From: Longibacter salinarum | Lineage (GTDB): Bacteria; Bacteroidota; Rhodothermia; Rhodothermales; Salinibacteraceae | Direction of reading: 5' to 3' | Assembly: GCF_002554795.1 (NCBI RefSeq) | Contig: NZ_PDEQ01000002.1 | Coordinates: forward strand, 620,001 to 684,000 | DNA: 64,000 nt | Shown here: one piece after another, positions 1 to 64,000 of the stretch | Position numbering within the stretch: the first letter of the stretch is position 1 | How the letters are laid out: every line of letters starts with the position of its first letter | Notes under the pieces: model-generated | The model's database searches: none | Told to the model about the DNA's origin: nothing | Seen by the model: the letters and a program-made list of their open reading frames with translations, nothing else | Made by a program: the position numbers and the translations under genes

Positions 1-920
1 TCGTCCGGCTGTACACCGGCCCGTGAAACGAACACATCTTCCAGTGTTGGCTGCCGGACGGTGGCGCTTCGAATGTGATCTCCGAGCGCCTCGTACAGTG
101 AGCTGAGAAGCTGCGGTGCGTCTTCGTGGGCGATCTGGAGTGATTCGCCGGCTATGTCCGCTCGAATCCCGAACTGTGACTCGATATGGTCGCGCAGGGC
201 GGAGGGATCATCGCTTTCAATCCACAACATTTCCCCACCGAGCTCGGCCTTGAGGGCATCCGGTGACCCGTTGGCGACGAGGCGCCCGTTTGCGAGAATA
301 GCCACCTGATCGCATCGCTCCGCTTCTTCCATCAGGTGAGTGGCAACGAGAAGCGTCGTGCCTTCGTCTTCGCGAAGACGATCGATCGCCTGCCAGAAGG
401 TGCGCCGTGCCATCGGGTCGAGTCCCGTGGTCGGTTCATCAAGGAGGAGGAGCTCGGGACGGTGCAGCAGTCCGCGAGCGAGATCGACGCGACGCTGCAG
501 GCCCCCCGAAAGCGTATCGACGCGGTCGTCAGCTCGGTCGTAGACGTCGAAGAGGGTGAGCAAATGTTTGATGCGCTCCTGAAGAGCCTCGCCACGAAGA
601 CCGTAGAGTGCACCCTGGAATCGCAGGTTTTCGCGGACCGATAGGTTCTCGTCCAGCGCGTAATCCTGAAAGACAGACCCGAGCCGTGCACGAACAGCGG
701 AGGGTTCATCTGTTGTCGAGAGGCCGAAGACGCTGGCCTGTCCCTCCGAGGGAGGCATCAGGGTTGACAGGATGCGAAAGAGCGTTGTTTTGCCACTTCC
801 ATTTGGGCCGAGCAGCCCGTGCAATGCACCCTCCTCGATGTGAAGCGAGAGATCGGACAGGGCCTCATGTGAGCCGTAACGGTGGCTCAGGCCCTCGATG
901 GCGACGGCGGGAGCGGGCAT
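1..920 (-). CDS. ABC transporter ATP-binding protein (partial, C-terminus beyond window)
   Basis: The reverse strand from the ATG at 918-920 reads open to the window edge (306 codons visible, no stop). It is the ATPase subunit of an ABC transporter. Visible motifs are Walker A GPNGSGKTT at about residues 38-46, signature LSGG at about 137-140, Walker B LLLLDEP at about 157-163 and the H-loop histidine in VATHLMEE near 195. After the nucleotide-binding domain a C-terminal accessory region of about 90 residues continues to the edge, as in drug/heme/Nod-type exporter ATPases. It lies about 180 bp downstream of ctaB on the same strand, so a role linked to respiratory-chain assembly is possible but unproven. 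The permease partner must be outside the window. The family is certain, the substrate unknown. Confidence 0.93.
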   Translation of the reverse strand, partial: MPAPAVAIEGLSHRYGSHEALSDLSLHIEEGALHGLLGPNGSGKTTLFRILSTLMPPSEGQASVFGLSTTDEPSAVRARLGSVFQDYALDENLSVRENLRFQGALYGLRGEALQERIKHLLTLFDVYDRADDRVDTLSGGLQRRVDLARGLLHRPELLLLDEPTTGLDPMARRTFWQAIDRLREDEGTTLLVATHLMEEAERCDQVAILANGRLVANGSPDALKAELGGEMLWIESDDPSALRDHIESQFGIRADIAGESLQIAHEDAPQLLSSLYEALGDHIRSATVRQPTLEDVFVSRAGVQPD

Positions 921-1101
921 ATGGGGAAGCGAAGAAGCGGTGGGGGCAGAGAAGCCAGCGAAGCGTAACGATCAAAACGGACCGTCCGGTCGTGAGGTTC
1001 ATGCTGACCTTTCCAATGTTTCGACTACATAGAAGCGATTGGACTGGACGGCACGTCGCATCATGTTCTGCCAGGATGGAATGCATGCAGGCAGGTGCAG
1101 C

Positions 1102-2067
1102 TTATGCAACCAGCCAGTCGATGCCGATGGCGGCGACGAGAACGGGGATGTAGACGATCGACGCTTTGAGGACCCGGCGAGCGGCCTGTCCGGTTTTGGC
1201 TCGGGCGAAATCGATCGTCGTCCACAGAAACCAGATACCCAGCGGTGCAGCGACGGCGAGATAGAGCCAGCCGGCGGTGCTGTAAACGAATGGGGTGACA
1301 CTCGCAACGCAGAGGAGAACCGTAGAGCCGATCATCTGCACGGCGGTTGATGTGCCGCCTGGCTCGAGGACCGGGAGCATGGCGTAATTCCCTCGTGCAT
1401 AGTCCTTTCGATACATCCAGGCGAGCGAAAGGAAGTGGGGCATTTGCCAGAAAGCAAGGATGGCAAATATTGCCCAGCCGCCGGCGCCGAGGTCACCGGT
1501 TGCGGCCGTGTAGCCGCCGAGCGCCGGCAGAGCTCCAGGGATGGTACCGATCACTGTATTCCACTTGGTGGTTCGCTTCAATGGCGTGTAGACGTACACG
1601 TAGAGAACCGCTGTCACCATCGCCAGGAGAGCCGTGAGCGGGTTCACGATGGGGCAGATGATGGCCACGCCCACGCAGACCATTGTTATGCCAACGGGCC
1701 GGGCGGCGGATGCAGAAATTCGGCCATCGGGAATGGGACGGTTCGCCGTCCGTTTCATCTGAGCGTCGTAGCGCTCCTCGATCACATGGTTTAGCATGCC
1801 GACTCCCCCCGCGCAGAGGGCGGTACCTACGAGTGTGACGCCGAGGATGAGGAGGTCGACGGAGTCCGGTGATCCAAGGAGGAAGCCAGCAAGCGCTGAG
1901 ACCGTGACGAGGAACGAGATCTCCGGCTTCGTCAGCTCCAGGTAATCCCGCAGCACGTCTTGCCATGTTCGCTCTTCCGTGGCAACGGCCGAGTGAACGG
2001 GCCGATCGGCACGGGCGACCGCGGCGGGCGTCTCACGCGGAGAAACGTCAATGTCGGAAGTAGACAT
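1102..2067 (-). CDS. ctaB: protoheme IX farnesyltransferase
   Basis: UbiA-family integral membrane prenyltransferase that converts protoheme IX to heme O for cytochrome oxidase. The first Asp-rich motif is visible as NHVIEERYDAQMKRTANRP, the diagnostic signature of CtaB/CyoE, and a second conserved segment follows around PLKRTTKWNTVIGTIPGALP. Roughly nine hydrophobic segments fill the rest. I place the start at the ATG ending at 2067 (MSTSDID, 321 residues). An in-frame ATG at 2112 abuts the ctaA stop but adds a 15-residue tail unlike the family. No clear Shine-Dalgarno is seen. It follows ctaA directly on the same strand, so the two are almost certainly co-transcribed and act consecutively (heme B to heme O to heme A). 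Confidence 0.93.
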   Translation of the reverse strand: MSTSDIDVSPRETPAAVARADRPVHSAVATEERTWQDVLRDYLELTKPEISFLVTVSALAGFLLGSPDSVDLLILGVTLVGTALCAGGVGMLNHVIEERYDAQMKRTANRPIPDGRISASAARPVGITMVCVGVAIICPIVNPLTALLAMVTAVLYVYVYTPLKRTTKWNTVIGTIPGALPALGGYTAATGDLGAGGWAIFAILAFWQMPHFLSLAWMYRKDYARGNYAMLPVLEPGGTSTAVQMIGSTVLLCVASVTPFVYSTAGWLYLAVAAPLGIWFLWTTIDFARAKTGQAARRVLKASIVYIPVLVAAIGIDWLVA

Positions 2068-2112
2068 GCAACAGGAAGTTAGAACAGAAGGGGAAGAGCC
2101 GAGGGGCCGCAA

Positions 2113-3135
2113 TTACGCGTCTGCCTTAGGCGACGTGGAAGCGAGCACAGGTTTTGACTGGCTGTGGTCGCCTGTGGATCGCCTCGATTCGTCCAGCAGT
2201 TCCGTTACGCGGCGCTGCGGAGCTTGGCGGCGGGCGGCGAGGAGCGTCGTTGCCGTTGTCGTTCCCATGAGAATCGCCCCCACCAATACGTGACTGGACG
2301 CGAGAACGATTTGTAGCGTTGAACGGGTCGATGCCGCCATATCGGTCACTAGCACGACGTATGCGGCGAGCCCAAGAGTGAATTGGACGGCGAGTGTTAG
2401 TACCATGGCCCACGCGCTGAGGTTGAGACCGCGGTAGCCGTCGAAATGCTTCTGGACGAGGACAAACGTAGCAATGATGAGTCCGGAAACGATCAGGGCA
2501 CCTGCAATGTGGAGAGCGGCATAGAATCCGTGGATGCCGTGACCGAATTGCCGGAGAACCGCACCGAGGACGATCTGAAGGTACAGAAGTCCGACCGTGG
2601 CGTAGGCAGTCCGACGTAGCGTCTGAGCAGCATCGGAGTCCGGCAGGCGCGATGAAATGCTTCGCCACGTCTTCGTTGTTGATAGCGCCAGCGCGGCGAG
2701 GACGGCGACGAAGATCTGTGCCGTGCAGGCGTGCACTGCCGCGAGAGCGAGCGAGTTCTCGGTCACGCGGAGGCCGCCAAGCAGACCCTGAATCGAAACC
2801 AGCACGAGGGCGGCAATACCGAGACGTCGCGCCCATCGACGCGAATCGGCCAGGTACGTCCAAACCGCCAGGATGAGTGTCAGAAAACCGACGAGAGCGC
2901 CAAGAAGGCGATGTCCGTGTTCCGCAAGCACCGGAGCGTACTCATACCATCCCGGCATCCCCGTTCGAAACGGGTCATACGAGCCGAACGAAGAGGGCCA
3001 ATCGGGGACGGCCATGCCGGCGTTGATGCTTGTGACCCATCCGCCCCAGGAAATCAGCACAGCCGTAACGGCCAGAGCGAGAAGGGCGAACCGTCGCCGC
3101 GCCTTCCACGCTCGATCGTCAAGAGAAAGGTCCAT
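2113..3135 (-). CDS. ctaA: heme A synthase (COX15/CtaA family)
   Basis: Membrane monooxygenase that converts heme O to heme A. The protein (340 residues from MDLSLDDRAW) has about eight transmembrane segments. Candidate heme-ligand histidines lie in AEHGHRLLG, AAVHACTAQ and GHGIHGFYAALH, the usual pattern of paired histidines in the two four-helix halves. The reading frame stays open about 340 bp further upstream, but that sequence is basic and not membrane-like, so the ATG at 3133-3135 is preferred. It is followed by ctaB with no real spacer. The upstream gene is divergent, so the promoter should lie in 3136-3404. Confidence 0.9.
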   Translation of the reverse strand: MDLSLDDRAWKARRRFALLALAVTAVLISWGGWVTSINAGMAVPDWPSSFGSYDPFRTGMPGWYEYAPVLAEHGHRLLGALVGFLTLILAVWTYLADSRRWARRLGIAALVLVSIQGLLGGLRVTENSLALAAVHACTAQIFVAVLAALALSTTKTWRSISSRLPDSDAAQTLRRTAYATVGLLYLQIVLGAVLRQFGHGIHGFYAALHIAGALIVSGLIIATFVLVQKHFDGYRGLNLSAWAMVLTLAVQFTLGLAAYVVLVTDMAASTRSTLQIVLASSHVLVGAILMGTTTATTLLAARRQAPQRRVTELLDESRRSTGDHSQSKPVLASTSPKADA

Positions 3136-3404
3136 GATGCCGAAGGCGACCTGAAAGATAGAGTAACCAGGACAAAGAAAACCGACCGCGCTACCTGCCG
3201 GTTTCGTTAAGAAGCGGTGGGAATGAAGCCTGTGTGGATGTCGGTTAACAACCTGGAAACGGAGGCCGTGTCGTGTTCGATATCCACCGATTCGAATTGT
3301 ACATTCCCCCGTGACCGGTCGTTTTATAGAACGACGGGTTCGCGCACGACGCCGTGTGAGAATTGTTGCGCGCCCACTCAGAATTGCCAATACATTTCCA
3401 ACGC

Positions 3405-4787
3405 ATGTCAAACGGTACGCTGATCGCCTCCATTTCTGGAATTCGTGGCATTGTCGGTAACGGGCTCGACCCATCGGTTCTTGTCCGATACGCGTCGGCG
3501 TACGGTACGTGGGCCCACCGGCGGGCCGTGGCGGATGGTCGCTCGCCCCTGATTGTCGTCGGACGAGATGCCCGGCGCTCGGGTCCGGTATGTGCTTCGA
3601 TTGTCATGTCTACACTTCAAGGGATGGGCTGCGACGTGATCGATGCCGGCTTAGCGACCACTCCGACGGTTGAGATGGCTGTCATTGAGGAAAACGCAGC
3701 GGGAGGAATTATTCTCTCGGCTTCGCATAATCCGGAGGAATGGAATGCACTCAAGCTGTTGAACGAGCGTGGGGAGTTTCTCACGCCGGCCGAAGGAGAA
3801 GCGGTCATGCAGATCGCCGACCGAGAGGATACAGATCCCGCCGGGGTCGACGCGCTGGGCACGCTTCGGGAGCACGACTTCCTCGACATGCACGTGAGCC
3901 GGATCCTTGATCTGGACGCCATTGACGCAGATGTGATCGCCGGAGCGGGCCTGACGGCGGTTGTGGATGGCGTCAACTCTGTCGGCGGCGTGGCGCTGCC
4001 ACGATTGCTTCACGAGCTCGGTGTGGAGGTGATCGAACTGAACTGTGAGCCGACCGGCCGTTTCGCACATCCCGCCGAGCCGCGACCGCAGCATCTCAAA
4101 GGGTTGACGCAGAAGGTCAAAGAGGAAGGCGCCGACATTGGCCTCGCCGTGGACCCCGACGCAGACCGTCTTGCACTTGTTGACGATCAGGGTCGATTCA
4201 TTCTGGAAGAACTGACTCAGGTTATCGCAGCGGATTTCTGGTGGCAGCATCACGATGGCCCTTTCGTGACGAATCTGTCGTCCTCCCGGGCAATTGAAGA
4301 TGTCGCGACGAAATACGGCCAGGAGGTACATCGCTCGGCGGTTGGAGAGATCAACGTCGTGATGACGATGAGAACGAGCGGGGCCGTGTTAGGGGGCGAA
4401 GGCAACGGCGGCGTCATCGTACCGGACCTGCACTACGGTCGGGACGCCCTGGCGGGAGCGGCGATTGTCCTGCAGCATCTCGCCACCTCGGGCAAAACGC
4501 TCGCCGAGATTCACGATAGCATGCCATCGTACGAGATCGCCAAGGACAAGCTTCCGCTTCCCGATCTGGATGTGGATGCGCTTTTGACACGCATGGCGAC
4601 GAAGTATGAGGAAGAGGATCTCTCCGCCGTTGATGGCCTCAAGATCGACTTTCCAGATTCGTGGGTTCATATGCGACCCTCCAACACCGAGCCCATCCTT
4701 CGGGTTTACGCCGAAGCGTCCACCGTGGCGAAAGCACAGGCCCTGGCGGATCGCTTCAAACAGGAACTATCCGACATGATCGGCTAG
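3405..4787 (+). CDS. glmM: phosphoglucosamine mutase-type alpha-D-phosphohexomutase
   Basis: Four-domain phosphohexomutase of 460 residues, most likely interconverting glucosamine-6-P and glucosamine-1-P for cell-wall precursor supply. The active-site phosphoserine is Ser107 in SASHNPEEWNALK, the magnesium loop is DPDADRL, the sugar-binding loop is GEGNGGV, and the phosphate-binding loop PSNTEPILRVYAEA lies near the C-terminus. The start at 3405 (MSNGTLIASISGIRG) gives the family N-terminus; an earlier in-frame ATG at 3363 would add 14 unlikely residues. Substrate choice between glucosamine-P, mannose-P and glucose-P cannot be fixed by eye, so the symbol is tentative. It is divergent from ctaA and 75 bp upstream of the next gene. 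Confidence 0.85.
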   Translation: MSNGTLIASISGIRGIVGNGLDPSVLVRYASAYGTWAHRRAVADGRSPLIVVGRDARRSGPVCASIVMSTLQGMGCDVIDAGLATTPTVEMAVIEENAAGGIILSASHNPEEWNALKLLNERGEFLTPAEGEAVMQIADREDTDPAGVDALGTLREHDFLDMHVSRILDLDAIDADVIAGAGLTAVVDGVNSVGGVALPRLLHELGVEVIELNCEPTGRFAHPAEPRPQHLKGLTQKVKEEGADIGLAVDPDADRLALVDDQGRFILEELTQVIAADFWWQHHDGPFVTNLSSSRAIEDVATKYGQEVHRSAVGEINVVMTMRTSGAVLGGEGNGGVIVPDLHYGRDALAGAAIVLQHLATSGKTLAEIHDSMPSYEIAKDKLPLPDLDVDALLTRMATKYEEEDLSAVDGLKIDFPDSWVHMRPSNTEPILRVYAEASTVAKAQALADRFKQELSDMIG

Positions 4788-4862
4788 CCCGTCCGCTCGC
4801 TCGAGTCGGCATCACCATTTCTCATCGACCGTTCTTCGACACTCATTTCTGGTCTCAATCAT

Positions 4863-7595
4863 ATGCCCGACGAAAACGCCTCAACGCAGGTCGACCCATC
4901 GTATGACCTCATATCCTCACGGCGTCAGCCGCTCGACGCTATTTTTAACCCGAAGAATGTCGCCGTCATCGGCGCGAGTGAACAACCCGGCAGCGTGGGG
5001 CGAACGCTCCTGTGGAATTTGATCAGCAACCCGTTCGGGGGAACCGTTTTTCCCGTAAACCCGAACCGGGACAGTGTATTGGGAATCACGGCGCACGATA
5101 CGATCGGTTCGATCGATTCGGACGTTGATCTTGCGGTGATCGCGACGCCGGCGCATACGGTTCCGTCGATCGTAAAAGAGTGTGCGGATGCCGGTGTGGG
5201 TGGCATTATCATCATCTCGGCTGGCTTCCGTGAGATCGGTGAGCAGGGCGCGGAGCTAGAGAAGGAGATTCTCAACATCGCGCAGCGCGAGGGTGTGCGC
5301 ATCGTGGGGCCGAACTGCCTCGGGGTGATGCGACCGCCGTCTGGCCTCAACGCCACGTTCGCCGGGGCCATGGCTCGCCCGGGTAACGTGGCGTTCGTCA
5401 GTCAGAGCGGTGCGCTCCTCACCTCGATTCTCGACTGGAGCTTCCGCGAAAACGTCGGGTTCAGCGCCTTTGTCTCCATCGGCTCGATGCTGGATGTCGA
5501 CTGGGGCGACGTCATCCATTATCTGGGGGACGATCCCAAGACGGAAGCGATCGTTCTCTACATGGAATCGATTGGCGACGCCGGGTCCTTTATTTCGGCG
5601 GCTCGTGACGTGGCGCAGTCGAAGCCCATCATCGTCATCAAAGCCGGGCGGACACAAGCCGCTGCGCAGGCTGCCGCCTCCCACACGGGAACGCTCGCCG
5701 GTTCGGACGCTGTGCTCGATGCCGCATTCCGGCGTACGGGCGTCCTCCGTGTCGATCGGATCAACGATCTGTTTTACATGGCGGAGGTGTTGGCCAAGCA
5801 GCCACGTCCGCGTGGACCACGTCTCACGATTCTGACCAATGCGGGTGGGCCAGGCGTATTGGCGACGGATGCCCTGATCGAGGGCGGTGGGGAGCTTACG
5901 CCGATCTCGGACCACGCGATGGAGCAATTTAATGCTGTTCTGCCGGAGGCATGGAGCCATGGCAACCCCGTGGACATCCTTGGTGACGCCGATCCGAAGC
6001 GGTATGCGCAGGCGCTCGAAATCGCCTCGCAGGATGAAAACTCGGATGGCCTGCTCGTCGTGCTGACGCCGCAGGCGATGACGGAGCCGACGAAGACGGC
6101 CGAGCATCTCCGGCCGTATGCGCGCAATAATCGCAAGCCGGTGCTCGCAAGCTGGATGGGAGGCGCAGCGATCGAATCGGGAGAAAACATCTTGAACGAG
6201 GCGGGCCTGCCCACCTTCGCGTATCCCGATACCGCGGTGCGCGCGTTCAACAACATGTGGCGGTACAGCTACAACCTCAAGGCGCTATACGAAACCCCTA
6301 GCCTGCCGCAGGACGAGGAGGGGCTGCCGGCCCGGGACGACGCCAACTCCATCGTTCAGAGCGCCCACAAAGATGGTCGGGTTTTGCTCACAGAAGCAGA
6401 GTCGAAACGGCTGCTGAAAGCCTACGGAATCCCGACAGTTGAGACGCGGATCGCGGAGACAAAAAACGATGCCGTTGCAGCAGCAGATGATATCGGTTAT
6501 CCGGTTGTCGTCAAGCTCCATTCGCTGTCGATCACACACAAAACGGACGTGGGGGGCGTCAAGCTCAACCTTGAGAATGCCGAGGAGGTCGAGTCCGCCT
6601 TCGACGCCGTCAAAGGTGGCGTCCCTGCCGATGGCTTCGACGGCGTGACCGTTCAACCGATGGTCGACCTTTCCGATGCGTACGAACTGATTGTCGGGAG
6701 CAGTATGGACGATCAGTTTGGTCCGGTTCTGCTCTTCGGGTCCGGAGGGCAGCTCGTCGAGGTGGTGAAGGATAGCGCGCTCGGCCTTCCGCCGCTCAAC
6801 ACGACTCTGGCGCGCCGAATGATGGAGCAGACGAAAATCTACGAGGCACTTCAGGGCGTGCGCGGTCGCGAGCCGGTCGATATGGATGCGCTCGAGAAGC
6901 TGATGGTTCGATTCAGTCAACTCGTTGCGGAGCAGCCGCGCATCAAGGAGATTGACGTCAATCCGCTTCTCGCGCAGCCCGGGGATGAAGGACTCCTCGC
7001 TCTGGATGCACGGGTCGTTCTCCACCCGTACGAAGTTGATGACGCAGATCTTCCGTCACCTGCAATTCGGCCGTATCCGCGGCAGTACGTCGGGCAGCAC
7101 ACGATGCGTAGCGGTAAAGAGGTCACCGTGCGACCGATCCGACCGGAGGATGAGCCAAAGGTCGTCCAGTTCCATAAAGAGCTCTCCGAGCGGAGCGTCT
7201 ACCTTCGTTACGCCAGTCTGATGAAGCTGGAGCAGCGAGTTGCACACGAGCGGCTCGCACGCATCTGCTTCATCGACTATGCCCGTGAAATGGCTTTGGT
7301 CGCCGAAACCGAGGATGAGGAAATCATCGGAATCGGGCGATTGACCCAGCCGCCGGGACGAAACGAGGCGGAGTTTGCTATGCTCGTGATTGATGAATAT
7401 CAGGGCGAGGGAATCGGCACGGAGCTACTCCGTCGCCTGGTTCAGGTTGGCGAGGATGAAGGGCTTGACCGCATCACAGCGGATATTCTGCGTCAGAATC
7501 GGGCGATGCAGCGCGTCTGCGAGAAGATCGGCTTCCAGATCCTGCATTCAAACGATCCGGCCGAGGAGATGGTGAAGGCGGTCAAAGAGCTTTGA
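4863..7595 (+). CDS. NDP-forming acyl-CoA synthetase fused to a GNAT acetyltransferase
   Basis: A 910-residue fusion. In order: CoA-binding Rossmann domain (about 25-125), two succinyl-CoA-ligase-like domains (about 150-460), an ATP-grasp subunit (about 500-720, with [10 protein letters not shown] and [12 protein letters not shown]) and a C-terminal GNAT domain (about 745-905, acetyl-CoA loop [11 protein letters not shown]). The layout is that of the Pat/YfiQ protein lysine acetyltransferases. However, the ligase phospho-histidine appears to be kept: His274 in [11 protein letters not shown], where the ADP-forming acetyl-CoA synthetases carry their catalytic His. It may therefore still make or use acyl-CoA as well as acetylate proteins. 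The start at 4863 is close behind glmM. Family is certain; activity is inferred. Confidence 0.88.
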
Positions 7596-7843
7596 TCAGC
7601 TCTCCGAACCACGCTTTTCCCACGCGCTGTGACGTAGGCTCGATCCTATTGGCAAGATGGTAACGACGAGGACGGCAGGATTCTGCAACGTCCGAAGGGG
7701 TCGAGTCTACAACAAGACGACGAAACCTGAAGCCCGCTGTCATTGCGCAGAATAGTCTACTCGATTCGGGCCTGGCACAGACGTGTCGTTCTCGGGATTC
7801 TTCTTTCTTTGCGATACGCTGGACTCGCAGCACTGCCCTCAAT

Positions 7844-10252
7844 ATGACCGATCCTCCCACATCTCAGGCGGAGTTACAAGATCGGGTACATCAACTCGAG
7901 CAGCGTGTCCAAGCGCTGCGTGACGAGGTTGAACGTGAACGTGTTGCTCGAGAGACCAGTGAGTCGCTGCTGGACCGGGCGGCCGACGGTGCATTTACAG
8001 CGCAGGTCGATGAGCAGGGGCGAATCATCAGCGTCTGGGTGGATGAATCCATGCCCGTGCAGCGGGACGTGTTGCAGTCTGTCTTGCAGTCCGAACCCGT
8101 GCCCGCGCACTGCCGTCACGTTGTGAATACGGGTCGTCCGGTGCGTTTTCTCGTTGAGCCAAATGGCTCGGACTCGAACGGAACGGTGGATGCACCTTCG
8201 GGAGATGCAACGACGAGTGGCATGGGAGCCGAGGAAACGACGCTCGATGCGAGCGTTGAGGCATGGGACGTCACTCTGGTTTCGGTACGTGCCGCGGAGG
8301 CGAGCCTGTTCGAGTTGCCGTTGTCGCAGGGGGATGGAGGCATCGTCGACGGTGCGTCTTACGTTCGAGGCATCCTTCGGACGGCCACAGCACAGGCGGG
8401 GCAGCGTGTCCTTCGGGAATCTCACGCTTTGCAGCACGAACTGGTTGAGCTCCTGCCCGATGCGATTCTGATTGTTGGGTCGGACGACCGGATTCTCTTT
8501 TCCAATTCTGCAGCGCTGAAGATGGTCGGTGCGTCCGACGAGGACGCGGTTCACGGGACGAAAATCTGGGATCACGTTCACCCGGGCAGTCGAGCCAGGA
8601 CGCGCAAGTGGAAGGACCGGATTCGCCGCGGCGCGCCGATCGACTTCGCTGAGCACAAGCTGATTCGCCAGGATGGCTCGTCGCGCCCGGTCGAAACGGC
8701 GTCGGTGCCGATTGTCTATCGGGGGCAGCGAGCTGCGCTTATCGCTGTTCGGGACCTCGCCGGTCGGCAGCGAATGGCTGAGACCATTCAGCATACGCTC
8801 GACCTGTTCGACAAGGCATTTCACCTCGGCCCGTCGGCGCTTCTGATCGTCCGCGTGCGAGACGGGATGATTCTCGAGGTAAGTGACCGGATGGTGGAGT
8901 TCGCCGGTCAGGATGCGCGCGACTTGCTCGGAGGAGCGATGGCACAGACGGAGGTCTCGCTTCCGCACGCATCGCTAAAGGATCTGTCAAGAGAACTGAT
9001 CCGGGAGGGAGCGATCCATGATCGGGAGTTGCAGGTCGATCTTCCGGATGGACGGTCGCGTGTGGTTCTGCTCAGCGCTCGCCTCACGGAAATCGACCAT
9101 GCCGTCTGTGCACTCGTCAGTCTGGTCGATGTCACCGAGCGGAAGAAAGCAGCCGTTGCCGTTCGAGAAAGCCGAACGCTTCTGGATAAAATTTTCCGGG
9201 CGAGCCCTGCACCAATAGCAATCTGCCGGCTCGACGATTGGCAGTATCTCGATGTGAATGACGCGATGTGCAGCCTCATCGGGTTTCCTCACGACGAGAT
9301 CGTCGGCCATACGCCCGGCAATCTGGGTCTCTGGGTAGACAGCGATTGCGAAGACGATCTCACGGAGCGTTTGAGCGAACAGGACGCTGTCTACGACTTC
9401 GAGGCGCGCTTTCGGCGCTCGGATGGCAGCACGGTGACGACGCTATCGTCGTTTCAGCGGATCTCCGTCGAGGGGGAGGAATGCGTTCTTGCTGTGATGA
9501 CGGACATCACGCAGCGGGAGGAGAAGAAACAGGCGCTCATTGAGGCGAAAGAGCGGGCCGAAGAGATTGCTCAATTCCGGTCGACCGTCCTCTCGAATAT
9601 GACGCACGAAGTCCGCACGCCGCTTACGGTGATCCTGGGCTTTACGTCGATTCTGAGCGAAGGCGTGAGCGAAGATTATCGGCGTTTCGTAAACCTGATC
9701 GAGCGGAGCGGCCGCCGGCTTCTGCTGACCCTCGACTCCCTTCTCGATCTCGCCCAGTTGGAGGCAGGCACGCTCGAGCCGGACATGGAAATTCAATCGG
9801 TATCGGACGCAATCACTCGAATGACAGCGTCCCACCGCAAGATCGCTGAGGAAAAGAATCTGTCGTTCGCGGTCGATGTGCCGGATATGCACGTGTTCGC
9901 CGAGTTTGACTTCGAGCTTCTCGGTCGCGTGATGAACCACCTCGTCGACAACGCAATGAAGTTTACGACGGAAGGCGCGATCAAGGTCATTGTTGAGGAA
10001 GTCGACAGTGATCTCACGATTCGTGTGCGCGACACCGGGCCGGGCATCGATGAGTCATTCCAGACGCGCATTTTCGATGCGTTTGCCCAAGAGAGCGAGG
10101 GTAATACTCGATCTCACCAGGGAAGCGGGCTCGGGCTGACGGTTTCCAAGCGCATCGTCGAATGTATGGACGGAGAGCTCTTCATTGAGAGTGCGAAGGG
10201 ACAGGGGACGGAGGTGACGATCACCTTCCCGGTAATCTCTGTCGACGACTAA
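7844..10252 (+). CDS. PAS-domain sensor histidine kinase
   Basis: An 802-residue kinase with no obvious transmembrane segment, so probably cytoplasmic. A coiled-coil N-terminus (residues 1-45) is followed by three PAS-like domains at about 200-320, 325-435 and 445-565. Next come a HisKA dimerisation domain with the phospho-acceptor His588 in NMTHEVRTPLTVILGF, and a HATPase_c domain from about 693 with N box LVDNAMKFT, G1 DTGPGID and G2 GSGLGLTVSK. No response regulator is adjacent, so it is an orphan in this window. It ends at a strong bidirectional terminator shared with the convergent secG. The ligand or signal of the PAS domains cannot be read from sequence. Confidence 0.92.
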   Translation: MTDPPTSQAELQDRVHQLEQRVQALRDEVERERVARETSESLLDRAADGAFTAQVDEQGRIISVWVDESMPVQRDVLQSVLQSEPVPAHCRHVVNTGRPVRFLVEPNGSDSNGTVDAPSGDATTSGMGAEETTLDASVEAWDVTLVSVRAAEASLFELPLSQGDGGIVDGASYVRGILRTATAQAGQRVLRESHALQHELVELLPDAILIVGSDDRILFSNSAALKMVGASDEDAVHGTKIWDHVHPGSRARTRKWKDRIRRGAPIDFAEHKLIRQDGSSRPVETASVPIVYRGQRAALIAVRDLAGRQRMAETIQHTLDLFDKAFHLGPSALLIVRVRDGMILEVSDRMVEFAGQDARDLLGGAMAQTEVSLPHASLKDLSRELIREGAIHDRELQVDLPDGRSRVVLLSARLTEIDHAVCALVSLVDVTERKKAAVAVRESRTLLDKIFRASPAPIAICRLDDWQYLDVNDAMCSLIGFPHDEIVGHTPGNLGLWVDSDCEDDLTERLSEQDAVYDFEARFRRSDGSTVTTLSSFQRISVEGEECVLAVMTDITQREEKKQALIEAKERAEEIAQFRSTVLSNMTHEVRTPLTVILGFTSILSEGVSEDYRRFVNLIERSGRRLLLTLDSLLDLAQLEAGTLEPDMEIQSVSDAITRMTASHRKIAEEKNLSFAVDVPDMHVFAEFDFELLGRVMNHLVDNAMKFTTEGAIKVIVEEVDSDLTIRVRDTGPGIDESFQTRIFDAFAQESEGNTRSHQGSGLGLTVSKRIVECMDGELFIESAKGQGTEVTITFPVISVDD

Positions 10253-10295
10253 GAATCGTTCGCTATCGGCAAGTCGTAGCTGCCACCATAAAGAA

Positions 10296-10330
10296 ATCCC
10301 CTGAGGCTCAGAGGTGGAGCCTCAGGGGAT
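10296..10330. terminator. bidirectional intrinsic terminator between the PAS kinase and secG
   Basis: A perfect 14-bp inverted repeat ATCCCCTGAGGCTC / GAGCCTCAGGGGAT with a 7-nt loop (10310-10316). T-rich sequence follows on both sides (ACGTTTT on plus, TTTCTTT on minus). It lies between two convergent genes. Confidence 0.9.
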
Positions 10331-10365
10331 ACGTTTTGCTCTGGATGTGCTGCTTCGCGCTTCGG

Positions 10366-10752
10366 CTAGTTGCCGCCCGAGTTATCGGTGCCGCCACCAC
10401 CGCTATTGTCCCCAGGAAGGGCGTTGCCGTTCATGGCTCCTTCGCCACCGGACGGGCTCAGGCCCTGAGAGTTGTTGCCCGGGGCCTGCTGCGTCGAGCT
10501 CGGGATGACGGGTTCGCGCTCTTCTTCTCCGATCGCAAAGTTGCTCAGGATGCAGAGCGCGATAAAGATCCCGGCGAGAATCCAGGTGCCGCGCTCCAGC
10601 AGATCAGGCGCGCGACGGGAGCCGAGCACGTCGCGAGTGGCTCCACCCGACGCGATCCCGGCAAGGCCACCGCCCTGTCCACTTTGCATCAGGATGACGC
10701 CAGTCATGATGACGCCGATGATTGCGATGAAAACAACGAGTGCCGTAAACAT
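10366..10752 (-). CDS. secG: preprotein translocase subunit SecG
   Basis: Small subunit of the SecYEG translocon, 128 residues. Two transmembrane helices (about 3-23 and 57-76) flank the conserved cytoplasmic loop LMQSGQGGGLAGIASGGATRDVLGSR, typical of SecG. The C-terminal 50 residues are Gly/Asn/Ser-rich and low in complexity (ending GDNSGGGGTDNSGGN), longer than in E. coli but common in Bacteroidota-type SecG. It is transcribed toward the shared terminator at 10296-10330. Confidence 0.93.
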   Translation of the reverse strand: MFTALVVFIAIIGVIMTGVILMQSGQGGGLAGIASGGATRDVLGSRRAPDLLERGTWILAGIFIALCILSNFAIGEEEREPVIPSSTQQAPGNNSQGLSPSGGEGAMNGNALPGDNSGGGGTDNSGGN

Positions 10753-10857
10753 CCGTGTGCGGGTGCGATTCGTGGAAGGTCAGATCGAAACGATACGCGC
10801 CTGAAGGGAAGTGAGCAAGCGCGTCGTCAGAATTCCGTGTGAGTAAAAGGCTGTGTC

Positions 10858-11439
10858 CTAGTCCTCCGACAGTCGGGCGGCTGCATATACAAGTGCCGTA
10901 ACTGTTTTCATGTCGCGCAGTTCGCCATTTTTAGCCAATCGAATTGCCTTTTCGATCGGCATCTGCACGACATCAACAAACTCCCCGTCAGACAGGTCCT
11001 GTTCGCCACGCGTTAAGCCCGTGGCCAGAAAAAAGTGAATGACCTCGTTACTGTAACCGATACATGGGTACGACGAGGCGAGGTGGTCGAACGTATCCGC
11101 TTTCCATCCCGTCTCTTCTTCGAGTTCTCGTGCCGCTACGTCGGCCGGATCCTCGTCTGGGCGATCAATTTTACCTGCCGGCACTTCAAGAAAGGTGCGG
11201 CGGGCGGGATAGCGAAACTGACGGATCAAGATCGTGCTACCGTCCTCGAACACCGGCACGATGGCGGATGCTCCCGGATGGTCGATCCATTCACGGACGG
11301 ACGATTCTCCATCCGGCGTGCGAACCTTGTCGCGGTACACATTGAGCAGAACGCCATCGACCAGTTCATCAGAAGATATTTGTTCTTCCGTCAGGTCGCG
11401 GGTTCCGTCAGAATCGAGATGTAGGTCGGTCGAAGGCAT
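10858..11439 (-). CDS. Nudix hydrolase, ADP-ribose pyrophosphatase type
   Basis: A 193-residue Nudix protein. The hydrolase box is visible as GKIDRPDEDPADVAARELEEET followed by GW, carrying the RELEEE metal-binding core. The surrounding sequence (PAGKI before the box, SSYPCIGYSNEVIHFFLATGL after it) matches the ADP-sugar/ADP-ribose pyrophosphatase subfamily, which hydrolyses ADP-ribose to AMP and ribose-5-phosphate. It lies between rsmE and secG on the same strand with about 100-bp gaps on the secG side and 60 bp on the rsmE side, so a loose operon is possible. Confidence 0.88.
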   Translation of the reverse strand: MPSTDLHLDSDGTRDLTEEQISSDELVDGVLLNVYRDKVRTPDGESSVREWIDHPGASAIVPVFEDGSTILIRQFRYPARRTFLEVPAGKIDRPDEDPADVAARELEEETGWKADTFDHLASSYPCIGYSNEVIHFFLATGLTRGEQDLSDGEFVDVVQMPIEKAIRLAKNGELRDMKTVTALVYAAARLSED

Positions 11440-11502
11440 AGCATGTCAGCAACGTAGGTTACATGATGGTTGCTCCCCGGATTTAGCGGACCAGACGGAT
11501 CT

Positions 11503-12276
11503 TCACAGAAAAGATGTGGCGTCGGACGGGGAAGCATCCGCATACGCCAGCGAAATGGCCGAGGTCGCGACAATCCCGGCGGTTTCAGCGCGCAGCCGGT
11601 GCGGTCCGAGCCGGACGGGTTGGACCCCGACGTCTGAGGCCTCCTGTACTTCTGCTTCTGAGAATCCTCCTTCTGGGCCAACAAGCAATAAAAGCTCGGC
11701 GGGAGCGGTCGATTCGTCCGACGATTTGTCCCGAACGTGTCGGACGGCCTCCGGAAGAGGGGGAGCTGCCGCAGCTTCGTGGCAGATCCAGGACCCGTCA
11801 GGATTCGCTTCCCTCAGCACGTCAGGCAGTTCGGTTGGCTCGTCTAGTTCCGGGAGGACAGAGCGCCCGCTCTGCTTCATTGCGGCAACGAGGATGTTTT
11901 CCGCACGCTTTTCCCTCAGACTCTCCACGTGCGTTCTCTCGGTTTGAAGCGGTATGATACGTGAGACACCACACTCGACGGCTTTTTCGAGGAAGGTCTC
12001 GAACCGATTCCGATTTTTTAGCAGTCCAAGGCCCACGGTCAGTCGGTAGGGAGGCTCGCCCGCGTGATGCTCCGTCGATTGGACGGTGCCCACGACTTGC
12101 TTGGGGCGAACGTGGTTGAGTTCCACCTCATGCCGATGCCCTTCTCCATCGACAACCCAGATTACGTCCCCCGGTTCTTTCCGGAGGGAGCGAGCAATGT
12201 GTTTCGCCTCATCACCATTCAGAATCAGGCGCTGGTGGCGAAAGGCTGACGGAGGAGCGTAGAACTGCGTTGTCAT
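11503..12276 (-). CDS. rsmE: 16S rRNA (uracil-1498-N3)-methyltransferase
   Basis: SPOUT-class RNA methyltransferase of 257 residues that methylates U1498 in the 30S decoding region. An N-terminal PUA-like part (HIARSLRKEPGDVIWVVDGEGH) precedes the knotted SAM-binding domain. The diagnostic motifs are LLVGPEGGFSEAEV and VRLGPHRLRAETAGI at the C-terminal knot. Length is normal. The start MTTQFYAPPSAF is the only sensible one. Confidence 0.93.
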   Translation of the reverse strand: MTTQFYAPPSAFRHQRLILNGDEAKHIARSLRKEPGDVIWVVDGEGHRHEVELNHVRPKQVVGTVQSTEHHAGEPPYRLTVGLGLLKNRNRFETFLEKAVECGVSRIIPLQTERTHVESLREKRAENILVAAMKQSGRSVLPELDEPTELPDVLREANPDGSWICHEAAAAPPLPEAVRHVRDKSSDESTAPAELLLLVGPEGGFSEAEVQEASDVGVQPVRLGPHRLRAETAGIVATSAISLAYADASPSDATSFL

Positions 12277-12334
12277 TCGGAGAAGAGAGATTGCGAGGGA
12301 GCGGTAGATCTTCGGATGGTCGGGCTCGCGGGTG

Positions 12335-14146
12335 TTATAGTCCGAAGGACAGCCCCAGGTGAACCCGTCCCTGTGCGGGCGATTCCGAAGGCTGAAGCGC
12401 GTAGCTTACGTTGGCGAGCCCGAGTGGTGTCCCAAACTGAAGTCCGACGCCGTAACCCGGAAGGACGCGCTGAGCTTCATTCAGTTCAGCGGTATCGGGC
12501 GTGTCAACGAAGCCGAGATCCAGGAAAGCGAAGGCGTAGGAGGACGGGTCGATCTGGACTCGGTATTCGACGAGGCTCCGGAGGGTAATGCGTCCGGCAT
12601 AGCGATCTTCGTCGTACCCTCGAAGCGATTGCGAGCCACCAAGTTGGAATAAGTCGCTGCCGTCGTATTCGTCACTTCGGAGAAGCTGAGCATCGACACC
12701 GAGGGCGACCACCTGCCGTTTGAACGTCGGAACGTAAAGCCGAGCCGTCGTGATGATGCGCTCCTGTCGCAACGTCTTGGACTGCGCGATCGTGTCCGCA
12801 TCGACGACCTGGCGAAGAGAGCGACGTTTGCGACCCTGTTCGACGAGGATATCCGCTTCGACGCCCCGGCGTGGATTCTGTCGATCGTTGAGTTTCTGTA
12901 TCTGTGCGCTCAAGCCGTAGAAGAGGGACGTGGCGCGAGGAATCTGTTGCTCACCTCGGACGATTGTGGTGCCACCCTGGCCGGGACGCAGTACTTCTCG
13001 GCTGCCGGTGAGGGACAGGCTCCACGTTGGTTTTGGTTGCAGACCGACGGAGGCTCGATACGCGCGCTCGCTGAACGTAGAGTCGCGTTGCTCGCCCTTG
13101 AACGCCAGTTCCACGCGGATCGGGCGTCCCGCCACGAACGGATCGATGCCGCGGACGTCGAGGAGGCTGACCTGCTCCGGTCGGCGGTCCAGAGACAATC
13201 TCAGTTGCCGACCTGCGCCAAACACGTTGCGAAGCGCGAGTCGACCCGTTCCGATCAGCTGCCCCTCTCCGTCGGATCCCGGCAGGTAGCCAAGTAGGAT
13301 ATCGAAGGTGCCGGGCGACATGTCGCGGACGGGGACGAAGAGTGTTGCTCCCCCGTCCGCATCCGTTCGGAGGCGCGGGGTCCCGACGGAATCGAATACG
13401 GCCGTCTGCTGGAGTGATTCTCGCAATCCGACGGGGTCGTAGTTGCGCAAGGGATCTCCCAGTTGAAGTCCACCGAGGCGCGCAACGAAGCGGGGGGACG
13501 TCCGTGTCCCTGGGGGCAGGACGATCCGTTTGAGCCACAGCTGCGGGCCAGACTCGACCGTGACCCCGATACCGAGTTCGGGCGGACGCTTCGACTCGTC
13601 GATCCACACGCTGTCGATTCGCACTTCCGCAAGCGGATACCCGATCTCTTCGTGGGCCGTCAGGATACGGTTGATCCGGGCATGCAGTTGGTCTTCCGTG
13701 AGTGGGCGCCCGGTCGGGATATCCAGCATCGACTGCACCCGACCGCGACCTAGGGAGTCGCCGCCGCTCACCAGGACGGTCCCCAGTACGACCTCCGGGC
13801 CGCGCCGTACGTAGACGGCAATCTCCGGTGGGGTTGTACCTGTATCCGCGATCACGGAGTCGAGGCGCGCGGTGTAGAATCCATCTTTGCGCATCGATTC
13901 AACGACTTGCGTTCCGGCAATGCCGGCACTGTCGACCGGAATGTTGGGAGGCGGCGTCGGCCATTCGGTTTCGGCACCGTCGACGAACAGGGTCCAGGTC
14001 GTTGTCGTATCTCGCGATGTGCTGTGGAGAGCGGAAGACGGGCTCGCGTACGCAGATGACATAAATACGTACAGGCATCCACTCGCGAGCAGCAACACTG
14101 CCCGGAGCGTGAAGTACAGCCTGTGGATGTTGGTCCTACCCGCCAT
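12335..14146 (-). CDS. Omp85-family outer membrane protein (POTRA plus D15 beta-barrel)
   Basis: A 603-residue exported protein. A signal peptide (VLLLASGCLYVFMSSAYASP) is followed by POTRA-like segments at about 70-250 (for example GDSLGRGRVQSMLDIPTGRPLTEDQLHARINRIL-type sequence) and a D15/surface-antigen beta-barrel over the C-terminal 350 residues. The barrel contains the Omp85 landmark GGSQSLRGYDEDRY and ends in an aromatic-rich strand (GLSFGL). It is shorter than BamA (which has five POTRA repeats), so it is more like TamA or an accessory Omp85 protein. It may insert or secrete other outer membrane proteins. The exact subfamily is undecided. It is divergent from the gene at 14175. Confidence 0.82.
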   Translation of the reverse strand: MAGRTNIHRLYFTLRAVLLLASGCLYVFMSSAYASPSSALHSTSRDTTTTWTLFVDGAETEWPTPPPNIPVDSAGIAGTQVVESMRKDGFYTARLDSVIADTGTTPPEIAVYVRRGPEVVLGTVLVSGGDSLGRGRVQSMLDIPTGRPLTEDQLHARINRILTAHEEIGYPLAEVRIDSVWIDESKRPPELGIGVTVESGPQLWLKRIVLPPGTRTSPRFVARLGGLQLGDPLRNYDPVGLRESLQQTAVFDSVGTPRLRTDADGGATLFVPVRDMSPGTFDILLGYLPGSDGEGQLIGTGRLALRNVFGAGRQLRLSLDRRPEQVSLLDVRGIDPFVAGRPIRVELAFKGEQRDSTFSERAYRASVGLQPKPTWSLSLTGSREVLRPGQGGTTIVRGEQQIPRATSLFYGLSAQIQKLNDRQNPRRGVEADILVEQGRKRRSLRQVVDADTIAQSKTLRQERIITTARLYVPTFKRQVVALGVDAQLLRSDEYDGSDLFQLGGSQSLRGYDEDRYAGRITLRSLVEYRVQIDPSSYAFAFLDLGFVDTPDTAELNEAQRVLPGYGVGLQFGTPLGLANVSYALQPSESPAQGRVHLGLSFGL

Positions 14147-14174
14147 GCCGCGGAGTCCCCTTTCGGTTTTCTAA

Positions 14175-14579
14175 ATGGTCGCTTTGTTCTCGATGCGCGA
14201 CGTACCGATGTGGAATCGTACACTACTCACGCTTCTGACTTCGGTCGTTGCGCTGGTCGTTTTTTCGGCCATGGACCCACTATCAAACTGTGAGTCCTGC
14301 AGCCAACGACCTTCCGCGCCTCCTGTTGCAGTTGTCGACACACTCGCGGAATCCGTGCAGGCGGGCGAAGCGCTCATCGTGGTTCTTCCTGAAACGGTGG
14401 GAGAGCGTCCGGCCGAGGAGTACCGCATCCACCAAGCGCCCGCACTAGCGAGTGTGGCGGGACGATCGCTGCTCTGGGTCACGCGCGCCGGGGATACCGG
14501 ATCGCACCAGATCATCCTGTCGGCACGCATGCAGGGCGGGGATGTCGACACGCTCTGGGTGAACGTCGACGTGCAGTAG
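14175..14579 (+). CDS. hypothetical exported or membrane-anchored protein
   Basis: A 134-residue protein I do not recognise. A hydrophobic segment near residues 14-32 (TLLTLLTSVVALVVFSAM) looks like an uncleaved signal anchor or a signal peptide. A short Cys-containing stretch (NCESCSQRP) and a beta-rich C-terminal part of about 80 residues follow. Possible starts are 14175 and the ATG at 14208 (MWNRTLLTLL), which puts the hydrophobic segment closer to the N-terminus. It stands between a divergent Omp85 gene and mutY (100 bp gap). Confidence 0.5.
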   Translation: MVALFSMRDVPMWNRTLLTLLTSVVALVVFSAMDPLSNCESCSQRPSAPPVAVVDTLAESVQAGEALIVVLPETVGERPAEEYRIHQAPALASVAGRSLLWVTRAGDTGSHQIILSARMQGGDVDTLWVNVDVQ

Positions 14580-14678
14580 CCTCTCACGTCGCGAGCGCAG
14601 ACCTCATCCGGTCTGCTCCCGGGTGTCATTCTGTCGTTTGCCTCCACCCACGCCCCTTCCTTTTTATACCTCCTGTTT

Positions 14679-15803
14679 ATGGCAGAGCTCGACACCCTTG
14701 CCGCGACGGACTCGCAGATCGCCGCGTTCCGTGGGCCGCTCATGGAGTGGTACGACGAAAACAAGCGCGAGATGCCGTGGAGAAAGACCGGCGACCCGTA
14801 CCGTATCTGGGTCTCGGAAATCATGCTCCAGCAGACGCGGGTCGACACCGTGCGCGAGTATTACCGCCGTTTCGTCAAAGCTTTCCCGACGGTTGGCGAT
14901 CTGGCAAATGCGGAACAGGACGAAGTGCTCAAGCTCTGGGAAGGGCTCGGCTACTACTCGCGCGCCCGCTACCTTCACGATGCCGCCCAGCAGGTCGTAC
15001 GCGAGCATGAGGGGACGGTGCCGAGGGACTACGACGACATCCGGGATCTGAAAGGCATCGGTCCGTACACGGCTGCAGCGGTTCTGTCGATCGCGTACAA
15101 CGAGCCGCACCCGGTTCTGGATGGAAACGTGATGCGAGTCGTCAGTCGCGTCTTTGCTTCCGACGCCAACATAAAGAAGGCGAAGACGCAGCGGCATTTC
15201 CGTCGGCTGGCCGGCGAACTTCTCGATCCAGAGCGCGCGGGTGATTTCAACCAGGCGATGATGGAACTCGGAGCAACGATTTGCACGCCGACCTCTCCGT
15301 CGTGCGGTCGGTGTCCGGTCCAGGACGCGTGTGCGGCGTATGCCGAAGGTGAGCCCGAGCAGTACCCGGTGACGCCCGAGTCGAAGCCGGTCCCGCACCA
15401 CGACATCGCCGTTGGGCTCGTGTTTGACGACGACGGGCGCATACTCATTCAGCGGCGGCCCGAAGATGGGCTCCTTGGCGGCCTCTGGGAGTTCCCGGGA
15501 GGAAAAGCGGAAGAGGGCGAGGAGATGGATAAAGCCTGCATCCGTGAGTTACGGGAAGAAGTTGGCATTGACATCGAAGTCGATGCGCCGTTTTACACGC
15601 TCTCTCATGCGTACTCGCATTTTAAAATTACCCTCTACGCATTTCGGTGTCGCCTGATCGACGGCGAGCCGACATCTGAGGAGGGACAACCCATCCGGTG
15701 GGTTAAGGTCGCCGATCTAGACGAGTACGCATTTCCGCGCGCCAACCGAAAGCTGATTGAAGAGCTGGAGCGCCGACAGGAGGAGCCTTCACTGTTTGAT
15801 TGA
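14679..15803 (+). CDS. mutY: A/G-specific adenine DNA glycosylase with an intact MutT-type Nudix domain
   Basis: Base-excision repair enzyme that removes adenine opposite 8-oxoguanine, 374 residues. The N-terminal HhH-GPD domain shows MPWRKTGDPYRIWVSEIMLQQTRV, the helix-hairpin-helix LKGIGPYTAAAV and the catalytic Asp in HPVLDGNV. The 4Fe-4S cluster ligands appear as CTPTSPSCGRCPVQDAC (spacing 6-2-5). The C-terminal domain normally recognises oxoG and has a decayed Nudix fold. Here it carries a full Nudix box: G-G-K-A-E-E-G-E at about 272-279 and RELREEVGI about eight residues later. The stop codon lies inside the first unit of a 7-bp tandem repeat. Confidence 0.93.
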   Translation: MAELDTLAATDSQIAAFRGPLMEWYDENKREMPWRKTGDPYRIWVSEIMLQQTRVDTVREYYRRFVKAFPTVGDLANAEQDEVLKLWEGLGYYSRARYLHDAAQQVVREHEGTVPRDYDDIRDLKGIGPYTAAAVLSIAYNEPHPVLDGNVMRVVSRVFASDANIKKAKTQRHFRRLAGELLDPERAGDFNQAMMELGATICTPTSPSCGRCPVQDACAAYAEGEPEQYPVTPESKPVPHHDIAVGLVFDDDGRILIQRRPEDGLLGGLWEFPGGKAEEGEEMDKACIRELREEVGIDIEVDAPFYTLSHAYSHFKITLYAFRCRLIDGEPTSEEGQPIRWVKVADLDEYAFPRANRKLIEELERRQEEPSLFD

Positions 15804-15867
15804 GGATTGAGGATTGAGGATTACGGATTGGGGATTACGGGTTGAGGATTACGGGTTGAGGATGGAG
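15798..15867. repeat. 7-bp tandem repeat, about ten units
   Basis: Ten consecutive 7-mers, mostly GATTGAG or GATTACG with variants GATTGGG, GGTTGAG and GATGGAG. The array starts within the last codons of mutY (its GAT TGA end) and continues into the intergenic region. Confidence 0.9.
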
Positions 15868-15917
15868 ACGGTGATTCTTTTGCTAAACTGCCCAGCTCGT
15901 TCGGGACGCATGTGAGC

Positions 15918-15956
15918 ACGTAAAAACGGGTGCCGGCGCGAGGCCAGGCACCCGTT
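15918..15956 (-). terminator. intrinsic terminator of the membrane protein gene at 15997
   Basis: Arms AACGGGTGCC (15925-15934) and GGCACCCGTT (15947-15956) form a perfect 10-bp stem. Read on the minus strand it is followed by TTTTTAC. It lies 40 bp after the stop at 15997. Confidence 0.85.
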
Positions 15957-15996
15957 GTGAGCAATAGGGCTGGTGAAATTAGCAGCGTTGGTTCGA

Positions 15997-16470
15997 TTAG
16001 CCCAGTGTCTCGTCATTCTTTTTGAAGATCGCTGAGGCAATGGCGCCACCGATCGCGCCGAAAATCGCATAAACCACGGCCGAGACGCCAGTGATCACGA
16101 TCATGCCACCAACGCTGGTCATGTAGTTCTGAATATTCTGAAGGGCCTCTCGACCCTCTGTGGTCATGCCTTCCATTTGCATCGCCTCGCGAAATTGCTC
16201 TTCACTCGTTGGAACGAGGCCGATGGAGCCGAGGATGAATGTAAAGAGTGCGCTCAGAACGGCTGCGAGAACCCCGATACCCGCGCCCATAACGGCCGCA
16301 TTGCCGGTTTCAACGCTCGTTTGTTCCTGGTCGGTGTAGTACCAGATGCCGGCGATGGCGCCGATAATGACGCCGAGACAACAGAGACAGTTGATGACGC
16401 TGATCGGCGAGGTGCTGAGGATTCCGCCGACAAGTCCACCGACGAGGATGGACGATTGCTTGGATGACAT
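15997..16470 (-). CDS. glycine-rich multi-pass membrane protein of unknown function
   Basis: A 157-residue protein (start MSSKQSSILVGGLVGG; the frame is open further upstream but that part is not membrane-like). Four hydrophobic segments can be seen at about 8-45, 62-88, 113-130 and 130-148, with small-residue (Gly/Ala) packing. A double cysteine (NCLCCLGV) lies in the first segment. It resembles short DUF4199-like or Tim44-unrelated membrane proteins of Bacteroidota, but I cannot assign a family. It has its own terminator and is probably monocistronic. Confidence 0.6.
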   Translation of the reverse strand: MSSKQSSILVGGLVGGILSTSPISVINCLCCLGVIIGAIAGIWYYTDQEQTSVETGNAAVMGAGIGVLAAVLSALFTFILGSIGLVPTSEEQFREAMQMEGMTTEGREALQNIQNYMTSVGGMIVITGVSAVVYAIFGAIGGAIASAIFKKNDETLG

Positions 16471-16708
16471 AGTGGTCTGGGTGAGTGAGCGCAGATAAAA
16501 AGGAAGAATCCCGCGCAGGCACGGCAAAGAAAATGCTACGGCGTGGCCGGGATATTCGTCACGACGTACGCGCAAATGTAGTTACAGCAGCGCAAAATTA
16601 AAACGACCTGTCCACGGGAATCGCTTGAGACATTTACGCATGGAGATGAGGAGGGGACGCTCTGCTTCCTTGTTAAGGTCGAGGTCACACCCCGACGTGG
16701 TTTGATTG

Positions 16709-17323
16709 TCAAACATCAGCATCGGTTGTCCGGCGGGTCGAGGTCCCCTCGCTCGATGATACATCTTCATTCGGGTGTGCACGCGTGCGTGCTCGGGAGT
16801 TCGCGATAACAACGATAAGCAAGAGTCCGGCGACCACACCGAGCAAAAGTCCGGTCGCGAAGCGGCTCTCCACTGAATTGGTCCAGCCGGAGAGGGATGT
16901 CCATTCAGCAACGAATGGGCCGAGCCAGTCGATCGCCAGCGGGATGAGGACCCCGACCAGGGCAAGCCGGAGAACAGATAGCACACGATCCCAGGAGAGC
17001 GTCCGGACGTGCTGCAGATGTTTGACGATTGGGACCGCCGTAGCACGAAGGGCTGCCGCCAGCACAACTCCGCCCGCGAGCCCGGAGTAGATACCGATAC
17101 ATCGGTCGCATACGGCCAGGTGGACGCCATCGATTGTCGGAGAGCGGGCAGGGATTTGATGGCAGAGGGGAGCAAAGGCTTGCATCAATAGCCACCTTGT
17201 TGCCTCCGGCAGCCAGGGAGGAATCACTGCCAACCCGACGAGCAGAAGGCTTCCGGCAACGCAACCCAGCCAGAGGAACGACATGCGTTGGTCCCACGGC
17301 AACGGAGACGACGGGTCGGGCAT
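16709..17323 (-). CDS. DUF2085 family membrane protein
   Basis: A 204-residue membrane protein with the DUF2085 signature: FAPLCHQIPARSPTIDG followed by AVCDRCIGIYSGL, which gives a His plus Cys-x2-Cys arrangement near the membrane surface. About four to five transmembrane segments are present and the C-terminus is charged and low in complexity. The start MPDPSSPLPW at 17323 is chosen because earlier in-frame ATGs up to 17497 would run into the CIRCE/groES promoter region and give a non-membrane extension. The function of DUF2085 proteins is not established. Confidence 0.75.
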   Translation of the reverse strand: MPDPSSPLPWDQRMSFLWLGCVAGSLLLVGLAVIPPWLPEATRWLLMQAFAPLCHQIPARSPTIDGVHLAVCDRCIGIYSGLAGGVVLAAALRATAVPIVKHLQHVRTLSWDRVLSVLRLALVGVLIPLAIDWLGPFVAEWTSLSGWTNSVESRFATGLLLGVVAGLLLIVVIANSRARTRAHPNEDVSSSEGTSTRRTTDADV

Positions 17324-17483
17324 GGGGAGGGGCCAGAGTGGCGATAGTGAACTGGTTGAAAGGCAAAAACTGGTTACGCGTCCCGTGCTGCGACGTTCGC
17401 GATCGGTTAAGCAATCTTCACCCGTCCTGCGGGCCGAAAATAGGAACAGCGTTCCAACGCTCATGTACACGCCCATGGAATTA

Positions 17484-17510
17484 TTAGCACTCGCCATTGG
17501 AGAGTGCTAA
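17484..17510. promoter_or_regulatory. CIRCE operator (HrcA binding site) upstream of groES
   Basis: Perfect consensus inverted repeat TTAGCACTC (17484-17492), a 9-nt spacer, GAGTGCTAA (17502-17510). It is placed 55 bp before the groES start. This is the standard operator of the heat-shock repressor HrcA, so groES-groL should be derepressed on heat shock. hrcA itself is not in the window. Confidence 0.97.
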
Positions 17511-17565
17511 CAGCAAAAAATGTAGGTTCATTTGCACTCACTGCTCACTAATCAAGGAGGATATC

Positions 17566-17856
17566 ATGGCGAGCATCAAACCACTTGGTGACCGCGTGGT
17601 CGTCCAGCCGCTCGAGGCGGATGAGAAGACGGAAAGCGGTCTTTACATTCCCGATTCGGCACAGGAGAAGCCACAGAAAGGAACAGTCGTGGCGATTGGG
17701 CCGGGTCGTGTCGAGAATGGCACCAAGGTCGATATGACGGTGTCGGAAGGCGACGAGGTTCTTTACGGCAAGTATGCCGGCACCGAAGTGACGCTCGACG
17801 GTGGGGACTTCCTCATCATGCGCGAGAGTGACATCTTCGGCGTGATCGAAGGATAA
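17566..17856 (+). CDS. groES: co-chaperonin GroES
   Basis: The 96-residue lid subunit of the GroEL chaperonin. The start [25 protein letters not shown]-type sequence is canonical, with the mobile loop around residues 17-32 and the C-terminal [14 protein letters not shown]-like end. The start at 17566 is fixed by a strong Shine-Dalgarno AAGGAGG at 17554-17560, five bases before the ATG. This is notable because most genes here lack one. It is regulated by the CIRCE element and is followed by groL after 110 bp. Confidence 0.97.
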
Positions 17857-17963
17857 GCCCGCTGCTCCGGCAGACGTACTTGCAGTATTGAGTTGGACCG
17901 GTCTTGTCCGGCGGAAGGGCAAGGCTCGTACTCAGCGACACAATCGAATCGAACCAACACTGA

Positions 17964-19634
<1,671 letters not shown>

Positions 19635-19705
19635 GCCACAGCCCCGTGTTCGGTGCGTGAGCCTCACTCTCACGCCCGAGCCGTCACGCATTGCGACGTG
19701 ACAAC

Positions 19706-19749
19706 AAAGCGCCACGCTTCCCCATCAGCGGGAGGCGTGGCGCTTTTTC
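19706..19749 (+). terminator. intrinsic terminator of groES-groL
   Basis: Arms AAAGCGCCACGC (19706-19717) and GCGTGGCGCTTT (19735-19746) form a perfect 12-bp stem followed by a T run. It lies 70 bp downstream of the groL stop. Confidence 0.92.
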
Positions 19750-19861
19750 GTGATGGATGGTGGATTACGGAGTGCGGTTTAACGATCGTGATGGCGGGTC
19801 CTGAATCGGCCGGTCGCACGCGTGCAGCGTGGGGAGACATCTCTCACGACCCGTCTTCGGC

Positions 19862-19893
19862 TGACAGCGTCGCACGGCCGTGCGACGCTGACA
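19862..19893. repeat. 26-bp perfect palindrome (32 bp with one mismatch pair)
   Basis: The half-site CAGCGTCGCACGG (19865-19877) is followed directly by its exact reverse complement (19878-19890). Pairing continues one step out at TG/CA after a single A-A mismatch. It has no loop and no T run, so it is not a typical terminator. It lies between the terminators of groL and rnpB. It may be a dimer-protein binding site or a mobile-repeat remnant. Confidence 0.9.
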
Positions 19894-19946
19894 ATTTGGT
19901 GGCGGTGTACGGACTATCGTCACTCCATAAATACAAGCACGTAGAG

Positions 19947-19980
19947 AAAAAAGCAGCCCCCTTGAATGGAGGCTGCTTTT
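19947..19980 (-). terminator. intrinsic terminator of rnpB
   Basis: Stem arms AAAAGCAGCC (19949-19958) and GGCTGCTTTT (19971-19980). On the minus strand the hairpin is followed by TTTTTTCTC. It lies about 45 bp beyond the 3' end of the RNase P RNA. Confidence 0.88.
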
Positions 19981-20025
19981 CTCGGTTATACCGACCCGGT
20001 AGGGACCGGCACCAAAATGTGCGGC

Positions 20026-20483
20026 GCGTGCGAACCTGTAAGCCGAATTCTGTCTTCTTCTGCGGGCCGCCGCGTGCCGCGTGAAGGAGATCATCATCTA
20101 TCTGGGACGCCCGTCGCCGGACATCTCGAGCAACCTACCCGCACCGCGGTTCGACGGGCCGCCATATCGACCCGAAAGGAGGACCTTTCGAATCGTGCGG
20201 TGCTGCTGGGTCTTGCACCCCGTGGGGTTTGCCTGGCCGCCCCGGTCACCCGAGAGCGCCGGTGCGCTCTTACCGCACCCTTTCACCCCTTACCTGTGCC
20301 GCGCCCGAAGGCGCAGTCATCGGCGGGACTTCTCTCTGTTGCACGTGCCATACCCGAGTCGGCAGCTCATCCAGTCGGATGCGCCAATCGGGGTCTTCCC
20401 GTTAGGAAGCACGGTGCCCTATGGTGTTCGGACTTTCCTCACCGCCGACGTAGGCCGACGGAGCGACAATCCGGTCCGCACGC
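20026..20483 (-). ncRNA. rnpB: RNase P RNA component (bacterial type A)
   Basis: Catalytic RNA that matures tRNA 5' ends, encoded on the minus strand. The universally conserved 5' block GAGGAAAGTCCGAACACC is the complement of 20423-20440. The conserved 3' block ACAGAATTCGGCTTACAGG is the complement of 20035-20053. The ends are set by the closing P1 helix: GCGTGCGGACC (complement of 20473-20483) pairs over 11 bp with GGTTCGCACGC (complement of 20026-20036). The implied length of about 458 nt is on the long side for type A, so some peripheral helices are probably extended. Open frames through this region are fortuitous. Confidence 0.95.
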
Positions 20484-20584
20484 AGAGAGCCCGGCGAGCC
20501 GTGCCCGCCAGGCTCCGTTGGTGTACTTCATTTGACGCTGCGAGACGCAGAAAGGTCCACAAATGGACCTTCGTGGACGGATGC

Positions 20585-21361
20585 CTACAGGTCGAGACGT
20601 TCTTTCATTTCATCCACCGTCTCGTTGTAGAGATCTTGGTCGACAATGATGCGACCGGTGTGCTCACAGGCAACGATGTGCTTCCGCTGGCGGATCTCAA
20701 CCTGACGCTGGGGCGGAACGGCGAACCCGGCTGCGGCGCCTCGCTTCAGAGGCACGACCGCACGACCGTCGCGGAGACGGTTGCGCAGCTTCGTGTAGGC
20801 GTTCAGGTAGCGAGTATCAACTTGCTCCTCAGCTTCCTCGCGGATCGAACTGAGAGCGGATTCCTCGTCTTCCGTCTCCTGGAGGACGTCATTGAGTTTA
20901 TCCCGGTTCTCCGACAGGACATCGCGGAGATCGTCGAGGCGGGACTGCGTTTCCTCAATCGCGCTTTCGTTGTTCTCGAGCGTCCGGTCGGACTCCTCGA
21001 TCGTCTCTTTCGCGTTCTTGATGCGCTCCTTTTGCGCTTCAATCTCCTTCGTCAGCGCATCGTACTCGCGGTTGTTGCGTACCTGGAGCTGCTGCTGCTC
21101 GTACTTCTCGATCAGCTGCTCAGCTTCTTTGATGTCAAGCTCCGCTTGGCGCTTCGCGACTTTCTTGTCCTTGAGCTCTTGCTCAAACTTCTCCAGGCGC
21201 GTCTCCAGTCCGGCCTTCTCGTCCTCGAGATCCTGGATCTCGTCTGGAAGATCCCCGCGGAGCTTCTGGATCTGGTCGATGCGGTTGTCGATGTGCTGGA
21301 GACGAACCAGGGCGCGGAGCTGGTCCTCTACCGTCGATTTTTTGGTTTCCGCCGTCGGCAT
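20585..21361 (-). CDS. coiled-coil protein of the DUF164/CT398 family with degenerate zinc ribbon
   Basis: A 258-residue protein (start MPTAETKKSTVEDQ). Residues about 10-180 form a long, highly charged coiled coil (LVRLQHIDNRIDQI onward). The C-terminal 60 residues align to the C4 zinc ribbon of the family, where CxxC - VPPQ...EI - CxxCGRI is normal. Here the first CxxC is replaced by RGAAAG and the second is CEHTGRI, leaving only one of four cysteines, so zinc binding is unlikely. The VPPQRQVEIRQRKHI core between them is preserved, which supports the assignment. The family's role is uncertain (nucleic-acid or secretion related). It lies 100 bp upstream of rnpB on the same strand. Confidence 0.8.
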   Translation of the reverse strand: MPTAETKKSTVEDQLRALVRLQHIDNRIDQIQKLRGDLPDEIQDLEDEKAGLETRLEKFEQELKDKKVAKRQAELDIKEAEQLIEKYEQQQLQVRNNREYDALTKEIEAQKERIKNAKETIEESDRTLENNESAIEETQSRLDDLRDVLSENRDKLNDVLQETEDEESALSSIREEAEEQVDTRYLNAYTKLRNRLRDGRAVVPLKRGAAAGFAVPPQRQVEIRQRKHIVACEHTGRIIVDQDLYNETVDEMKERLDL

Positions 21362-21490
21362 GTAAAAGTGTTCGGCTATGGTCGTGATGTTCGGGAGCGG
21401 GCAGTAGGTGCAAACCCCCGGCCGCACGGGAAGTTCAGTTTATGATGTGTAGGCACTTCGATTTCCTGCGAAGAAGACGGGCGGGACGTG

Positions 21491-21610
21491 GGAAGTGGGG
21501 AGGTATGGAAGTGGGGAGGTATGGAAGTGGGGAGGTATGGAAGTGTGGAAGTGTGGAAGTATGGAAGTGTGGAAGTGTGGAAGTGGGGAAGTGTGGAAGT
21601 ATGGAAGTCG
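21491..21610. repeat. 8-bp tandem repeat, 15 units
   Basis: Fifteen uninterrupted octamers: GGAAGTGT, GGAAGTGG, GGAAGTAT and GGAGGTAT variants, ending GGAAGTCG. The first six alternate GGAAGTGG/GGAGGTAT (a 16-bp higher-order unit). Intergenic, between the coiled-coil gene and crtI. The peptides it could encode (His/Thr/Ser/Pro-rich) are not credible genes. Confidence 0.95.
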
Positions 21611-21781
21611 GCAGCGGGCGCAACGTGGTAGCAGGTTCGTTCGGCGTCGCATTTCGCACTTCCCATTTCGCCCTTCGCATTCGAACGGGTGTAACCGAAG
21701 CGTCGCGGTTGAGGTGAACCTGGCTGGTCGGGGCGGCGTTGGCAGAGGCGCACAAACGGTTCACACTCGACGTGGAGAAAT

Positions 21782-23377
21782 ATGAGTTGGATGCAAAAGA
21801 TGGTTCGCCGGGAGAATGTGTCGTTGAATACGCGCACAGAGCCCGTTCCTGCCGGACCGGATGCCCCGCATGCCGTCGTCATTGGCGCCGGATTCGGCGG
21901 TCTCGCTGCGGCAATTCGTCTCGGTGTCCGCGGCTTTCGCGTAACTCTGCTCGATCGCCTCGACCAGCCAGGCGGCAGAGCGCGCGTATTCGAACAGGAT
22001 GGATTCACCTTCGATGCGGGCCCGACTGTGGTGACCGCCCCGTTTCTGTTCGAAGAACTGTGGTCCCTCTGTGGGAAAAACCTCTCCGACGACGTCGAAC
22101 TGGTCCCGGTCGATCCATTTTATCGCATCCGATTCGATGACGGGACGCACTTCGACTATAACGGTGACATGGACGATATGGTGCGAGAGATCCGCAAGTT
22201 CGCCCCGTCGGACGTGGACGGCTACAAGCGATTTCTGGAGAAGAGTGAGGAGATCTTCGATATCGGGTTTGAGGAACTCGGACACGTTCCGTTCGACGAC
22301 CTGACCGATATGCTGAAAATCATCCCGGCGATGGTAAAGCTGCAGAGTCATCGCACGGTGTATAGCCTCGTGTCGAAGTACGTCGAGCATCCGAAAGTTC
22401 GGAAGGTGCTCTCCTTCCATCCACTGCTCGTGGGAGGAAACCCGTTCACGACGACCTCGATCTATACTCTCATTGCGTTCCTCGAGCGCAAGTGGGGCGT
22501 CTGGTATTCGATGGGTGGTACGGGTTCGCTGGTGTCTGGTCTTTCGGATCTCATCGATGAAATTGGGGGAACCCAGCGCTATGGCGCGGATGTCGAGCAG
22601 ATCCTCGTCGACAACGGGCGGGCGAGCGGTGTGCGGTTGGCCGACGGCGAGGTGATCAATGCGGATCTCGTCGTTTCCAATGCCGATGTGGGTTGGACCT
22701 ACCGCCATATGATCCACCCGGAGGACCGCGACACCTGGACGGATCGGCGTGTGGAAAACATGAACTACTCGATGAGCCTCTTCGTCTGGTACTTCGGCAC
22801 CGACCGGAAATATGAGGACGTCGAACACCACACCATTCTGATGGGGGAGCGTTACGAGTCGTTGCTGGACGACATCTTCCACAACAAGGAACTCGCCGAG
22901 GACTTTAGCCTCTATCTCCATCGTCCGACGAAGACCGACCCGTCCATGGCGCCGGAGGGGCACGACGCATTCTACGTTCTCTCTCCCGTCCCACACCTGG
23001 AGAGCGGCGTCGACTGGCGCGTTCAGGCGGAGCCGTACCGCCAAGCCGTCTCGGATTATCTGGAGCAAACGATCCTGCCCGACCTCGACGACCACCTTGT
23101 GACGTCGCGTATGCTGACGCCGCGAGAATTCCTGACGGACTACAAGAGTCTAAAAGGCGCTGCCTTCAGCGTGGAGCCGATTCTGCAGCAGAGCGCCTGG
23201 TTCCGTCCGCACAATCGGAGCGAAGACGTGGAGCACCTCTACTTCGTCGGAGCAGGAACACACCCCGGAGCTGGCATGCCGGGCGTCCTCTCGACGGCAC
23301 GCGTGCTCGACACGACCGTGCCCAACCCGGATGCATTCAGCCCGACTCGCGCACCGCAGCAAGAGGTGACGGTCTAA
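21782..23377 (+). CDS. crtI: phytoene desaturase (CrtI family)
   Basis: FAD-dependent carotenoid desaturase/isomerase, 531 residues, converting phytoene toward lycopene or related polyenes. An N-terminal dinucleotide-binding fold is visible as VVIGAGFGGLAAAIRL...RVTLLDRLDQPGGRA, followed by FTFDAGPTVVTAPF. The C-terminal carotenoid-oxidoreductase signature YFVGAGTHPGAGMPGV is present. In this lineage it would feed pigments such as C40 acyl-glycosides. No phytoene synthase or other crt gene is adjacent. The start MSWMQKMVRRENV is 20-30 residues longer than needed, and MVRRENV at 21797 is an alternative. Confidence 0.93.
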   Translation: MSWMQKMVRRENVSLNTRTEPVPAGPDAPHAVVIGAGFGGLAAAIRLGVRGFRVTLLDRLDQPGGRARVFEQDGFTFDAGPTVVTAPFLFEELWSLCGKNLSDDVELVPVDPFYRIRFDDGTHFDYNGDMDDMVREIRKFAPSDVDGYKRFLEKSEEIFDIGFEELGHVPFDDLTDMLKIIPAMVKLQSHRTVYSLVSKYVEHPKVRKVLSFHPLLVGGNPFTTTSIYTLIAFLERKWGVWYSMGGTGSLVSGLSDLIDEIGGTQRYGADVEQILVDNGRASGVRLADGEVINADLVVSNADVGWTYRHMIHPEDRDTWTDRRVENMNYSMSLFVWYFGTDRKYEDVEHHTILMGERYESLLDDIFHNKELAEDFSLYLHRPTKTDPSMAPEGHDAFYVLSPVPHLESGVDWRVQAEPYRQAVSDYLEQTILPDLDDHLVTSRMLTPREFLTDYKSLKGAAFSVEPILQQSAWFRPHNRSEDVEHLYFVGAGTHPGAGMPGVLSTARVLDTTVPNPDAFSPTRAPQQEVTV

Positions 23378-23420
23378 CACTGTTGGGTACTATTGCGCCA
23401 GGAAGGATGCATTCATTTAT

Positions 23421-23457
23421 GCCTCCGATAGCATGGTTGCTGTCGGGGGCAAACTTT
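23421..23457 (+). terminator. probable intrinsic terminator of crtI
   Basis: Arms GCCTCCGATAGCA (23421-23433) and TGCTGTCGGGGGC (23438-23450) pair over 13 bp with two wobbles and a TGGT loop, followed by AAACTTTTG. It lies 44 bp after the crtI stop. Confidence 0.75.
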
Positions 23458-23527
23458 TGTCTGTCCGATTTGGTTGGCGAATACGGTTATTACCTACTTG
23501 CCTCCAGTCTAGACATTCTTCTAACCG

Positions 23528-23893
23528 ATGAATCGAACGAAAGGACAGGTCGAAGCTGAAATCACCGAGGCTATCACGCGATTTGAACGTGAATACCTGG
23601 GCAGGGGCCCGCGCGAGGCCAAAGCCTACATCCTTGACGATATGGTGCTCGTTCGACTCACAGGCATTCTAAGTCCGGCCGAGCGTCAGCTCAGTAGCGA
23701 GCCGAACGGCATCGAAATGATCAAGCAGATGCGCTCCCGTCTCGTGGAGAGCTGCAGCGATGATCTGGAGGCCCTTATCGAAGAAGAAACAGGACTGAAT
23801 GTCGTGAGCATGCATACAGATATCAGCGCACAGACCGGCGAGCGGGTGTTCGTTTTTGTGGTGGACGGGGATCTGGGTGCTCGGTGGCGATGA
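23528..23893 (+). CDS. DUF2294 family protein
   Basis: A 121-residue soluble protein matching the DUF2294 pattern: an N-terminal helix (KGQVEAEITEAITRFEREYLGRGP), then KAYILDDMVLVRLTGILSPAERQL, and a C-terminal TGLNVVSMHTDISAQTGERVFVFVVD. The family is found in cyanobacteria, Firmicutes and Bacteroidota, and its role is not established. Length is typical. It is probably transcribed alone. Confidence 0.8.
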   Translation: MNRTKGQVEAEITEAITRFEREYLGRGPREAKAYILDDMVLVRLTGILSPAERQLSSEPNGIEMIKQMRSRLVESCSDDLEALIEEETGLNVVSMHTDISAQTGERVFVFVVDGDLGARWR

Positions 23894-24143
23894 CTCGCTA
23901 CCGAAATTGACGACTCGGTTCCTCTTCGTGCACAAACTGTGAAAATGTGTTGCGCCGGGGTTGGCGTCTGGAATATGAATCTGGATTCCGAGTAGATTAG
24001 GGCCGTGCGACAGGATCTGCGGAGCGGCGGTTGCCGAGCTAGAAGATCAGGTCGTCCCAACATATTGACTGCGCCTTCGAGCGAGGCGAACGTGGCGATG
24101 GGATCGGGTTTGGCCCGAACGTCGACGCGGTCGCTGAGATGGC
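23894..24143 (+). other. structured intergenic leader before icd, no gene seen
   Basis: No credible reading frame. Two small hairpins can be drawn (CGCCT...AGGCG near 24069-24085 and TCGGG...CCCGA near 24105-24120) ahead of the strong terminator-like hairpin at 24144-24188. It may be the 3' end of the DUF2294 transcript or the 5' leader of icd. Confidence 0.4.
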
Positions 24144-24188
24144 AGGCCGGCTTGGATACACAACTCGTGTATCGAGGGCGGCCTTTTT
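24144..24188 (+). terminator. strong terminator-type hairpin upstream of icd
   Basis: An 18-position stem (16 paired) between 24144-24161 and 24167-24184 with an AACTC loop, followed by TTTTT. It lies 250 bp downstream of the DUF2294 stop but only 88 bp before the icd start, so it could be an attenuator as well as a terminator. Confidence 0.8.
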
Positions 24189-24276
24189 CTATGCTACGGA
24201 GTTTCGCCGCGACGTGCGACTCACTGCTGAAGGCCAGTTCATCCTCAACTGATCTTTTCTCCGCACGATCATTCTT

Positions 24277-25827
24277 ATGAACGCTTTCCCTGCATCCCCT
24301 GAGCCGACAACTCATACCTCATCCGATGGAGCTTCGGCACAGGTCCAGCTATCACCGACTCCACGGCGACGTCTCGAAGAAACGGGCGTTGTGCCGATTG
24401 CTGTGGCCTACGGAGACGGCATTGGACCGGAGATTACGGAGTCCGTTCTTCGCGTTCTCGATCACGCCGATGCTCCCTTATCGTACGATGTCATCGAAGT
24501 AGGCCGCTCAGCCTACGAGCGCGGGATTACGTCCGGCATCCCCGACGAGGCATGGGACGCGATACGCCGAAATAGAGTCTTCCTCAAAGGCCCAATTACC
24601 ACGCCACAGGGCGGTGGATACAAAAGCCTGAACGTTACCATTCGGAAGGCGCTCAGTCTGTTCGCGAATGTCCGGCCCACGACGTCGTACGCGCCATATG
24701 TTGCGTCTCCGCATCCCGACATGGATCTCGTCATCATCCGGGAGAACGAAGAGGACCTCTACGCCGGAATCGAACATCGTCAGACCCAGGAGGTGCATCA
24801 GATTCTGAAACTGATCACGCGTCCGGGATCCGAGCGCATCGTTCGGTACGCGTTCGAATATGCACGGGCATATGGCCGGACGAACGTGACGTGCATGACA
24901 AAGGATAACATCCAGAAGCAGACGGACGGGCTCTTCCACGAGGTTTTCCGTGAGGTGGCCAGAGAGTACCCGGACATTGAGAGCGACCACCAGATCATCG
25001 ACATCGGCGCGGCCCGCGTAGCAGCACAGCCCGAGGCCTTCGATGTCATCGTCACACCGAACCTGTACGGGGACATCCTGTCCGACATCGCCGCTCAGAT
25101 TGCCGGGTCCGTTGGTCTTGCTGGCTCAGCGAACGTCGGCGCACAGGTCGCCATGTTCGAGGCGGTGCATGGCTCGGCGCCGGATATCGCAGGGCGTGGG
25201 ATCGCCAACCCGTCGGGGCTCCTGGTAGCAGCGACACAGATGCTCGTTCACATCGGTGCATCGGAGGTGGCGCAGACCATCCGGAACGCGTGGTTGAGGA
25301 CGCTGGAGGACGGCATTCACCCCGCGGACATCTACCGGGAAGGAGTGTCGAAGCAGAAGGTCGGGTCCGAAGGTTTCACGAATGCAGTGATCGACCGGCT
25401 CGGTGATTCTCCGAAGCACCTCAAACCCGTACGGTTCAAGTCCTGCGGCATCCGGGTTTCGCTATCCGAGCGGCCGAACCAGAAGAAAGAGCTGCAGGGC
25501 GTCGACGTGTTCATCGATTGGGATCAGCATGATCGGGATCCGGACACGATCGGGCACGGTCTGTCTATGGCGGCGAAGACGTGTGGGTGGACGCTCAAAA
25601 TGATCACGAACCGCGGCGTGAAAGTCTTCCCGGACGGATTGCCGGAAACGTTCTGGACCGATCACTGGCGGTGCCGTTTCCTGCCAGAGAATGGGGGTAC
25701 GGTAACATTCGACTCCGTTCTCGAACTGCTCGGTGTTCTGCATGGAGACGGATGGGACGTAATCAAGACCGAACATCTGTACACGTTTGACGGAGAGCGT
25801 GCCTACTCGCTCGGTCAGGGTGAGTAA
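24277..25827 (+). CDS. icd: isocitrate dehydrogenase, long Thermus-like type
   Basis: TCA-cycle enzyme oxidising isocitrate to 2-oxoglutarate, probably with NADP. The 516-residue protein has an isocitrate/isopropylmalate dehydrogenase core: VAYGDGIGPEIT at the N-terminus, the substrate loop KSLNVTIRKALSLFANVRP, VIIRENEEDLYAGIEH, and the metal-binding NLYGDILSDIAAQIAGSVGL. A C-terminal extension of about 140 residues (from about 370, FKSCGIRVSL...GVDVFIDW) is characteristic of the long Thermus/Rickettsia-type enzymes and excludes LeuB. The first 40 residues are low in complexity, so the true start might be slightly downstream. Confidence 0.9.
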   Translation: MNAFPASPEPTTHTSSDGASAQVQLSPTPRRRLEETGVVPIAVAYGDGIGPEITESVLRVLDHADAPLSYDVIEVGRSAYERGITSGIPDEAWDAIRRNRVFLKGPITTPQGGGYKSLNVTIRKALSLFANVRPTTSYAPYVASPHPDMDLVIIRENEEDLYAGIEHRQTQEVHQILKLITRPGSERIVRYAFEYARAYGRTNVTCMTKDNIQKQTDGLFHEVFREVAREYPDIESDHQIIDIGAARVAAQPEAFDVIVTPNLYGDILSDIAAQIAGSVGLAGSANVGAQVAMFEAVHGSAPDIAGRGIANPSGLLVAATQMLVHIGASEVAQTIRNAWLRTLEDGIHPADIYREGVSKQKVGSEGFTNAVIDRLGDSPKHLKPVRFKSCGIRVSLSERPNQKKELQGVDVFIDWDQHDRDPDTIGHGLSMAAKTCGWTLKMITNRGVKVFPDGLPETFWTDHWRCRFLPENGGTVTFDSVLELLGVLHGDGWDVIKTEHLYTFDGERAYSLGQGE

Positions 25828-25859
25828 ACGCCTTCGTTTCTCCCAACAAATGGCTTCAC

Positions 25860-25893
25860 AAGGCGCCTTCGGCCGATCGGTCGGGGGCGTCTT
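25860..25893 (+). terminator. terminator-like hairpin after icd
   Basis: A 16-bp stem (four wobbles) between 25860-25875 and 25878-25893 with a 2-nt apex. It ends in CTTTGCG, so the T run is weak. It lies 33 bp after the icd stop. Confidence 0.6.
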
Positions 25894-26228
25894 TGCGTTG
25901 GTTAATATTGTTTAGGCGCAAAATATCTGCGTCTCCAACGGCTTCGATTCCGGTGATACGTCAACCGCCAGCAGAAAAACCGTTGAACCGGTTCACTTCT
26001 CAACGCGGAGCCGCTGCGACGACACGGTTTGGGTAATCTGGACAGTATCATTCGGAAAACGTATAGACGGACTCCTGTACGGAATGGGATATCACAAATG
26101 ATCGTTGAAGTGACGGTGTTGCCGGAAATGTGCGGACGATGATAGATTCGTCTTCAGGACTGATCCTACGGTCGCGTTGCTCGTAGGAGCCATGTATACG
26201 AGTCCGCTGCCGATTTCCAATCGACGCA
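25894..26228. other. intergenic region, no gene seen
   Basis: 335 bp between icd and the DnaJ-domain gene. It is relatively A/T-rich with short palindromes (AACCGGTT near 25987) but shows no open frame, RNA or clear promoter that I can support. Confidence 0.5.
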
Positions 26229-26999
26229 ATGTCCCAGTTCGACCCTTCATCGTCCGACTATTACGAGCGGTTGGGACTCTCCGCTTCGGCGTCTCGGAAA
26301 GCGATACGGAAGGCATATCGTTCGGTGGCGCGCAAGACACACCCCGATCGGAACCCGAACGATCCTCGAGCCGCGCACCGGTTTCAACGGATTCGGGAGG
26401 CCTATGAGGTGTTGTCGGACGACGAGGCCCGCGCGGACTACGACCGGCAGCGAACATCGACGGTCCGAAGTACCGGTTTAACCGCTGCACCTCGTCTCGA
26501 TGTCGGATGCATGGCTTACGCCGCGTGGCGGGTGCTCGTGGGCGTGATCGCGGCCCTCATTTTCGTCGCGATGGAAATGGCGGGTCTCTGGGAGCTAAAC
26601 GACGCGGAGTCCACGACGTGGGTGATTGTCGGTGCGATCGCTGTGGCAAGTACCCTGGCGTTTCTCGCCGCCCGATCATTCGAGGACGAGGCCTCCGACT
26701 ACGAGGTTCGGTTCGAAGAAGAAGATGTGACCGTGTACGTCGAAGGCCATCCGTGGGCACGCATCCGGTGGAAACACGTCCACCGCCTGGTCGCCGATGC
26801 GGAGAAAAACACGGTCGAGCTGCGGGTGGCACCCTCAGCCGCGCAGAGCATACGGGCGCAAAAACCGGTGATCCGGTACGTTTCGCCCGGGAGCGGCGAA
26901 GTTCGCGTTCTACTCGACCTGTCCGGAACGGATCTTCCGGCGACGACCGTGCACCGCTTTGCCCACCGAATCTCAGGTGTGCGGGCAACGGTGGTGTGA
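26229..26999 (+). CDS. J-domain membrane protein
   Basis: A 256-residue protein with an N-terminal DnaJ domain (residues about 9-75: [39 protein letters not shown] motif intact). Two transmembrane helices follow at about 97-117 and 128-146, and then a soluble beta-rich C-terminal domain of about 100 residues ([30 protein letters not shown]-type sequence) with no recognised family. The HPD motif predicts stimulation of a DnaK-type ATPase at the membrane. It is convergent with the GlmU-like gene. Confidence 0.82.
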
Positions 27000-27053
27000 G
27001 ACGGTCGGACGTACGATGAAACCGGGTCGAGGCGGAGGAGAGGCGCCACAAAC

Positions 27054-28343
27054 TCAACGCTCGTCGGCGGTGTCGCGATGTAGCGTACGAAGGAGCGTCT
27101 CTTCCGCCTCATCGAGGTGCGTCTCGCGTCGGCGCATGACGGTGTCCGCCACCTTGAGTGCCTTGTCGATTCGGTACGGCGCGAAGCCCCGGTCTGCGCC
27201 GCCCCACGAGAACGGGGGGACGTACCGGCTTGGAAAGCCGCCGCCGAAAATGTTGCATCCCGTGCCCACGACGGTTCCCGTGTTGAACATCGTATTGATG
27301 CCGCACTTCGAGTGGTCGCCCATGAATAGCCCGGCGAACTGGCGTCCTGTATCCACGAAACCACCGAGGGCCGCGTCGTAGGCGCTGACGGAGCCGTAGT
27401 CGTTTTTCAGATTCGACGTGTTCGTGTCGGCTCCGAGGTTGCACCAGCGGCCGAGATATGAGTGGCCGAGGAATCCCTGGTGGCCCTTGTTCGACAGGGA
27501 GTGCAGAATCGAGTCGTGGACCTCGCCACCGACCTTGCACCAGTAGCCGATCGCCGACGCCGCGACGTCGGCCTGCACCTTGATTTGAGACTTCGCGCCG
27601 AGATAAAGTGGCCCCTTGACGACGGCCTGTTCGTAGACGATGGAGTCGTTATCAAGATAGATGGGTCCGTTGGAGCCGTCCAGAATCGCGCCGGCCTTCA
27701 CTGTTGCGCCGGGAGCGATGAAGATGTTTTCCGGGGCTGTGGCGATCACGCTCGGATGGACATCTGCTTCGGTTCGATTGTGGATGTCCTCCAGAATGTT
27801 GTAGGGGAGAAGAGCGTCGAAATCACGCTCGATGGCGGGCTGAATCGTGCCAAGCAGGTCCCAGACATGCTCGACCATCTGTGCGTTCTTGAGCGCCTCG
27901 GTTGGCAGGTCGGCCAGGTGCGGCGTCAGGTCGTCGCGTCCGAACACCTCATCGGATAGCGAGGCGCCAGGCATCCACGCCGCGACGACCACATCGCCCG
28001 CTGTGAATGCGCAGGCCCGGTCACGCAGCCGGATCGCCTCTTTCAGAACCGTTAGCACCTCACCATCGGCGATAAATCGCGCATTGACGAACAGAAGATC
28101 GTTCCCGGTGGACGGTGTCGAATCGCCCAACTGTGGGACGGCCACATGTGGGTGCTCACGTTTTGTTACGGCCGCGACCTCGCGTCGCGTGTGAAGCGTG
28201 ACATCCGACGGGTCAACATCGAAGGCATCGCATGTTGTTTCGAGGATCGACCGAATCCCGAGACGCAGGTCGAAGGCCGCGCGCGTTTCGACGAGCGGCC
28301 GAAGGTGATGCACGCGATCGTCTTCGAACAAACAAAGATGCAT
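27054..28343 (-). CDS. GlmU-like sugar nucleotidyltransferase/acyltransferase (Bacteroidota type)
   Basis: A 429-residue protein starting MHLCLFEDDRVHHLRPLVETR, the N-terminus of a family common in Bacteroidota and annotated as GlmU-like putative sugar-nucleotide transferase. The N-terminal third is a diverged nucleotidyltransferase fold (LVETRAAFDLRLGIRSILE). The C-terminal half is a left-handed beta-helix of hexapeptide repeats (IFIAPGATVKAGAILDGSNGPIYLDNDSIV onward) ending at FGGGFPSRYVPPFSWGG. It may supply UDP-GlcNAc or a related sugar nucleotide. The start at 28343 is preferred over the ATG at 28403 because only the later one gives the family N-terminus. Confidence 0.83.
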   Translation of the reverse strand: MHLCLFEDDRVHHLRPLVETRAAFDLRLGIRSILETTCDAFDVDPSDVTLHTRREVAAVTKREHPHVAVPQLGDSTPSTGNDLLFVNARFIADGEVLTVLKEAIRLRDRACAFTAGDVVVAAWMPGASLSDEVFGRDDLTPHLADLPTEALKNAQMVEHVWDLLGTIQPAIERDFDALLPYNILEDIHNRTEADVHPSVIATAPENIFIAPGATVKAGAILDGSNGPIYLDNDSIVYEQAVVKGPLYLGAKSQIKVQADVAASAIGYWCKVGGEVHDSILHSLSNKGHQGFLGHSYLGRWCNLGADTNTSNLKNDYGSVSAYDAALGGFVDTGRQFAGLFMGDHSKCGINTMFNTGTVVGTGCNIFGGGFPSRYVPPFSWGGADRGFAPYRIDKALKVADTVMRRRETHLDEAEETLLRTLHRDTADER

Positions 28344-28658
28344 AAGGAGAGGACGGTCGGTCGGGAGGGAAGGAAATGCGGCGCGACGGTGCGCTACCTT
28401 CAAGGTGAGCGCTCAACCGTCGGGGATGGTTCCGCGCGAGAGGAATAGGCTGGTACAGGACCTTCTCGGCCATGGGTTCGGACGGCAAGAAAGTTTATCT
28501 CAGACGGCAACTGCATCGTTGAGCGTAAGCGACTACGCGAACGGTAGAAACACACTTTATTTCCAAAAAACCTCCCGGTCGACTCTCCGTACGTATGTTG
28601 TAGGCACTCGTCATGCTTCCGCACCGGACGCATTTATCCAACGAACGGACCGACAGAT
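28344..28658. other. divergent promoter region, no gene seen
   Basis: 315 bp between the divergent starts of the GlmU-like gene and transaldolase. It should hold both promoters, but no clear -35/-10 pair or operator could be assigned. Confidence 0.4.
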
Positions 28659-29336
28659 ATGAAATTTTTCGTCGACACGGCGAACCTCGAAGAGATTCGG
28701 GAGGCCAACGACATGGGCGTCCTCGACGGCGTCACCACCAATCCCTCGCTCGTCAAGAAGGAGGGCAACATTGACTTCCACGAGCATGTTTTCACAATCT
28801 GCGAGATCGTCGACGGGGACGTGTCCGCCGAAGTGACGGCCACAGAGTTCGACGGCATGATGGAGGAGGCGCGGAGTCTGGCACAGATCGCCGACAACGT
28901 GGTTGTCAAGATTCCTCTGATCAAAGAGGGCATCAAGGCGCTGAAGGCGTGCGATGAGGAAGGCATCCGCACCAACTGCACGCTCTGCTTCTCCCCAACA
29001 CAGGCGCTCGTCGCTGCGAAAGCCGGGGCCGACTACATCAGCCCGTTCATCGGCCGCATCGATGACATCTCGTCCAACGGGATGGAACTGATCGAGGAGA
29101 TCTGCCAGATTTACGACAACTACGGCTTCGAGACGGAGGTGCTTGCCGCCTCCATTCGGCATCCCACACACGTGAAGCGCGCCGCCCTCGCCGGAGCGGA
29201 TGTCGCCACGATGCCGTTTGACACGATGATGAAGCTTCTCAATCACCCGCTCACGGACCGCGGGCTCGAGCGCTTCCTCGACGACTGGAAGGAATACGAA
29301 GCATCCCGGAAAGCCGAAGCCGGAATGGCGAACTAG
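28659..29336 (+). CDS. tal: transaldolase, small (fructose-6-phosphate aldolase-like) type
   Basis: A 225-residue TIM-barrel aldolase of the MipB/TalC group, moving dihydroxyacetone units in the non-oxidative pentose phosphate pathway. Visible are [29 protein letters not shown], the Schiff-base Lys84 in [40 protein letters not shown] and the C-terminal [23 protein letters not shown]. Length is normal for this subfamily. Whether it acts as transaldolase or as fructose-6-P aldolase cannot be settled by eye. It is followed by a good hairpin at 29370. Confidence 0.92.
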
Positions 29337-29369
29337 CGCGTCGTATCGACTATTTGCAGATCGGTGTCG

Positions 29370-29401
29370 GAAGGCCCGGGGCGACCTCGCTCTGGGCCTT
29401 C
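29370..29401 (+). terminator. intrinsic terminator of transaldolase
   Basis: Arms GAAGGCCCGGGGCG (29370-29383) and CGCTCTGGGCCTTC (29388-29401) pair over 14 bp with a 4-nt ACCT loop, followed by TCGTCTAAA. The T run is weak but the stem is very stable. Confidence 0.75.
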
Positions 29402-29574
29402 TCGTCTAAACTATGGCCACGTGGGGCGATCGTATCGCGGTATCCCGGCTTGTGCCGCGATAGTCTCGTGGAGTGGACCCCAAGTCCAGTGCCGGGAAAA
29501 CGTGCAGTATTGTAAAGATGAATCGACGTAGGGGTTAGCGTCGAACCGATCCGCGTGGGCGAAATAGGATTTGT

Positions 29575-30984
29575 GTGTCAAACGGTTTCGTGTCCTTACT
29601 CCTTACCGTACTCACGACCTTGAGTCTTACAGTCGTTGCGAATCGTGTCCCGATCCGGAAGACCGATGATGGATGGAAGACCTCCGTCGGTGGACTTACA
29701 ACGGCCCTGCTTCCCGTCCTCGAAGAGCAGGGAGGCGTGTGGGTCGGTATGGGCGAAGATCCTGACCTCCCGGAGTGTCAGCAATATCCTGAAGACGATC
29801 CTGATTTTCTCGTTCGACGCGTCCCGTTGAGTGACGAGGAGCTTGACAACTATTATTACGGGATGGCCAATCGCGTACTCTGGCCGGTTTCCCACTACCT
29901 CATCCAGCATCTCGAACTGAGGGAGCGATTCATAGACACGTACCGGAGCGTGAACGAGCGCTTCGCCAAGGCGGTGCTGGATGAGAGTCCGGACGATCCA
30001 GATGAGATTATCTGGATTCAGGACTATCACCTCATGCTTGCCCCGCGACATATTCGCGATGCGCGTCCCGATGCTGTGATCGGGCACTTCTGGCACATCC
30101 CGTGGCCGGCGATGGAGGTGTTTCGAATTTTGCCGTGGTCACGCGAACTACTCCGAGGCATGCTCGGCTGCGACCTGATCGGTTTTCACGTCGACGAGTA
30201 CGTTGATAACTTCATCGAGAGCGCGGAAGTCCTTCTCGGTGCGGACGTGACGGAAAATACGGTGACGCTCGATGGGCACACCACAAGGGTTGAGGCGCAT
30301 CCGATCGGCATCGAGGTCGACCGGTTCAAGAAGATGGCGGCGACCGAAGAGGTGAAGGAGAAAGCCGACAAGCTCCGTAACCGTCTCGGGACGGATAACA
30401 TCGTCATTGGCATTGACCGTCTGGACTACACGAAAGGGATTTTGTCCCGACTGACCGCATTCGAGCAGTTTCTCGAAGAGAATCCGGACTACCACGGGAA
30501 GGTCAGCTTCTACCAGATTGCGACGCCGAGTCGTACGAAGGTTGAGTCGTACCAGCAGCTCAAGCGGGAGGTGGATGAGGCCGTGGGGCGCATCAACGGT
30601 CAGTTTGCCCGCGACAACTGGGTGCCGGTCAATTACCGATATCGAACGTACACCCAGTTCGAGCTGTGCGCCTTCTATCGTGCCGCCGACGCGGCACTGA
30701 TTACGCCGCTCCGAGATGGGATGAACGTCGTCACCCAGGAGTTTATCACGGCCACGCAGAACGGTGCGCTTATTCTGTCAGAGCTCACGGGTGCCGCCTA
30801 CCTTCTACCCGAAGCGATTCAGGTTAACCCGTACGACCAGGGAGGGCTGGCGGACGCGATTAAGGTGGCACTAGAGATGCCTGATGAGGAGCGTAGAAGC
30901 CGATTGAAGGGGTTGAAGTCGACGGTCGAGAAGCTGGACGTTCACAAGTGGGCTCAACATTTCCTCGACTCTTTCGATCGGTAA
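29575..30984 (+). CDS. otsA: trehalose-6-phosphate synthase (GT20 family)
   Basis: Transfers glucose from a nucleotide sugar to glucose-6-P, making trehalose-6-P, a compatible-solute precursor. Family GT20 landmarks are TVVANRVP at the N-terminus, GGLTTALLP, WIQDYHLMLAPRHIR, GHFWHIPWP, GIDRLDYTKGI and PLRDGMNVVTQEFI. The reading frame begins at a GTG (29575). The first 16 residues are hydrophobic and not conserved, so a TTG at 29620, just before SLTVVANR, could be the true start; no ATG is available. Related glucosylglycerol-phosphate synthases are an alternative. otsB follows 110 bp downstream. Confidence 0.88.
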   Translation: MSNGFVSLLLTVLTTLSLTVVANRVPIRKTDDGWKTSVGGLTTALLPVLEEQGGVWVGMGEDPDLPECQQYPEDDPDFLVRRVPLSDEELDNYYYGMANRVLWPVSHYLIQHLELRERFIDTYRSVNERFAKAVLDESPDDPDEIIWIQDYHLMLAPRHIRDARPDAVIGHFWHIPWPAMEVFRILPWSRELLRGMLGCDLIGFHVDEYVDNFIESAEVLLGADVTENTVTLDGHTTRVEAHPIGIEVDRFKKMAATEEVKEKADKLRNRLGTDNIVIGIDRLDYTKGILSRLTAFEQFLEENPDYHGKVSFYQIATPSRTKVESYQQLKREVDEAVGRINGQFARDNWVPVNYRYRTYTQFELCAFYRAADAALITPLRDGMNVVTQEFITATQNGALILSELTGAAYLLPEAIQVNPYDQGGLADAIKVALEMPDEERRSRLKGLKSTVEKLDVHKWAQHFLDSFDR

Positions 30985-31094
30985 GACGACATCTGTCGGC
31001 CGGGTGCATGTGCGTTGCGCAGGGAGGAGGCATCACGGCTGATTTTGGGGTCTCTCCGATACATTCATCTCGCTTCATCAACCGGTCTTCTTTC

Positions 31095-31805
31095 ATGCCT
31101 CCTGTTGTTGATAAACCGCTGTTTTTTCTCGACTATGACGGCACACTAGCTCCGATCGTAGATGACCCGGAGAAAGCCGTTCCTCACCCAGATATCCCAC
31201 CGATATTGCAAGGGTTGAGCGACAGGTATCCCGTCTGGATTGTGACGGGTCGCGACATTGCTCAGCTCGGGGCCTTCATTGATCTTCCCCTTCAGGCCAT
31301 CGGTCTTCACGGGTCTCAGGCGGGTACCATCGGTGGAGACACCAAGTATCTCGTGCCGGACGAGGCGGCGGAGGCGATTTCATCCCTCCGCCAGAGCGTG
31401 CCGTCGATCGACGGCGTACGCGTCGAAGACAAGAGCCAGGCGTTTGCTGTCCATTACCGGAATGCGACGGACGAGGAAGATGCCCGTGAGCGGCTCAAAG
31501 CCTGGACGAACACGATGCCGGAGATTCTGGAGGCGATCTGGGGGAAAAAGGTGGTCGAGCTCCGGCCGGAAGGGTGGACGAAGGGGACCGCGGTTCGGCG
31601 CATTGCGTCGGATTATCCGGATCACACGCCCGTGTACCTTGGCGACGATGTTACGGACGAAGACGCGTTCGAGGAGCTGCATACATTCGACCGCGACACG
31701 GTGACCATCAAGGTCGGAAACGATGCGACTGCGGCACATCATCGTCTGCGTGATCCCGACGAGGTGGTCGAATACCTCCGGTCGTATCTTTCTGCGTCCT
31801 CATAG
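31095..31805 (+). CDS. otsB: trehalose-6-phosphate phosphatase
   Basis: HAD-superfamily phosphatase of 236 residues that releases trehalose from trehalose-6-P. The nucleophile motif is FFLDYDGTLAPI, motif II lies in WIVTGRDI, the family motif GLHGSQ is present, and motif IV is YLGDDVTDEDAF. The start MPPVVDKPLFF at 31095 places the DYDGTL motif 13 residues in, as usual. It works directly after otsA and is probably co-transcribed. Trehalose production fits a salt- or desiccation-stressed organism. Confidence 0.92.
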   Translation: MPPVVDKPLFFLDYDGTLAPIVDDPEKAVPHPDIPPILQGLSDRYPVWIVTGRDIAQLGAFIDLPLQAIGLHGSQAGTIGGDTKYLVPDEAAEAISSLRQSVPSIDGVRVEDKSQAFAVHYRNATDEEDARERLKAWTNTMPEILEAIWGKKVVELRPEGWTKGTAVRRIASDYPDHTPVYLGDDVTDEDAFEELHTFDRDTVTIKVGNDATAAHHRLRDPDEVVEYLRSYLSASS

Positions 31806-31953
31806 CAACGCCCCAGGCCTCGCATGAATGGAGAGAGAGCCCTGCAATGAAAGAGTGCACCCGGTTCGTAAAGAAGTTCTCCAGCGTGAACAATCGCCTT
31901 CATCCGCCGTGGTACTCTATAACGAAACTCAGAGAAGGTATCTCGACGCCAGA

Positions 31954-32040
31954 ATGACATCCCCCGCCCGCACTTCCTGTTGTTGTTGCGTGTCCGCCGG
32001 GAGGGGACGGTCTGCCTGGTTCATGACGTGCTCGCATTGA
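31954..32040 (+). CDS. poly-cysteine leader peptide of the sulfurtransferase operon
   Basis: A 28-codon reading frame (MTSPARTSCCCCVSAG..., stop TGA at 32038-32040) with four consecutive Cys codons TGT TGT TGT TGC at 31978-31989 and a fifth Cys near the end. It lies 160 bp upstream of a CysA2-type sulfurtransferase and is followed by mutually exclusive hairpins. The segment 31996-32006 just after the Cys codons can pair over 11 bp (one G-U) with 32071-32081, the left arm of the terminator at 32070-32100. This is the layout of amino-acid attenuation: a ribosome stalled on Cys codons would favour the antiterminator and let transcription continue. Poly-Cys leader frames before cysA2-type genes are known from mycobacteria. 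Translation here is inferred. Confidence 0.75.
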   Translation: MTSPARTSCCCCVSAGRGRSAWFMTCSH

Positions 32041-32081
32041 GTTTCGTCGTGGCATTTGCAGCGTTTGTTGCCCCTCTCGGC
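31996..32081 (+). promoter_or_regulatory. antiterminator pairing of the cysteine attenuator
   Basis: GCCGGGAGGGG (31996-32006), seven bases after the last Cys codon, is complementary over 11 positions (one G-U) to CCCCTCTCGGC (32071-32081). The second segment is also the left arm and first loop base of the terminator hairpin, so the two structures exclude each other. Confidence 0.75.
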
Positions 32082-32100
32082 ATGACCGCGAGGGGCTTTT
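32070..32100 (+). terminator. attenuator terminator before the sulfurtransferase gene
   Basis: Arms GCCCCTCTCGG (32070-32080) and CCGCGAGGGGC (32086-32096), 10 of 11 paired, loop CATGA, followed directly by TTTTCTAT. It sits between the leader peptide stop (32040) and the sulfurtransferase ATG (32200). Confidence 0.88.
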
Positions 32101-32199
32101 CTATAGCCGTTCGCGGTGATTCCCCCTCGACATTGGGGTGAACACATGCCGCAGGGTCTCATCCCAACATCGTTTTTCAACGTTACCAATACTCAGGCT

Positions 32200-33072
32200 A
32201 TGGCCGAATACGCACATCCCGACGTGCTCGTCTCCACCGATTGGGTGGCTGAGCACATGCACAACACGGACAACGTCCGACTCGTCGAAGCGAACGAAGA
32301 CGTTCTCCTGTACGAGACGGGTCACATTGAGAACGCCGTCAAGATCGACTGGGTGCAGGATCTGCAGGACGACACGGTTCGCGACTTCATCGATGCGGAG
32401 GCATTTGCCGAACTGTGCGCCGAAAATGGTATTTCCAACGATACCACGGTGGTCTTCTACGGCGACCGAAATAACTGGTGGGCCTGCTACGCTTTCTGGG
32501 TGTTCAGGCTGTATGGTCACGAAAACGCCGTCATCATGGATGGTGGCCGGAAGAAGTGGGTCGACGAAGGCAGAGATCTCACGCGAGAGAAGCCGGACTT
32601 TTCGCGGGCCGAGTACACCGCGCCGGACGGGCCGAATGTGTCGATCCGTTCCTTCCGAGACGAGGTGCTGGAGCACCAGAAGCGGAGGGGTCAGATGGTG
32701 GATGTGCGTTCTCCAGAGGAATTCCGCGGCGAGATCACGCACCTTCCGGATCTTCCGGAGGAAAGTTCGATGCGCGGCGGTCACATTCCCGGCGCACGAA
32801 ATGTGCCGTGGTCTACGGCCGTGAACGAGGACGGTACCTTCAAATCCCGCGAGGAGCTGGAGAAGATCTACCAGGAGGGCGAAGGCCTCGATCGCTCGGC
32901 GGAAACGATCGCGTACTGCCGTATCGGCGAGCGATCGAGCCATACGTGGTTCGTGCTAACGTATCTCCTCGGGTTTGACAACGTCAGTAACTACGACGGC
33001 TCCTGGACCGAGTGGGGCAACCTGGTCGGTATGCCGATCGAGCGGGGCGATGCGCAGCCCGTGGAGGCATAA
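32200..33072 (+). CDS. thiosulfate sulfurtransferase (rhodanese, CysA2 type)
   Basis: Two-domain rhodanese of 290 residues that moves sulfane sulfur from thiosulfate to a thiol acceptor. The N-terminal domain is inactive as usual ([17 protein letters not shown]...[15 protein letters not shown]). The catalytic loop in the second domain is [11 protein letters not shown] with Cys240, and the [11 protein letters not shown] motif precedes it. Wording such as [16 protein letters not shown] and [10 protein letters not shown] closely resembles actinobacterial CysA2/CysA3. The start at 32200 ([12 protein letters not shown]) is preferred because upstream in-frame ATGs lie within the leader. The gene is preceded by a cysteine-coding attenuator and followed by sufE, which points to regulation by cysteine supply. 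Confidence 0.93.
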
Positions 33073-33169
33073 CGACGGCCCGATTGCTTGCACTGGCTTT
33101 GCGCCGGGGGCGATGACGGTCGTCCCCGGCGCAAGCATTTCGGTTTCTGTTTTCCTACTTCTATCCCGC

Positions 33170-33598
33170 ATGAATCGTCTCGAAGAGATCGCCGAACCGT
33201 TCCAGATGGCCGATCGTGATTTCCGTCTGGAGCTCTTGCTCGAATACTCCGACAAGCTGCCGGAGCTGCCTGATGACTACAGGGAGCTTCGAGATCAGGG
33301 AATGAACATGGTGCATGAGTGCCAGTCTCCGGTCTTCCTGATGGCAGAAGTTGAGGATGGCACCGTGCGCGTTATTGGCGACGTGCCCCGTGAGGCGCCG
33401 ACCGCACGGGCGTTTGTGTCCATTCTGCGCGACGCATTTGATGGCGAGCCGCCGAGCGAGGTCCTGGACGCGCCCGCTGATGCCCTTCGCGTCCTCGGGC
33501 TCTCCGATCTGCTGGGTATGCAACGCACGCAGGGGCTTAGCGCCATCTACGGCCGACTTCGCAAGCAAGTCCGAGAGAAATCGCAGAGTCAAGCGTAA
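33170..33598 (+). CDS. sufE: SufE-family sulfur acceptor
   Basis: A 142-residue protein that takes persulfide sulfur from a donor (SufS or, here perhaps, the rhodanese) for Fe-S cluster assembly. The SufE fold is visible: EIAEPFQMADRDFRLELLLEYSDKLPELP, the sulfur-accepting Cys51 in HECQSPVFL, and the C-terminal LGLSDLLGMQRTQGLSAIYGRLRKQV. It lies 97 bp after the sulfurtransferase on the same strand and is probably part of the same cysteine-attenuated transcript. The start ATG at 33170 gives the family N-terminus. Confidence 0.93.
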   Translation: MNRLEEIAEPFQMADRDFRLELLLEYSDKLPELPDDYRELRDQGMNMVHECQSPVFLMAEVEDGTVRVIGDVPREAPTARAFVSILRDAFDGEPPSEVLDAPADALRVLGLSDLLGMQRTQGLSAIYGRLRKQVREKSQSQA

Positions 33599-33915
33599 CG
33601 CACATTCAGATCCGCGATGGCCCCGCGAATAGACCTAAAGAGGTCAAGCTGGCAGGCACCTGTCGGACGGACAGAGGCAAAGAACGGGGTTTGTCGAATC
33701 GACAGATCGATACGCGATCGGTCCGTCACGGCGTCACCCTTCGATTTTGAAGGGTCGGAAAGAGTGGCAGAGAACGCGATCCAGGACGGCGCTGGTACGA
33801 GAGTTGTCTGGGGGATTCGTAGACCTATCAAGCTTCGTATGCCCAGTGTAGACTATCGCGTACGAGGCCATTGCAATCATATCCCTGATGTTGCACAGCT
33901 TGAATATCTAAGACC
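33599..33915. other. intergenic region upstream of hsp20, no gene seen
   Basis: 317 bp. No open frame or RNA family recognised, and no CIRCE-type repeat was found, so the heat-shock control of hsp20 is not visible by eye. Confidence 0.4.
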
Positions 33916-34362
33916 ATGACAAAGCTGATCCGTACTCCAAATCGCAACCTCTCGTCCCTTCAGCAGGAAATCGACCGCCTCTTTGAGGGCTTCTTCCCGA
34001 CGCGTTCCTCCGATGAAGACGCTTCGCGCTATGCGTCCATGTGGTCGCCTCGAACGGACCTGATCGAGACGCCGGAAGCGTATCGCATCGAACTCGACGT
34101 TCCAGGAATGAACCGCGATGACATCCACATCAGCTACCAGGATGATCGTCTTACGGTGAGCGGAGAACGTGCACACGAAGCCCGCGAGGAGAACGAGGAG
34201 CGTGTTCGCGTCGAGCGCACCTTTGGCAATTTCTTCCGCTCGTTCACGCTCCCCAGCACGGTTAGTGCGGAGCAAATCTCAGCACAGCATGAGAATGGTG
34301 TGCTGACGATCACCGTCCCGAAAGCTGAGGAGAGCAAGCCCCGACGCATCGAGATCAAATAG
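33916..34362 (+). CDS. small heat shock protein (Hsp20/alpha-crystallin)
   Basis: ATP-independent holdase chaperone of 148 residues. The alpha-crystallin domain spans about 45-140 (TDLIETPEAYRIELDVPGMNRDDIHISYQDDRLTVSGE), with the conserved GVLTITVPK near the end. The C-terminal I-x-I oligomerisation motif is IEI in the last residues. An N-terminal arm of about 40 residues (LQQEIDRLFEGFFP) is typical. It ends in a strong terminator and is monocistronic. Confidence 0.95.
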   Translation: MTKLIRTPNRNLSSLQQEIDRLFEGFFPTRSSDEDASRYASMWSPRTDLIETPEAYRIELDVPGMNRDDIHISYQDDRLTVSGERAHEAREENEERVRVERTFGNFFRSFTLPSTVSAEQISAQHENGVLTITVPKAEESKPRRIEIK

Positions 34363-34404
34363 GTGGGCGCGACCGAGCCGGTCGGACATACGGATACATC
34401 GTTT

Positions 34405-34440
34405 ACGCCCCGGTCGGTCTCGATCGGGGCGTTTTCATTT
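34405..34440 (+). terminator. intrinsic terminator of hsp20
   Basis: Arms ACGCCCCGGTCG (34405-34416) and CGATCGGGGCGT (34421-34432) pair over 12 bp (one wobble) with a 4-nt loop, followed by TTTCATTT. Confidence 0.9.
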
Positions 34441-34553
34441 TGTGCGCTTACCATCGGTGCGAAAGTACAGGTGAGCGAGCGGTGCTGGATCTACCGGCTG
34501 CCGTTCGTGTAAAGCGACCTGCTTACCGGAGCATTCTCTTTCCCGTGACTCAC

Positions 34554-35201
34554 ATGTCCACATCCTCGCTCAATCTTTCTCTCGACAACCTGGCGATTCG
34601 TCTTCGCGATCGTCTTGGCCACGCGTTGCCGGGAACCGAAGCACAGGTTCAGATGGCGCCTCGATACAGTGCGAGAGAGAATGCATTGTCGGTGGAAGGG
34701 CGAAATTGCCGAGAGGCAGGCGTGCTTGCTCTCCTGTATCCGGATGACGATCCCTACCTGGTGCTTACGGTCCGGCGAGATGATTTGCCGGATCACCCGG
34801 GACAGGTGTCGTTCCCAGGCGGACAGCGAGAGGCGGGCGAAACGTTGCCCGAAACGGCGCTACGTGAGGCGAAGGAGGAGGTCAACCTCACGACTGATCC
34901 CGTTGAGGTACTGGGTGCGCTTACGCCCCTGTTCGTGCCGCCGTCGAATTTCTGCGTGCATCCGTTCGTCGGCGTGCTGGATCACCGTCCGAGTCTCAGC
35001 GCGACGGATCGAGAGGTCGGTGCCATTCTCCGCGTGCCCATTTCCCATCTACTGGACCCGGAGACGCGCGTGGTCGAAACCTGGACGCTGCATGGGCAGC
35101 AGATCGACGTTCCATACTACCGCGTCGAGGGGCACACGGTCTGGGGGGCGACAGCGATGATGCTGTCCGAGTTGCTCGCCTGTGTGCGAGACGTGGTGTA
35201 G
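34554..35201 (+). CDS. Nudix hydrolase, CoA pyrophosphatase (NudL) type
   Basis: A 215-residue Nudix protein. The UPF0035/NudL motif is present: TVRRDDLPDHPGQVSFPGGQ directly before the Nudix box, then REAGETLPETALREAKEEV. This subfamily cleaves CoA and its oxidised or acyl forms to 4'-phosphopantetheine and 3',5'-ADP. The start MSTSSLNLSLDN at 34554 is chosen; the frame is open upstream through the terminator of hsp20, so an earlier start is unlikely. Confidence 0.88.
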   Translation: MSTSSLNLSLDNLAIRLRDRLGHALPGTEAQVQMAPRYSARENALSVEGRNCREAGVLALLYPDDDPYLVLTVRRDDLPDHPGQVSFPGGQREAGETLPETALREAKEEVNLTTDPVEVLGALTPLFVPPSNFCVHPFVGVLDHRPSLSATDREVGAILRVPISHLLDPETRVVETWTLHGQQIDVPYYRVEGHTVWGATAMMLSELLACVRDVV

Positions 35202-35230
35202 AGCGTGTAGCGTTATCGCCGGCATGGGTC

Positions 35231-35271
35231 AAAAAAAAGACCGCAGCCTCCGGCAATCGGAAGCTGCGGTC
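35231..35271 (-). terminator. intrinsic terminator for the minus-strand fahA transcript
   Basis: Arms GACCGCAGCCTCCG (35239-35252) and CGGAAGCTGCGGTC (35258-35271), 13 of 14 paired. On the minus strand it is followed by eight T. It lies 400 bp beyond the fahA stop; on the plus strand it is 37 bp beyond the Nudix gene but lacks a T run there. Confidence 0.85.
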
Positions 35272-35671
35272 GATCTACGTACCGGTACGGCTCACGCGGA
35301 ATCGCAATTATACGTTTTCCGAATGATATTGTCGGGATTGCCCGAACCGTGTCCTCGCAGCGGCTCTGCGTTGGGAAGAAAAACGTTTCAACGATATACG
35401 TTCACAACCTGTTTGTCGGACGGTCTCTGGTCTGCGACTTCGTGGATCTCGCCCTGTGCAGCTACTTCACTCGCCAGGTAGCTCTGCTACATGACTCGCT
35501 TGAGCGCTCCACAGGGGCTTCGCCCACTGTGTTTACTGCGTCAGTCGCTTCGCTCGTGTCGGCTACCGATTCATCCACCAAACAGGTTCTCAAACGTTCT
35601 TCGGCTAGGATGTGGCGCGTCTGCCGAATCGAAGCCGTTGGAGATACCGATATTTTAAAGTCGAAACGGCA
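35272..35671. other. 400-bp region between the fahA stop and its apparent terminator, no gene seen
   Basis: No credible protein in any frame. If the T-run hairpin at 35231-35271 ends the fahA transcript, this is an unusually long 3' untranslated region. Confidence 0.4.
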
Positions 35672-36955
35672 TTACTTGGCGGGAAGGATCGTGCCTTCTG
35701 CTGTGCCAAAGCCGACGCGGTAGTCGTCTCCCTGTGCGTGGCCTGACATCACCACCCGGTCGCCGTCCTGCAGGAAGGAGCGCGTCTCGCCCGACGGCAT
35801 CTCGAGCGGTCGTTCTCCGCGCCACGACAGCTCCAGCATCGAGCCGTAGCTATCCTCGGTGGGGCCGGAGATCGTCCCGGACGCGAGCATGTCACCAGGG
35901 CGGAGGTTGCAGCCGTTCACCGTGTGGTGGGCCACCTGCTGCGCGACGCTCCAGTACATGTAGCTGAAGTTGGTCTCGCAGATCGTATGCGGTGCGTCCA
36001 TCGACTCCGTCTGGAGACCGACCTTCAGCTCGATGTCAAAGTTCTGAGCGCCGCTCTGCTTCAGGTATTCTAGCGGCTCCGGATCTTGCTCCGGTCCGTC
36101 GACGCGGAATGGATCAAGCGCGGCCATCGGGACGACCCACGGGGAGATCGTGGTGGCAAAGCTCTTCCCGAGGAACGGCCCGAGCGGAACGTATTCCCAC
36201 TTCTGAATGTCACGCGCACTCCAGTCATTGACGAGCACGAGGCCGAAGACATGGTCGCCTGCGTCGTCGATGTCGATGGGCGAGCCCAGTTCGTTGCCCG
36301 GGCCGACGAGGGCGCCGACTTCAAGCTCAAAGTCGAGGAGGTTGCTCGGACCGTAAATCGGTGGTTTGTCCTCGTCCGGCTTCAACTGACCACTCGGCCG
36401 CCGCACGTCTTGTCCGCTCGGGATGATCGAGCTCGCACGTCCGTGATAACCAACCGGGAGGTGCAGCCAGTTCGGTTTCAGCGCGTTTTCCGGGCCGCGA
36501 AACATCGTACCGATGTTGGTCGCATGCTCGCGTGAGGAGTAGAAATCGGTGTAGTCGCCGATGTCTACCGGCATCAGCATCTCGACGCGATCGCGGTCGA
36601 CCATGACCTCTTTCTGCAGGTCTGCGTCGTCGCGCAGGTCGGGTGTATCGTCCCGGAGGAGGTCATGGACACGAGTGCGCACGGCCGACCAAGCCTCCTT
36701 TCCGAGACTCATCAGCGGGTTCAGCGTGGACTGGTGGAAGGGCATGCTGGCTTCCAGCGCGGGATGATCGAACAACCCTGCATCGAAGCACGCGGCTAGG
36801 TCCAGCACTCGATCTCCGATGGCAACGCCCACGCGGGGCCGGTCGGCCTTATCGAGGCGGAAGATGCCATAGGGAAGATTCTGGATGGGAAAGTCACTCG
36901 TCGCGTCGACATCAACAAAAGAAGAGATCGACGGATCGGTCGTGGGGTCAGACAT
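35672..36955 (-). CDS. fahA: fumarylacetoacetase
   Basis: Last enzyme of homogentisate (Tyr/Phe) breakdown, splitting fumarylacetoacetate to fumarate and acetoacetate; 427 residues. Family landmarks are the N-terminal SFVDVDATSDFPIQNLPYGIF, DYTDFYSSREHATNIGTMFRG (metal-binding Asp and catalytic His), PVGYHGRASSII, the acidic metal ligands in DFELEVGALVG and LVNDWSARDIQKWEYVPLGPFLGKSF, and the C-terminal GDMLASGTISGP. It is the only homogentisate-pathway gene in the window. A conserved hypothetical gene precedes it on the same strand (63 bp gap). Confidence 0.95.
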   Translation of the reverse strand: MSDPTTDPSISSFVDVDATSDFPIQNLPYGIFRLDKADRPRVGVAIGDRVLDLAACFDAGLFDHPALEASMPFHQSTLNPLMSLGKEAWSAVRTRVHDLLRDDTPDLRDDADLQKEVMVDRDRVEMLMPVDIGDYTDFYSSREHATNIGTMFRGPENALKPNWLHLPVGYHGRASSIIPSGQDVRRPSGQLKPDEDKPPIYGPSNLLDFELEVGALVGPGNELGSPIDIDDAGDHVFGLVLVNDWSARDIQKWEYVPLGPFLGKSFATTISPWVVPMAALDPFRVDGPEQDPEPLEYLKQSGAQNFDIELKVGLQTESMDAPHTICETNFSYMYWSVAQQVAHHTVNGCNLRPGDMLASGTISGPTEDSYGSMLELSWRGERPLEMPSGETRSFLQDGDRVVMSGHAQGDDYRVGFGTAEGTILPAK

Positions 36956-37018
36956 ATAGGCAGTTCGCAGTGCGTGAGAGAAAGCAAGTACGGGATGGAA
37001 AAGAGTCTCAGACGTGGA

Positions 37019-38026
37019 CTACATCAGGTCCAAATCCTGAAGGTCGTCCACCGGTTCTTCGAAGCTACAGCTTCCGAATGAGGTGATGAGATTCTCGCGC
37101 GCATGGTCGACACCGGCGATGGGGCATCGCACGTCCCGCCAGGCGAACGAGTCCTTGAGGAATTGGAAATTCTCGGCGTTGTCCTCGTTCAGGATGGCTT
37201 GAACACCTGCCTTGTCCAGCTTGTGCTCCGATGCCATGACGGCGGCGCCAAAGACGTTAAAAAAGCCGTGCATCATGGTGCCGACGTCATCGTCATGGTG
37301 GCGGACGGGGTGATGGAGACCCGCCGTGGCTTTCATTCGAACCCCGGCATTCCGGCACGTCGTGATAGCATGAGCAACGTGTTCAACATCTGGGACCTCC
37401 TCCGGGTGCACCCCGCCACAGCGTATTTTGAGCCCGATCGTCGTGCGAGCAGGCAGCGACTGACGACTGTTAAATTCCGCCGCGGCTGCGGCAAACCGTT
37501 CGATTGCCTCGTGTGTCTGCGGAGCGAGTGGAATCTCAAGAAACAGGTCGAGCTTTGCGATGCCGGCGCGTGCTGATGCCGCGTCGATCGCATCGAAGAA
37601 CGACTCAATGTCCGAGGCCGCTGCAGAAAAGAGAGACGCGGGGAGGCGCACCTCCATGACCTCGGCCTGTGCAGCTCCCGCGTGATACTCGTCGAATGCG
37701 TCGATCGCCTGCAAGTCGGAGTCAAAGGCGGCGAGGAAGTCGCCCTCCGTGGCCCCTCCTGTGCCAAGGACGGAGAAGGAGAACGGCTCTCCCTGCCGAA
37801 ACTGTTTGGCGTAGGTCGACAGCTCGTCGAGGCGCTTGACCGGGATCACGAATCGGTTGAGCATCCACCGCTCATATTCATGGCGGTATTGCATGTAGTT
37901 GTGCATGGCCTCATCGAGCGGCAGGTCGGCCGGTGGGAAGAGGCCCGCGTAGTCGACAATGTCGTGCAGGAGCGCACGCAGGCTCGGGTTAATGAGAGAG
38001 TCGGCGGCTGACTCGGTGGTTTCCAT
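37019..38026 (-). CDS. conserved hypothetical protein linked to fahA
   Basis: A 335-residue soluble protein I cannot assign. Features: an N-terminal helix (NPSLRALLHDIVDYAGLFPPADLPLDEAMHNY), an alternating alpha/beta pattern suggesting a TIM-barrel-like fold, a conserved-looking LKIRCGGVHPEEVPDVEHV, and a His-rich stretch (KATAGLHHPVRHHDDD) followed by MHGFFNVFGAAVMA, which could bind metal. The start METTESAADS (38026) is chosen over MDLAFFPV (38062). Position immediately upstream of fahA on the same strand suggests a role in aromatic amino acid breakdown, but that is inference. Confidence 0.7.
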   Translation of the reverse strand: METTESAADSLINPSLRALLHDIVDYAGLFPPADLPLDEAMHNYMQYRHEYERWMLNRFVIPVKRLDELSTYAKQFRQGEPFSFSVLGTGGATEGDFLAAFDSDLQAIDAFDEYHAGAAQAEVMEVRLPASLFSAAASDIESFFDAIDAASARAGIAKLDLFLEIPLAPQTHEAIERFAAAAAEFNSRQSLPARTTIGLKIRCGGVHPEEVPDVEHVAHAITTCRNAGVRMKATAGLHHPVRHHDDDVGTMMHGFFNVFGAAVMASEHKLDKAGVQAILNEDNAENFQFLKDSFAWRDVRCPIAGVDHARENLITSFGSCSFEEPVDDLQDLDLM

Positions 38027-38566
38027 GGCAGAAGGGTAGACAGGGAAGAACGCGAGATCCACTACGACGCGTCCGATCGAGCGGGAGCGCTTCCAGTAAG
38101 AAGGAAAACAAGGGGGCCGATTTCAACGAATGGGCGGGGGGACTTCACGAAGGTATGAAGGAAAACAGTTGCATGCGCCCGGGGGCGCCTTTACCTTGAC
38201 ATGCTAGAATCGAGCGCTGTGTTGTTCTTGCCTTCCTTCTTGCAGCATCGGTGCCGCCTTCGTAGAATGCGGCAGACAGCGAGAAGGTCGCGTACGGTCC
38301 GCGACGTGCAACCGACCGTCAGCAGGGCGCTGGTGTGCCAGTAGAGGTGTTACCTCCGCTGCGTATGCCAATGGCACGGTGCCGTCAGCTTGATGGCACC
38401 TCCCGGTCGCCTCCGGGAGCATTCGCGAGGTACCGCCTGTGCCGAACGCACGACACTCGGTATCATTTGTCGGTACGCACCACAGGCGAACCCGACGACG
38501 CATGACTGATACCCGATACGACGCATTCTTTCCCCACGACCGATTCGTCAAACCATACGGTACAGA
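38027..38566. other. 540-bp intergenic region with small hairpins, no gene seen
   Basis: Divergent region between the fahA-linked gene and the TPR lipoprotein. No convincing reading frame. Short GC-rich hairpins occur (CTCCCGG/CCGGGAG at 38400-38419, GGTGCC/GGCACC just before it), so a structured 5' leader or small RNA is possible but matches no family I know. Confidence 0.4.
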
Positions 38567-39787
38567 ATGAATACGCGACTATCTGCATTCTTCGCCCTGC
38601 TCGTTGCTGGGCTGCTCGTCCTGAGTGGCTGCTCGGGTGGAAACCCGAACATCGGCGCCGCTGAGGACGCCATTGAGGCGGGTAATCCCGATCAGGCGAT
38701 CGAAAGCGCTCAGACCGCACTCGAAACGGACTCAACGAACGCGGAGGCTTACTCGCTCATCGCCCAGGCGTACGTACTGAAAGGGGATGAGACGACTGAT
38801 CCGAACCAGCGTTCTGAGTTCTTTACGAAAGCACGTGAGGCACAGGAAAAGGCGGTTGAGATGGATCCCAGCCTGCGCGGCGACATCCAGAGTCGACGGC
38901 AGCTCGCCTATATTCAGGAAATGCGCCTCGGCGTCGAGGCTTTCAACGCGGCACGTGAGTCCGGTGACACTACGGATTACGCGAAAGCAGCGGCCTACTT
39001 CGGCGGTGCCAATGCACTTGAGCCGGACTCACTAGATGCTCACCTCAACGAAGCATACGCCCTCCTGAACGCTGGTCAGCAGCAGGAAGCTCTCGCACCG
39101 TTGGAAACGTACGTTTCGCGCGCCGACAGTGTCGGCGAAAGCCCGTACACGATCCTCGGTCAGGTGTACTTGACGAATGATCAGCCTGAAAAAGCCATTG
39201 AAGTGCTGCGTGAGGGTACGGAGCAGTACCCAGAAAACGCGGAGCTCCAGTCGTTGATGCTCAATGCGTTCAATCGGATCGATGATCAGGAGCGCGCGAT
39301 GTCGGCGTACCGGGAGCAGATCGAGAGAAATCCGGAGAATGCGCAGTTCCGGTACAACTACGGCTCGATGCTTCTCACGGCCGATCGCTACGAAGGTGCC
39401 GTCGAGCAGCTGTCGAAAGCAGCCGAACTCGACCCCGACAACCCGCGGATCTTCTACAACCTCGGGGCGGCTTACATCAACCAGGCCGCGGCGATCGATG
39501 ACAGCATCACCACGATCGAAGACCGAGCACGCGAAGCAGACCGTGAGCTCACGAGCGACGAGGAGGGCACCCTCGACGAACTCGTCGAGCAGCGTGGGCA
39601 GCAGTTCCAGAGCGCTGTGCAGCCGCTGGAGAAAGCGTACCAGCTAACAGCACAGGGAGATGAGTACCGTCAGGACATCTGCCGCGCGCTCTTCCAGGCA
39701 TACGTCAACACGGATCAGCAGGAGAAAGCCTCACAGGTTGAGTCCTGCGCCGGAATGGGTGATAGCTCGAATGGGTCGACGCAGTAA
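38567..39787 (+). CDS. TPR-repeat lipoprotein
   Basis: A 406-residue lipoprotein. The signal peptide ends in the lipobox LVLSGCSGG (lipidated Cys at about residue 22). At least six tetratricopeptide-like repeats follow, for example AIESAQTALETDSTNAEAYSLIAQAY, AIEVLREGTEQYPENAELQSLMLNAF, and VEQLSKAAELDPDNPRIFYNLGAAY. It is therefore a helical protein-interaction scaffold in the periplasm or on the outer membrane. The last Cys (SCAGMGD) is unpaired. No specific function can be given. It has a strong terminator. Confidence 0.88.
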   Translation: MNTRLSAFFALLVAGLLVLSGCSGGNPNIGAAEDAIEAGNPDQAIESAQTALETDSTNAEAYSLIAQAYVLKGDETTDPNQRSEFFTKAREAQEKAVEMDPSLRGDIQSRRQLAYIQEMRLGVEAFNAARESGDTTDYAKAAAYFGGANALEPDSLDAHLNEAYALLNAGQQQEALAPLETYVSRADSVGESPYTILGQVYLTNDQPEKAIEVLREGTEQYPENAELQSLMLNAFNRIDDQERAMSAYREQIERNPENAQFRYNYGSMLLTADRYEGAVEQLSKAAELDPDNPRIFYNLGAAYINQAAAIDDSITTIEDRAREADRELTSDEEGTLDELVEQRGQQFQSAVQPLEKAYQLTAQGDEYRQDICRALFQAYVNTDQQEKASQVESCAGMGDSSNGSTQ

Positions 39788-39832
39788 CGCGACGTGTTCA
39801 CATCACCCGTCCAGTCCGACTGGATAGGTTTG

Positions 39833-39869
39833 CGACCCGGCTCCAATTACGGGCCGGGTCGTTTTTTTT
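39833..39869 (+). terminator. intrinsic terminator of the TPR lipoprotein gene
   Basis: Arms CGACCCGGC (39833-39841) and GCCGGGTCG (39853-39861), perfect 9-bp stem, followed by eight T. Confidence 0.95.
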
Positions 39870-40023
39870 GTATCCATCGGTTGCGCGTTCGTCGTCGCAC
39901 CGTCTCGGCGACATGTTGCTTCCGGAACGTTTGACCGGGGCAACGTTTTCCTCCGTCGCCGACAGCCCCAACATATGTTCTGGGGCGAAACCGTTCTTCT
40001 CGACCTGACTTTCTCCCATTCGC

Positions 40024-41196
40024 ATGGCTGACGACTCCTCCCCTCGCTCTCTCGGTTTTGGTACTCGCGCGGTCCACGCCGGCCAGAAGCCGGATCCGTC
40101 AACCGGGGCGGTGATGACCCCGATCTACCAGACGTCCACATATGCGCAGGAAGCACCGGGCAAGCACAAGGGCCACGAATATTCGAGGGTGACGAATCCG
40201 ACTCGGTCGGCTCTTGAAGGAAACCTCGCCGGACTCGAAAATGCAGAGCATGGTATCGCATTTAGCTCTGGAGTGGCCGGGATCGATGGAATCATGAAAA
40301 GTCTTCGTCCGGGCGATCACGTCGTAGCCTCGGACGACCTGTACGGTGGCACCTTCCGCCTCTTCCGTCAGGTGTTCGAGCCGTTCGGCCTCTCGTTCTC
40401 GTTCGTCGACATGACGGATCTGGACGCAACGGAAGCGGCGATGACCGACGACACAAAGCTCGTGTGGGTCGAGACGCCGACGAACCCGTTGATGCGGATC
40501 GTCGACATCGAGGCCATCACCGAGCGCGCGAACGCTCGCGGAATCGATGTCGCAGTTGATAATACGTTCGCATCGCCGTACCTGCAGCAGCCGCTTGCTC
40601 TCGGTGCCGATCTCGTGCTTCACTCTGCAACGAAATACCTCGGCGGCCACTCGGATCTGATTCTCGGGGCGGTATGCACGAACTCCGATGAGTGGGCGGA
40701 GAAGCTCCGGTTCCAGATCAAATGCACGGGGGCGAATCCGGGACCGATGGATTCCTTCCTCGTCCTGCGGGGCACGAAAACGCTCCATCTCCGCATGGAT
40801 CGGCATTGCCACAATGCCCGACATCTGGCAAGCTTTCTAAATGATCACCCGAAGGTCGGACGGGTTCTATATCCTGGACTCGAGAGCCATCCGGGTCACG
40901 AGATCGCCAAGAAACAGATGGATGACTTCGGCGGGATGATCTCGTTCGAGCTTGCCGACGACAGCATGGAGAAGGCCGTCCATGTGCTAAAGAGCACGGA
41001 TGTGTTTACACTTGCCGAAAGCCTTGGAGGCGTCGAAAGCCTTATCGAACACCCTGCGTCGATGACGCACGCGTCGATCCCGGCAGAAGAGAGACGGAAG
41101 ATCGGTCTAACGGACTCGCTCATCCGCATTAGCGTGGGCGTCGAAGAACTCGACGACCTGAAAGCCGATCTCGATGCTGCACTTCAGGACGTGTGA
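40024..41196 (+). CDS. cystathionine gamma-synthase/lyase family PLP enzyme
   Basis: Cys/Met-metabolism PLP enzyme of 390 residues. Visible are GFGTRAVHAGQKPDPSTGAVMTPIYQTSTY, YSRVTNPTRSALE, the phosphate-binding FSSGVAGI, VDNTFASPY and the PLP-binding Lys204 in SATKYLGGHSD, plus the C-terminal SLGGVESLIEHPASMTH. The family includes MetB (cystathionine synthesis) and cystathionine gamma-lyase (cysteine release), which cannot be separated reliably by eye, so no symbol is given. It lies 6.4 kb downstream of the sulfurtransferase-sufE unit. It is convergent with the DUF427 gene. Confidence 0.92.
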   Translation: MADDSSPRSLGFGTRAVHAGQKPDPSTGAVMTPIYQTSTYAQEAPGKHKGHEYSRVTNPTRSALEGNLAGLENAEHGIAFSSGVAGIDGIMKSLRPGDHVVASDDLYGGTFRLFRQVFEPFGLSFSFVDMTDLDATEAAMTDDTKLVWVETPTNPLMRIVDIEAITERANARGIDVAVDNTFASPYLQQPLALGADLVLHSATKYLGGHSDLILGAVCTNSDEWAEKLRFQIKCTGANPGPMDSFLVLRGTKTLHLRMDRHCHNARHLASFLNDHPKVGRVLYPGLESHPGHEIAKKQMDDFGGMISFELADDSMEKAVHVLKSTDVFTLAESLGGVESLIEHPASMTHASIPAEERRKIGLTDSLIRISVGVEELDDLKADLDAALQDV

Positions 41197-41226
41197 CCGT
41201 CTGGAAGAATCCGGTGCGGCGAGAGA

Positions 41227-41718
41227 TCACCAGCCGATGGTACCTGCACCGCCCTTGAACGGCCCCACCACGGAGTCGGTGATCCATCCGCCATAGAAAT
41301 CGCCTTCCTGGGCGCGTGCTTCCTCTTCGCCGACGAAGCACGCGTCCATTTTACTGGCGTAGAAGGAGACGTGGTCTTCGAGGACCGCATACGGCGAACG
41401 AGGCGACGGGTATGCCCATGCGGCCTGCCGGGCCGTCCGGTCCCCGACGGTGATGTCGTAGTAGACTGCCCGACCCTTGTACTCGCACATGGATGTGCGA
41501 TTGAGGCGATGGAGGTAGTCCATCTCGATATCTCCGGGAGGGAGATAGTATGTCGGCGGGTGGCTGGTCTCCAGGATTCGGTACGCCTGCGTCGTATCCG
41601 CGATCGTCTCGCCGTTGAAGACGACACGGAGACGCTGTTCGACCGGCTCAATAGCCGGTGGTCTGGGATAATCCCAAACCGATTCCTGATTCGGCCCGGG
41701 TTCGATTCGGCGAGTCAT
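41227..41718 (-). CDS. DUF427 family protein
   Basis: A 163-residue protein with the DUF427 pattern: VWDYPRPPAIEPVEQRLRVVFNGETIADTTQAYRILETSHPPTYYLP-type N-terminal half and the CEYKGRAVYYDITVGDR...AWAYPSP...LEDHVSFYASKMD signature. The family forms small beta-rich folds of unknown function. It lies 38 bp downstream of the tyrosine ammonia-lyase gene on the same strand and may share its transcript. Nothing in it suggests a role in chromophore synthesis. Confidence 0.88.
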   Translation of the reverse strand: MTRRIEPGPNQESVWDYPRPPAIEPVEQRLRVVFNGETIADTTQAYRILETSHPPTYYLPPGDIEMDYLHRLNRTSMCEYKGRAVYYDITVGDRTARQAAWAYPSPRSPYAVLEDHVSFYASKMDACFVGEEEARAQEGDFYGGWITDSVVGPFKGGAGTIGW

Positions 41719-41756
41719 GACGGTCGGTCGAAGGAGTCAAGCGAGCGTTCTAAAGT

Positions 41757-43304
41757 TCAGTCCGGCGAATCCTCGTCGGCGTTCACGGAGAGCCAGTGTT
41801 GCGCCAGCCGATCGATTTCTGCGCGAAGGGGACGATCTTCGACGATGGGTTCGACGCTGGGCATCCAGGGGGGAACCGGTGACGCAGGTCCGGTTGCACG
41901 ATCGGCGTCACGCAAGTGGGTGAGCTGCGCTAGTGCGATTCCGAGAACCGACAGAATTGGCGCGAGTCGCTCGGTCTGCTCGTACGCGGTTCTACCGGAT
42001 AACGTGCCCATCGACACGACGTCCTGGTTATCCCCATTCGTCGGAATGGAGCTCGTCGCGGTCATCTGCGCGTGATGACGAAGCTCCGAGACGAGCGCCG
42101 TGGCGGTAATCTGTGCGCCTGCAAGACCACTGGTTGCGCCCGGTGTCCATGCCAGAAGGAGAGGGGCGTCTCCGTTCCTCGCCGGCGTAAGGAGCAGGTC
42201 AATTTGTCGCTCTGCGAGCACCCCCATCTGTGTTATCGCTGCGTTGAGAGCGTCGGCAGCCAGGGCGATCTGCTGTCCCTGGAAGTTACCGCCGTGAAGG
42301 ACCGCGGGGTCGTCCCCGCTGATCACGACGGGGTTGTCGTTCACCCCGTTGAGTTCGGTCTCGATGATGTTCTTGGCGTAGGCGATTTGATCGCGACAGG
42401 CACCGATGACCTGAGGGGCGCAACGAATCGAATATGGCTCCTGCAGCGGTCGGTTATCGGAACGCTGAAACGGTCCATGGCGGAGAGCTTCGGTCCGAAT
42501 AGAGGCAGCGGAATCGCACTGTCCGTTGTGGCCACGGGCCGCGTGAAGCCGCGGGTCGAGCGCCTGCAGTTCACATCCGAGGAGGCGGTACATCCAGCCG
42601 GTTAGACGTTCGAGGTGGCGGACGATGCGCCGCATTCGTGCGAGCGCCAGGGCCGCGTACGCCGTCATGAATGCTGTACCGTTGACCAATGCCAGCGCAT
42701 CACGACCGTCGAGATCGAGCGGCTCGATGCCTATACGGTTTAGACTGTTCTCAGCCGGTTCGATCGATCCATCTGCACGCAGCACCCGGCCTGTACCGGT
42801 CATGACCCGTGCAGCGTGTGCGAGGGGCGTCAGGTCACCGCTCGCGCCGACGGAGCCGATCTCCGGGATCGCAGGTGTGATCCCGTGTTCGATCAGAGAC
42901 GCGAAGCGCTCCAGAGCCGTGAGTCGGATCGCAGAATATCCCTGCGCGAGCGATTGAAGCCGAGCGATGCACATCGCCCGAGCGACTTCGCGGGAGGCCA
43001 GCGCACCCGAGCCGGTCGACAGATGAGCCAGAAGGCCTGCGCCGTGCAGCGTGCCGCCGCTTTCAGCCGATTGGAAATCGACGAGGGGGCCGAAGCCCGT
43101 CGTCACTCCGTAAACTTCGTCGCCACGCTCACGGGCGCTCTCCAGCGCCGCCCGCGCATCGCGAAGGCTATGCTGTGCCGCATCGGTTAGCTGTAGAGTC
43201 AGGCGCTTCGTTTGCGCGGCCGACTCCAGCTCCTCACACGTCAACGAGACATCAGGGCCGAGCGTAAGAGAATGAAGATCCGCGGGAGAGGCACCGGTCG
43301 ACAT
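41757..43304 (-). CDS. tyrosine ammonia-lyase (chromophore biosynthesis for PYP)
   Basis: Aromatic ammonia-lyase of 515 residues predicted to convert L-tyrosine to p-coumarate. The MIO cofactor triad Ala154-Ser155-Gly156 lies in GSVGASGDLTPLAH, and the catalytic Tyr is in VYGVTTGFGP (Tyr65). The substrate-selectivity pair is His94-Leu95 (LLAHLSTG). His-Leu is the tyrosine-selective pair of the Rhodobacter enzyme; histidine lyases have Ser-His and phenylalanine lyases Phe-Leu. No hut genes are near. It starts 9 bp after the stop of the ligase gene on the same strand, forming a tight two-gene unit with a PYP gene just upstream, as in other PYP loci. Confidence 0.9.
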   Translation of the reverse strand: MSTGASPADLHSLTLGPDVSLTCEELESAAQTKRLTLQLTDAAQHSLRDARAALESARERGDEVYGVTTGFGPLVDFQSAESGGTLHGAGLLAHLSTGSGALASREVARAMCIARLQSLAQGYSAIRLTALERFASLIEHGITPAIPEIGSVGASGDLTPLAHAARVMTGTGRVLRADGSIEPAENSLNRIGIEPLDLDGRDALALVNGTAFMTAYAALALARMRRIVRHLERLTGWMYRLLGCELQALDPRLHAARGHNGQCDSAASIRTEALRHGPFQRSDNRPLQEPYSIRCAPQVIGACRDQIAYAKNIIETELNGVNDNPVVISGDDPAVLHGGNFQGQQIALAADALNAAITQMGVLAERQIDLLLTPARNGDAPLLLAWTPGATSGLAGAQITATALVSELRHHAQMTATSSIPTNGDNQDVVSMGTLSGRTAYEQTERLAPILSVLGIALAQLTHLRDADRATGPASPVPPWMPSVEPIVEDRPLRAEIDRLAQHWLSVNADEDSPD

Positions 43305-43313
43305 GCGGAAATA

Positions 43314-44927
43314 CTAAGACGAAGAAGAGGGAGCGGAGGAAGAAGACGACGCTTCCTTCGAAAACGTTCGTTGTAAGAAGGCGTCCATTTCTGTACGGGC
43401 AACGGTTCCTTTCGGGGTGCGATGCCAGTCTTTTTCAGGTATAGACCGAACCTCGATTAAGCGCTGACTAATCGAACCGATCGCATTACAAATGGCTTCT
43501 CTGGATGGAGCCGTAGAATTCGGTTCTTTTAGTCGAATGGCGAGTGCGACGTTATCACCGTCTGGACTGAACAGGAAGGCTTCTTCGATCGAAGTGAACC
43601 GCTGCTTGACGACGCTTTCCACGTGACCCGCGGCGACGAGGCGACCGTTCGAGAGCTTGAACGTGTTGTCCGTTCGGCCCCGGAAGAATAGGTCATCGCC
43701 TTTCCGGAGGGCGAGATCTCCGGTTGCAACTCGACGGTCCGGATCCTCACGTTCTAATTGACCCTCTCGCCAGACCCCGATACAGGCATTGTCGCCGGAA
43801 AAGTGAAGCTCGCCGTCATCCGCGATGTCGACGCAACAGCCAAGCGGTTGTCCAAGGTAATTCGCCGCCCAGTGTCCGGGTGGACCCAGTGCGATCCCCG
43901 GAGATGCTTCGGTCTGCCCGTAGCCAGCGCGAAGAGACGTTCCGGAGAGGAGTTGAGCCAGGGATCCGGAGACCGGAGCTCCGCCGACGATGCCGCCATC
44001 GAGTGAGCACAACATGCCGGGACCGCCATCTGCGTCTGCGATGCGGTCGATGACGAGGGGAACGGCAGTGAGGTGCGTGGCTCCCCAGGCCCGGGCGAGG
44101 CGTAGCAATTCCTCGGGATCTCGGCCACCATTGGGGTCGCGTATGATTTCCGCTTCGGAGAGGAGGGCCGGCAGGAAGTCGAGAACGAGACCGAATGCAT
44201 GATCCCACGGCAAAACCGAAAGCGTCCGTGCATTCCGGAGGCCGAGCAGCGGCATGTGAGTCGCGAGAACCGATAGCACGTTTCGGTCCGAGAGGGCGAC
44301 CCAGGTTGGCGATCCTGTCGTGCCCGACGTGCTGAGAAGAAAGCGCACGTCCGGGGTCCGCGGGCCGGTCACGTCACGGAGAGACTTCGGTGGTTCGGCT
44401 GGCCCGGTGAGGCCTTCCGGACGCCATGTGTGCGGTGTTGCACAGGCCGACGTAGGGACACCGCACCGCATGCCCTGGTCGGTCACCGCTGCGCGGGCAT
44501 CCATGGACGCCAGGTGCGCATCGATATCGGCCTCCGGGGGGAGCATGACGAGCGTCACTCCCTGCCAGAGCGCAGCGACAACCACCTGCGCGAACGCAGC
44601 GGAGGGCGACAGCGAAATCAGAAGGCGATCGCCCCGCTGAAGTCCCGCCTCACGGAAGGAGTCAAGCCAGAGTCGGGATCCGGTCCACAGGGACGCAGCT
44701 GGCGTGATCGTCTCGTCCGCTATGAGTGCAGGCAGAGCACGGTCGCGCAACCGGTCATAAAGTAGCTCGTGCCACGGGTTCGATGCACCCTCCGCAGAAG
44801 AAGCCGATGAGCAAGCCGCTTCGTATGCGGAACGGATCGCACCGGTATCACCATCGCATTCAGATGGCGTACGGCGACCCCAGCAAGAGTCTGAAGAAGG
44901 CTTAATGGATCCGTTTCGGCCGATCAT
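43314..44927 (-). CDS. adenylate-forming ligase, probable p-coumarate:CoA ligase
   Basis: ANL-superfamily enzyme of 537 residues, predicted to activate p-coumarate as p-coumaroyl-CoA, the donor for PYP. Motifs: ATP loop LLSTSGTTGSPTW, LPWDHAFGLVLDFLPALL, YGQTEASPG, ATGDLALRKGDDLFFRGRTDNTFKLSNGRLV and the C-terminal catalytic-lysine region RTPKGTVARTE. The ATP loop is unusual: the Pro-Lys-Gly of most relatives is Pro-Thr-Trp. The function rests mainly on its place between PYP and tyrosine ammonia-lyase. MIGRNGSIKP (44927) is the preferred start; the ATG at 45023 would add 32 residues. Confidence 0.8.
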   Translation of the reverse strand: MIGRNGSIKPSSDSCWGRRTPSECDGDTGAIRSAYEAACSSASSAEGASNPWHELLYDRLRDRALPALIADETITPAASLWTGSRLWLDSFREAGLQRGDRLLISLSPSAAFAQVVVAALWQGVTLVMLPPEADIDAHLASMDARAAVTDQGMRCGVPTSACATPHTWRPEGLTGPAEPPKSLRDVTGPRTPDVRFLLSTSGTTGSPTWVALSDRNVLSVLATHMPLLGLRNARTLSVLPWDHAFGLVLDFLPALLSEAEIIRDPNGGRDPEELLRLARAWGATHLTAVPLVIDRIADADGGPGMLCSLDGGIVGGAPVSGSLAQLLSGTSLRAGYGQTEASPGIALGPPGHWAANYLGQPLGCCVDIADDGELHFSGDNACIGVWREGQLEREDPDRRVATGDLALRKGDDLFFRGRTDNTFKLSNGRLVAAGHVESVVKQRFTSIEEAFLFSPDGDNVALAIRLKEPNSTAPSREAICNAIGSISQRLIEVRSIPEKDWHRTPKGTVARTEMDAFLQRTFSKEASSSSSAPSSSS

Positions 44928-45165
44928 CTGCGTGGTGAACGAAAAGTCTGTCGTCGCGGCACGGTATCCAACCCGTCGAGTCCGTGACGTGAGCGTGGCG
45001 AGTGGCTGCCGAGCGGGTGCCACAGAACGAGTTCGGCTGCACCGTTCCGTCCATGCGTTGAAGACGATGGTGCCGTTTAGGATTCGTCGTTTTCGTTGCG
45101 CCTCTCGTCTGTTACAGCAGTTTGTCAGAGCAATGAGAGACGAGCGGGCTCCTGGCTGACGACGA

Positions 45166-45639
45166 TCAGAATTTCTGGACGATGATCCAGTTGTTGCTTT
45201 CTTCGTCCCTATACATGTGTACTTCTACGAGCGTCGGACGCATCTTGTACGTGTAGGTATATGTGAACGACTCGTCCAACTCGCCCCGCCGCACGCCCTT
45301 CTTGAAGCGCCCGCGGAAGAGTCGGTTGTTTGTGCACGGCGCGACCTGCGTGAAGAAGTTGCGTCCTTCCGCCTCTTCCTTTTTTACACCACTGAGGTCA
45401 GATTCCCACTGGTTGAAGAATTCGACGATGCCCTCGTCATCTACCTTGATGACGCCGAAGTCCGTCTGGTCCAGGGTGTCTTTGTCCTGATGTCGGAGTT
45501 TCTCGCCGAGCTGATCGTCTTCGAAGTGGAGTTCGGTGTCATTCACGGTATCATCGGACGCGTGTCCGTTCGAGGCATTCATAGATTCGTCAGTATCTGC
45601 GTCGAGGAAGGGGTATTTCTTGTTTTTATCGTCTGCCAT
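45166..45639 (-). CDS. pyp: photoactive yellow protein 1
   Basis: Blue-light receptor of the PYP/PAS family, 157 residues: a 55-residue acidic extension (YPFLDADTDESM..., GEKLRHQDKD) and then the whole PYP core. Aligned to the Halorhodospira protein, the chromophore cysteine (Cys69) is Cys102 in QVAPCTNNRLF, Glu46 is Glu79 and Met100 is kept in YKMRPT. Tyr42 is Phe75, Thr50 is Ser83 and Arg52 is Val85. The protein should bind p-coumarate by thioester, but with a changed hydrogen-bond network. The ligase and lyase genes that make the chromophore lie directly downstream. The coiled-coil PYP gene lies 139 bp upstream on the same strand. Confidence 0.93.
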   Translation of the reverse strand: MADDKNKKYPFLDADTDESMNASNGHASDDTVNDTELHFEDDQLGEKLRHQDKDTLDQTDFGVIKVDDEGIVEFFNQWESDLSGVKKEEAEGRNFFTQVAPCTNNRLFRGRFKKGVRRGELDESFTYTYTYKMRPTLVEVHMYRDEESNNWIIVQKF

Positions 45640-45778
45640 GGTCTAAATCGGTCGATAGAAAGGCTGCCGGTGGTGCGGCAGACCTCGTCTTTGCGCTATG
45701 TAATCAACGGAGGAAGGTGGGGAGCCGCAAGTGCACGTGCATCAATAGACTTTTGATCTGAGGTATTTTTTCCGAGCG

Positions 45779-47446
45779 CTAGCTGTTTAAGCGGCGAAGG
45801 AAAACCCAGTTGTTGCCAGTTCCCGTACGGTAGAGGTGGACGGCAAGATTGATGCTCGGCTCCGTCGGGTGTACGATGGTATACGGAAAACGTACATTTA
45901 AGTCGTCGTTTTCCACCCCGGACTTAAACCGTCCACGGAAGAGCGAATTGCTCGTTCCGGGCGCAAGCGAAAAGAAAAAGTTTCGGTCGACCAGAGACTC
46001 GCCGCGTGATCCATGTATGCCCGGAAGCGTCTTGCTGGCGGCATCGTTCGCGTAAAGCACGCGCCCCTCGTCATTCAAGCGCAGAACTCCAACGTCTAAA
46101 CGGTCCAGCTCGCTGTGGGGTAAATCCGAGAGACGGTTGAGGAGCGACGGGTCGACTACGTGGGGCGCGCCCTCGTCGGCGGTTGTGTTCGCCTGCTCAT
46201 CGCTACGACCGGCGTTCCCTGGTTCTTCCTGTTCTGCATATACATTCTTGAGCTGTTCCTCCAAGCTCTGTACCAGCTGGACAACGTGCTGAGGATCGGA
46301 TACGCCCAGTTCATTCTGAAACAGGTCCGTGGCCGACTCGGACGACATCGCATCGCGCCGCTTCTCTAGATTGATCTTCTCTTTGGCGAGCTCGTCCAAT
46401 TTGTCTTCCAGTTCCGCCAGTCGTGTAGCTTCCTCGGCGTCGCGGTCGTCAGAGAAGCCATGCTCCCGTTCCTCATAAAGCGTATCCAGTTGCGACTCCA
46501 TGCTTTCGATCATGGAGATCGCTTGATCGATACTCTCGATTCCCTGCTGCGACATCTTCTCACGATCGGCGTACAGGGCTTCCAGTTGCTGCTCCATGCT
46601 GGAGATCATGCCGATGACGCTCTCCGCGTCGTCGAGATTGACGCGTGTAAGTCGTTCGCGGGCCTCGTACAATTCTTCTAGCTGGCGGACGAGGCCGTTG
46701 ACCATTTCGACAACATCGCCCGGGTCGGATACGCCAAGCTCACGCTGCAACTTCTCTTCTCGTTCTGATAGCGCTCGACTGCCATCGCCGGAAGCGACCG
46801 GTAACGCAGACTGTTCGGCATCTCGGTTGGCGTACAGTTCGTCGAGTTGCGAGGCCAGCCCACGCACCATTTCGATGACTTCCTCCGACGACGTTACTCC
46901 GAGTTCGCGCTGTAGCCGCTCTTCCCGGGCGAGGAGGCGCTGCAACTGATCGAACGTATCCTCGTCTTCGAGTCCGGAGCTCTGCTCCTCAAGCCGTTCC
47001 TGCGCCTTTTTCTCCTCGTACAGCTCGTCGAGTTGTTTCTCCATGCTATCGACCATAGACAACGCGTCATCCACACTCGTCAGGCCCGCTTCAACGAGTG
47101 CTTCGTGCTGCGTCTCCAGAACTTCAATCCGGGAGAGGAGTCGCTTTATTTCTGTTGGGACTTCCTGCGGTTGGTCGACCTGCAGGAGGTTGAGGGTCGG
47201 CTCCCATGAGGCGACGCGATCCCGCAGTTGGTCGACGCGACGGTCGATTTTCTGGAGGAGGTCGAAGGCTTCACCTGTGTCGAGTGAGCGCGCCGCAACC
47301 TCGGCCGTCTCTTGCATCGAGTCGAGTTGTAACTCCTGCACGCGCTCCATCGCGGCGGCAGCATTTTCGACGTTCAGGATATCGCAGAGCTCGGCCCACC
47401 GTGCGTCACGTTCTAGATCGGATGAATGGGCGTCGTGAGAGGACAT
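45779..47446 (-). CDS. coiled-coil repeat protein with C-terminal cysteine-less PYP-like domain (short form)
   Basis: A 555-residue protein (start MSSHDAHSSDLERDARW). Residues about 15-420 are acidic coiled coil built from repeats with recurring SMExQLxxLY units (six copies, such as SMEQQLEALYADREK) and LGVSDPxxVVxMV units. No signal peptide or membrane segment. Residues about 435-555 align end to end with PYP (DVGVLRLNDEGRVLYAND, RNFFFSLAP, FRGRFKSGV, NWVFLRRL). The chromophore Cys is Gly497 (LAPGTSN), Glu46 is Ala and Tyr42 is Ala, so it cannot hold p-coumarate. I infer a scaffold whose PYP-like end serves protein contacts. It lies divergent from the multi-PAS kinase and upstream of pyp. 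Not a family I recognise. Confidence 0.85.
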   Translation of the reverse strand: MSSHDAHSSDLERDARWAELCDILNVENAAAAMERVQELQLDSMQETAEVAARSLDTGEAFDLLQKIDRRVDQLRDRVASWEPTLNLLQVDQPQEVPTEIKRLLSRIEVLETQHEALVEAGLTSVDDALSMVDSMEKQLDELYEEKKAQERLEEQSSGLEDEDTFDQLQRLLAREERLQRELGVTSSEEVIEMVRGLASQLDELYANRDAEQSALPVASGDGSRALSEREEKLQRELGVSDPGDVVEMVNGLVRQLEELYEARERLTRVNLDDAESVIGMISSMEQQLEALYADREKMSQQGIESIDQAISMIESMESQLDTLYEEREHGFSDDRDAEEATRLAELEDKLDELAKEKINLEKRRDAMSSESATDLFQNELGVSDPQHVVQLVQSLEEQLKNVYAEQEEPGNAGRSDEQANTTADEGAPHVVDPSLLNRLSDLPHSELDRLDVGVLRLNDEGRVLYANDAASKTLPGIHGSRGESLVDRNFFFSLAPGTSNSLFRGRFKSGVENDDLNVRFPYTIVHPTEPSINLAVHLYRTGTGNNWVFLRRLNS

Positions 47447-48144
47447 GGAGCGGAGAGAGGCTGTGAGCGAGCGGCCATCGGGAGATGGTGCGAACAACTT
47501 GCAAGCCGTTCGTATTCGCATCCAAAAATGGCCGTTCCCCGGACACCAATTCAATTTCTCAACCGTTACACCCGAGTCCGTTGTTCGGCTCCTGGCGATG
47601 TGGAGACGTAGAGGCCCTGACAATACCTCATTCGAGCTGCGAGCGGCCCCCCATTCGCGTCGCTGCGTCGCTCAACCGCGTCGGGTTCACCTGCTTCACG
47701 CGCCTGAATCCCGCCCGGTTCGCTCGCTCTCTATCATCGAAGCACGTTTTGTTAGGGCTTTTAACCTGATTCAGTGCTTTCCACGTGTCGGGCTGATATT
47801 GGGTTTAACCCTGCCCACTAGCTCCCGGACAGTTTGGATTTCAAACCGGAATGTCTTCGTAGGTCAACGAAAAACGGATCTCGTGCGTCTCATGCGTCCT
47901 GGAAACGAGACGTTATCGTCGAACATGACGCACTCACAAACTCCCATACCCACATACTCCCATCCATCTCAGAGCAGCCGCGCCTAGGAATGCTGAAATG
48001 ACACACGCTCCAATGAACGTGTCCGGTAGGTAGCCCTGCCCATTCACCTTTCTTTTAGCGGTTCTGAGCCAGTGGCCTTAAATTAAACGTCCAGTCTCCG
48101 TTCCGTCCTTTTCCTTTGCTCTGCCTCGTTTCTCTCTCCCGCCC
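47447..48144. other. divergent promoter region of the PYP cluster, no gene seen
   Basis: About 700 bp between the short coiled-coil PYP gene (minus) and the histidine kinase (plus). No credible frame. It must hold the promoters of both arms. The kinase start is uncertain, so part may be coding. Confidence 0.45.
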
Positions 48145-51100
48145 GTGGTACACTTGGACGTTGTAATTCCGTCTCATACGAATCTGGACGAGCGTTCTCG
48201 GTATCAGGAGAGCGACGTTGGCCTTTCGGCCTCTCTCGTTGCACGTGTTATTGTTGTTGCGGCGACATTGTGCTTTCTGGTGTTAGCGCCGGACGGAATC
48301 GAACATCTCGGCCTGTCGATGCTCGCGATGGTCGGTCTCTGTGCGAGTGCGGGTGACGATCAGTTTGATCGAAGCGGCGATGGGGTCCGGTCCGGTCGCA
48401 TGACACCGTACCCTGCTCCCGGACGTGGAGTGGACGGCGAATCGGGACCGTCCAACGACGACGAGGTGACTGATCTCGATACGTTGAGCCGCGACGAGCT
48501 GGAGGCGGCTCTTCGACGTGAGAGATCACTTTCGCAGGGGATCGTAAGCAGCCTGGACGGCCTGTTTGTGATGGTGAACGGTCGTGGGGAGGTGCTTCGG
48601 TGGAATGAGGCCTTTGCGAGTGCAGCGGGTCGAGATGGAGATCGTCTTCGCGGGCGCTCGCTGAATGACCTGTTTCCCGAAGTGGGGCGGCGTCTCGATG
48701 TGATCGTACAGCGGGCCATGGCCGAGGGGCGGGCGACGATGCAGGCCGAACTGGTGGGAAACACGGGTCGGCGAGCACATTCGTTACGGCCCCATCGTCC
48801 CGTTCCCTACGTTCTGGCCGCGACGCGCGTGGTGGACACGGAGGACCGCGTAAGCGTCACCGGGACCCGCCTCGACGAGCAGAGCGCTGTGCGCCAGGCA
48901 CTGCGTGAACACGAGGAACGATATCACCTCATTGCTGAGCATGTTGCGGACGTCATTTCCCGACACGCTCCCGATACGACGTGTCTGTATGCTTCACCCT
49001 CTACGACCACGCTCGTCGGATATGACCCGGAAGATATTGTGGGCCGGCGGATCGTGGATCTCGTCCATCCCGAGGATCGGTCCACTATTCGAAAGATTGT
49101 TTCGGCGGTTTTAGACGGGGAGGTCGTAATTGACCGACTCCGTCTTCGTCATGCGAAAGGGCACTATATCTGGGTCGAGGTCACCAGTCAACTACGATTC
49201 GACCCCGCGACGGGGGCTCCACTCGATGTCATCGCGTCCACACGCGACGTAACGGATCGCGTCCATGCCGAGCAAGCATTGCAGGAAAGCGAGTCTCGCT
49301 TTCGCCAGATGGCAGAGAACGTGGAAGGCGTCTTCTTCCTCTCAACGAGATACGAGTTTTTGTACGTCAATCCCGCGTACGAAAGTGTGTGGCGCCGCTC
49401 GACCGATGAACTTCATCGTCAGCCGTTATCGTTCATTCAGCCGGTGCACCCGGATGATCGCGACCAAGTCTGGAAGGCATTGCACGATCTCTGGGAGTTA
49501 GAGCCTGACGAATCACTCTCGACGGATTTCAGGATCGTGTATCCGAGCGGCGAGGTCCGATGGATTCGATCGGTTTGCTCCCGCGTGCCCATGAGCGTCG
49601 GTCCGGACCGCTTCGCCGGCTACGCGGTGGATATCACAGAGCAGAAGACGCAGGAGGAGGCGACACGCCAGAGTGAGGAGCGCTGGCGCCGGCTCGTAGA
49701 GTCGCACATGGATCCGATCATGATCAGTATCGACGGACAGATCCGCTATATTAACCCGAGTGGTGCAGAGCTTTTCGGTGGACGTCCAGACGAGCTGATT
49801 GGCTACGACTTAATTGACCTGGTGGAGCCGTCCTTTCGAGAGGAAGTGACGAAGCGAGCGGCAAACGTGTACGCCGGCCAGAATACAGAACCGTTCGAGC
49901 ATCGCGTTCGGCGACTGGATGGAGATGTGCGAATTGTGGTTGCGCAGTCCGTCGCGATCCAGTATGACGGTCAGCCGGCGGCTCAAACTGTGGTGCGTGA
50001 CGTGACGGACTGGCGGCGTGCTCAGAGTAAGCTCGAGTACCGCGTGCTGATGGAAAACCTGATCGTCGATCTATCGACGCGGTTGATTGACACCGGGTCG
50101 GAGATCACGGACGAGACGATCGAAAATGCCCTTGGCCGGATCGGTCCGTTCGTCGGTGCGGATCGGAGCTATGTATTCCTCGCATCGGAAGATGGCACCG
50201 ACTTCCATTATGTGTATGAGTGGTGCGCTCCTGGCATTTCGGCGCAGAAGGAAACGGCTCCCCACGTCCCGGTTGAGAAGTACCCCTGGTTTCACGAGCA
50301 ACTCAGTCAGATGAGACCGGTCCACATCCCTCGTGTGAACGAGCTACCGCCGGAGGCCGGTGCGTTTCGTCGTCTGCTTGAGCCCCAGAACATCGAATCG
50401 CTCGTCGTTGTCCCGATGACGGACGGCAACCGGCTGGCTGGGTTTGTCGGATTTGACGCTGTTCAGCAGGCGCGATCCTGGGAAGAAGAGACCATCATGC
50501 TCCTCCGCGTGCTCGGGGATACGTTCGCGAACTCGCTCGCCCGGATGGAAACAGAGCAGGCCCTTCGAGAGCGAGAGGCGCAATACCGATCGGTTGTGGA
50601 GAATGTGCGGGACATCGTCTTCCAGACGGATACGCACGGACGATGGACCTTTTTGAATCCAGCCTGGGAAGACGCGACCGGGTTTTCCGTGGAGGAGAGC
50701 CTCGGGCAGCACTTCGATGAGCAGATTGAAAGCGAGTACCTGGAGGAAGGAAACGACACCGTGTCGATACTGATGGGCGAGGAGGAGGGGCGCTACGAAG
50801 TGAAGTTGCATGGTCGAAAGGGGACGCGGTGGATGGCCCTCTTTGCTCAAGCCCTCTACGACGAAGACGGGAATCGATCGGGCGTCGCGGGAACGCTCCA
50901 TGATATCACGGAACGGAAAGAGATGGAGCGGAAGACGCGCGAGGCACTTCAGCGAGAGCGAGAATTGAATAAGCTGAAGTCCAGTTTCGTGAGCATGGTG
51001 TCGCACGAGTTTCGGACGCCGCTTTCCACGATTCGAAGCTCGTCGGAAATGATCGCGCGCTTTATCGAGCAAGAACAAGATGAGAAGCGCGACAAGTATC

Positions 51101-51732
51101 TATCTCGAATTCGTCGCCAGGTGGATCGGATGACCCGCTTGCTCGGAGATGTCATAACGACGAGTAAATTGGACGCGCAAAACAACGGCCCCGACCTTTA
51201 TCCGACGGATCTGCGCTATTTCATGCGGGAGATCGGGGAAGAGATGCGCTCGCACTTCGGTCAGAATCGTCAACTCAACATCCAGTGGAGCAACATTCCA
51301 GATCGGTTGCCTGTCGACCGGGATCTTCTCCACCATATCGCTGGCAACTTAATTTCAAATGCTCTGAAATACAGCCCCGACGATGAGCCCGTCGTTGTGA
51401 ACCTGGCGGTGGAAGACGAATGTCTACTGGTTCGTGTTCGAGATCGGGGAATCGGGATTCAGGCCGCCGATGAGCCGCACCTCTTTCAGGCGTTCTACCG
51501 TGGCGAAAACGTCGGTAAAAAAGAAGGCGTGGGCCTCGGAATGACGATCGTACGGCGGGCCATCGATGTCTACGGCGGAAACATTAGCTGGGCTGACGCG
51601 CCAGGAGGAGGGACGACGTTTGTCGTCGAACTTCCCCTTGCCGAAGAGCCGGAATCTGGCTCACGGAGCGATTCTGAAAAACATGAGATGTCGACACCCG
51701 AATGCGAGGATGGAAAACAGGAGGTCGATTAA
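48145..51732 (+). CDS. multi-PAS/GAF sensor histidine kinase in the PYP cluster
   Basis: A 1195-residue kinase from a GTG start; the first 90 residues (one hydrophobic stretch near 30-50) are poorly supported, and an ATG such as that at 48400 is possible. Order: PAS at about 130-245, 255-375, 383-500 and 508-628, GAF at about 655-800, PAS at about 810-935, HisKA with phospho-acceptor His954 (MVSHEFRTPLSTIR), HATPase from about 1059 (NLISNALKYSP, RDRGIGI, GVGLGMTIVRRA). It resembles large signal-integrating hybrid-type kinases but has no receiver. It lies between the two PYP blocks and 413 bp before an OmpR-type regulator on the same strand, its likely partner. A link to PYP is positional only. 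Confidence 0.88.
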   Translation: MVHLDVVIPSHTNLDERSRYQESDVGLSASLVARVIVVAATLCFLVLAPDGIEHLGLSMLAMVGLCASAGDDQFDRSGDGVRSGRMTPYPAPGRGVDGESGPSNDDEVTDLDTLSRDELEAALRRERSLSQGIVSSLDGLFVMVNGRGEVLRWNEAFASAAGRDGDRLRGRSLNDLFPEVGRRLDVIVQRAMAEGRATMQAELVGNTGRRAHSLRPHRPVPYVLAATRVVDTEDRVSVTGTRLDEQSAVRQALREHEERYHLIAEHVADVISRHAPDTTCLYASPSTTTLVGYDPEDIVGRRIVDLVHPEDRSTIRKIVSAVLDGEVVIDRLRLRHAKGHYIWVEVTSQLRFDPATGAPLDVIASTRDVTDRVHAEQALQESESRFRQMAENVEGVFFLSTRYEFLYVNPAYESVWRRSTDELHRQPLSFIQPVHPDDRDQVWKALHDLWELEPDESLSTDFRIVYPSGEVRWIRSVCSRVPMSVGPDRFAGYAVDITEQKTQEEATRQSEERWRRLVESHMDPIMISIDGQIRYINPSGAELFGGRPDELIGYDLIDLVEPSFREEVTKRAANVYAGQNTEPFEHRVRRLDGDVRIVVAQSVAIQYDGQPAAQTVVRDVTDWRRAQSKLEYRVLMENLIVDLSTRLIDTGSEITDETIENALGRIGPFVGADRSYVFLASEDGTDFHYVYEWCAPGISAQKETAPHVPVEKYPWFHEQLSQMRPVHIPRVNELPPEAGAFRRLLEPQNIESLVVVPMTDGNRLAGFVGFDAVQQARSWEEETIMLLRVLGDTFANSLARMETEQALREREAQYRSVVENVRDIVFQTDTHGRWTFLNPAWEDATGFSVEESLGQHFDEQIESEYLEEGNDTVSILMGEEEGRYEVKLHGRKGTRWMALFAQALYDEDGNRSGVAGTLHDITERKEMERKTREALQRERELNKLKSSFVSMVSHEFRTPLSTIRSSSEMIARFIEQEQDEKRDKYLSRIRRQVDRMTRLLGDVITTSKLDAQNNGPDLYPTDLRYFMREIGEEMRSHFGQNRQLNIQWSNIPDRLPVDRDLLHHIAGNLISNALKYSPDDEPVVVNLAVEDECLLVRVRDRGIGIQAADEPHLFQAFYRGENVGKKEGVGLGMTIVRRAIDVYGGNISWADAPGGGTTFVVELPLAEEPESGSRSDSEKHEMSTPECEDGKQEVD

Positions 51733-52145
51733 CCATGAGCCCCCGATGCCTTGCCCTGTATACTGACGGCACTGATTCGTTGGCGCTGCGAATAATCGTA
51801 ACATCGGGATGTGTACCGCCATGTGACGGGACATTATTTTCGATCGAACAACTGAACACACGTTCGCGGCGGAATTCTGGCGTTTCGTGGGTATCCGTAT
51901 TGAAAATGCGGAATTCGTTTCCGTTCTTACCTTAAATATCGCCACTCAACGGTCCACCGGCCCGTCCTTCATTTCTGTCCCACTACTGGGGTATTGAAAC
52001 CCTACTCAGAGCTAGGTCAGATCGTCGTACGATGTTGTGTTCTGCTCTTCTGGTATTATGTTCTGACCCCATCGGACGAAGGGCCGGCGATTCCCACGCC
52101 GGGTGAAGATGCACGCCCTTCCTTACAGATGATCGCTCCCCTCGC
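51733..52145. other. intergenic region between kinase and response regulator, no gene seen
   Basis: 413 bp. No credible frame, terminator or RNA family. Its length suggests the regulator has its own promoter. Confidence 0.4.
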
Positions 52146-52829
52146 ATGAAACTTATACTTCTTGTAGAAGACGAGCCCGAACTTGCTGACACGCTGGTCG
52201 ACGGGTTAGAAACACACGGCTACCGCGTGCACCATACCGAGGATGCAGAGGAGGCCCTGGTCCAGACGGCCGTCCATCGGTATGACGCCATGATTGTCGA
52301 CTGGATGTTACCTGGGATGAACGGCCCAGAGCTCATTCAGGAGCTCCGTGAGAAGGATTATGTTGCTCCCGCGTTGATGTTAACGGTTCGTGATAGCATT
52401 GAGGATCGCGTGCATGGTCTCGAAAGCGGCGCGGACGATTACCTGACGAAGCCGTTCTCCTTTGAGGAACTGCTCGCGCGAGTCCGTGCGCTCCTTCGAC
52501 GTCCGTCGGAGTGGTCTGCGCTCGATGAATTGCGGATTGGTCCGCTCCACATCGACACGGCCACGCGAAAGGTGGCGATTGAAGACGCACCAGTCGAGCT
52601 GCGTAAGAAGGAATTCGATTTGCTTCGGCTACTCGTTGAGCGGGCACCGGCTGTCGTCTCCCGGACCATGATTGCTGAGCGGGTCTGGGGATCTGAGTAT
52701 GTATCCGACAATGCGATCGACGTAACGATCTCCGGGCTGCGTCATAACATCCAGGACGCGCAGGAGGAAAAGGAAAACATCCGGTTAGAGACGGTCCGAG
52801 GCGTTGGATACCGCCTTCACGCGGAGTAA
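52146..52829 (+). CDS. OmpR/PhoB-family response regulator
   Basis: A 227-residue transcription regulator. The receiver domain (1-120) has the acidic pair in LVEDEPE, phospho-acceptor Asp52 in MIVDWMLPGMNG, Thr in MLTVRDS and Lys in YLTKPFSFEELLAR. The C-terminal winged-helix domain (about 130-225) shows KEFDLLRLLVERAPAVVSRTMIAERVWG and the end VRGVGYRL. Probable partner of the multi-PAS kinase upstream. Ends in a strong terminator. Targets are unknown; the flanking PYP genes are obvious candidates. Confidence 0.94.
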   Translation: MKLILLVEDEPELADTLVDGLETHGYRVHHTEDAEEALVQTAVHRYDAMIVDWMLPGMNGPELIQELREKDYVAPALMLTVRDSIEDRVHGLESGADDYLTKPFSFEELLARVRALLRRPSEWSALDELRIGPLHIDTATRKVAIEDAPVELRKKEFDLLRLLVERAPAVVSRTMIAERVWGSEYVSDNAIDVTISGLRHNIQDAQEEKENIRLETVRGVGYRLHAE

Positions 52830-52856
52830 ACCGCTCTCGTCCCGCATCAAAGAACG

Positions 52857-52894
52857 AACCCGCAGCCGGCTGACAGCCGACTGCGGGTTTTTTT
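52857..52894 (+). terminator. intrinsic terminator of the response regulator
   Basis: A stem of about 15 pairs between AACCCGCAGCCGGCTG (52857-52872) and CAGCCGACTGCGGGTT (52874-52889), followed by a run of seven or more T. Confidence 0.93.
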
Positions 52895-52995
52895 ATGACA
52901 GTAATTCTGGGCAGTTAGACGTTGTCCCGGTACCTGGCCCAACCCGTGAGAAATCTACCGTTGTGGAAGTGGGGGCAGATGACGAAAATGAGATA

Positions 52996-53487
52996 CTATC
53001 GCTTCTGGACCATGACCCAGTTATTGTTCTGGGCGTCGCGATAGAGCCGCACATCGACGAGGGTCGGCCGCATCTTGTACGTAAACGTATAGGTAAACCG
53101 CTCATCCATGGAGCCGGACTGAACGCCTTTCTTGAAGCGGCCCTGGAAGATGCGGTTGTTGCTACATGGAGCCAGATGGGTGAAGAAGTTTCGGCCCTGT
53201 GCGTCCTCTGGCGCGACGCCCGAAAGTCCAGACTCGTAGCGGTTATAGAACTCTACGTACCCCTCGTCGTCAACCTTGACGATTCCAAAATCAGCGCTAT
53301 TGAGCTGATCGCGATCCGCCTCGTGCAGCTTTTCCCCGATATCATCGTTGTCGAAGTCCAGAAATGATCGGGACCCAGAGCCTTCATTTGATGTCTCGTC
53401 CGATCGGTCATCCTTCGACGGGGATGAATGAGTGAGGCCACGATCTTTTAGAAAGGAATAGAGGTCTTGCGATGAAGGGCTCGTCAT
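52996..53487 (-). CDS. photoactive yellow protein 2
   Basis: A PYP paralogue of 163 residues. A 45-residue Ser/Asp-rich N-terminus carrying SQDLYSFLKDRG precedes a linker GEKLHEADRDQL and the PYP core. Chromophore-pocket residues: Cys108 (LAPCSNNRIF, equals Cys69), Tyr81 (Tyr42), Glu85 (Glu46), Ser89 (Thr50), Val91 (Arg52), Met in YKMRPT (Met100). Of the three cysteine-bearing paralogues this is the only one that keeps both Tyr42 and Glu46, so it is the most likely to behave like the classical photoreceptor. It is last in a minus-strand row of three PYP-type genes, 124 bp after PYP3. Confidence 0.92.
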   Translation of the reverse strand: MTSPSSQDLYSFLKDRGLTHSSPSKDDRSDETSNEGSGSRSFLDFDNDDIGEKLHEADRDQLNSADFGIVKVDDEGYVEFYNRYESGLSGVAPEDAQGRNFFTHLAPCSNNRIFQGRFKKGVQSGSMDERFTYTFTYKMRPTLVDVRLYRDAQNNNWVMVQKR

Positions 53488-53611
53488 GGGACGTAGACGT
53501 TGATCAAAAAGGGTAGCTCAACATTCCTTCAAGGCGTAGAGATATTGCATGAGCGGACGAACGACGCGCGAGTCGGGTCCGATACACTACACCAGATCGT
53601 GAGCGACCGCG

Positions 53612-54139
53612 TCACTGCTTTTGAACAAGAATCCAGTTCTGACCGTCGTCATCTCGATACAGACGGACGTCTACCAAGGTCGGACGCATCTTGTACGTGT
53701 AGGTATAGGTGAAGCGCTCATCCAACTCGCCTTTTCGGATCCCTTCTTTGAAGCGTCCGCGGAAGAGTCGATTATTGCTGCAAGGGGCAAGCTCGCTGAA
53801 AAAGTTTTGCCCTTCTGCATCGCTTGGGGCCACGCCGCTCAACTCCGACTCGTACTGGTTAAAAAATTGCACGACGCCGTTATCGTCGATACGGATGATA
53901 CCAAAGTCGGCGTCGTTCAGCGCATCTGGGTCGGTGTGCCGAAGCTTTTCTCCAACGTCGTCTGTATCGAAGGACAGGTTCGAGTCCGATTCTTTCGCCG
54001 CGGACTGAGCGTCGTCTTCAAAGTCGTTTACGGCGCGGAGGTGGGAGCCGTTCTCCTCCGAATCGGATGACTCTTCGTCCTCAGAAATATACTCCTTTGA
54101 TTGCAAAAACGAGTACAGATCGCTAGAGGGGTCGGGCAT
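53612..54139 (-). CDS. photoactive yellow protein 3
   Basis: A PYP paralogue of 175 residues (start MPDPSSDLYSFLQSKEY; an upstream ATG at 54238 would add a Cys-rich 33-residue piece of doubtful value). The acidic N-terminal part of about 60 residues shares DLYSFL with PYP2 and GEKLRHTD with PYP1. Pocket residues: Cys120 (LAPCSNNRLF, equals Cys69), Phe93 (Tyr42), Glu97 (Glu46), Ser101 (Thr50), Val103 (Arg52), Met in YKMRPT. It resembles PYP1 at the Tyr42 position. It lies between the long coiled-coil PYP gene (126 bp upstream) and PYP2 (124 bp downstream) on the same strand. Confidence 0.91.
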   Translation of the reverse strand: MPDPSSDLYSFLQSKEYISEDEESSDSEENGSHLRAVNDFEDDAQSAAKESDSNLSFDTDDVGEKLRHTDPDALNDADFGIIRIDDNGVVQFFNQYESELSGVAPSDAEGQNFFSELAPCSNNRLFRGRFKEGIRKGELDERFTYTYTYKMRPTLVDVRLYRDDDGQNWILVQKQ

Positions 54140-54265
54140 TTCTGGTCGGGGGCTTGAGCGGATAAGGGCGCGAACAAGTGAACAGCGGGAGCAAAAGAAG
54201 ACATCGTCTGGCGAGGAAAGCAGGGGCGGAGTCGGCACGGTACGGGAATTCCCCCTGTCCTCGAG

Positions 54266-57200
54266 CTACATCGCTCGAAAGAGAAGCCAGTGGGCGTCGC
54301 TGTTGGGCTTAGAGTGCAGGTGAACCACGAGCACCTTCGGACCCTGACCCGGGCTGATGAAGGTGTACGGGAACCGGGCGTCCATCGCACCCTGACTGAT
54401 ACCCTCCTTGAAACGACCAAAGAACAGGTTATTGTTCGTGCTGGGCGCGAGGTCGAAGAAAAAGTTCTTGCCGAGGATCGCCGTCTTGCTGTCGTGCTTT
54501 TTGAGGCCAGGCAAGGCAAGCCCAGCTTGGTTCACGAACTGAACGACGCCCGTCTCACTCAAGCGAACGACACCAAAATCCAGGTCGTCAAGCTGCTCAC
54601 TGCCAAGATGTTCAAGCCCGGCGATAACGTCCTGGGGGACAAAGGCGGGAGCGGCGTCAATGAAGAATCGGGTTTGCTCCTCTTCGGCCTCTTGTCTGCC
54701 GGCAGGCGCCGAACTGGCCGGATCCGTCAAGCGTGCGGCTGGCTCGTCGTCCGGCTCGGACTCATCGGCGTGCGCAGATTCGAGGCGGGCGACGAGGGAC
54801 AAGATTTCGTCGACGTCGGAGACACCCAGTTCTCGCTCCAGGCGTTCGAAGCGTTGTCGGCACGCGGCAGAGGCCTGGGCAAGCTCGGACCGCTTCTGCT
54901 CGAGATGCTGAATTCGATTTGCTGCTTCATCCGCACTCCCAAAGCCAAGTTCGAAGAGACGTTCTTTCTCTCCATAGAGATCACGGAGCTGTTGCTCCAT
55001 GCTCTCCAGCATGGTCGTAGCGTCCTGTTCGGCCGTGTGCTCCTCAATGAAGGCCTGCATGTCGTCGTTCATATCTTCGACGGAGGCCCGGTCACCATAC
55101 AGGTCATCCAGCTGTGTTGCCAGACCTTCGACCATTTCGATGACGTCATCTGCTGTCGAAACGCCAAGTTCGCGATCGAGCTTCTCGCGTTCAGCATACA
55201 GCGCTTCGAGCTGCTGGAAGGTGTCCTGACCGTCGTCGAGCGCATTGGCGCGCACTGTGGTGTTCTCTCGTTGCTGATATAGCTCTTCGAGCTGCTCCTT
55301 CATGCTCGCAATCATAGACGCTGCGTCATCGACGCTCTCGACGCCGATCTGGTCCAGAGCTTCGCGATCCTGCTCGAAGCGGGTGATCTCAGCATTCATT
55401 TCGCGAGCCATTTCGGCAATCTGCTCAGCGTCTTCCCGGGTACGAACGCCGAGCGCTTCTTCGATGGCATCCAACTGTTTAGAGGCATCACCATACGCGT
55501 CGCGTTCTTGGTGGAGGGAGGCGAGTTGCTCGTCCATGCTGCGGATCATCGCGAGTACATCGCGCGAGGAGGACATCGCGGTCTCTCCTGGCATGTCCGA
55601 CTCCGTTGACAAGAGCTCGCTCATCTCCTGATGCAGGCTTCGAACGGACGCAGTCAGTTTTCGCGCCTCGTCCGGTGTATTGACGCCAAGGATTGACTGA
55701 ACGGATTCGTACTCGTCGGCAGCTTTTCTCGTGGAATCTCGATTCTCGTAAAGATCGACAAGCTGTTCCTCCATGCTGTCGATGATCTGGAGGGCTGAGT
55801 CAACCGTGAGACCCGCTTCGACAAGGCGCTCTTGCTCCTGAGTCAAGCGTTCCAGCTGACTGCTCATAGAGTGAACCAGATCGGCAAGGTCGTGCGCTTC
55901 TTCGGGCGTCTCGACGCCGAGGATGTCTAGCACTTCGCGTTCGGCCTCGTCCTTCACGGTGCTGACGCTTCCGTCGCCAGAAGCAGACAACGTCGGATCA
56001 GCGAGGATGTCGGCGTCCACGCGTCCTTCCGCCCGGTCCTGATAGAGGTCAACGAGCTGTTCTTCCATCGTGTCGATCATGGCGACAGCCTGCTCGGCCG
56101 TCAGGCCGGCCTCGTCGAGCGTCTCCTGTTCTTCCGTAAGCCGCTCAAGTTGGTCCGTCATGTTCTCGACCAGTCCGGCGAGTTCTTCGGCTTCATCGAC
56201 GGAGTCGACCCCCAGGACCTTCCCGATGGGGGCCGATGTGTCGTTCTCGCGCCCATTCTCAGCGGTAGGGTCCGCGTCCTGCGCCTCGTAGAGATCAACG
56301 AGCTGCTCCTCCATGCTGTAAATCAGGTCGAGGAGGCTGGCGACATCCTGTACGGCAAGTTCATTTTCTATGCGGTCGTTGTCAGCCTGATACTGTCTGA
56401 TTTGCTTACCCATCGAGCGAACGGCCGCTTCGAGCTCGCGCGCTTCCGTTTCCGTCTCAATGCCCAGAATGGATCCGATGCTATCGGAGCCGGATGCTTC
56501 GAGATGTTCGTAAAGGTCAACAAGCTGATTCTCCATGCTGGAAATCATCTCCAGCAGACCGTCGGCGCTACGTAAACCGGTTTCTTCGCTAAGGCGCTCC
56601 CGCTCCGCGTGATAGGCCTGGACACGATCGCCGAGCGACGTCACCATTTCTGCCAGGCTTCGTGCATCATCGACCGTCTGGATTCCAAGAACGTCCGTAA
56701 CTTCTTGCGGAATGTCTTGTACCTCCGCGCTCTCTAACCACTCGTCCAACGCGTTCTGGAGAGAGACAACGTTGGCTTCGATGATGGACAACAGGTCTGC
56801 GAGGTCCTCCGGATCGTCGGTTGCGACGTCAGGGGTGTCGGTTGTGTTCAGGATGTCGCGCAATCGAAGATTGATATCCTGAACGGACTGAACGAGGTCT
56901 TCGGCTTCGCCAATCGAGGCGACGCCGACGATGTTGCGGATGGCGGTTGCGGCATGGAAGACCGACGTGTCGGGCTTCGAGTCGCTCTCCTCGATCTTTT
57001 CCTGCAGCACCTTTATTTCGTCGAGGGCTTCAGATGCCTCGTTGAACCCAGCCTCCACCAGGGCCTCTTTCTCGTGGTAGAGGTTTTCCAGCTGTCGATT
57101 CATCCCCCGAACGCGCTGGACGCCTTCTTCGACGCTCGTCACGCCCAGTGCTTCGAGTAATTTTTCAGTTTCGCGGTGGAGTTCCTTGAATGCCGTTTCG

Positions 57201-57505
57201 ACTCCACCTTCGTCCTGCCCCTCAAGCTGCTCGACCAACTGAGCATTGCGGTCGCGGAGTTTCTGCAGACGCTCGTGCATCTCGCGAAAGACTTCCTCCA
57301 CCTCCGAAATGGTGACGAAGCTTTCTTGCGGACGCGTCGACTCTTCATCGATGCGGTCCATATTCTTCTTCAACGTCTGCACCCGAGGGAGGACCTCTTT
57401 AGGGTCAGATGTGCCGAGGACCTCGCAGAGCGAAGACCACTGGTTGGCGAGCCACTCGGGGGGAGGGGAGGATGCCGCCGCGTCAGAATCTTGTCGTTCA
57501 GCCAT
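54266..57505 (-). CDS. giant coiled-coil repeat protein with C-terminal cysteine-less PYP-like domain (long form)
   Basis: A 1079-residue protein (start MAERQDSDAAASS). Residues about 20-930 consist of roughly 90-105-residue acidic helical repeats, each opening with an LGVxTxxEAxxLA-like motif (eleven can be counted) and containing SMEEQLVDLYxxRD (for example four near-identical copies between about 330 and 620). No signal or membrane segment. Residues 960-1079 are a complete PYP-like domain (DFGVVRLSETGVVQFVNQ, KNFFFDLAP, FFGRFKEGI, HWLLFRAM). The chromophore Cys is Ser1022 (LAPSTNN), Glu46 is Gly and Tyr42 is Val, so it is not photoactive by itself. Probable paralogue of the short form, with about twice as many repeats. 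It should form long rods; the scaffold function is inferred. Confidence 0.87.
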   Translation of the reverse strand: MAERQDSDAAASSPPPEWLANQWSSLCEVLGTSDPKEVLPRVQTLKKNMDRIDEESTRPQESFVTISEVEEVFREMHERLQKLRDRNAQLVEQLEGQDEGGVETAFKELHRETEKLLEALGVTSVEEGVQRVRGMNRQLENLYHEKEALVEAGFNEASEALDEIKVLQEKIEESDSKPDTSVFHAATAIRNIVGVASIGEAEDLVQSVQDINLRLRDILNTTDTPDVATDDPEDLADLLSIIEANVVSLQNALDEWLESAEVQDIPQEVTDVLGIQTVDDARSLAEMVTSLGDRVQAYHAERERLSEETGLRSADGLLEMISSMENQLVDLYEHLEASGSDSIGSILGIETETEARELEAAVRSMGKQIRQYQADNDRIENELAVQDVASLLDLIYSMEEQLVDLYEAQDADPTAENGRENDTSAPIGKVLGVDSVDEAEELAGLVENMTDQLERLTEEQETLDEAGLTAEQAVAMIDTMEEQLVDLYQDRAEGRVDADILADPTLSASGDGSVSTVKDEAEREVLDILGVETPEEAHDLADLVHSMSSQLERLTQEQERLVEAGLTVDSALQIIDSMEEQLVDLYENRDSTRKAADEYESVQSILGVNTPDEARKLTASVRSLHQEMSELLSTESDMPGETAMSSSRDVLAMIRSMDEQLASLHQERDAYGDASKQLDAIEEALGVRTREDAEQIAEMAREMNAEITRFEQDREALDQIGVESVDDAASMIASMKEQLEELYQQRENTTVRANALDDGQDTFQQLEALYAEREKLDRELGVSTADDVIEMVEGLATQLDDLYGDRASVEDMNDDMQAFIEEHTAEQDATTMLESMEQQLRDLYGEKERLFELGFGSADEAANRIQHLEQKRSELAQASAACRQRFERLERELGVSDVDEILSLVARLESAHADESEPDDEPAARLTDPASSAPAGRQEAEEEQTRFFIDAAPAFVPQDVIAGLEHLGSEQLDDLDFGVVRLSETGVVQFVNQAGLALPGLKKHDSKTAILGKNFFFDLAPSTNNNLFFGRFKEGISQGAMDARFPYTFISPGQGPKVLVVHLHSKPNSDAHWLLFRAM

Positions 57506-58020
57506 CAGATTCGGTAGAGGTGCGCGGAAAGTAGGTGGGAGGTCAGGGGCCGACTTGCACCCTGCGGTATAGAAGAACAGAGACGAATGCGTTGGATCAG
57601 GGCGCGCGACCAGGCTTCGCGACGACACGCGAATGGGCTACGCCGTCAATCCAAGCATCCGGTGGGATACTCCTCAAATGGTTCGATAGTGAGGTCGATC
57701 CCGAGACGCCAGAATCAGGCTGACGTCTACGCGTAGGGTACATTTTTATCAAAAAACATGCCCGATGCCAGAGTAACGATTGAATGATGTCTAGCAACGC
57801 GCGGATTTGTCGCTATATCCAGGTGTATCCGTTACGGTCTTCTTCGATGTTGGATCGGACGATGGACTGTAATTAAGTCGGTATGTGTGCTCTGGGCAGA
57901 GAATACGTAGAATCTTGCACAACGCGGACCGTGTTTGTTGGCCTGGATTTGACAGATAGCAACAGAAGGCAGATTTGTCTCTCTGGCACCGCGCACTCAA
58001 TTCGATACCCTGTACTCAAA
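57506..58020. other. divergent intergenic region, no gene seen
   Basis: 515 bp between the long coiled-coil PYP gene and the next plus-strand gene. Both frames extend into it but without family support or composition expected of coding sequence. Confidence 0.4.
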
Positions 58021-58458
58021 ATGTCAGCAGCCGCAGTCGACTCAAAAGGAAAAGTAGCAACCATTCATTCGAAGATTGAGTCGGCCCTTCGTGGCGAGGT
58101 CGATGATAATTGGGACATCGTTCTGGACGATTGGGCCTCTGCCGCACCATCGCAGCGAAAGGCGGTGCGAGCGTATGTGTCTGGCCTGCGAAACCGGATG
58201 TACCGGACCTTGATGGAGATCGACTCGATCGAAGAGTTGGAACGCGGTGTCGCCATCCAGTACGTTGAGGTCAAGGCACACTGGATGATGTTGAACACGC
58301 AAATTCAGCATCAGACGGATCGCGACGGACGTGCGGCGGACGATCTGATTTACCGCGCGACATGCGTCAGTCTGATCGTCCAGGCGCTCGAGCCGCTTCT
58401 CACTCAGACACGCGTCGACTCCCTGACGAACTTTCTCGCCGAGCCGTTCGATGAGTAA
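58021..58458 (+). CDS. hypothetical helical protein next to the PYP cluster
   Basis: A 145-residue soluble, mainly helical protein (start MSAAAVDSKGKVATIHSK) that I do not recognise. It has one Cys, several Trp (NWDIVLDDW, AHWMM) and no membrane segment. The frame is open 138 bp upstream, but that part is Cys-rich and poorly acidic, unlike coding sequence here. Acidic composition of the shorter form fits the proteome. It faces away from the long coiled-coil PYP gene, and the 820 bp after it hold no supported gene. Confidence 0.6.
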   Translation: MSAAAVDSKGKVATIHSKIESALRGEVDDNWDIVLDDWASAAPSQRKAVRAYVSGLRNRMYRTLMEIDSIEELERGVAIQYVEVKAHWMMLNTQIQHQTDRDGRAADDLIYRATCVSLIVQALEPLLTQTRVDSLTNFLAEPFDE

Positions 58459-59282
58459 GGACTCTGCGGCCAAGCGGTCGAAGCATGATACGCACTCGCG
58501 CAAGTGCACGCTACCTATCGGGTATCTACGTCACGGGCTGGGTAGAACATGCTATCCGGTTGCCGGTCTGGATGTCTCTAGCCCGGTTGGTTAACAGATT
58601 GCGCCCACGTCTAATCACGTCTCGGCACCTCAGGTAGCGCCGGAATCCCCGACTATTGACGAGAAACGCCGATGTGTTGCCGGCGATCGATCCTTGACGG
58701 ACACGAGTCGCGCTCGAGCCTTACCCTGCGATCAGGTGGCACGGAATTGGTTCGATCTAGCCAATCGACGGAAGACCTGGTCTATGATGACCACACGCCG
58801 CTGAGACGGTACGGCCCGTCGTTTCCGGGCGCGTTCCGCTTCTCCTGCGCAACCCCACGGTATTCCCCGTTGGGGTTCGTTGTACAAAGCGGTCCACACG
58901 TGAATAGAAGTGCTGGGCTCGTTTTGTTGCGCGCGCACCGATGTTCGTATGTCGAGGCATACCTCGGATGCCTCGCGTCTTATTTGGGTTCAAGGTGTGG
59001 TGGACATCACTTTAGAAAATGGCCACATCCTGATTCTTGGCAGTTTGCACCGTCCTAACCGGTCGTCCCTGCAAAGCGGTCGTGTCGGTGTGCGTCTGAC
59101 GACAACGCGGATGAGAATAGGCCACTCGTCATGTACATGACTCAATGCCCTGAGAGTTGGACGTAACAAGTTTGCACGTGTCGGAAGCGGTACCAACGGA
59201 GCGCCAGAAGCCTGTTCGTCCAGGCAACACGTTCAATTCGCACGTGTCCTCTCTCTACCCCTCGACCTCTCCCAGATACAGT
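58459..59282. other. 824-bp region without a supported gene
   Basis: The longest gap in the window. Short frames exist (for example 58672-59058, plus) but have Cys/Arg/Ser-rich, non-acidic translations unlike the real genes. Small hairpins occur: AACCCCA/TGGGGTT at about 58852-58878 and CGAGGCAT/ATGCCTCG at about 58955-58977. No tRNA or known RNA was recognised. Confidence 0.45.
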
Positions 59283-60005
59283 ATGACCGACGTCGCCACA
59301 AAAGCGCCGCAACTCTTGCTCTACGCGATGTTTGATCCGGAGCGGACCGATGCAGGAACCTTGCGAGATGTATTCGACATGTCCGGCGTGCAGGATCAGC
59401 CGATTCGATCCATTCCCGGAAAAGACCTGTCGGTTCTCGCGTCACCGGTAGAGGATTCCTCCGTGATCTCGTCGCCATCCATGGGGGAGGTCTTGGCCTT
59501 CAAGCGTGTCGTAGATACGGCATTTCAGGGTGGGCCGCTAATCCCACTTCGTTTCGGCACCCTCGTCCGTTCCAACGGTCAGGCTGAGATCGTATTGCAG
59601 GAAAAAGGACATCTATATGCCGATCTTTTGGGTCGGCTTGACGGGCAGGCTGAAATGGGCATATGTCTCTCGCTCAAGTCTGAGGGGAACGGTGAAAACG
59701 ACCGCATTCCATCGTATCGCGGTGATCGTCCGGGGACGGCGTACCTGCTCGCCCGACAGCAGAGCCTCGTGCGTGAACGACAGCGGGCCGAGGCCCTTGT
59801 CGCCCCGTTCCGGGAAGCGCTGGGATCGTTAGCCACATCGGTCTCAACGTCTCCTCGCCACGATGCGGAAGAATCGGTTTCGATTGCCTTTCTCGTACCC
59901 CGGAAGAACGTCGATCGGTTTCGCGAAATTGCCGGCGAGGTGTCGGTGCCAGCCGCCCGTTCGGTTGAGGTCGTCGGGCCCTGGGCGCCCTATTCGTTCG
60001 TGTGA
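59283..60005 (+). CDS. gas vesicle protein GvpF/GvpL-like
   Basis: A 240-residue protein of the GvpF/GvpL family. Diagnostic segments are the N-terminal LLLYAMFDP, PSMGEVLAFKRVVDTAFQGGPLIPLRFGTLV in the middle, LLGRLDGQAEMGI, and the C-terminal end VEVVGPWAPYSFV (the GPWPPYSF signature). GvpF/GvpL are minor structural or assembly proteins of gas vesicles. No gvpA or other gvp gene is in the window, so this is an orphan copy, or the rest lies elsewhere. The start MTDVATKAPQLLLY at 59283 is preferred over the ATG at 59157. Confidence 0.85.
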   Translation: MTDVATKAPQLLLYAMFDPERTDAGTLRDVFDMSGVQDQPIRSIPGKDLSVLASPVEDSSVISSPSMGEVLAFKRVVDTAFQGGPLIPLRFGTLVRSNGQAEIVLQEKGHLYADLLGRLDGQAEMGICLSLKSEGNGENDRIPSYRGDRPGTAYLLARQQSLVRERQRAEALVAPFREALGSLATSVSTSPRHDAEESVSIAFLVPRKNVDRFREIAGEVSVPAARSVEVVGPWAPYSFV

Positions 60006-60190
60006 GAATGGCAATCCCGAACGCACTGCGCATAGCGTGCTGAAGCGGGGCGGGGGAAGGGGTCGTCGATCCGTTTAAATCATCCTGCCGCTTCCCATGA
60101 CCAAGATTCGGATTAAAAAGGAACCGGCGGGTATCGCAGAGCCGTTCGGGTAGGCGATCATATGCCCTTCTTCGCCAGGCTCACTTGCTC

Positions 60191-60985
60191 ATGTCATTCG
60201 AATGGTTATCTTCGCCGGAGGCCTGGATCGCCCTCGGCACACTGACGGTGTTGGAAATCATCCTCGGGATCGACAACATCGTTTTCATTTCCATTCTGTC
60301 GAACAAGCTGCCCAAAGAGAAGCGTCCCCTGGCCCGGCGACTCGGGCTTGGCCTGGCCCTCTTCGGGCGCATTGCGCTGTTGCTATCCATTAGCTGGATC
60401 ATGACGCTCACGCAGCCGCTCTTCGAGGTTTTCGCAGAGGCAATTAGCGGTCGAGACCTGATCCTGTTGGCCGGCGGCGTCTTCCTGATTACGAAGGCAA
60501 CGCACGAAATCCACGGGAAGCTAGAAGGCGATGATGAAAGCGATGCGGCCGTACACGCCGCCTCGTTTGCAAGTGTGATCGCGCAGATCTTTCTGCTGGA
60601 TCTTGTCTTTTCCCTGGATTCGGTGATCACGGCCGTGGGGATGGCGGAGCGCGTTGAGGTCATGATCATTGCCGTCACGATCGCCGTCCTCATTATGCTG
60701 GTCTCAGCATCTGCGATCTCGCGCTTCATTGGTGAGCATCCAACGGTGAAGATGCTTGCCCTCAGTTTTCTCCTTCTGATCGGTGTGACTCTCGTCGCGG
60801 AAGGAATGAATGAGCACATCCCGAAAGGCTATATTTACTCGGCCATGGGGTTCTCGCTTATTGTGGAGATGCTGAACCTGCGTGCCAATGGAAAGAAAAC
60901 CAAAAAACCAGAACCGGTTCACCTTCACCAGCCGCGTCTGAGAAAAGCGGTGCATCGTCTCCTTCAAGAGGAGGGTCAGACGTGA
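60191..60985 (+). CDS. TerC family integral membrane protein
   Basis: A 264-residue protein with seven or so transmembrane segments. The two TerC metal-site motifs are visible: TVLEIILGIDNIVFIS in the first segment and LLDLVFSLDSVITAVGM in the fourth, each with a buried Asp. The C-terminal tail is charged and cytosolic (KKTKKPEPVHLHQPRLRK). TerC/Alx/YoaE proteins are linked to manganese or calcium export, partly to protect secreted metalloproteins. The start MSFEWLSSPEAW at 60191 is chosen (a TTG six bases earlier is possible). Confidence 0.93.
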   Translation: MSFEWLSSPEAWIALGTLTVLEIILGIDNIVFISILSNKLPKEKRPLARRLGLGLALFGRIALLLSISWIMTLTQPLFEVFAEAISGRDLILLAGGVFLITKATHEIHGKLEGDDESDAAVHAASFASVIAQIFLLDLVFSLDSVITAVGMAERVEVMIIAVTIAVLIMLVSASAISRFIGEHPTVKMLALSFLLLIGVTLVAEGMNEHIPKGYIYSAMGFSLIVEMLNLRANGKKTKKPEPVHLHQPRLRKAVHRLLQEEGQT

Positions 60986-61151
60986 GCGTCCGTTTGCTGT
61001 TTAATCGTAGCGAGCATGCGAAATGGACGAGGCAATCGACTCAGCCGGGCACTATTTTCGGCGCGGTTTGCAAAAGTAGGTGATGCGGCGGAACTGAGAT
61101 CCTTTCTTCGTTCGTTTAAGACATACTTGCCTCTCTCAAAGAGTCCTGCGG

Positions 61152-62309
61152 GTGGATATGAAAACGTCCCTGAGGATCGGCTCCGTCTTCGGCATTGGAA
61201 TTTTCCTCCACTGGTCATTTCTGTTACTGGTGGTGGGCATCGTCGTCTTCTTTATCGTGCAGAGCGGGCCGACCGCATCTGCCGCGACTAGCATCGGTGT
61301 CATCCTCGGTGTCTTCGCGTGCGTCGTGCTTCACGAATTGGGTCATGCGCTTGCAGCACGGTCGTTCGATGTGCCCACGCGGAGCATCACGCTTTACCCG
61401 ATTGGGGGACTGGCACGGCTCGAACGAATTCCTTCGGATCCGATGAAGGAGTTTTGGATTGCGGTGGCTGGGCCGGCGGTCAATGTCGTGATCGCCGTGG
61501 TGCTCGGCGCCCTGGTGTTTGCCACGGGACGCCCGCTATCGCCGTCCGTGCTGGCTGAGCCAATGCAAGATCCAATTACGACGCTCGCGTGGCTGAACGT
61601 CGGACTGGCGGTCTTTAACCTGTTGCCGGCATTCCCCATGGACGGCGGACGGGTACTGCGGGCCCTGTTGGCTCTGAACACCGACTACGCGCAGGCGACA
61701 CAGACGGCTGCCAATATCGGGCAGGGCATGGCCATACTCTTTGGTCTTCTCGGTGTCCTCACGTTCAATCCGGTCCTTCTCTTTATCGCTTTGTTTGTGT
61801 ACGCCGGTGCACAGCGCGAGTCGCAGCAGGCGATGTTTCGCTCGTTCACGCACGGCGCGACCGTTCGGAACGCGATGATGACGCGGTTCACCACTCTCTC
61901 CATTGATGCGACGCTGGATGATGCGGTAGATGCACTCCTTGCGGGCAGCGACCATGACTTCCCCATCGTCGAGGCGGGCGACGATGGGCGACCACGGTTG
62001 GTCGGCATCCTGCCCCGCCAGGCCCTCATCCGCGCACTGTCAACACACGATGCTGCCGACACGGTTGATTCGATTGCCGAAGAGCCGTGCTTTACGGTCA
62101 GTGACGACCAGATGCTCGATACGGTCTTCACCAAGATGAGTCAAGAGCAGTGTTCGACAGTTCCCGTCTTGAATAACGGCGACCTGGTCGGGCTGTTGAC
62201 GCTCGAGAATGTGGGCGAGTTGGTGATGGTTGCCTCGGCTATGGAACAGCGAGAGGCGGCGGATGTGCGGAAAAAAATGGCACCGCAGCCGCAGGCCGCA
62301 CGCGAATAA
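61152..62309 (+). CDS. site-2 protease (M50 family) with tandem CBS domains
   Basis: Membrane zinc metalloprotease of 385 residues from a GTG at 61152 (ATG at 61158 is equally possible). The zinc site is HELGH in CVVLHELGHALAARSF, and the third ligand lies in NLLPAFPMDGGRVLRALL. About six transmembrane segments in the first 225 residues are followed by two CBS motifs (about 232-350: MTRFTTLSIDATLDDAVDALL and EEPCFTVSDDQMLDTVFTKM). This is the rhomboid-unrelated S2P/SpoIVFB group that senses ligands such as adenylates through CBS. Substrate unknown. Confidence 0.92.
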   Translation: MDMKTSLRIGSVFGIGIFLHWSFLLLVVGIVVFFIVQSGPTASAATSIGVILGVFACVVLHELGHALAARSFDVPTRSITLYPIGGLARLERIPSDPMKEFWIAVAGPAVNVVIAVVLGALVFATGRPLSPSVLAEPMQDPITTLAWLNVGLAVFNLLPAFPMDGGRVLRALLALNTDYAQATQTAANIGQGMAILFGLLGVLTFNPVLLFIALFVYAGAQRESQQAMFRSFTHGATVRNAMMTRFTTLSIDATLDDAVDALLAGSDHDFPIVEAGDDGRPRLVGILPRQALIRALSTHDAADTVDSIAEEPCFTVSDDQMLDTVFTKMSQEQCSTVPVLNNGDLVGLLTLENVGELVMVASAMEQREAADVRKKMAPQPQAARE

Positions 62310-62568
62310 CCGGCCTCGCTCGTAGAAAACGGAGGCGAAGCCGATGACAACACCGTTCCTGCGCCGTCGGATCGGTCGGGGTCGAACTGACGCGACTCCG
62401 CCGACACGATCGGCTGTATTCCCGCAGTCGCATCAAGACTTTCTTCCGACTTCCCGCATTGTTAACTCGAAGTCACGGTGTGGGCACGCATTTCTGGTTG
62501 GTGCCTACTATCTTTCGGATTGGTTTTCCGCCATCGCCCTTCGCTCTCCCGATTAGTCCCTGAGTTTT

Positions 62569-63999
62569 ATGAATCGTCGCACGAAGATCGTCTGCACGCT
62601 TGGCCCTGCCTCGTCCGACTCGGAAACCATAGAGAACCTCATTGAGGCGGGGATGAACGTAGCGCGGATGAACTTCAGCCACGGCAGTCACGATGACCAT
62701 GCCGAGCGGATACACACCGTACGGGAGGCGGCTAAGCGACAGGGCAAGACGGTCACTATATTGCAGGACCTGCAGGGACCGAAAATCCGCGTCGGGCAGA
62801 TGAAGGACGGGAGCGTAATGCTGGATGAGGGGCAGACGCTCGTGATTACGCCCGATCCGGTCGAGGAGGGGACTGCCGAGCGAGTTCACATCGACTATCC
62901 AACGCTCGCCGAAGATGCAGACATCGGCGGACGCATCCTTCTCGATGATGGCCTCCTGGAATTGAAGGTCACCGACATCCAGGGGACCGACCTCATCACA
63001 GAGGTGGTGGAGGGAGGACCGCTACGGTCGCGAAAGGGGGTCAACCTCCCGAATATTCGGACCTCGACCCCGTCACTCACGGAGAAGGACCGGGAGGACC
63101 TCAAGTTTGGGCTCTCGATGGATGTGGATGTCGTGGCCCTCTCATTCGTTCGGGAGCGCTCCGATGTTGAGGAACTGCTCGGCCTCATCGAGGATGCCGG
63201 GAATAACGTAAGCATTGTCGCCAAGATCGAGAAGCCGGAGGCCGTCCGGAATATCGAGGAGATCCTGGAGGTCGTCGACGGCATCATGGTGGCGCGGGGC
63301 GATCTGGGCATAGAAATGCCGATGGAGGAGGTGCCGAGCACGCAGAAGATGCTCATCAGCCGTAGCATGGCGACCGCGCGCCCGGTCATCACGGCGACCC
63401 AGATGCTAGAGAGCATGGTCGACAACCCGCGGCCGACCCGCGCAGAGGCAAGCGATGTGGCGAACGCGGTGCTCGACGGAAGCGACGCGGTGATGTTGTC
63501 AGCGGAAACGGCGGTCGGGACGGATCCCGTTCGCGTCGTTCAGGCGATGACCAAGATTATTCGCCGGGCGGAACGGCATTGGACCGACTTCCGGCAGACG
63601 CTGTCGATGACGCCGGGGCACCTGGAGCGCACCGAGAATGTGACGGAGAGCGTGAGCTTTACAGCCTGTCGGCTCGCTGAGCAGGTCAACGCAGCGGCGA
63701 TCTGCTGCCTGACGAACTCGGGGGCAACTGCCCGCTCGATCGCACGACATCGCCCGAGCATGCCGATCTATGCTTTCACCGACAACCAGCGCGTGGTCGG
63801 GCAGCTCGGGATGCTGTGGGGTACCCAGTCGTTTCACATTCCCTTCCAGCAGGATACGGATCAAGGAATCGCTCGGGTGCACAGCATTCTTCGCGATCAG
63901 GGTCTCGTGGAGCCGGGAAGTCACGTCGTGATCACGGCGGGGATGCCCTTGCCAGCACGAGGCCGCACGAACATGGTGCATGTCAGCCGGGTGCAGTAG
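62569..63999 (+). CDS. pyk: pyruvate kinase
   Basis: Last step of glycolysis, PEP plus ADP to pyruvate plus ATP. The 476-residue protein is complete, with its TAG stop at the window edge. Landmarks are RRTKIVCTLGPASSDSETIENLIEAGMNVARMNFSHG, the active-site Lys in SIVAKIEKPEAVRNIEEI, MVARGDLGIEMPMEEVPSTQK, ATQMLESM, RAEASDVANAVLDGSDAVMLSAETAVG and the C-terminal allosteric domain (NSGATARSIARHRPSMPIYAFT). Length is normal. Confidence 0.97.
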   Translation: MNRRTKIVCTLGPASSDSETIENLIEAGMNVARMNFSHGSHDDHAERIHTVREAAKRQGKTVTILQDLQGPKIRVGQMKDGSVMLDEGQTLVITPDPVEEGTAERVHIDYPTLAEDADIGGRILLDDGLLELKVTDIQGTDLITEVVEGGPLRSRKGVNLPNIRTSTPSLTEKDREDLKFGLSMDVDVVALSFVRERSDVEELLGLIEDAGNNVSIVAKIEKPEAVRNIEEILEVVDGIMVARGDLGIEMPMEEVPSTQKMLISRSMATARPVITATQMLESMVDNPRPTRAEASDVANAVLDGSDAVMLSAETAVGTDPVRVVQAMTKIIRRAERHWTDFRQTLSMTPGHLERTENVTESVSFTACRLAEQVNAAAICCLTNSGATARSIARHRPSMPIYAFTDNQRVVGQLGMLWGTQSFHIPFQQDTDQGIARVHSILRDQGLVEPGSHVVITAGMPLPARGRTNMVHVSRVQ

Positions 64000-64000
64000 C

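Follow-up and report, generated by a model that had tools for sequence, protein, structure and literature searches.

A PYP locus of Longibacter salinarum with three putative receptors and two coiled-coil proteins ending in a Cys-less PYP domain

PYP is among the photoreceptors most studied biophysically. Several described systems can be set beside the locus reported here. The pyp-pCL-TAL operon of Halorhodospira halophila (PMC12826048) likewise has PYP followed by a ligase and a lyase, with the same pigment residues, whereas Longibacter carries a coiled-coil gene with a Cys-less PYP end before PYP, three PYPs and clade-B sequences. The Salinibacter ruber PYP Q2S0F2 (PMC12826048) comes from the same organism family and clade and shares Ser50, and in the Salinibacter-like genomes G014 and G015 a gene named here O191 lies divergent next to PYP, as at the Longibacter locus. 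In contrast to Longibacter, the Salinibacter type has a single PYP, no coil partner and many MCPs in those genomes. MCP-PYP fusions (PMC12826048) also place a PYP domain at the C-terminal end of a long coiled coil. There, the PYP domain of a chemoreceptor is the active photoreceptor, while the Longibacter coil is not an MCP and its PYP is predicted to be blind. PYP signalling is tied to chemotaxis proteins in the CheW-linked Ppr of Rhodocista centenaria (PMC2993699), and a similar link is suggested by O191-CheW fusions in other phyla; however, the domain organisation of Ppr differs, and the proteobacterial plasmid loci tested were without coil or O191. The Cys69-less Ppr-PYPs of methylobacteria (PMC9664959) share a PYP fold without the pigment Cys, but they are multidomain kinases with a proposed redox role, whereas the Longibacter coils also lose Tyr42 and Glu46 and have a partner PYP next door.

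TAL-ligase-PYP operons, several PYPs per genome, Cys69-less PYPs, MCP-PYP fusions and a link with gas vesicles are already on record (PMC12826048, PMC9664959 and PMC3646047). In the parts consulted of two recent surveys of the PYP family, neither a coil partner, nor a coil ending in a blind PYP, nor a protein like O191 is mentioned. According to PMC9664959, the downstream partner of the single-domain PYP was never identified, and PMC12826048 regards the signalling chain as an important gap.

The assembly of L. salinarum KCTC 52045 (G000) consists of 4,406,485 bases in 22 contigs. The window is a 64,000-nucleotide stretch of one of them, in which all the genes named in the original prediction were found at their positions:

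41227..41718, minus strand: DUF427 protein (PF04248), 38 nt downstream of TAL, which it adjoins in most relatives
41757..43304, minus strand: aromatic amino acid lyase (PF00221, 1.4e-134; MIO motif ASG)
43314..45023, minus strand: adenylate-forming ligase (PF00501, 2.4e-29; start uncertain)
45166..45639, minus strand: PYP1, 157 aa, with Phe42, Glu46 and Cys69
45779..47446, minus strand: ccS, 555-aa coiled coil with a C-terminal Cys-less PYP domain (about 45782-46204; A42, A46, G69; 56.6 bits)
48145..51732, plus strand: histidine kinase with PAS domains, GAF, HisKA and HATPase (profile matches)
52146..52829, plus strand: OmpR/PhoB-type response regulator (profile match)
52857..52889, minus strand: 15-bp hairpin between the regulator and PYP2 (consensus scan)
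52996..53487, minus strand: PYP2, 163 aa, with Tyr42, Glu46 and Cys69; N-terminal peptide DLYSFLK
53612..54139, minus strand: PYP3, 175 aa, with Phe42, Glu46 and Cys69; N-terminal peptide DLYSFLQ
54266..57505, minus strand: ccL, 1079-aa coiled coil with a C-terminal Cys-less PYP domain (about 54269-54691; V42, G46, S69; 67 bits)
58021..58458, plus strand: O191, 145 aa (the ORF opens at 57883), divergent from ccL and just outside the range of the original prediction
59283..60005, plus strand: intact gvpL/F (PF06386, 5.1e-36), the lone remnant of a gas-vesicle cluster

One minus-strand group runs from 47446 to 41227 in the order ccS, PYP1, ligase, TAL-type lyase and DUF427 gene, with intergenic gaps of about 139, 142 or more, 9 and 38 nt. 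The genes ccL, PYP3 and PYP2 form a separate minus-strand unit (57505 to 52996), of which the hairpin 3' of PYP2 is likely the terminator; it has the longest stem of a scan whose total count was not above that of shuffles. Between both groups lie the kinase and the regulator. This pair had been counted as part of the locus, and it is indeed present, although on the plus strand and as a unit of its own. Elsewhere in the window (21782-23377), an FAD-dependent desaturase-like protein starting with GAGFGGLAAAIRL was noticed by eye, possibly a carotenoid gene.

The three short PYPs retain Cys69, in agreement with what had been claimed for them, and also Asn43 and Ser50. They match TIGR02373 photo_yellow at 103-111 bits, below its cut-off of 143; this model misses most PYPs, matching only about 20% (PMC9664959). 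Judging by the pigment residues kept, PYP1-3, whose sequences are of clade B, are probably PYP photoreceptors. The whole genome holds exactly five PYP domains, those of PYP1-3, ccS and ccL, all at the locus. Such a number had been regarded as unusual; several PYPs in one genome do have precedents, more than one occurring in 16% of PYP genomes and five in Caballeronia SBC2 (PMC12826048). PYP2 (53437-53487) and PYP3 (54089-54139) start with the conserved DLYSFLK/Q peptide, followed by an acidic linker. The corresponding N-terminal peptide is NPYSYLRED in Salinibacter-type PYPs and KYPFLDAD in PYP1. From its sequence, this N-terminal PYP peptide looks like a docking motif that is not tied to the coil.

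The lyase displays the Lyase_aromatic fold and the MIO Ala-Ser-Gly and is most likely a tyrosine ammonia-lyase; its selectivity position, read by eye against the Rhodobacter TAL numbering, appears to be His-Leu. It scores below the HutH and aminomutase cut-offs, and no curated model reaches its own cut-off. PYP was found in 19 of the 27 genomes of the family, and a TAL orthologue with at least 54% identity in 15 of these 19. The ligase, a presumed p-coumarate:CoA ligase, accompanies PYP in 19/19 family genomes and is absent from all 8 without PYP, counts of co-inheritance within one family that are phylogenetically non-independent. The best 25 of its 46 NCBIfam matches comprise general adenylation/acyl-CoA ligase models only, all below cut-off, and the specific 4-coumarate-CoA ligase model is absent among them. 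In G206 (L068:5810-8905), ligase and lyase matches share one open frame of 1032 residues, an apparent ligase-TAL fusion.

The PYP-like C-termini ascribed to the two coiled-coil proteins were borne out by profile matches and by the fold. Both domains have AlphaFold models of mostly confident quality (blocks of about 70-90), which match PYP crystal structures with a target TM of about 0.83-0.88, above other PAS folds. Cys69, Glu46 and Tyr42 are all replaced in ccS and ccL, while Gly29, Phe62-63, Pro68, the LFxGRF stretch and Trp119 are still held. At the Rhodothermales loci examined, no PYP domain borne by a coil has Cys69. ccS and ccL cannot be PYP-type photoreceptors. In a domain tree of few columns and long branches, all 27 Cys-less domains stand apart from all Cys-PYPs, those of other phyla included, with 100/98 on the branch to the Cys-PYPs. 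The dN/dS of the Cys-less domains between Longibacter and G003 is 0.07-0.12, with dS saturated; the value for PYP3, taken in a wrong frame, was set aside. The lost residues, the separate branch and the purifying selection together indicate that these domains are old, maintained, pigment-free paralogues. A chance or pseudogene origin is ruled out by the residues, the tree and the dN/dS. No tandem DNA repeats were found as a source of the coils.

Synteny across relatives resolved the locus into two modules, which are separate in most of them: module A with the order coil–PYP1–ligase–lyase, and module B with coil–PYP–regulator. In G016 and G023 the distance between them amounts to hundreds of kb, and G001, G017, G019 and G020 have them on separate contigs. 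Both are joined, with the kinase between them, only in Longibacter and in its sister genome G003 (MAG GSL.Bin3), so the 16-kb unit is a junction, specific to this lineage, between two modules that are each conserved. The idea of one system thus survives in part: the 16-kb cluster as a whole is not conserved, but coil and pyp genes remain together. An outcome in which relatives keep only pyp, tal and ligase together, with the rest scattered, was not seen, as their coil genes remain beside pyp.

The separation in those six genomes, together with a kinase that is not conserved beside the modules, fits a reading in which the PYP1 operon, the two-component pair and the PYP2/3 operon are three independent units that share only the pigment supply. 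Against this reading stand the regulator, which lies beside module B in seven genomes (G000, G001, G003, G016, G017, G019 and G020), and the coil architecture common to both modules; we regard it as quite improbable. The kinase itself adjoins the locus in G003 and is near the ccS module in G001; none was seen beside it at other loci. As a universal partner the kinase was ruled out, not being beside the module in most relatives. For the output, the OmpR-type regulator is currently the strongest candidate.

The coils are built from a unit of 42 residues, 'ELLAEEEELLGELGVSSAEDALEMIESMEEQLEDLYEEKEAL'. Of 33 Cys-PYP genes at Rhodothermales loci, 25 are accompanied, within 3 kb and on their own strand, by a coil-PYP gene; all 25 have a coil gene upstream, and PYP1 of G016 has one on each side. 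Together with the pigment enzymes and the several PYPs, this tight linkage supports the original prediction in part. The eight PYP genes with no adjacent coil include those of six single-PYP Salinibacter-type genomes, which keep PYP and O191 without a coil beside PYP and show that the coil is not obligatory. The order coil-PYP-ligase-lyase, with homologous coil repeats, also occurs in G190 and G206, which belong to two further families of Rhodothermales. The G190 coil gene is apparently split over two contigs, and its joining is inferred. Coil-PYP genes with no PYP beside them were noted as well, one in G018 and two in G023 (L051:8748-10475 and L052:8522-10102), of which one adjoins O191.

An HMM built on 114 copies of the coil unit from the coils of the family was searched against 5773 ORFs of 24 loci (E<0.01). 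All 13 matches were either a same-strand coil gene flanking PYP or a coil carrying the Cys-less PYP. Eight of the 13 are in other phyla, where short coils of 44–258 aa have no PYP domain and precede PYP: 59-60 aa (two units) in four Kapabacteria/Ignavibacteria, 127 aa in Leptospiraceae, 146 aa in Planctomycetota, and 258 and 44 aa at two Sericytochromatia loci. A coil match was obtained by BLAST at one deltaproteobacterial locus, whereas six proteobacterial PYP plasmid loci had neither coil (1030 ORFs, same HMM) nor O191. The short PYP-less coils across phyla suggest that the coil predates its fusion with a PYP domain, that it partners PYP within clade B of the family and that the Rhodothermales enlarged it and joined to it the blind PYP. 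Since the coils of other phyla have no PYP domain, docking on the Cys-less domain cannot be the general mechanism.

Because the Cys-less domains are PYP paralogues, and methylobacteria have Cys69-less PYPs with a proposed redox role (PMC9664959), they might be non-photosensory sensors of redox state or a ligand, or dimerisation caps, their adjacency to PYP reflecting only a history of duplication. The coil/PYP pair, however, is kept in three families whose flanking genes differ, and a PYP-less coil also precedes PYP elsewhere, so that duplication alone does not explain the linkage; this explanation seems to us rather improbable.

The second companion, O191, has no Pfam match and no PDB relative, and its query against plasmids gave no match. 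Strong matches (E<1e-27 or so) were found in 21 of 245 Rhodothermia genomes, all 21 being PYP-positive; three further genomes of this set are PYP-positive without O191, and a weaker match occurs in three that are PYP-negative. In Salinibacter-like genomes O191 is divergent beside the single PYP. Outside Rhodothermia, O191 occurs in 7 of 8 PYP genomes. The order is PYP, O191, MCP in Planctomycetota. In Sericytochromatia O191 is fused to a CheW-containing protein after PYP, and on one contig of this group MCP-like, O191, coil and PYP genes follow each other on a single strand. At L106:4608-8157, on a Sericytochromatia contig, MCP-like, O191 and coil genes lie between two PYP genes. In a deltaproteobacterium, O191 forms a fusion with a stretch that has no match in Pfam, and a CheA-like gene is close by. 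Genomes of Kapabacteria/Ignavibacteria have both O191 and PYP, but at different places; six of a sample of 294 genomes of this class have O191, four of them known PYP carriers. Two genomes in the class of G249, G426 and G490, carry O191. By eye, O191 is directly upstream of an S41-like peptidase gene in L100-L103 of this group.

No MCP signalling domain was found in the L. salinarum genome, which excludes MCP phototaxis there. The bacterial family has been described as nonmotile (PMC6856283). Its PYP-positive genomes with coils have no MCPs except G019, and 4/6 of those without coils have 9-15, a contrast that mostly reflects one clade.

The gvpL/F gene has no gvpA counterpart in the L. salinarum genome. 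Clusters of gvpA/K/N/L-F adjoin module B in G001 and G023, a PYP fragment of G017 lies about 300 bp from gvpA, and homology of contig ends to the G001 cluster places a gas-vesicle cluster beside the corresponding genes of G003. PYP is also near gas-vesicle genes in Rhodobacter capsulatus and Loktanella (PMC3646047). Moreover, an extra coil-only gene after the last PYP was detected only in gas-vesicle-bearing relatives. All this could mean that the coils are structural or gas-vesicle scaffolds and that PYP controls buoyancy, module B being a light input to gas vesicles that decays in Longibacter after the loss of gvpA. Yet the module occurs without gvpA in G000, G016, G019, G020, G004 and G005, the gvp genes of G022 are away from its PYP, and coil and PYP occur in phyla where no gvp genes were seen next to them. 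We consider this account unlikely. The coil-only gene directly follows the last PYP at L043:7928-8722, L045:18061-18900 and L050:8542-9381 and is absent from Longibacter. The gvp-linked helix-hairpin-helix protein showed no likeness to the coil unit by eye.

The reading to which we lean, with slightly more confidence than doubt, is a clade-B PYP light-sensing system in which each receptor module has its own coil partner. From the observed gene content, residues, fold, gene order and co-inheritance, we infer the protein contacts, light response and output as follows. TAL and the ligase would make and activate p-coumarate for the three PYPs, and blue light would switch a short PYP. The switched or the unswitched form may then dock either on the coil proper or, through PAS-PAS pairing, on its Cys-less PYP end. 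The coil would alter its assembly after docking, and O191 and/or the kinase-regulator pair might relay the signal to gene expression.

A wider proposal is put forward more tentatively, as something less than an even chance. Clade-B PYPs of several phyla would have two undescribed dedicated partners, namely a coil whose gene lies immediately upstream (44 to >1000 residues) and the O191 domain. O191 would couple PYP to MCP/CheA/CheW complexes, or to another output in MCP-free lineages such as Longibacter. In Rhodothermales, the pigment-less PYP copy of the coil and the true receptor would form a light-dependent heterodimer.

Gene order and co-inheritance thus name two small, expressible candidate partners of PYP, and the blind PYP paralogue of Rhodothermales is a possible built-in binding module. 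With candidates named, the old question of the PYP partner becomes directly testable, and the answer could yield new optogenetic parts.
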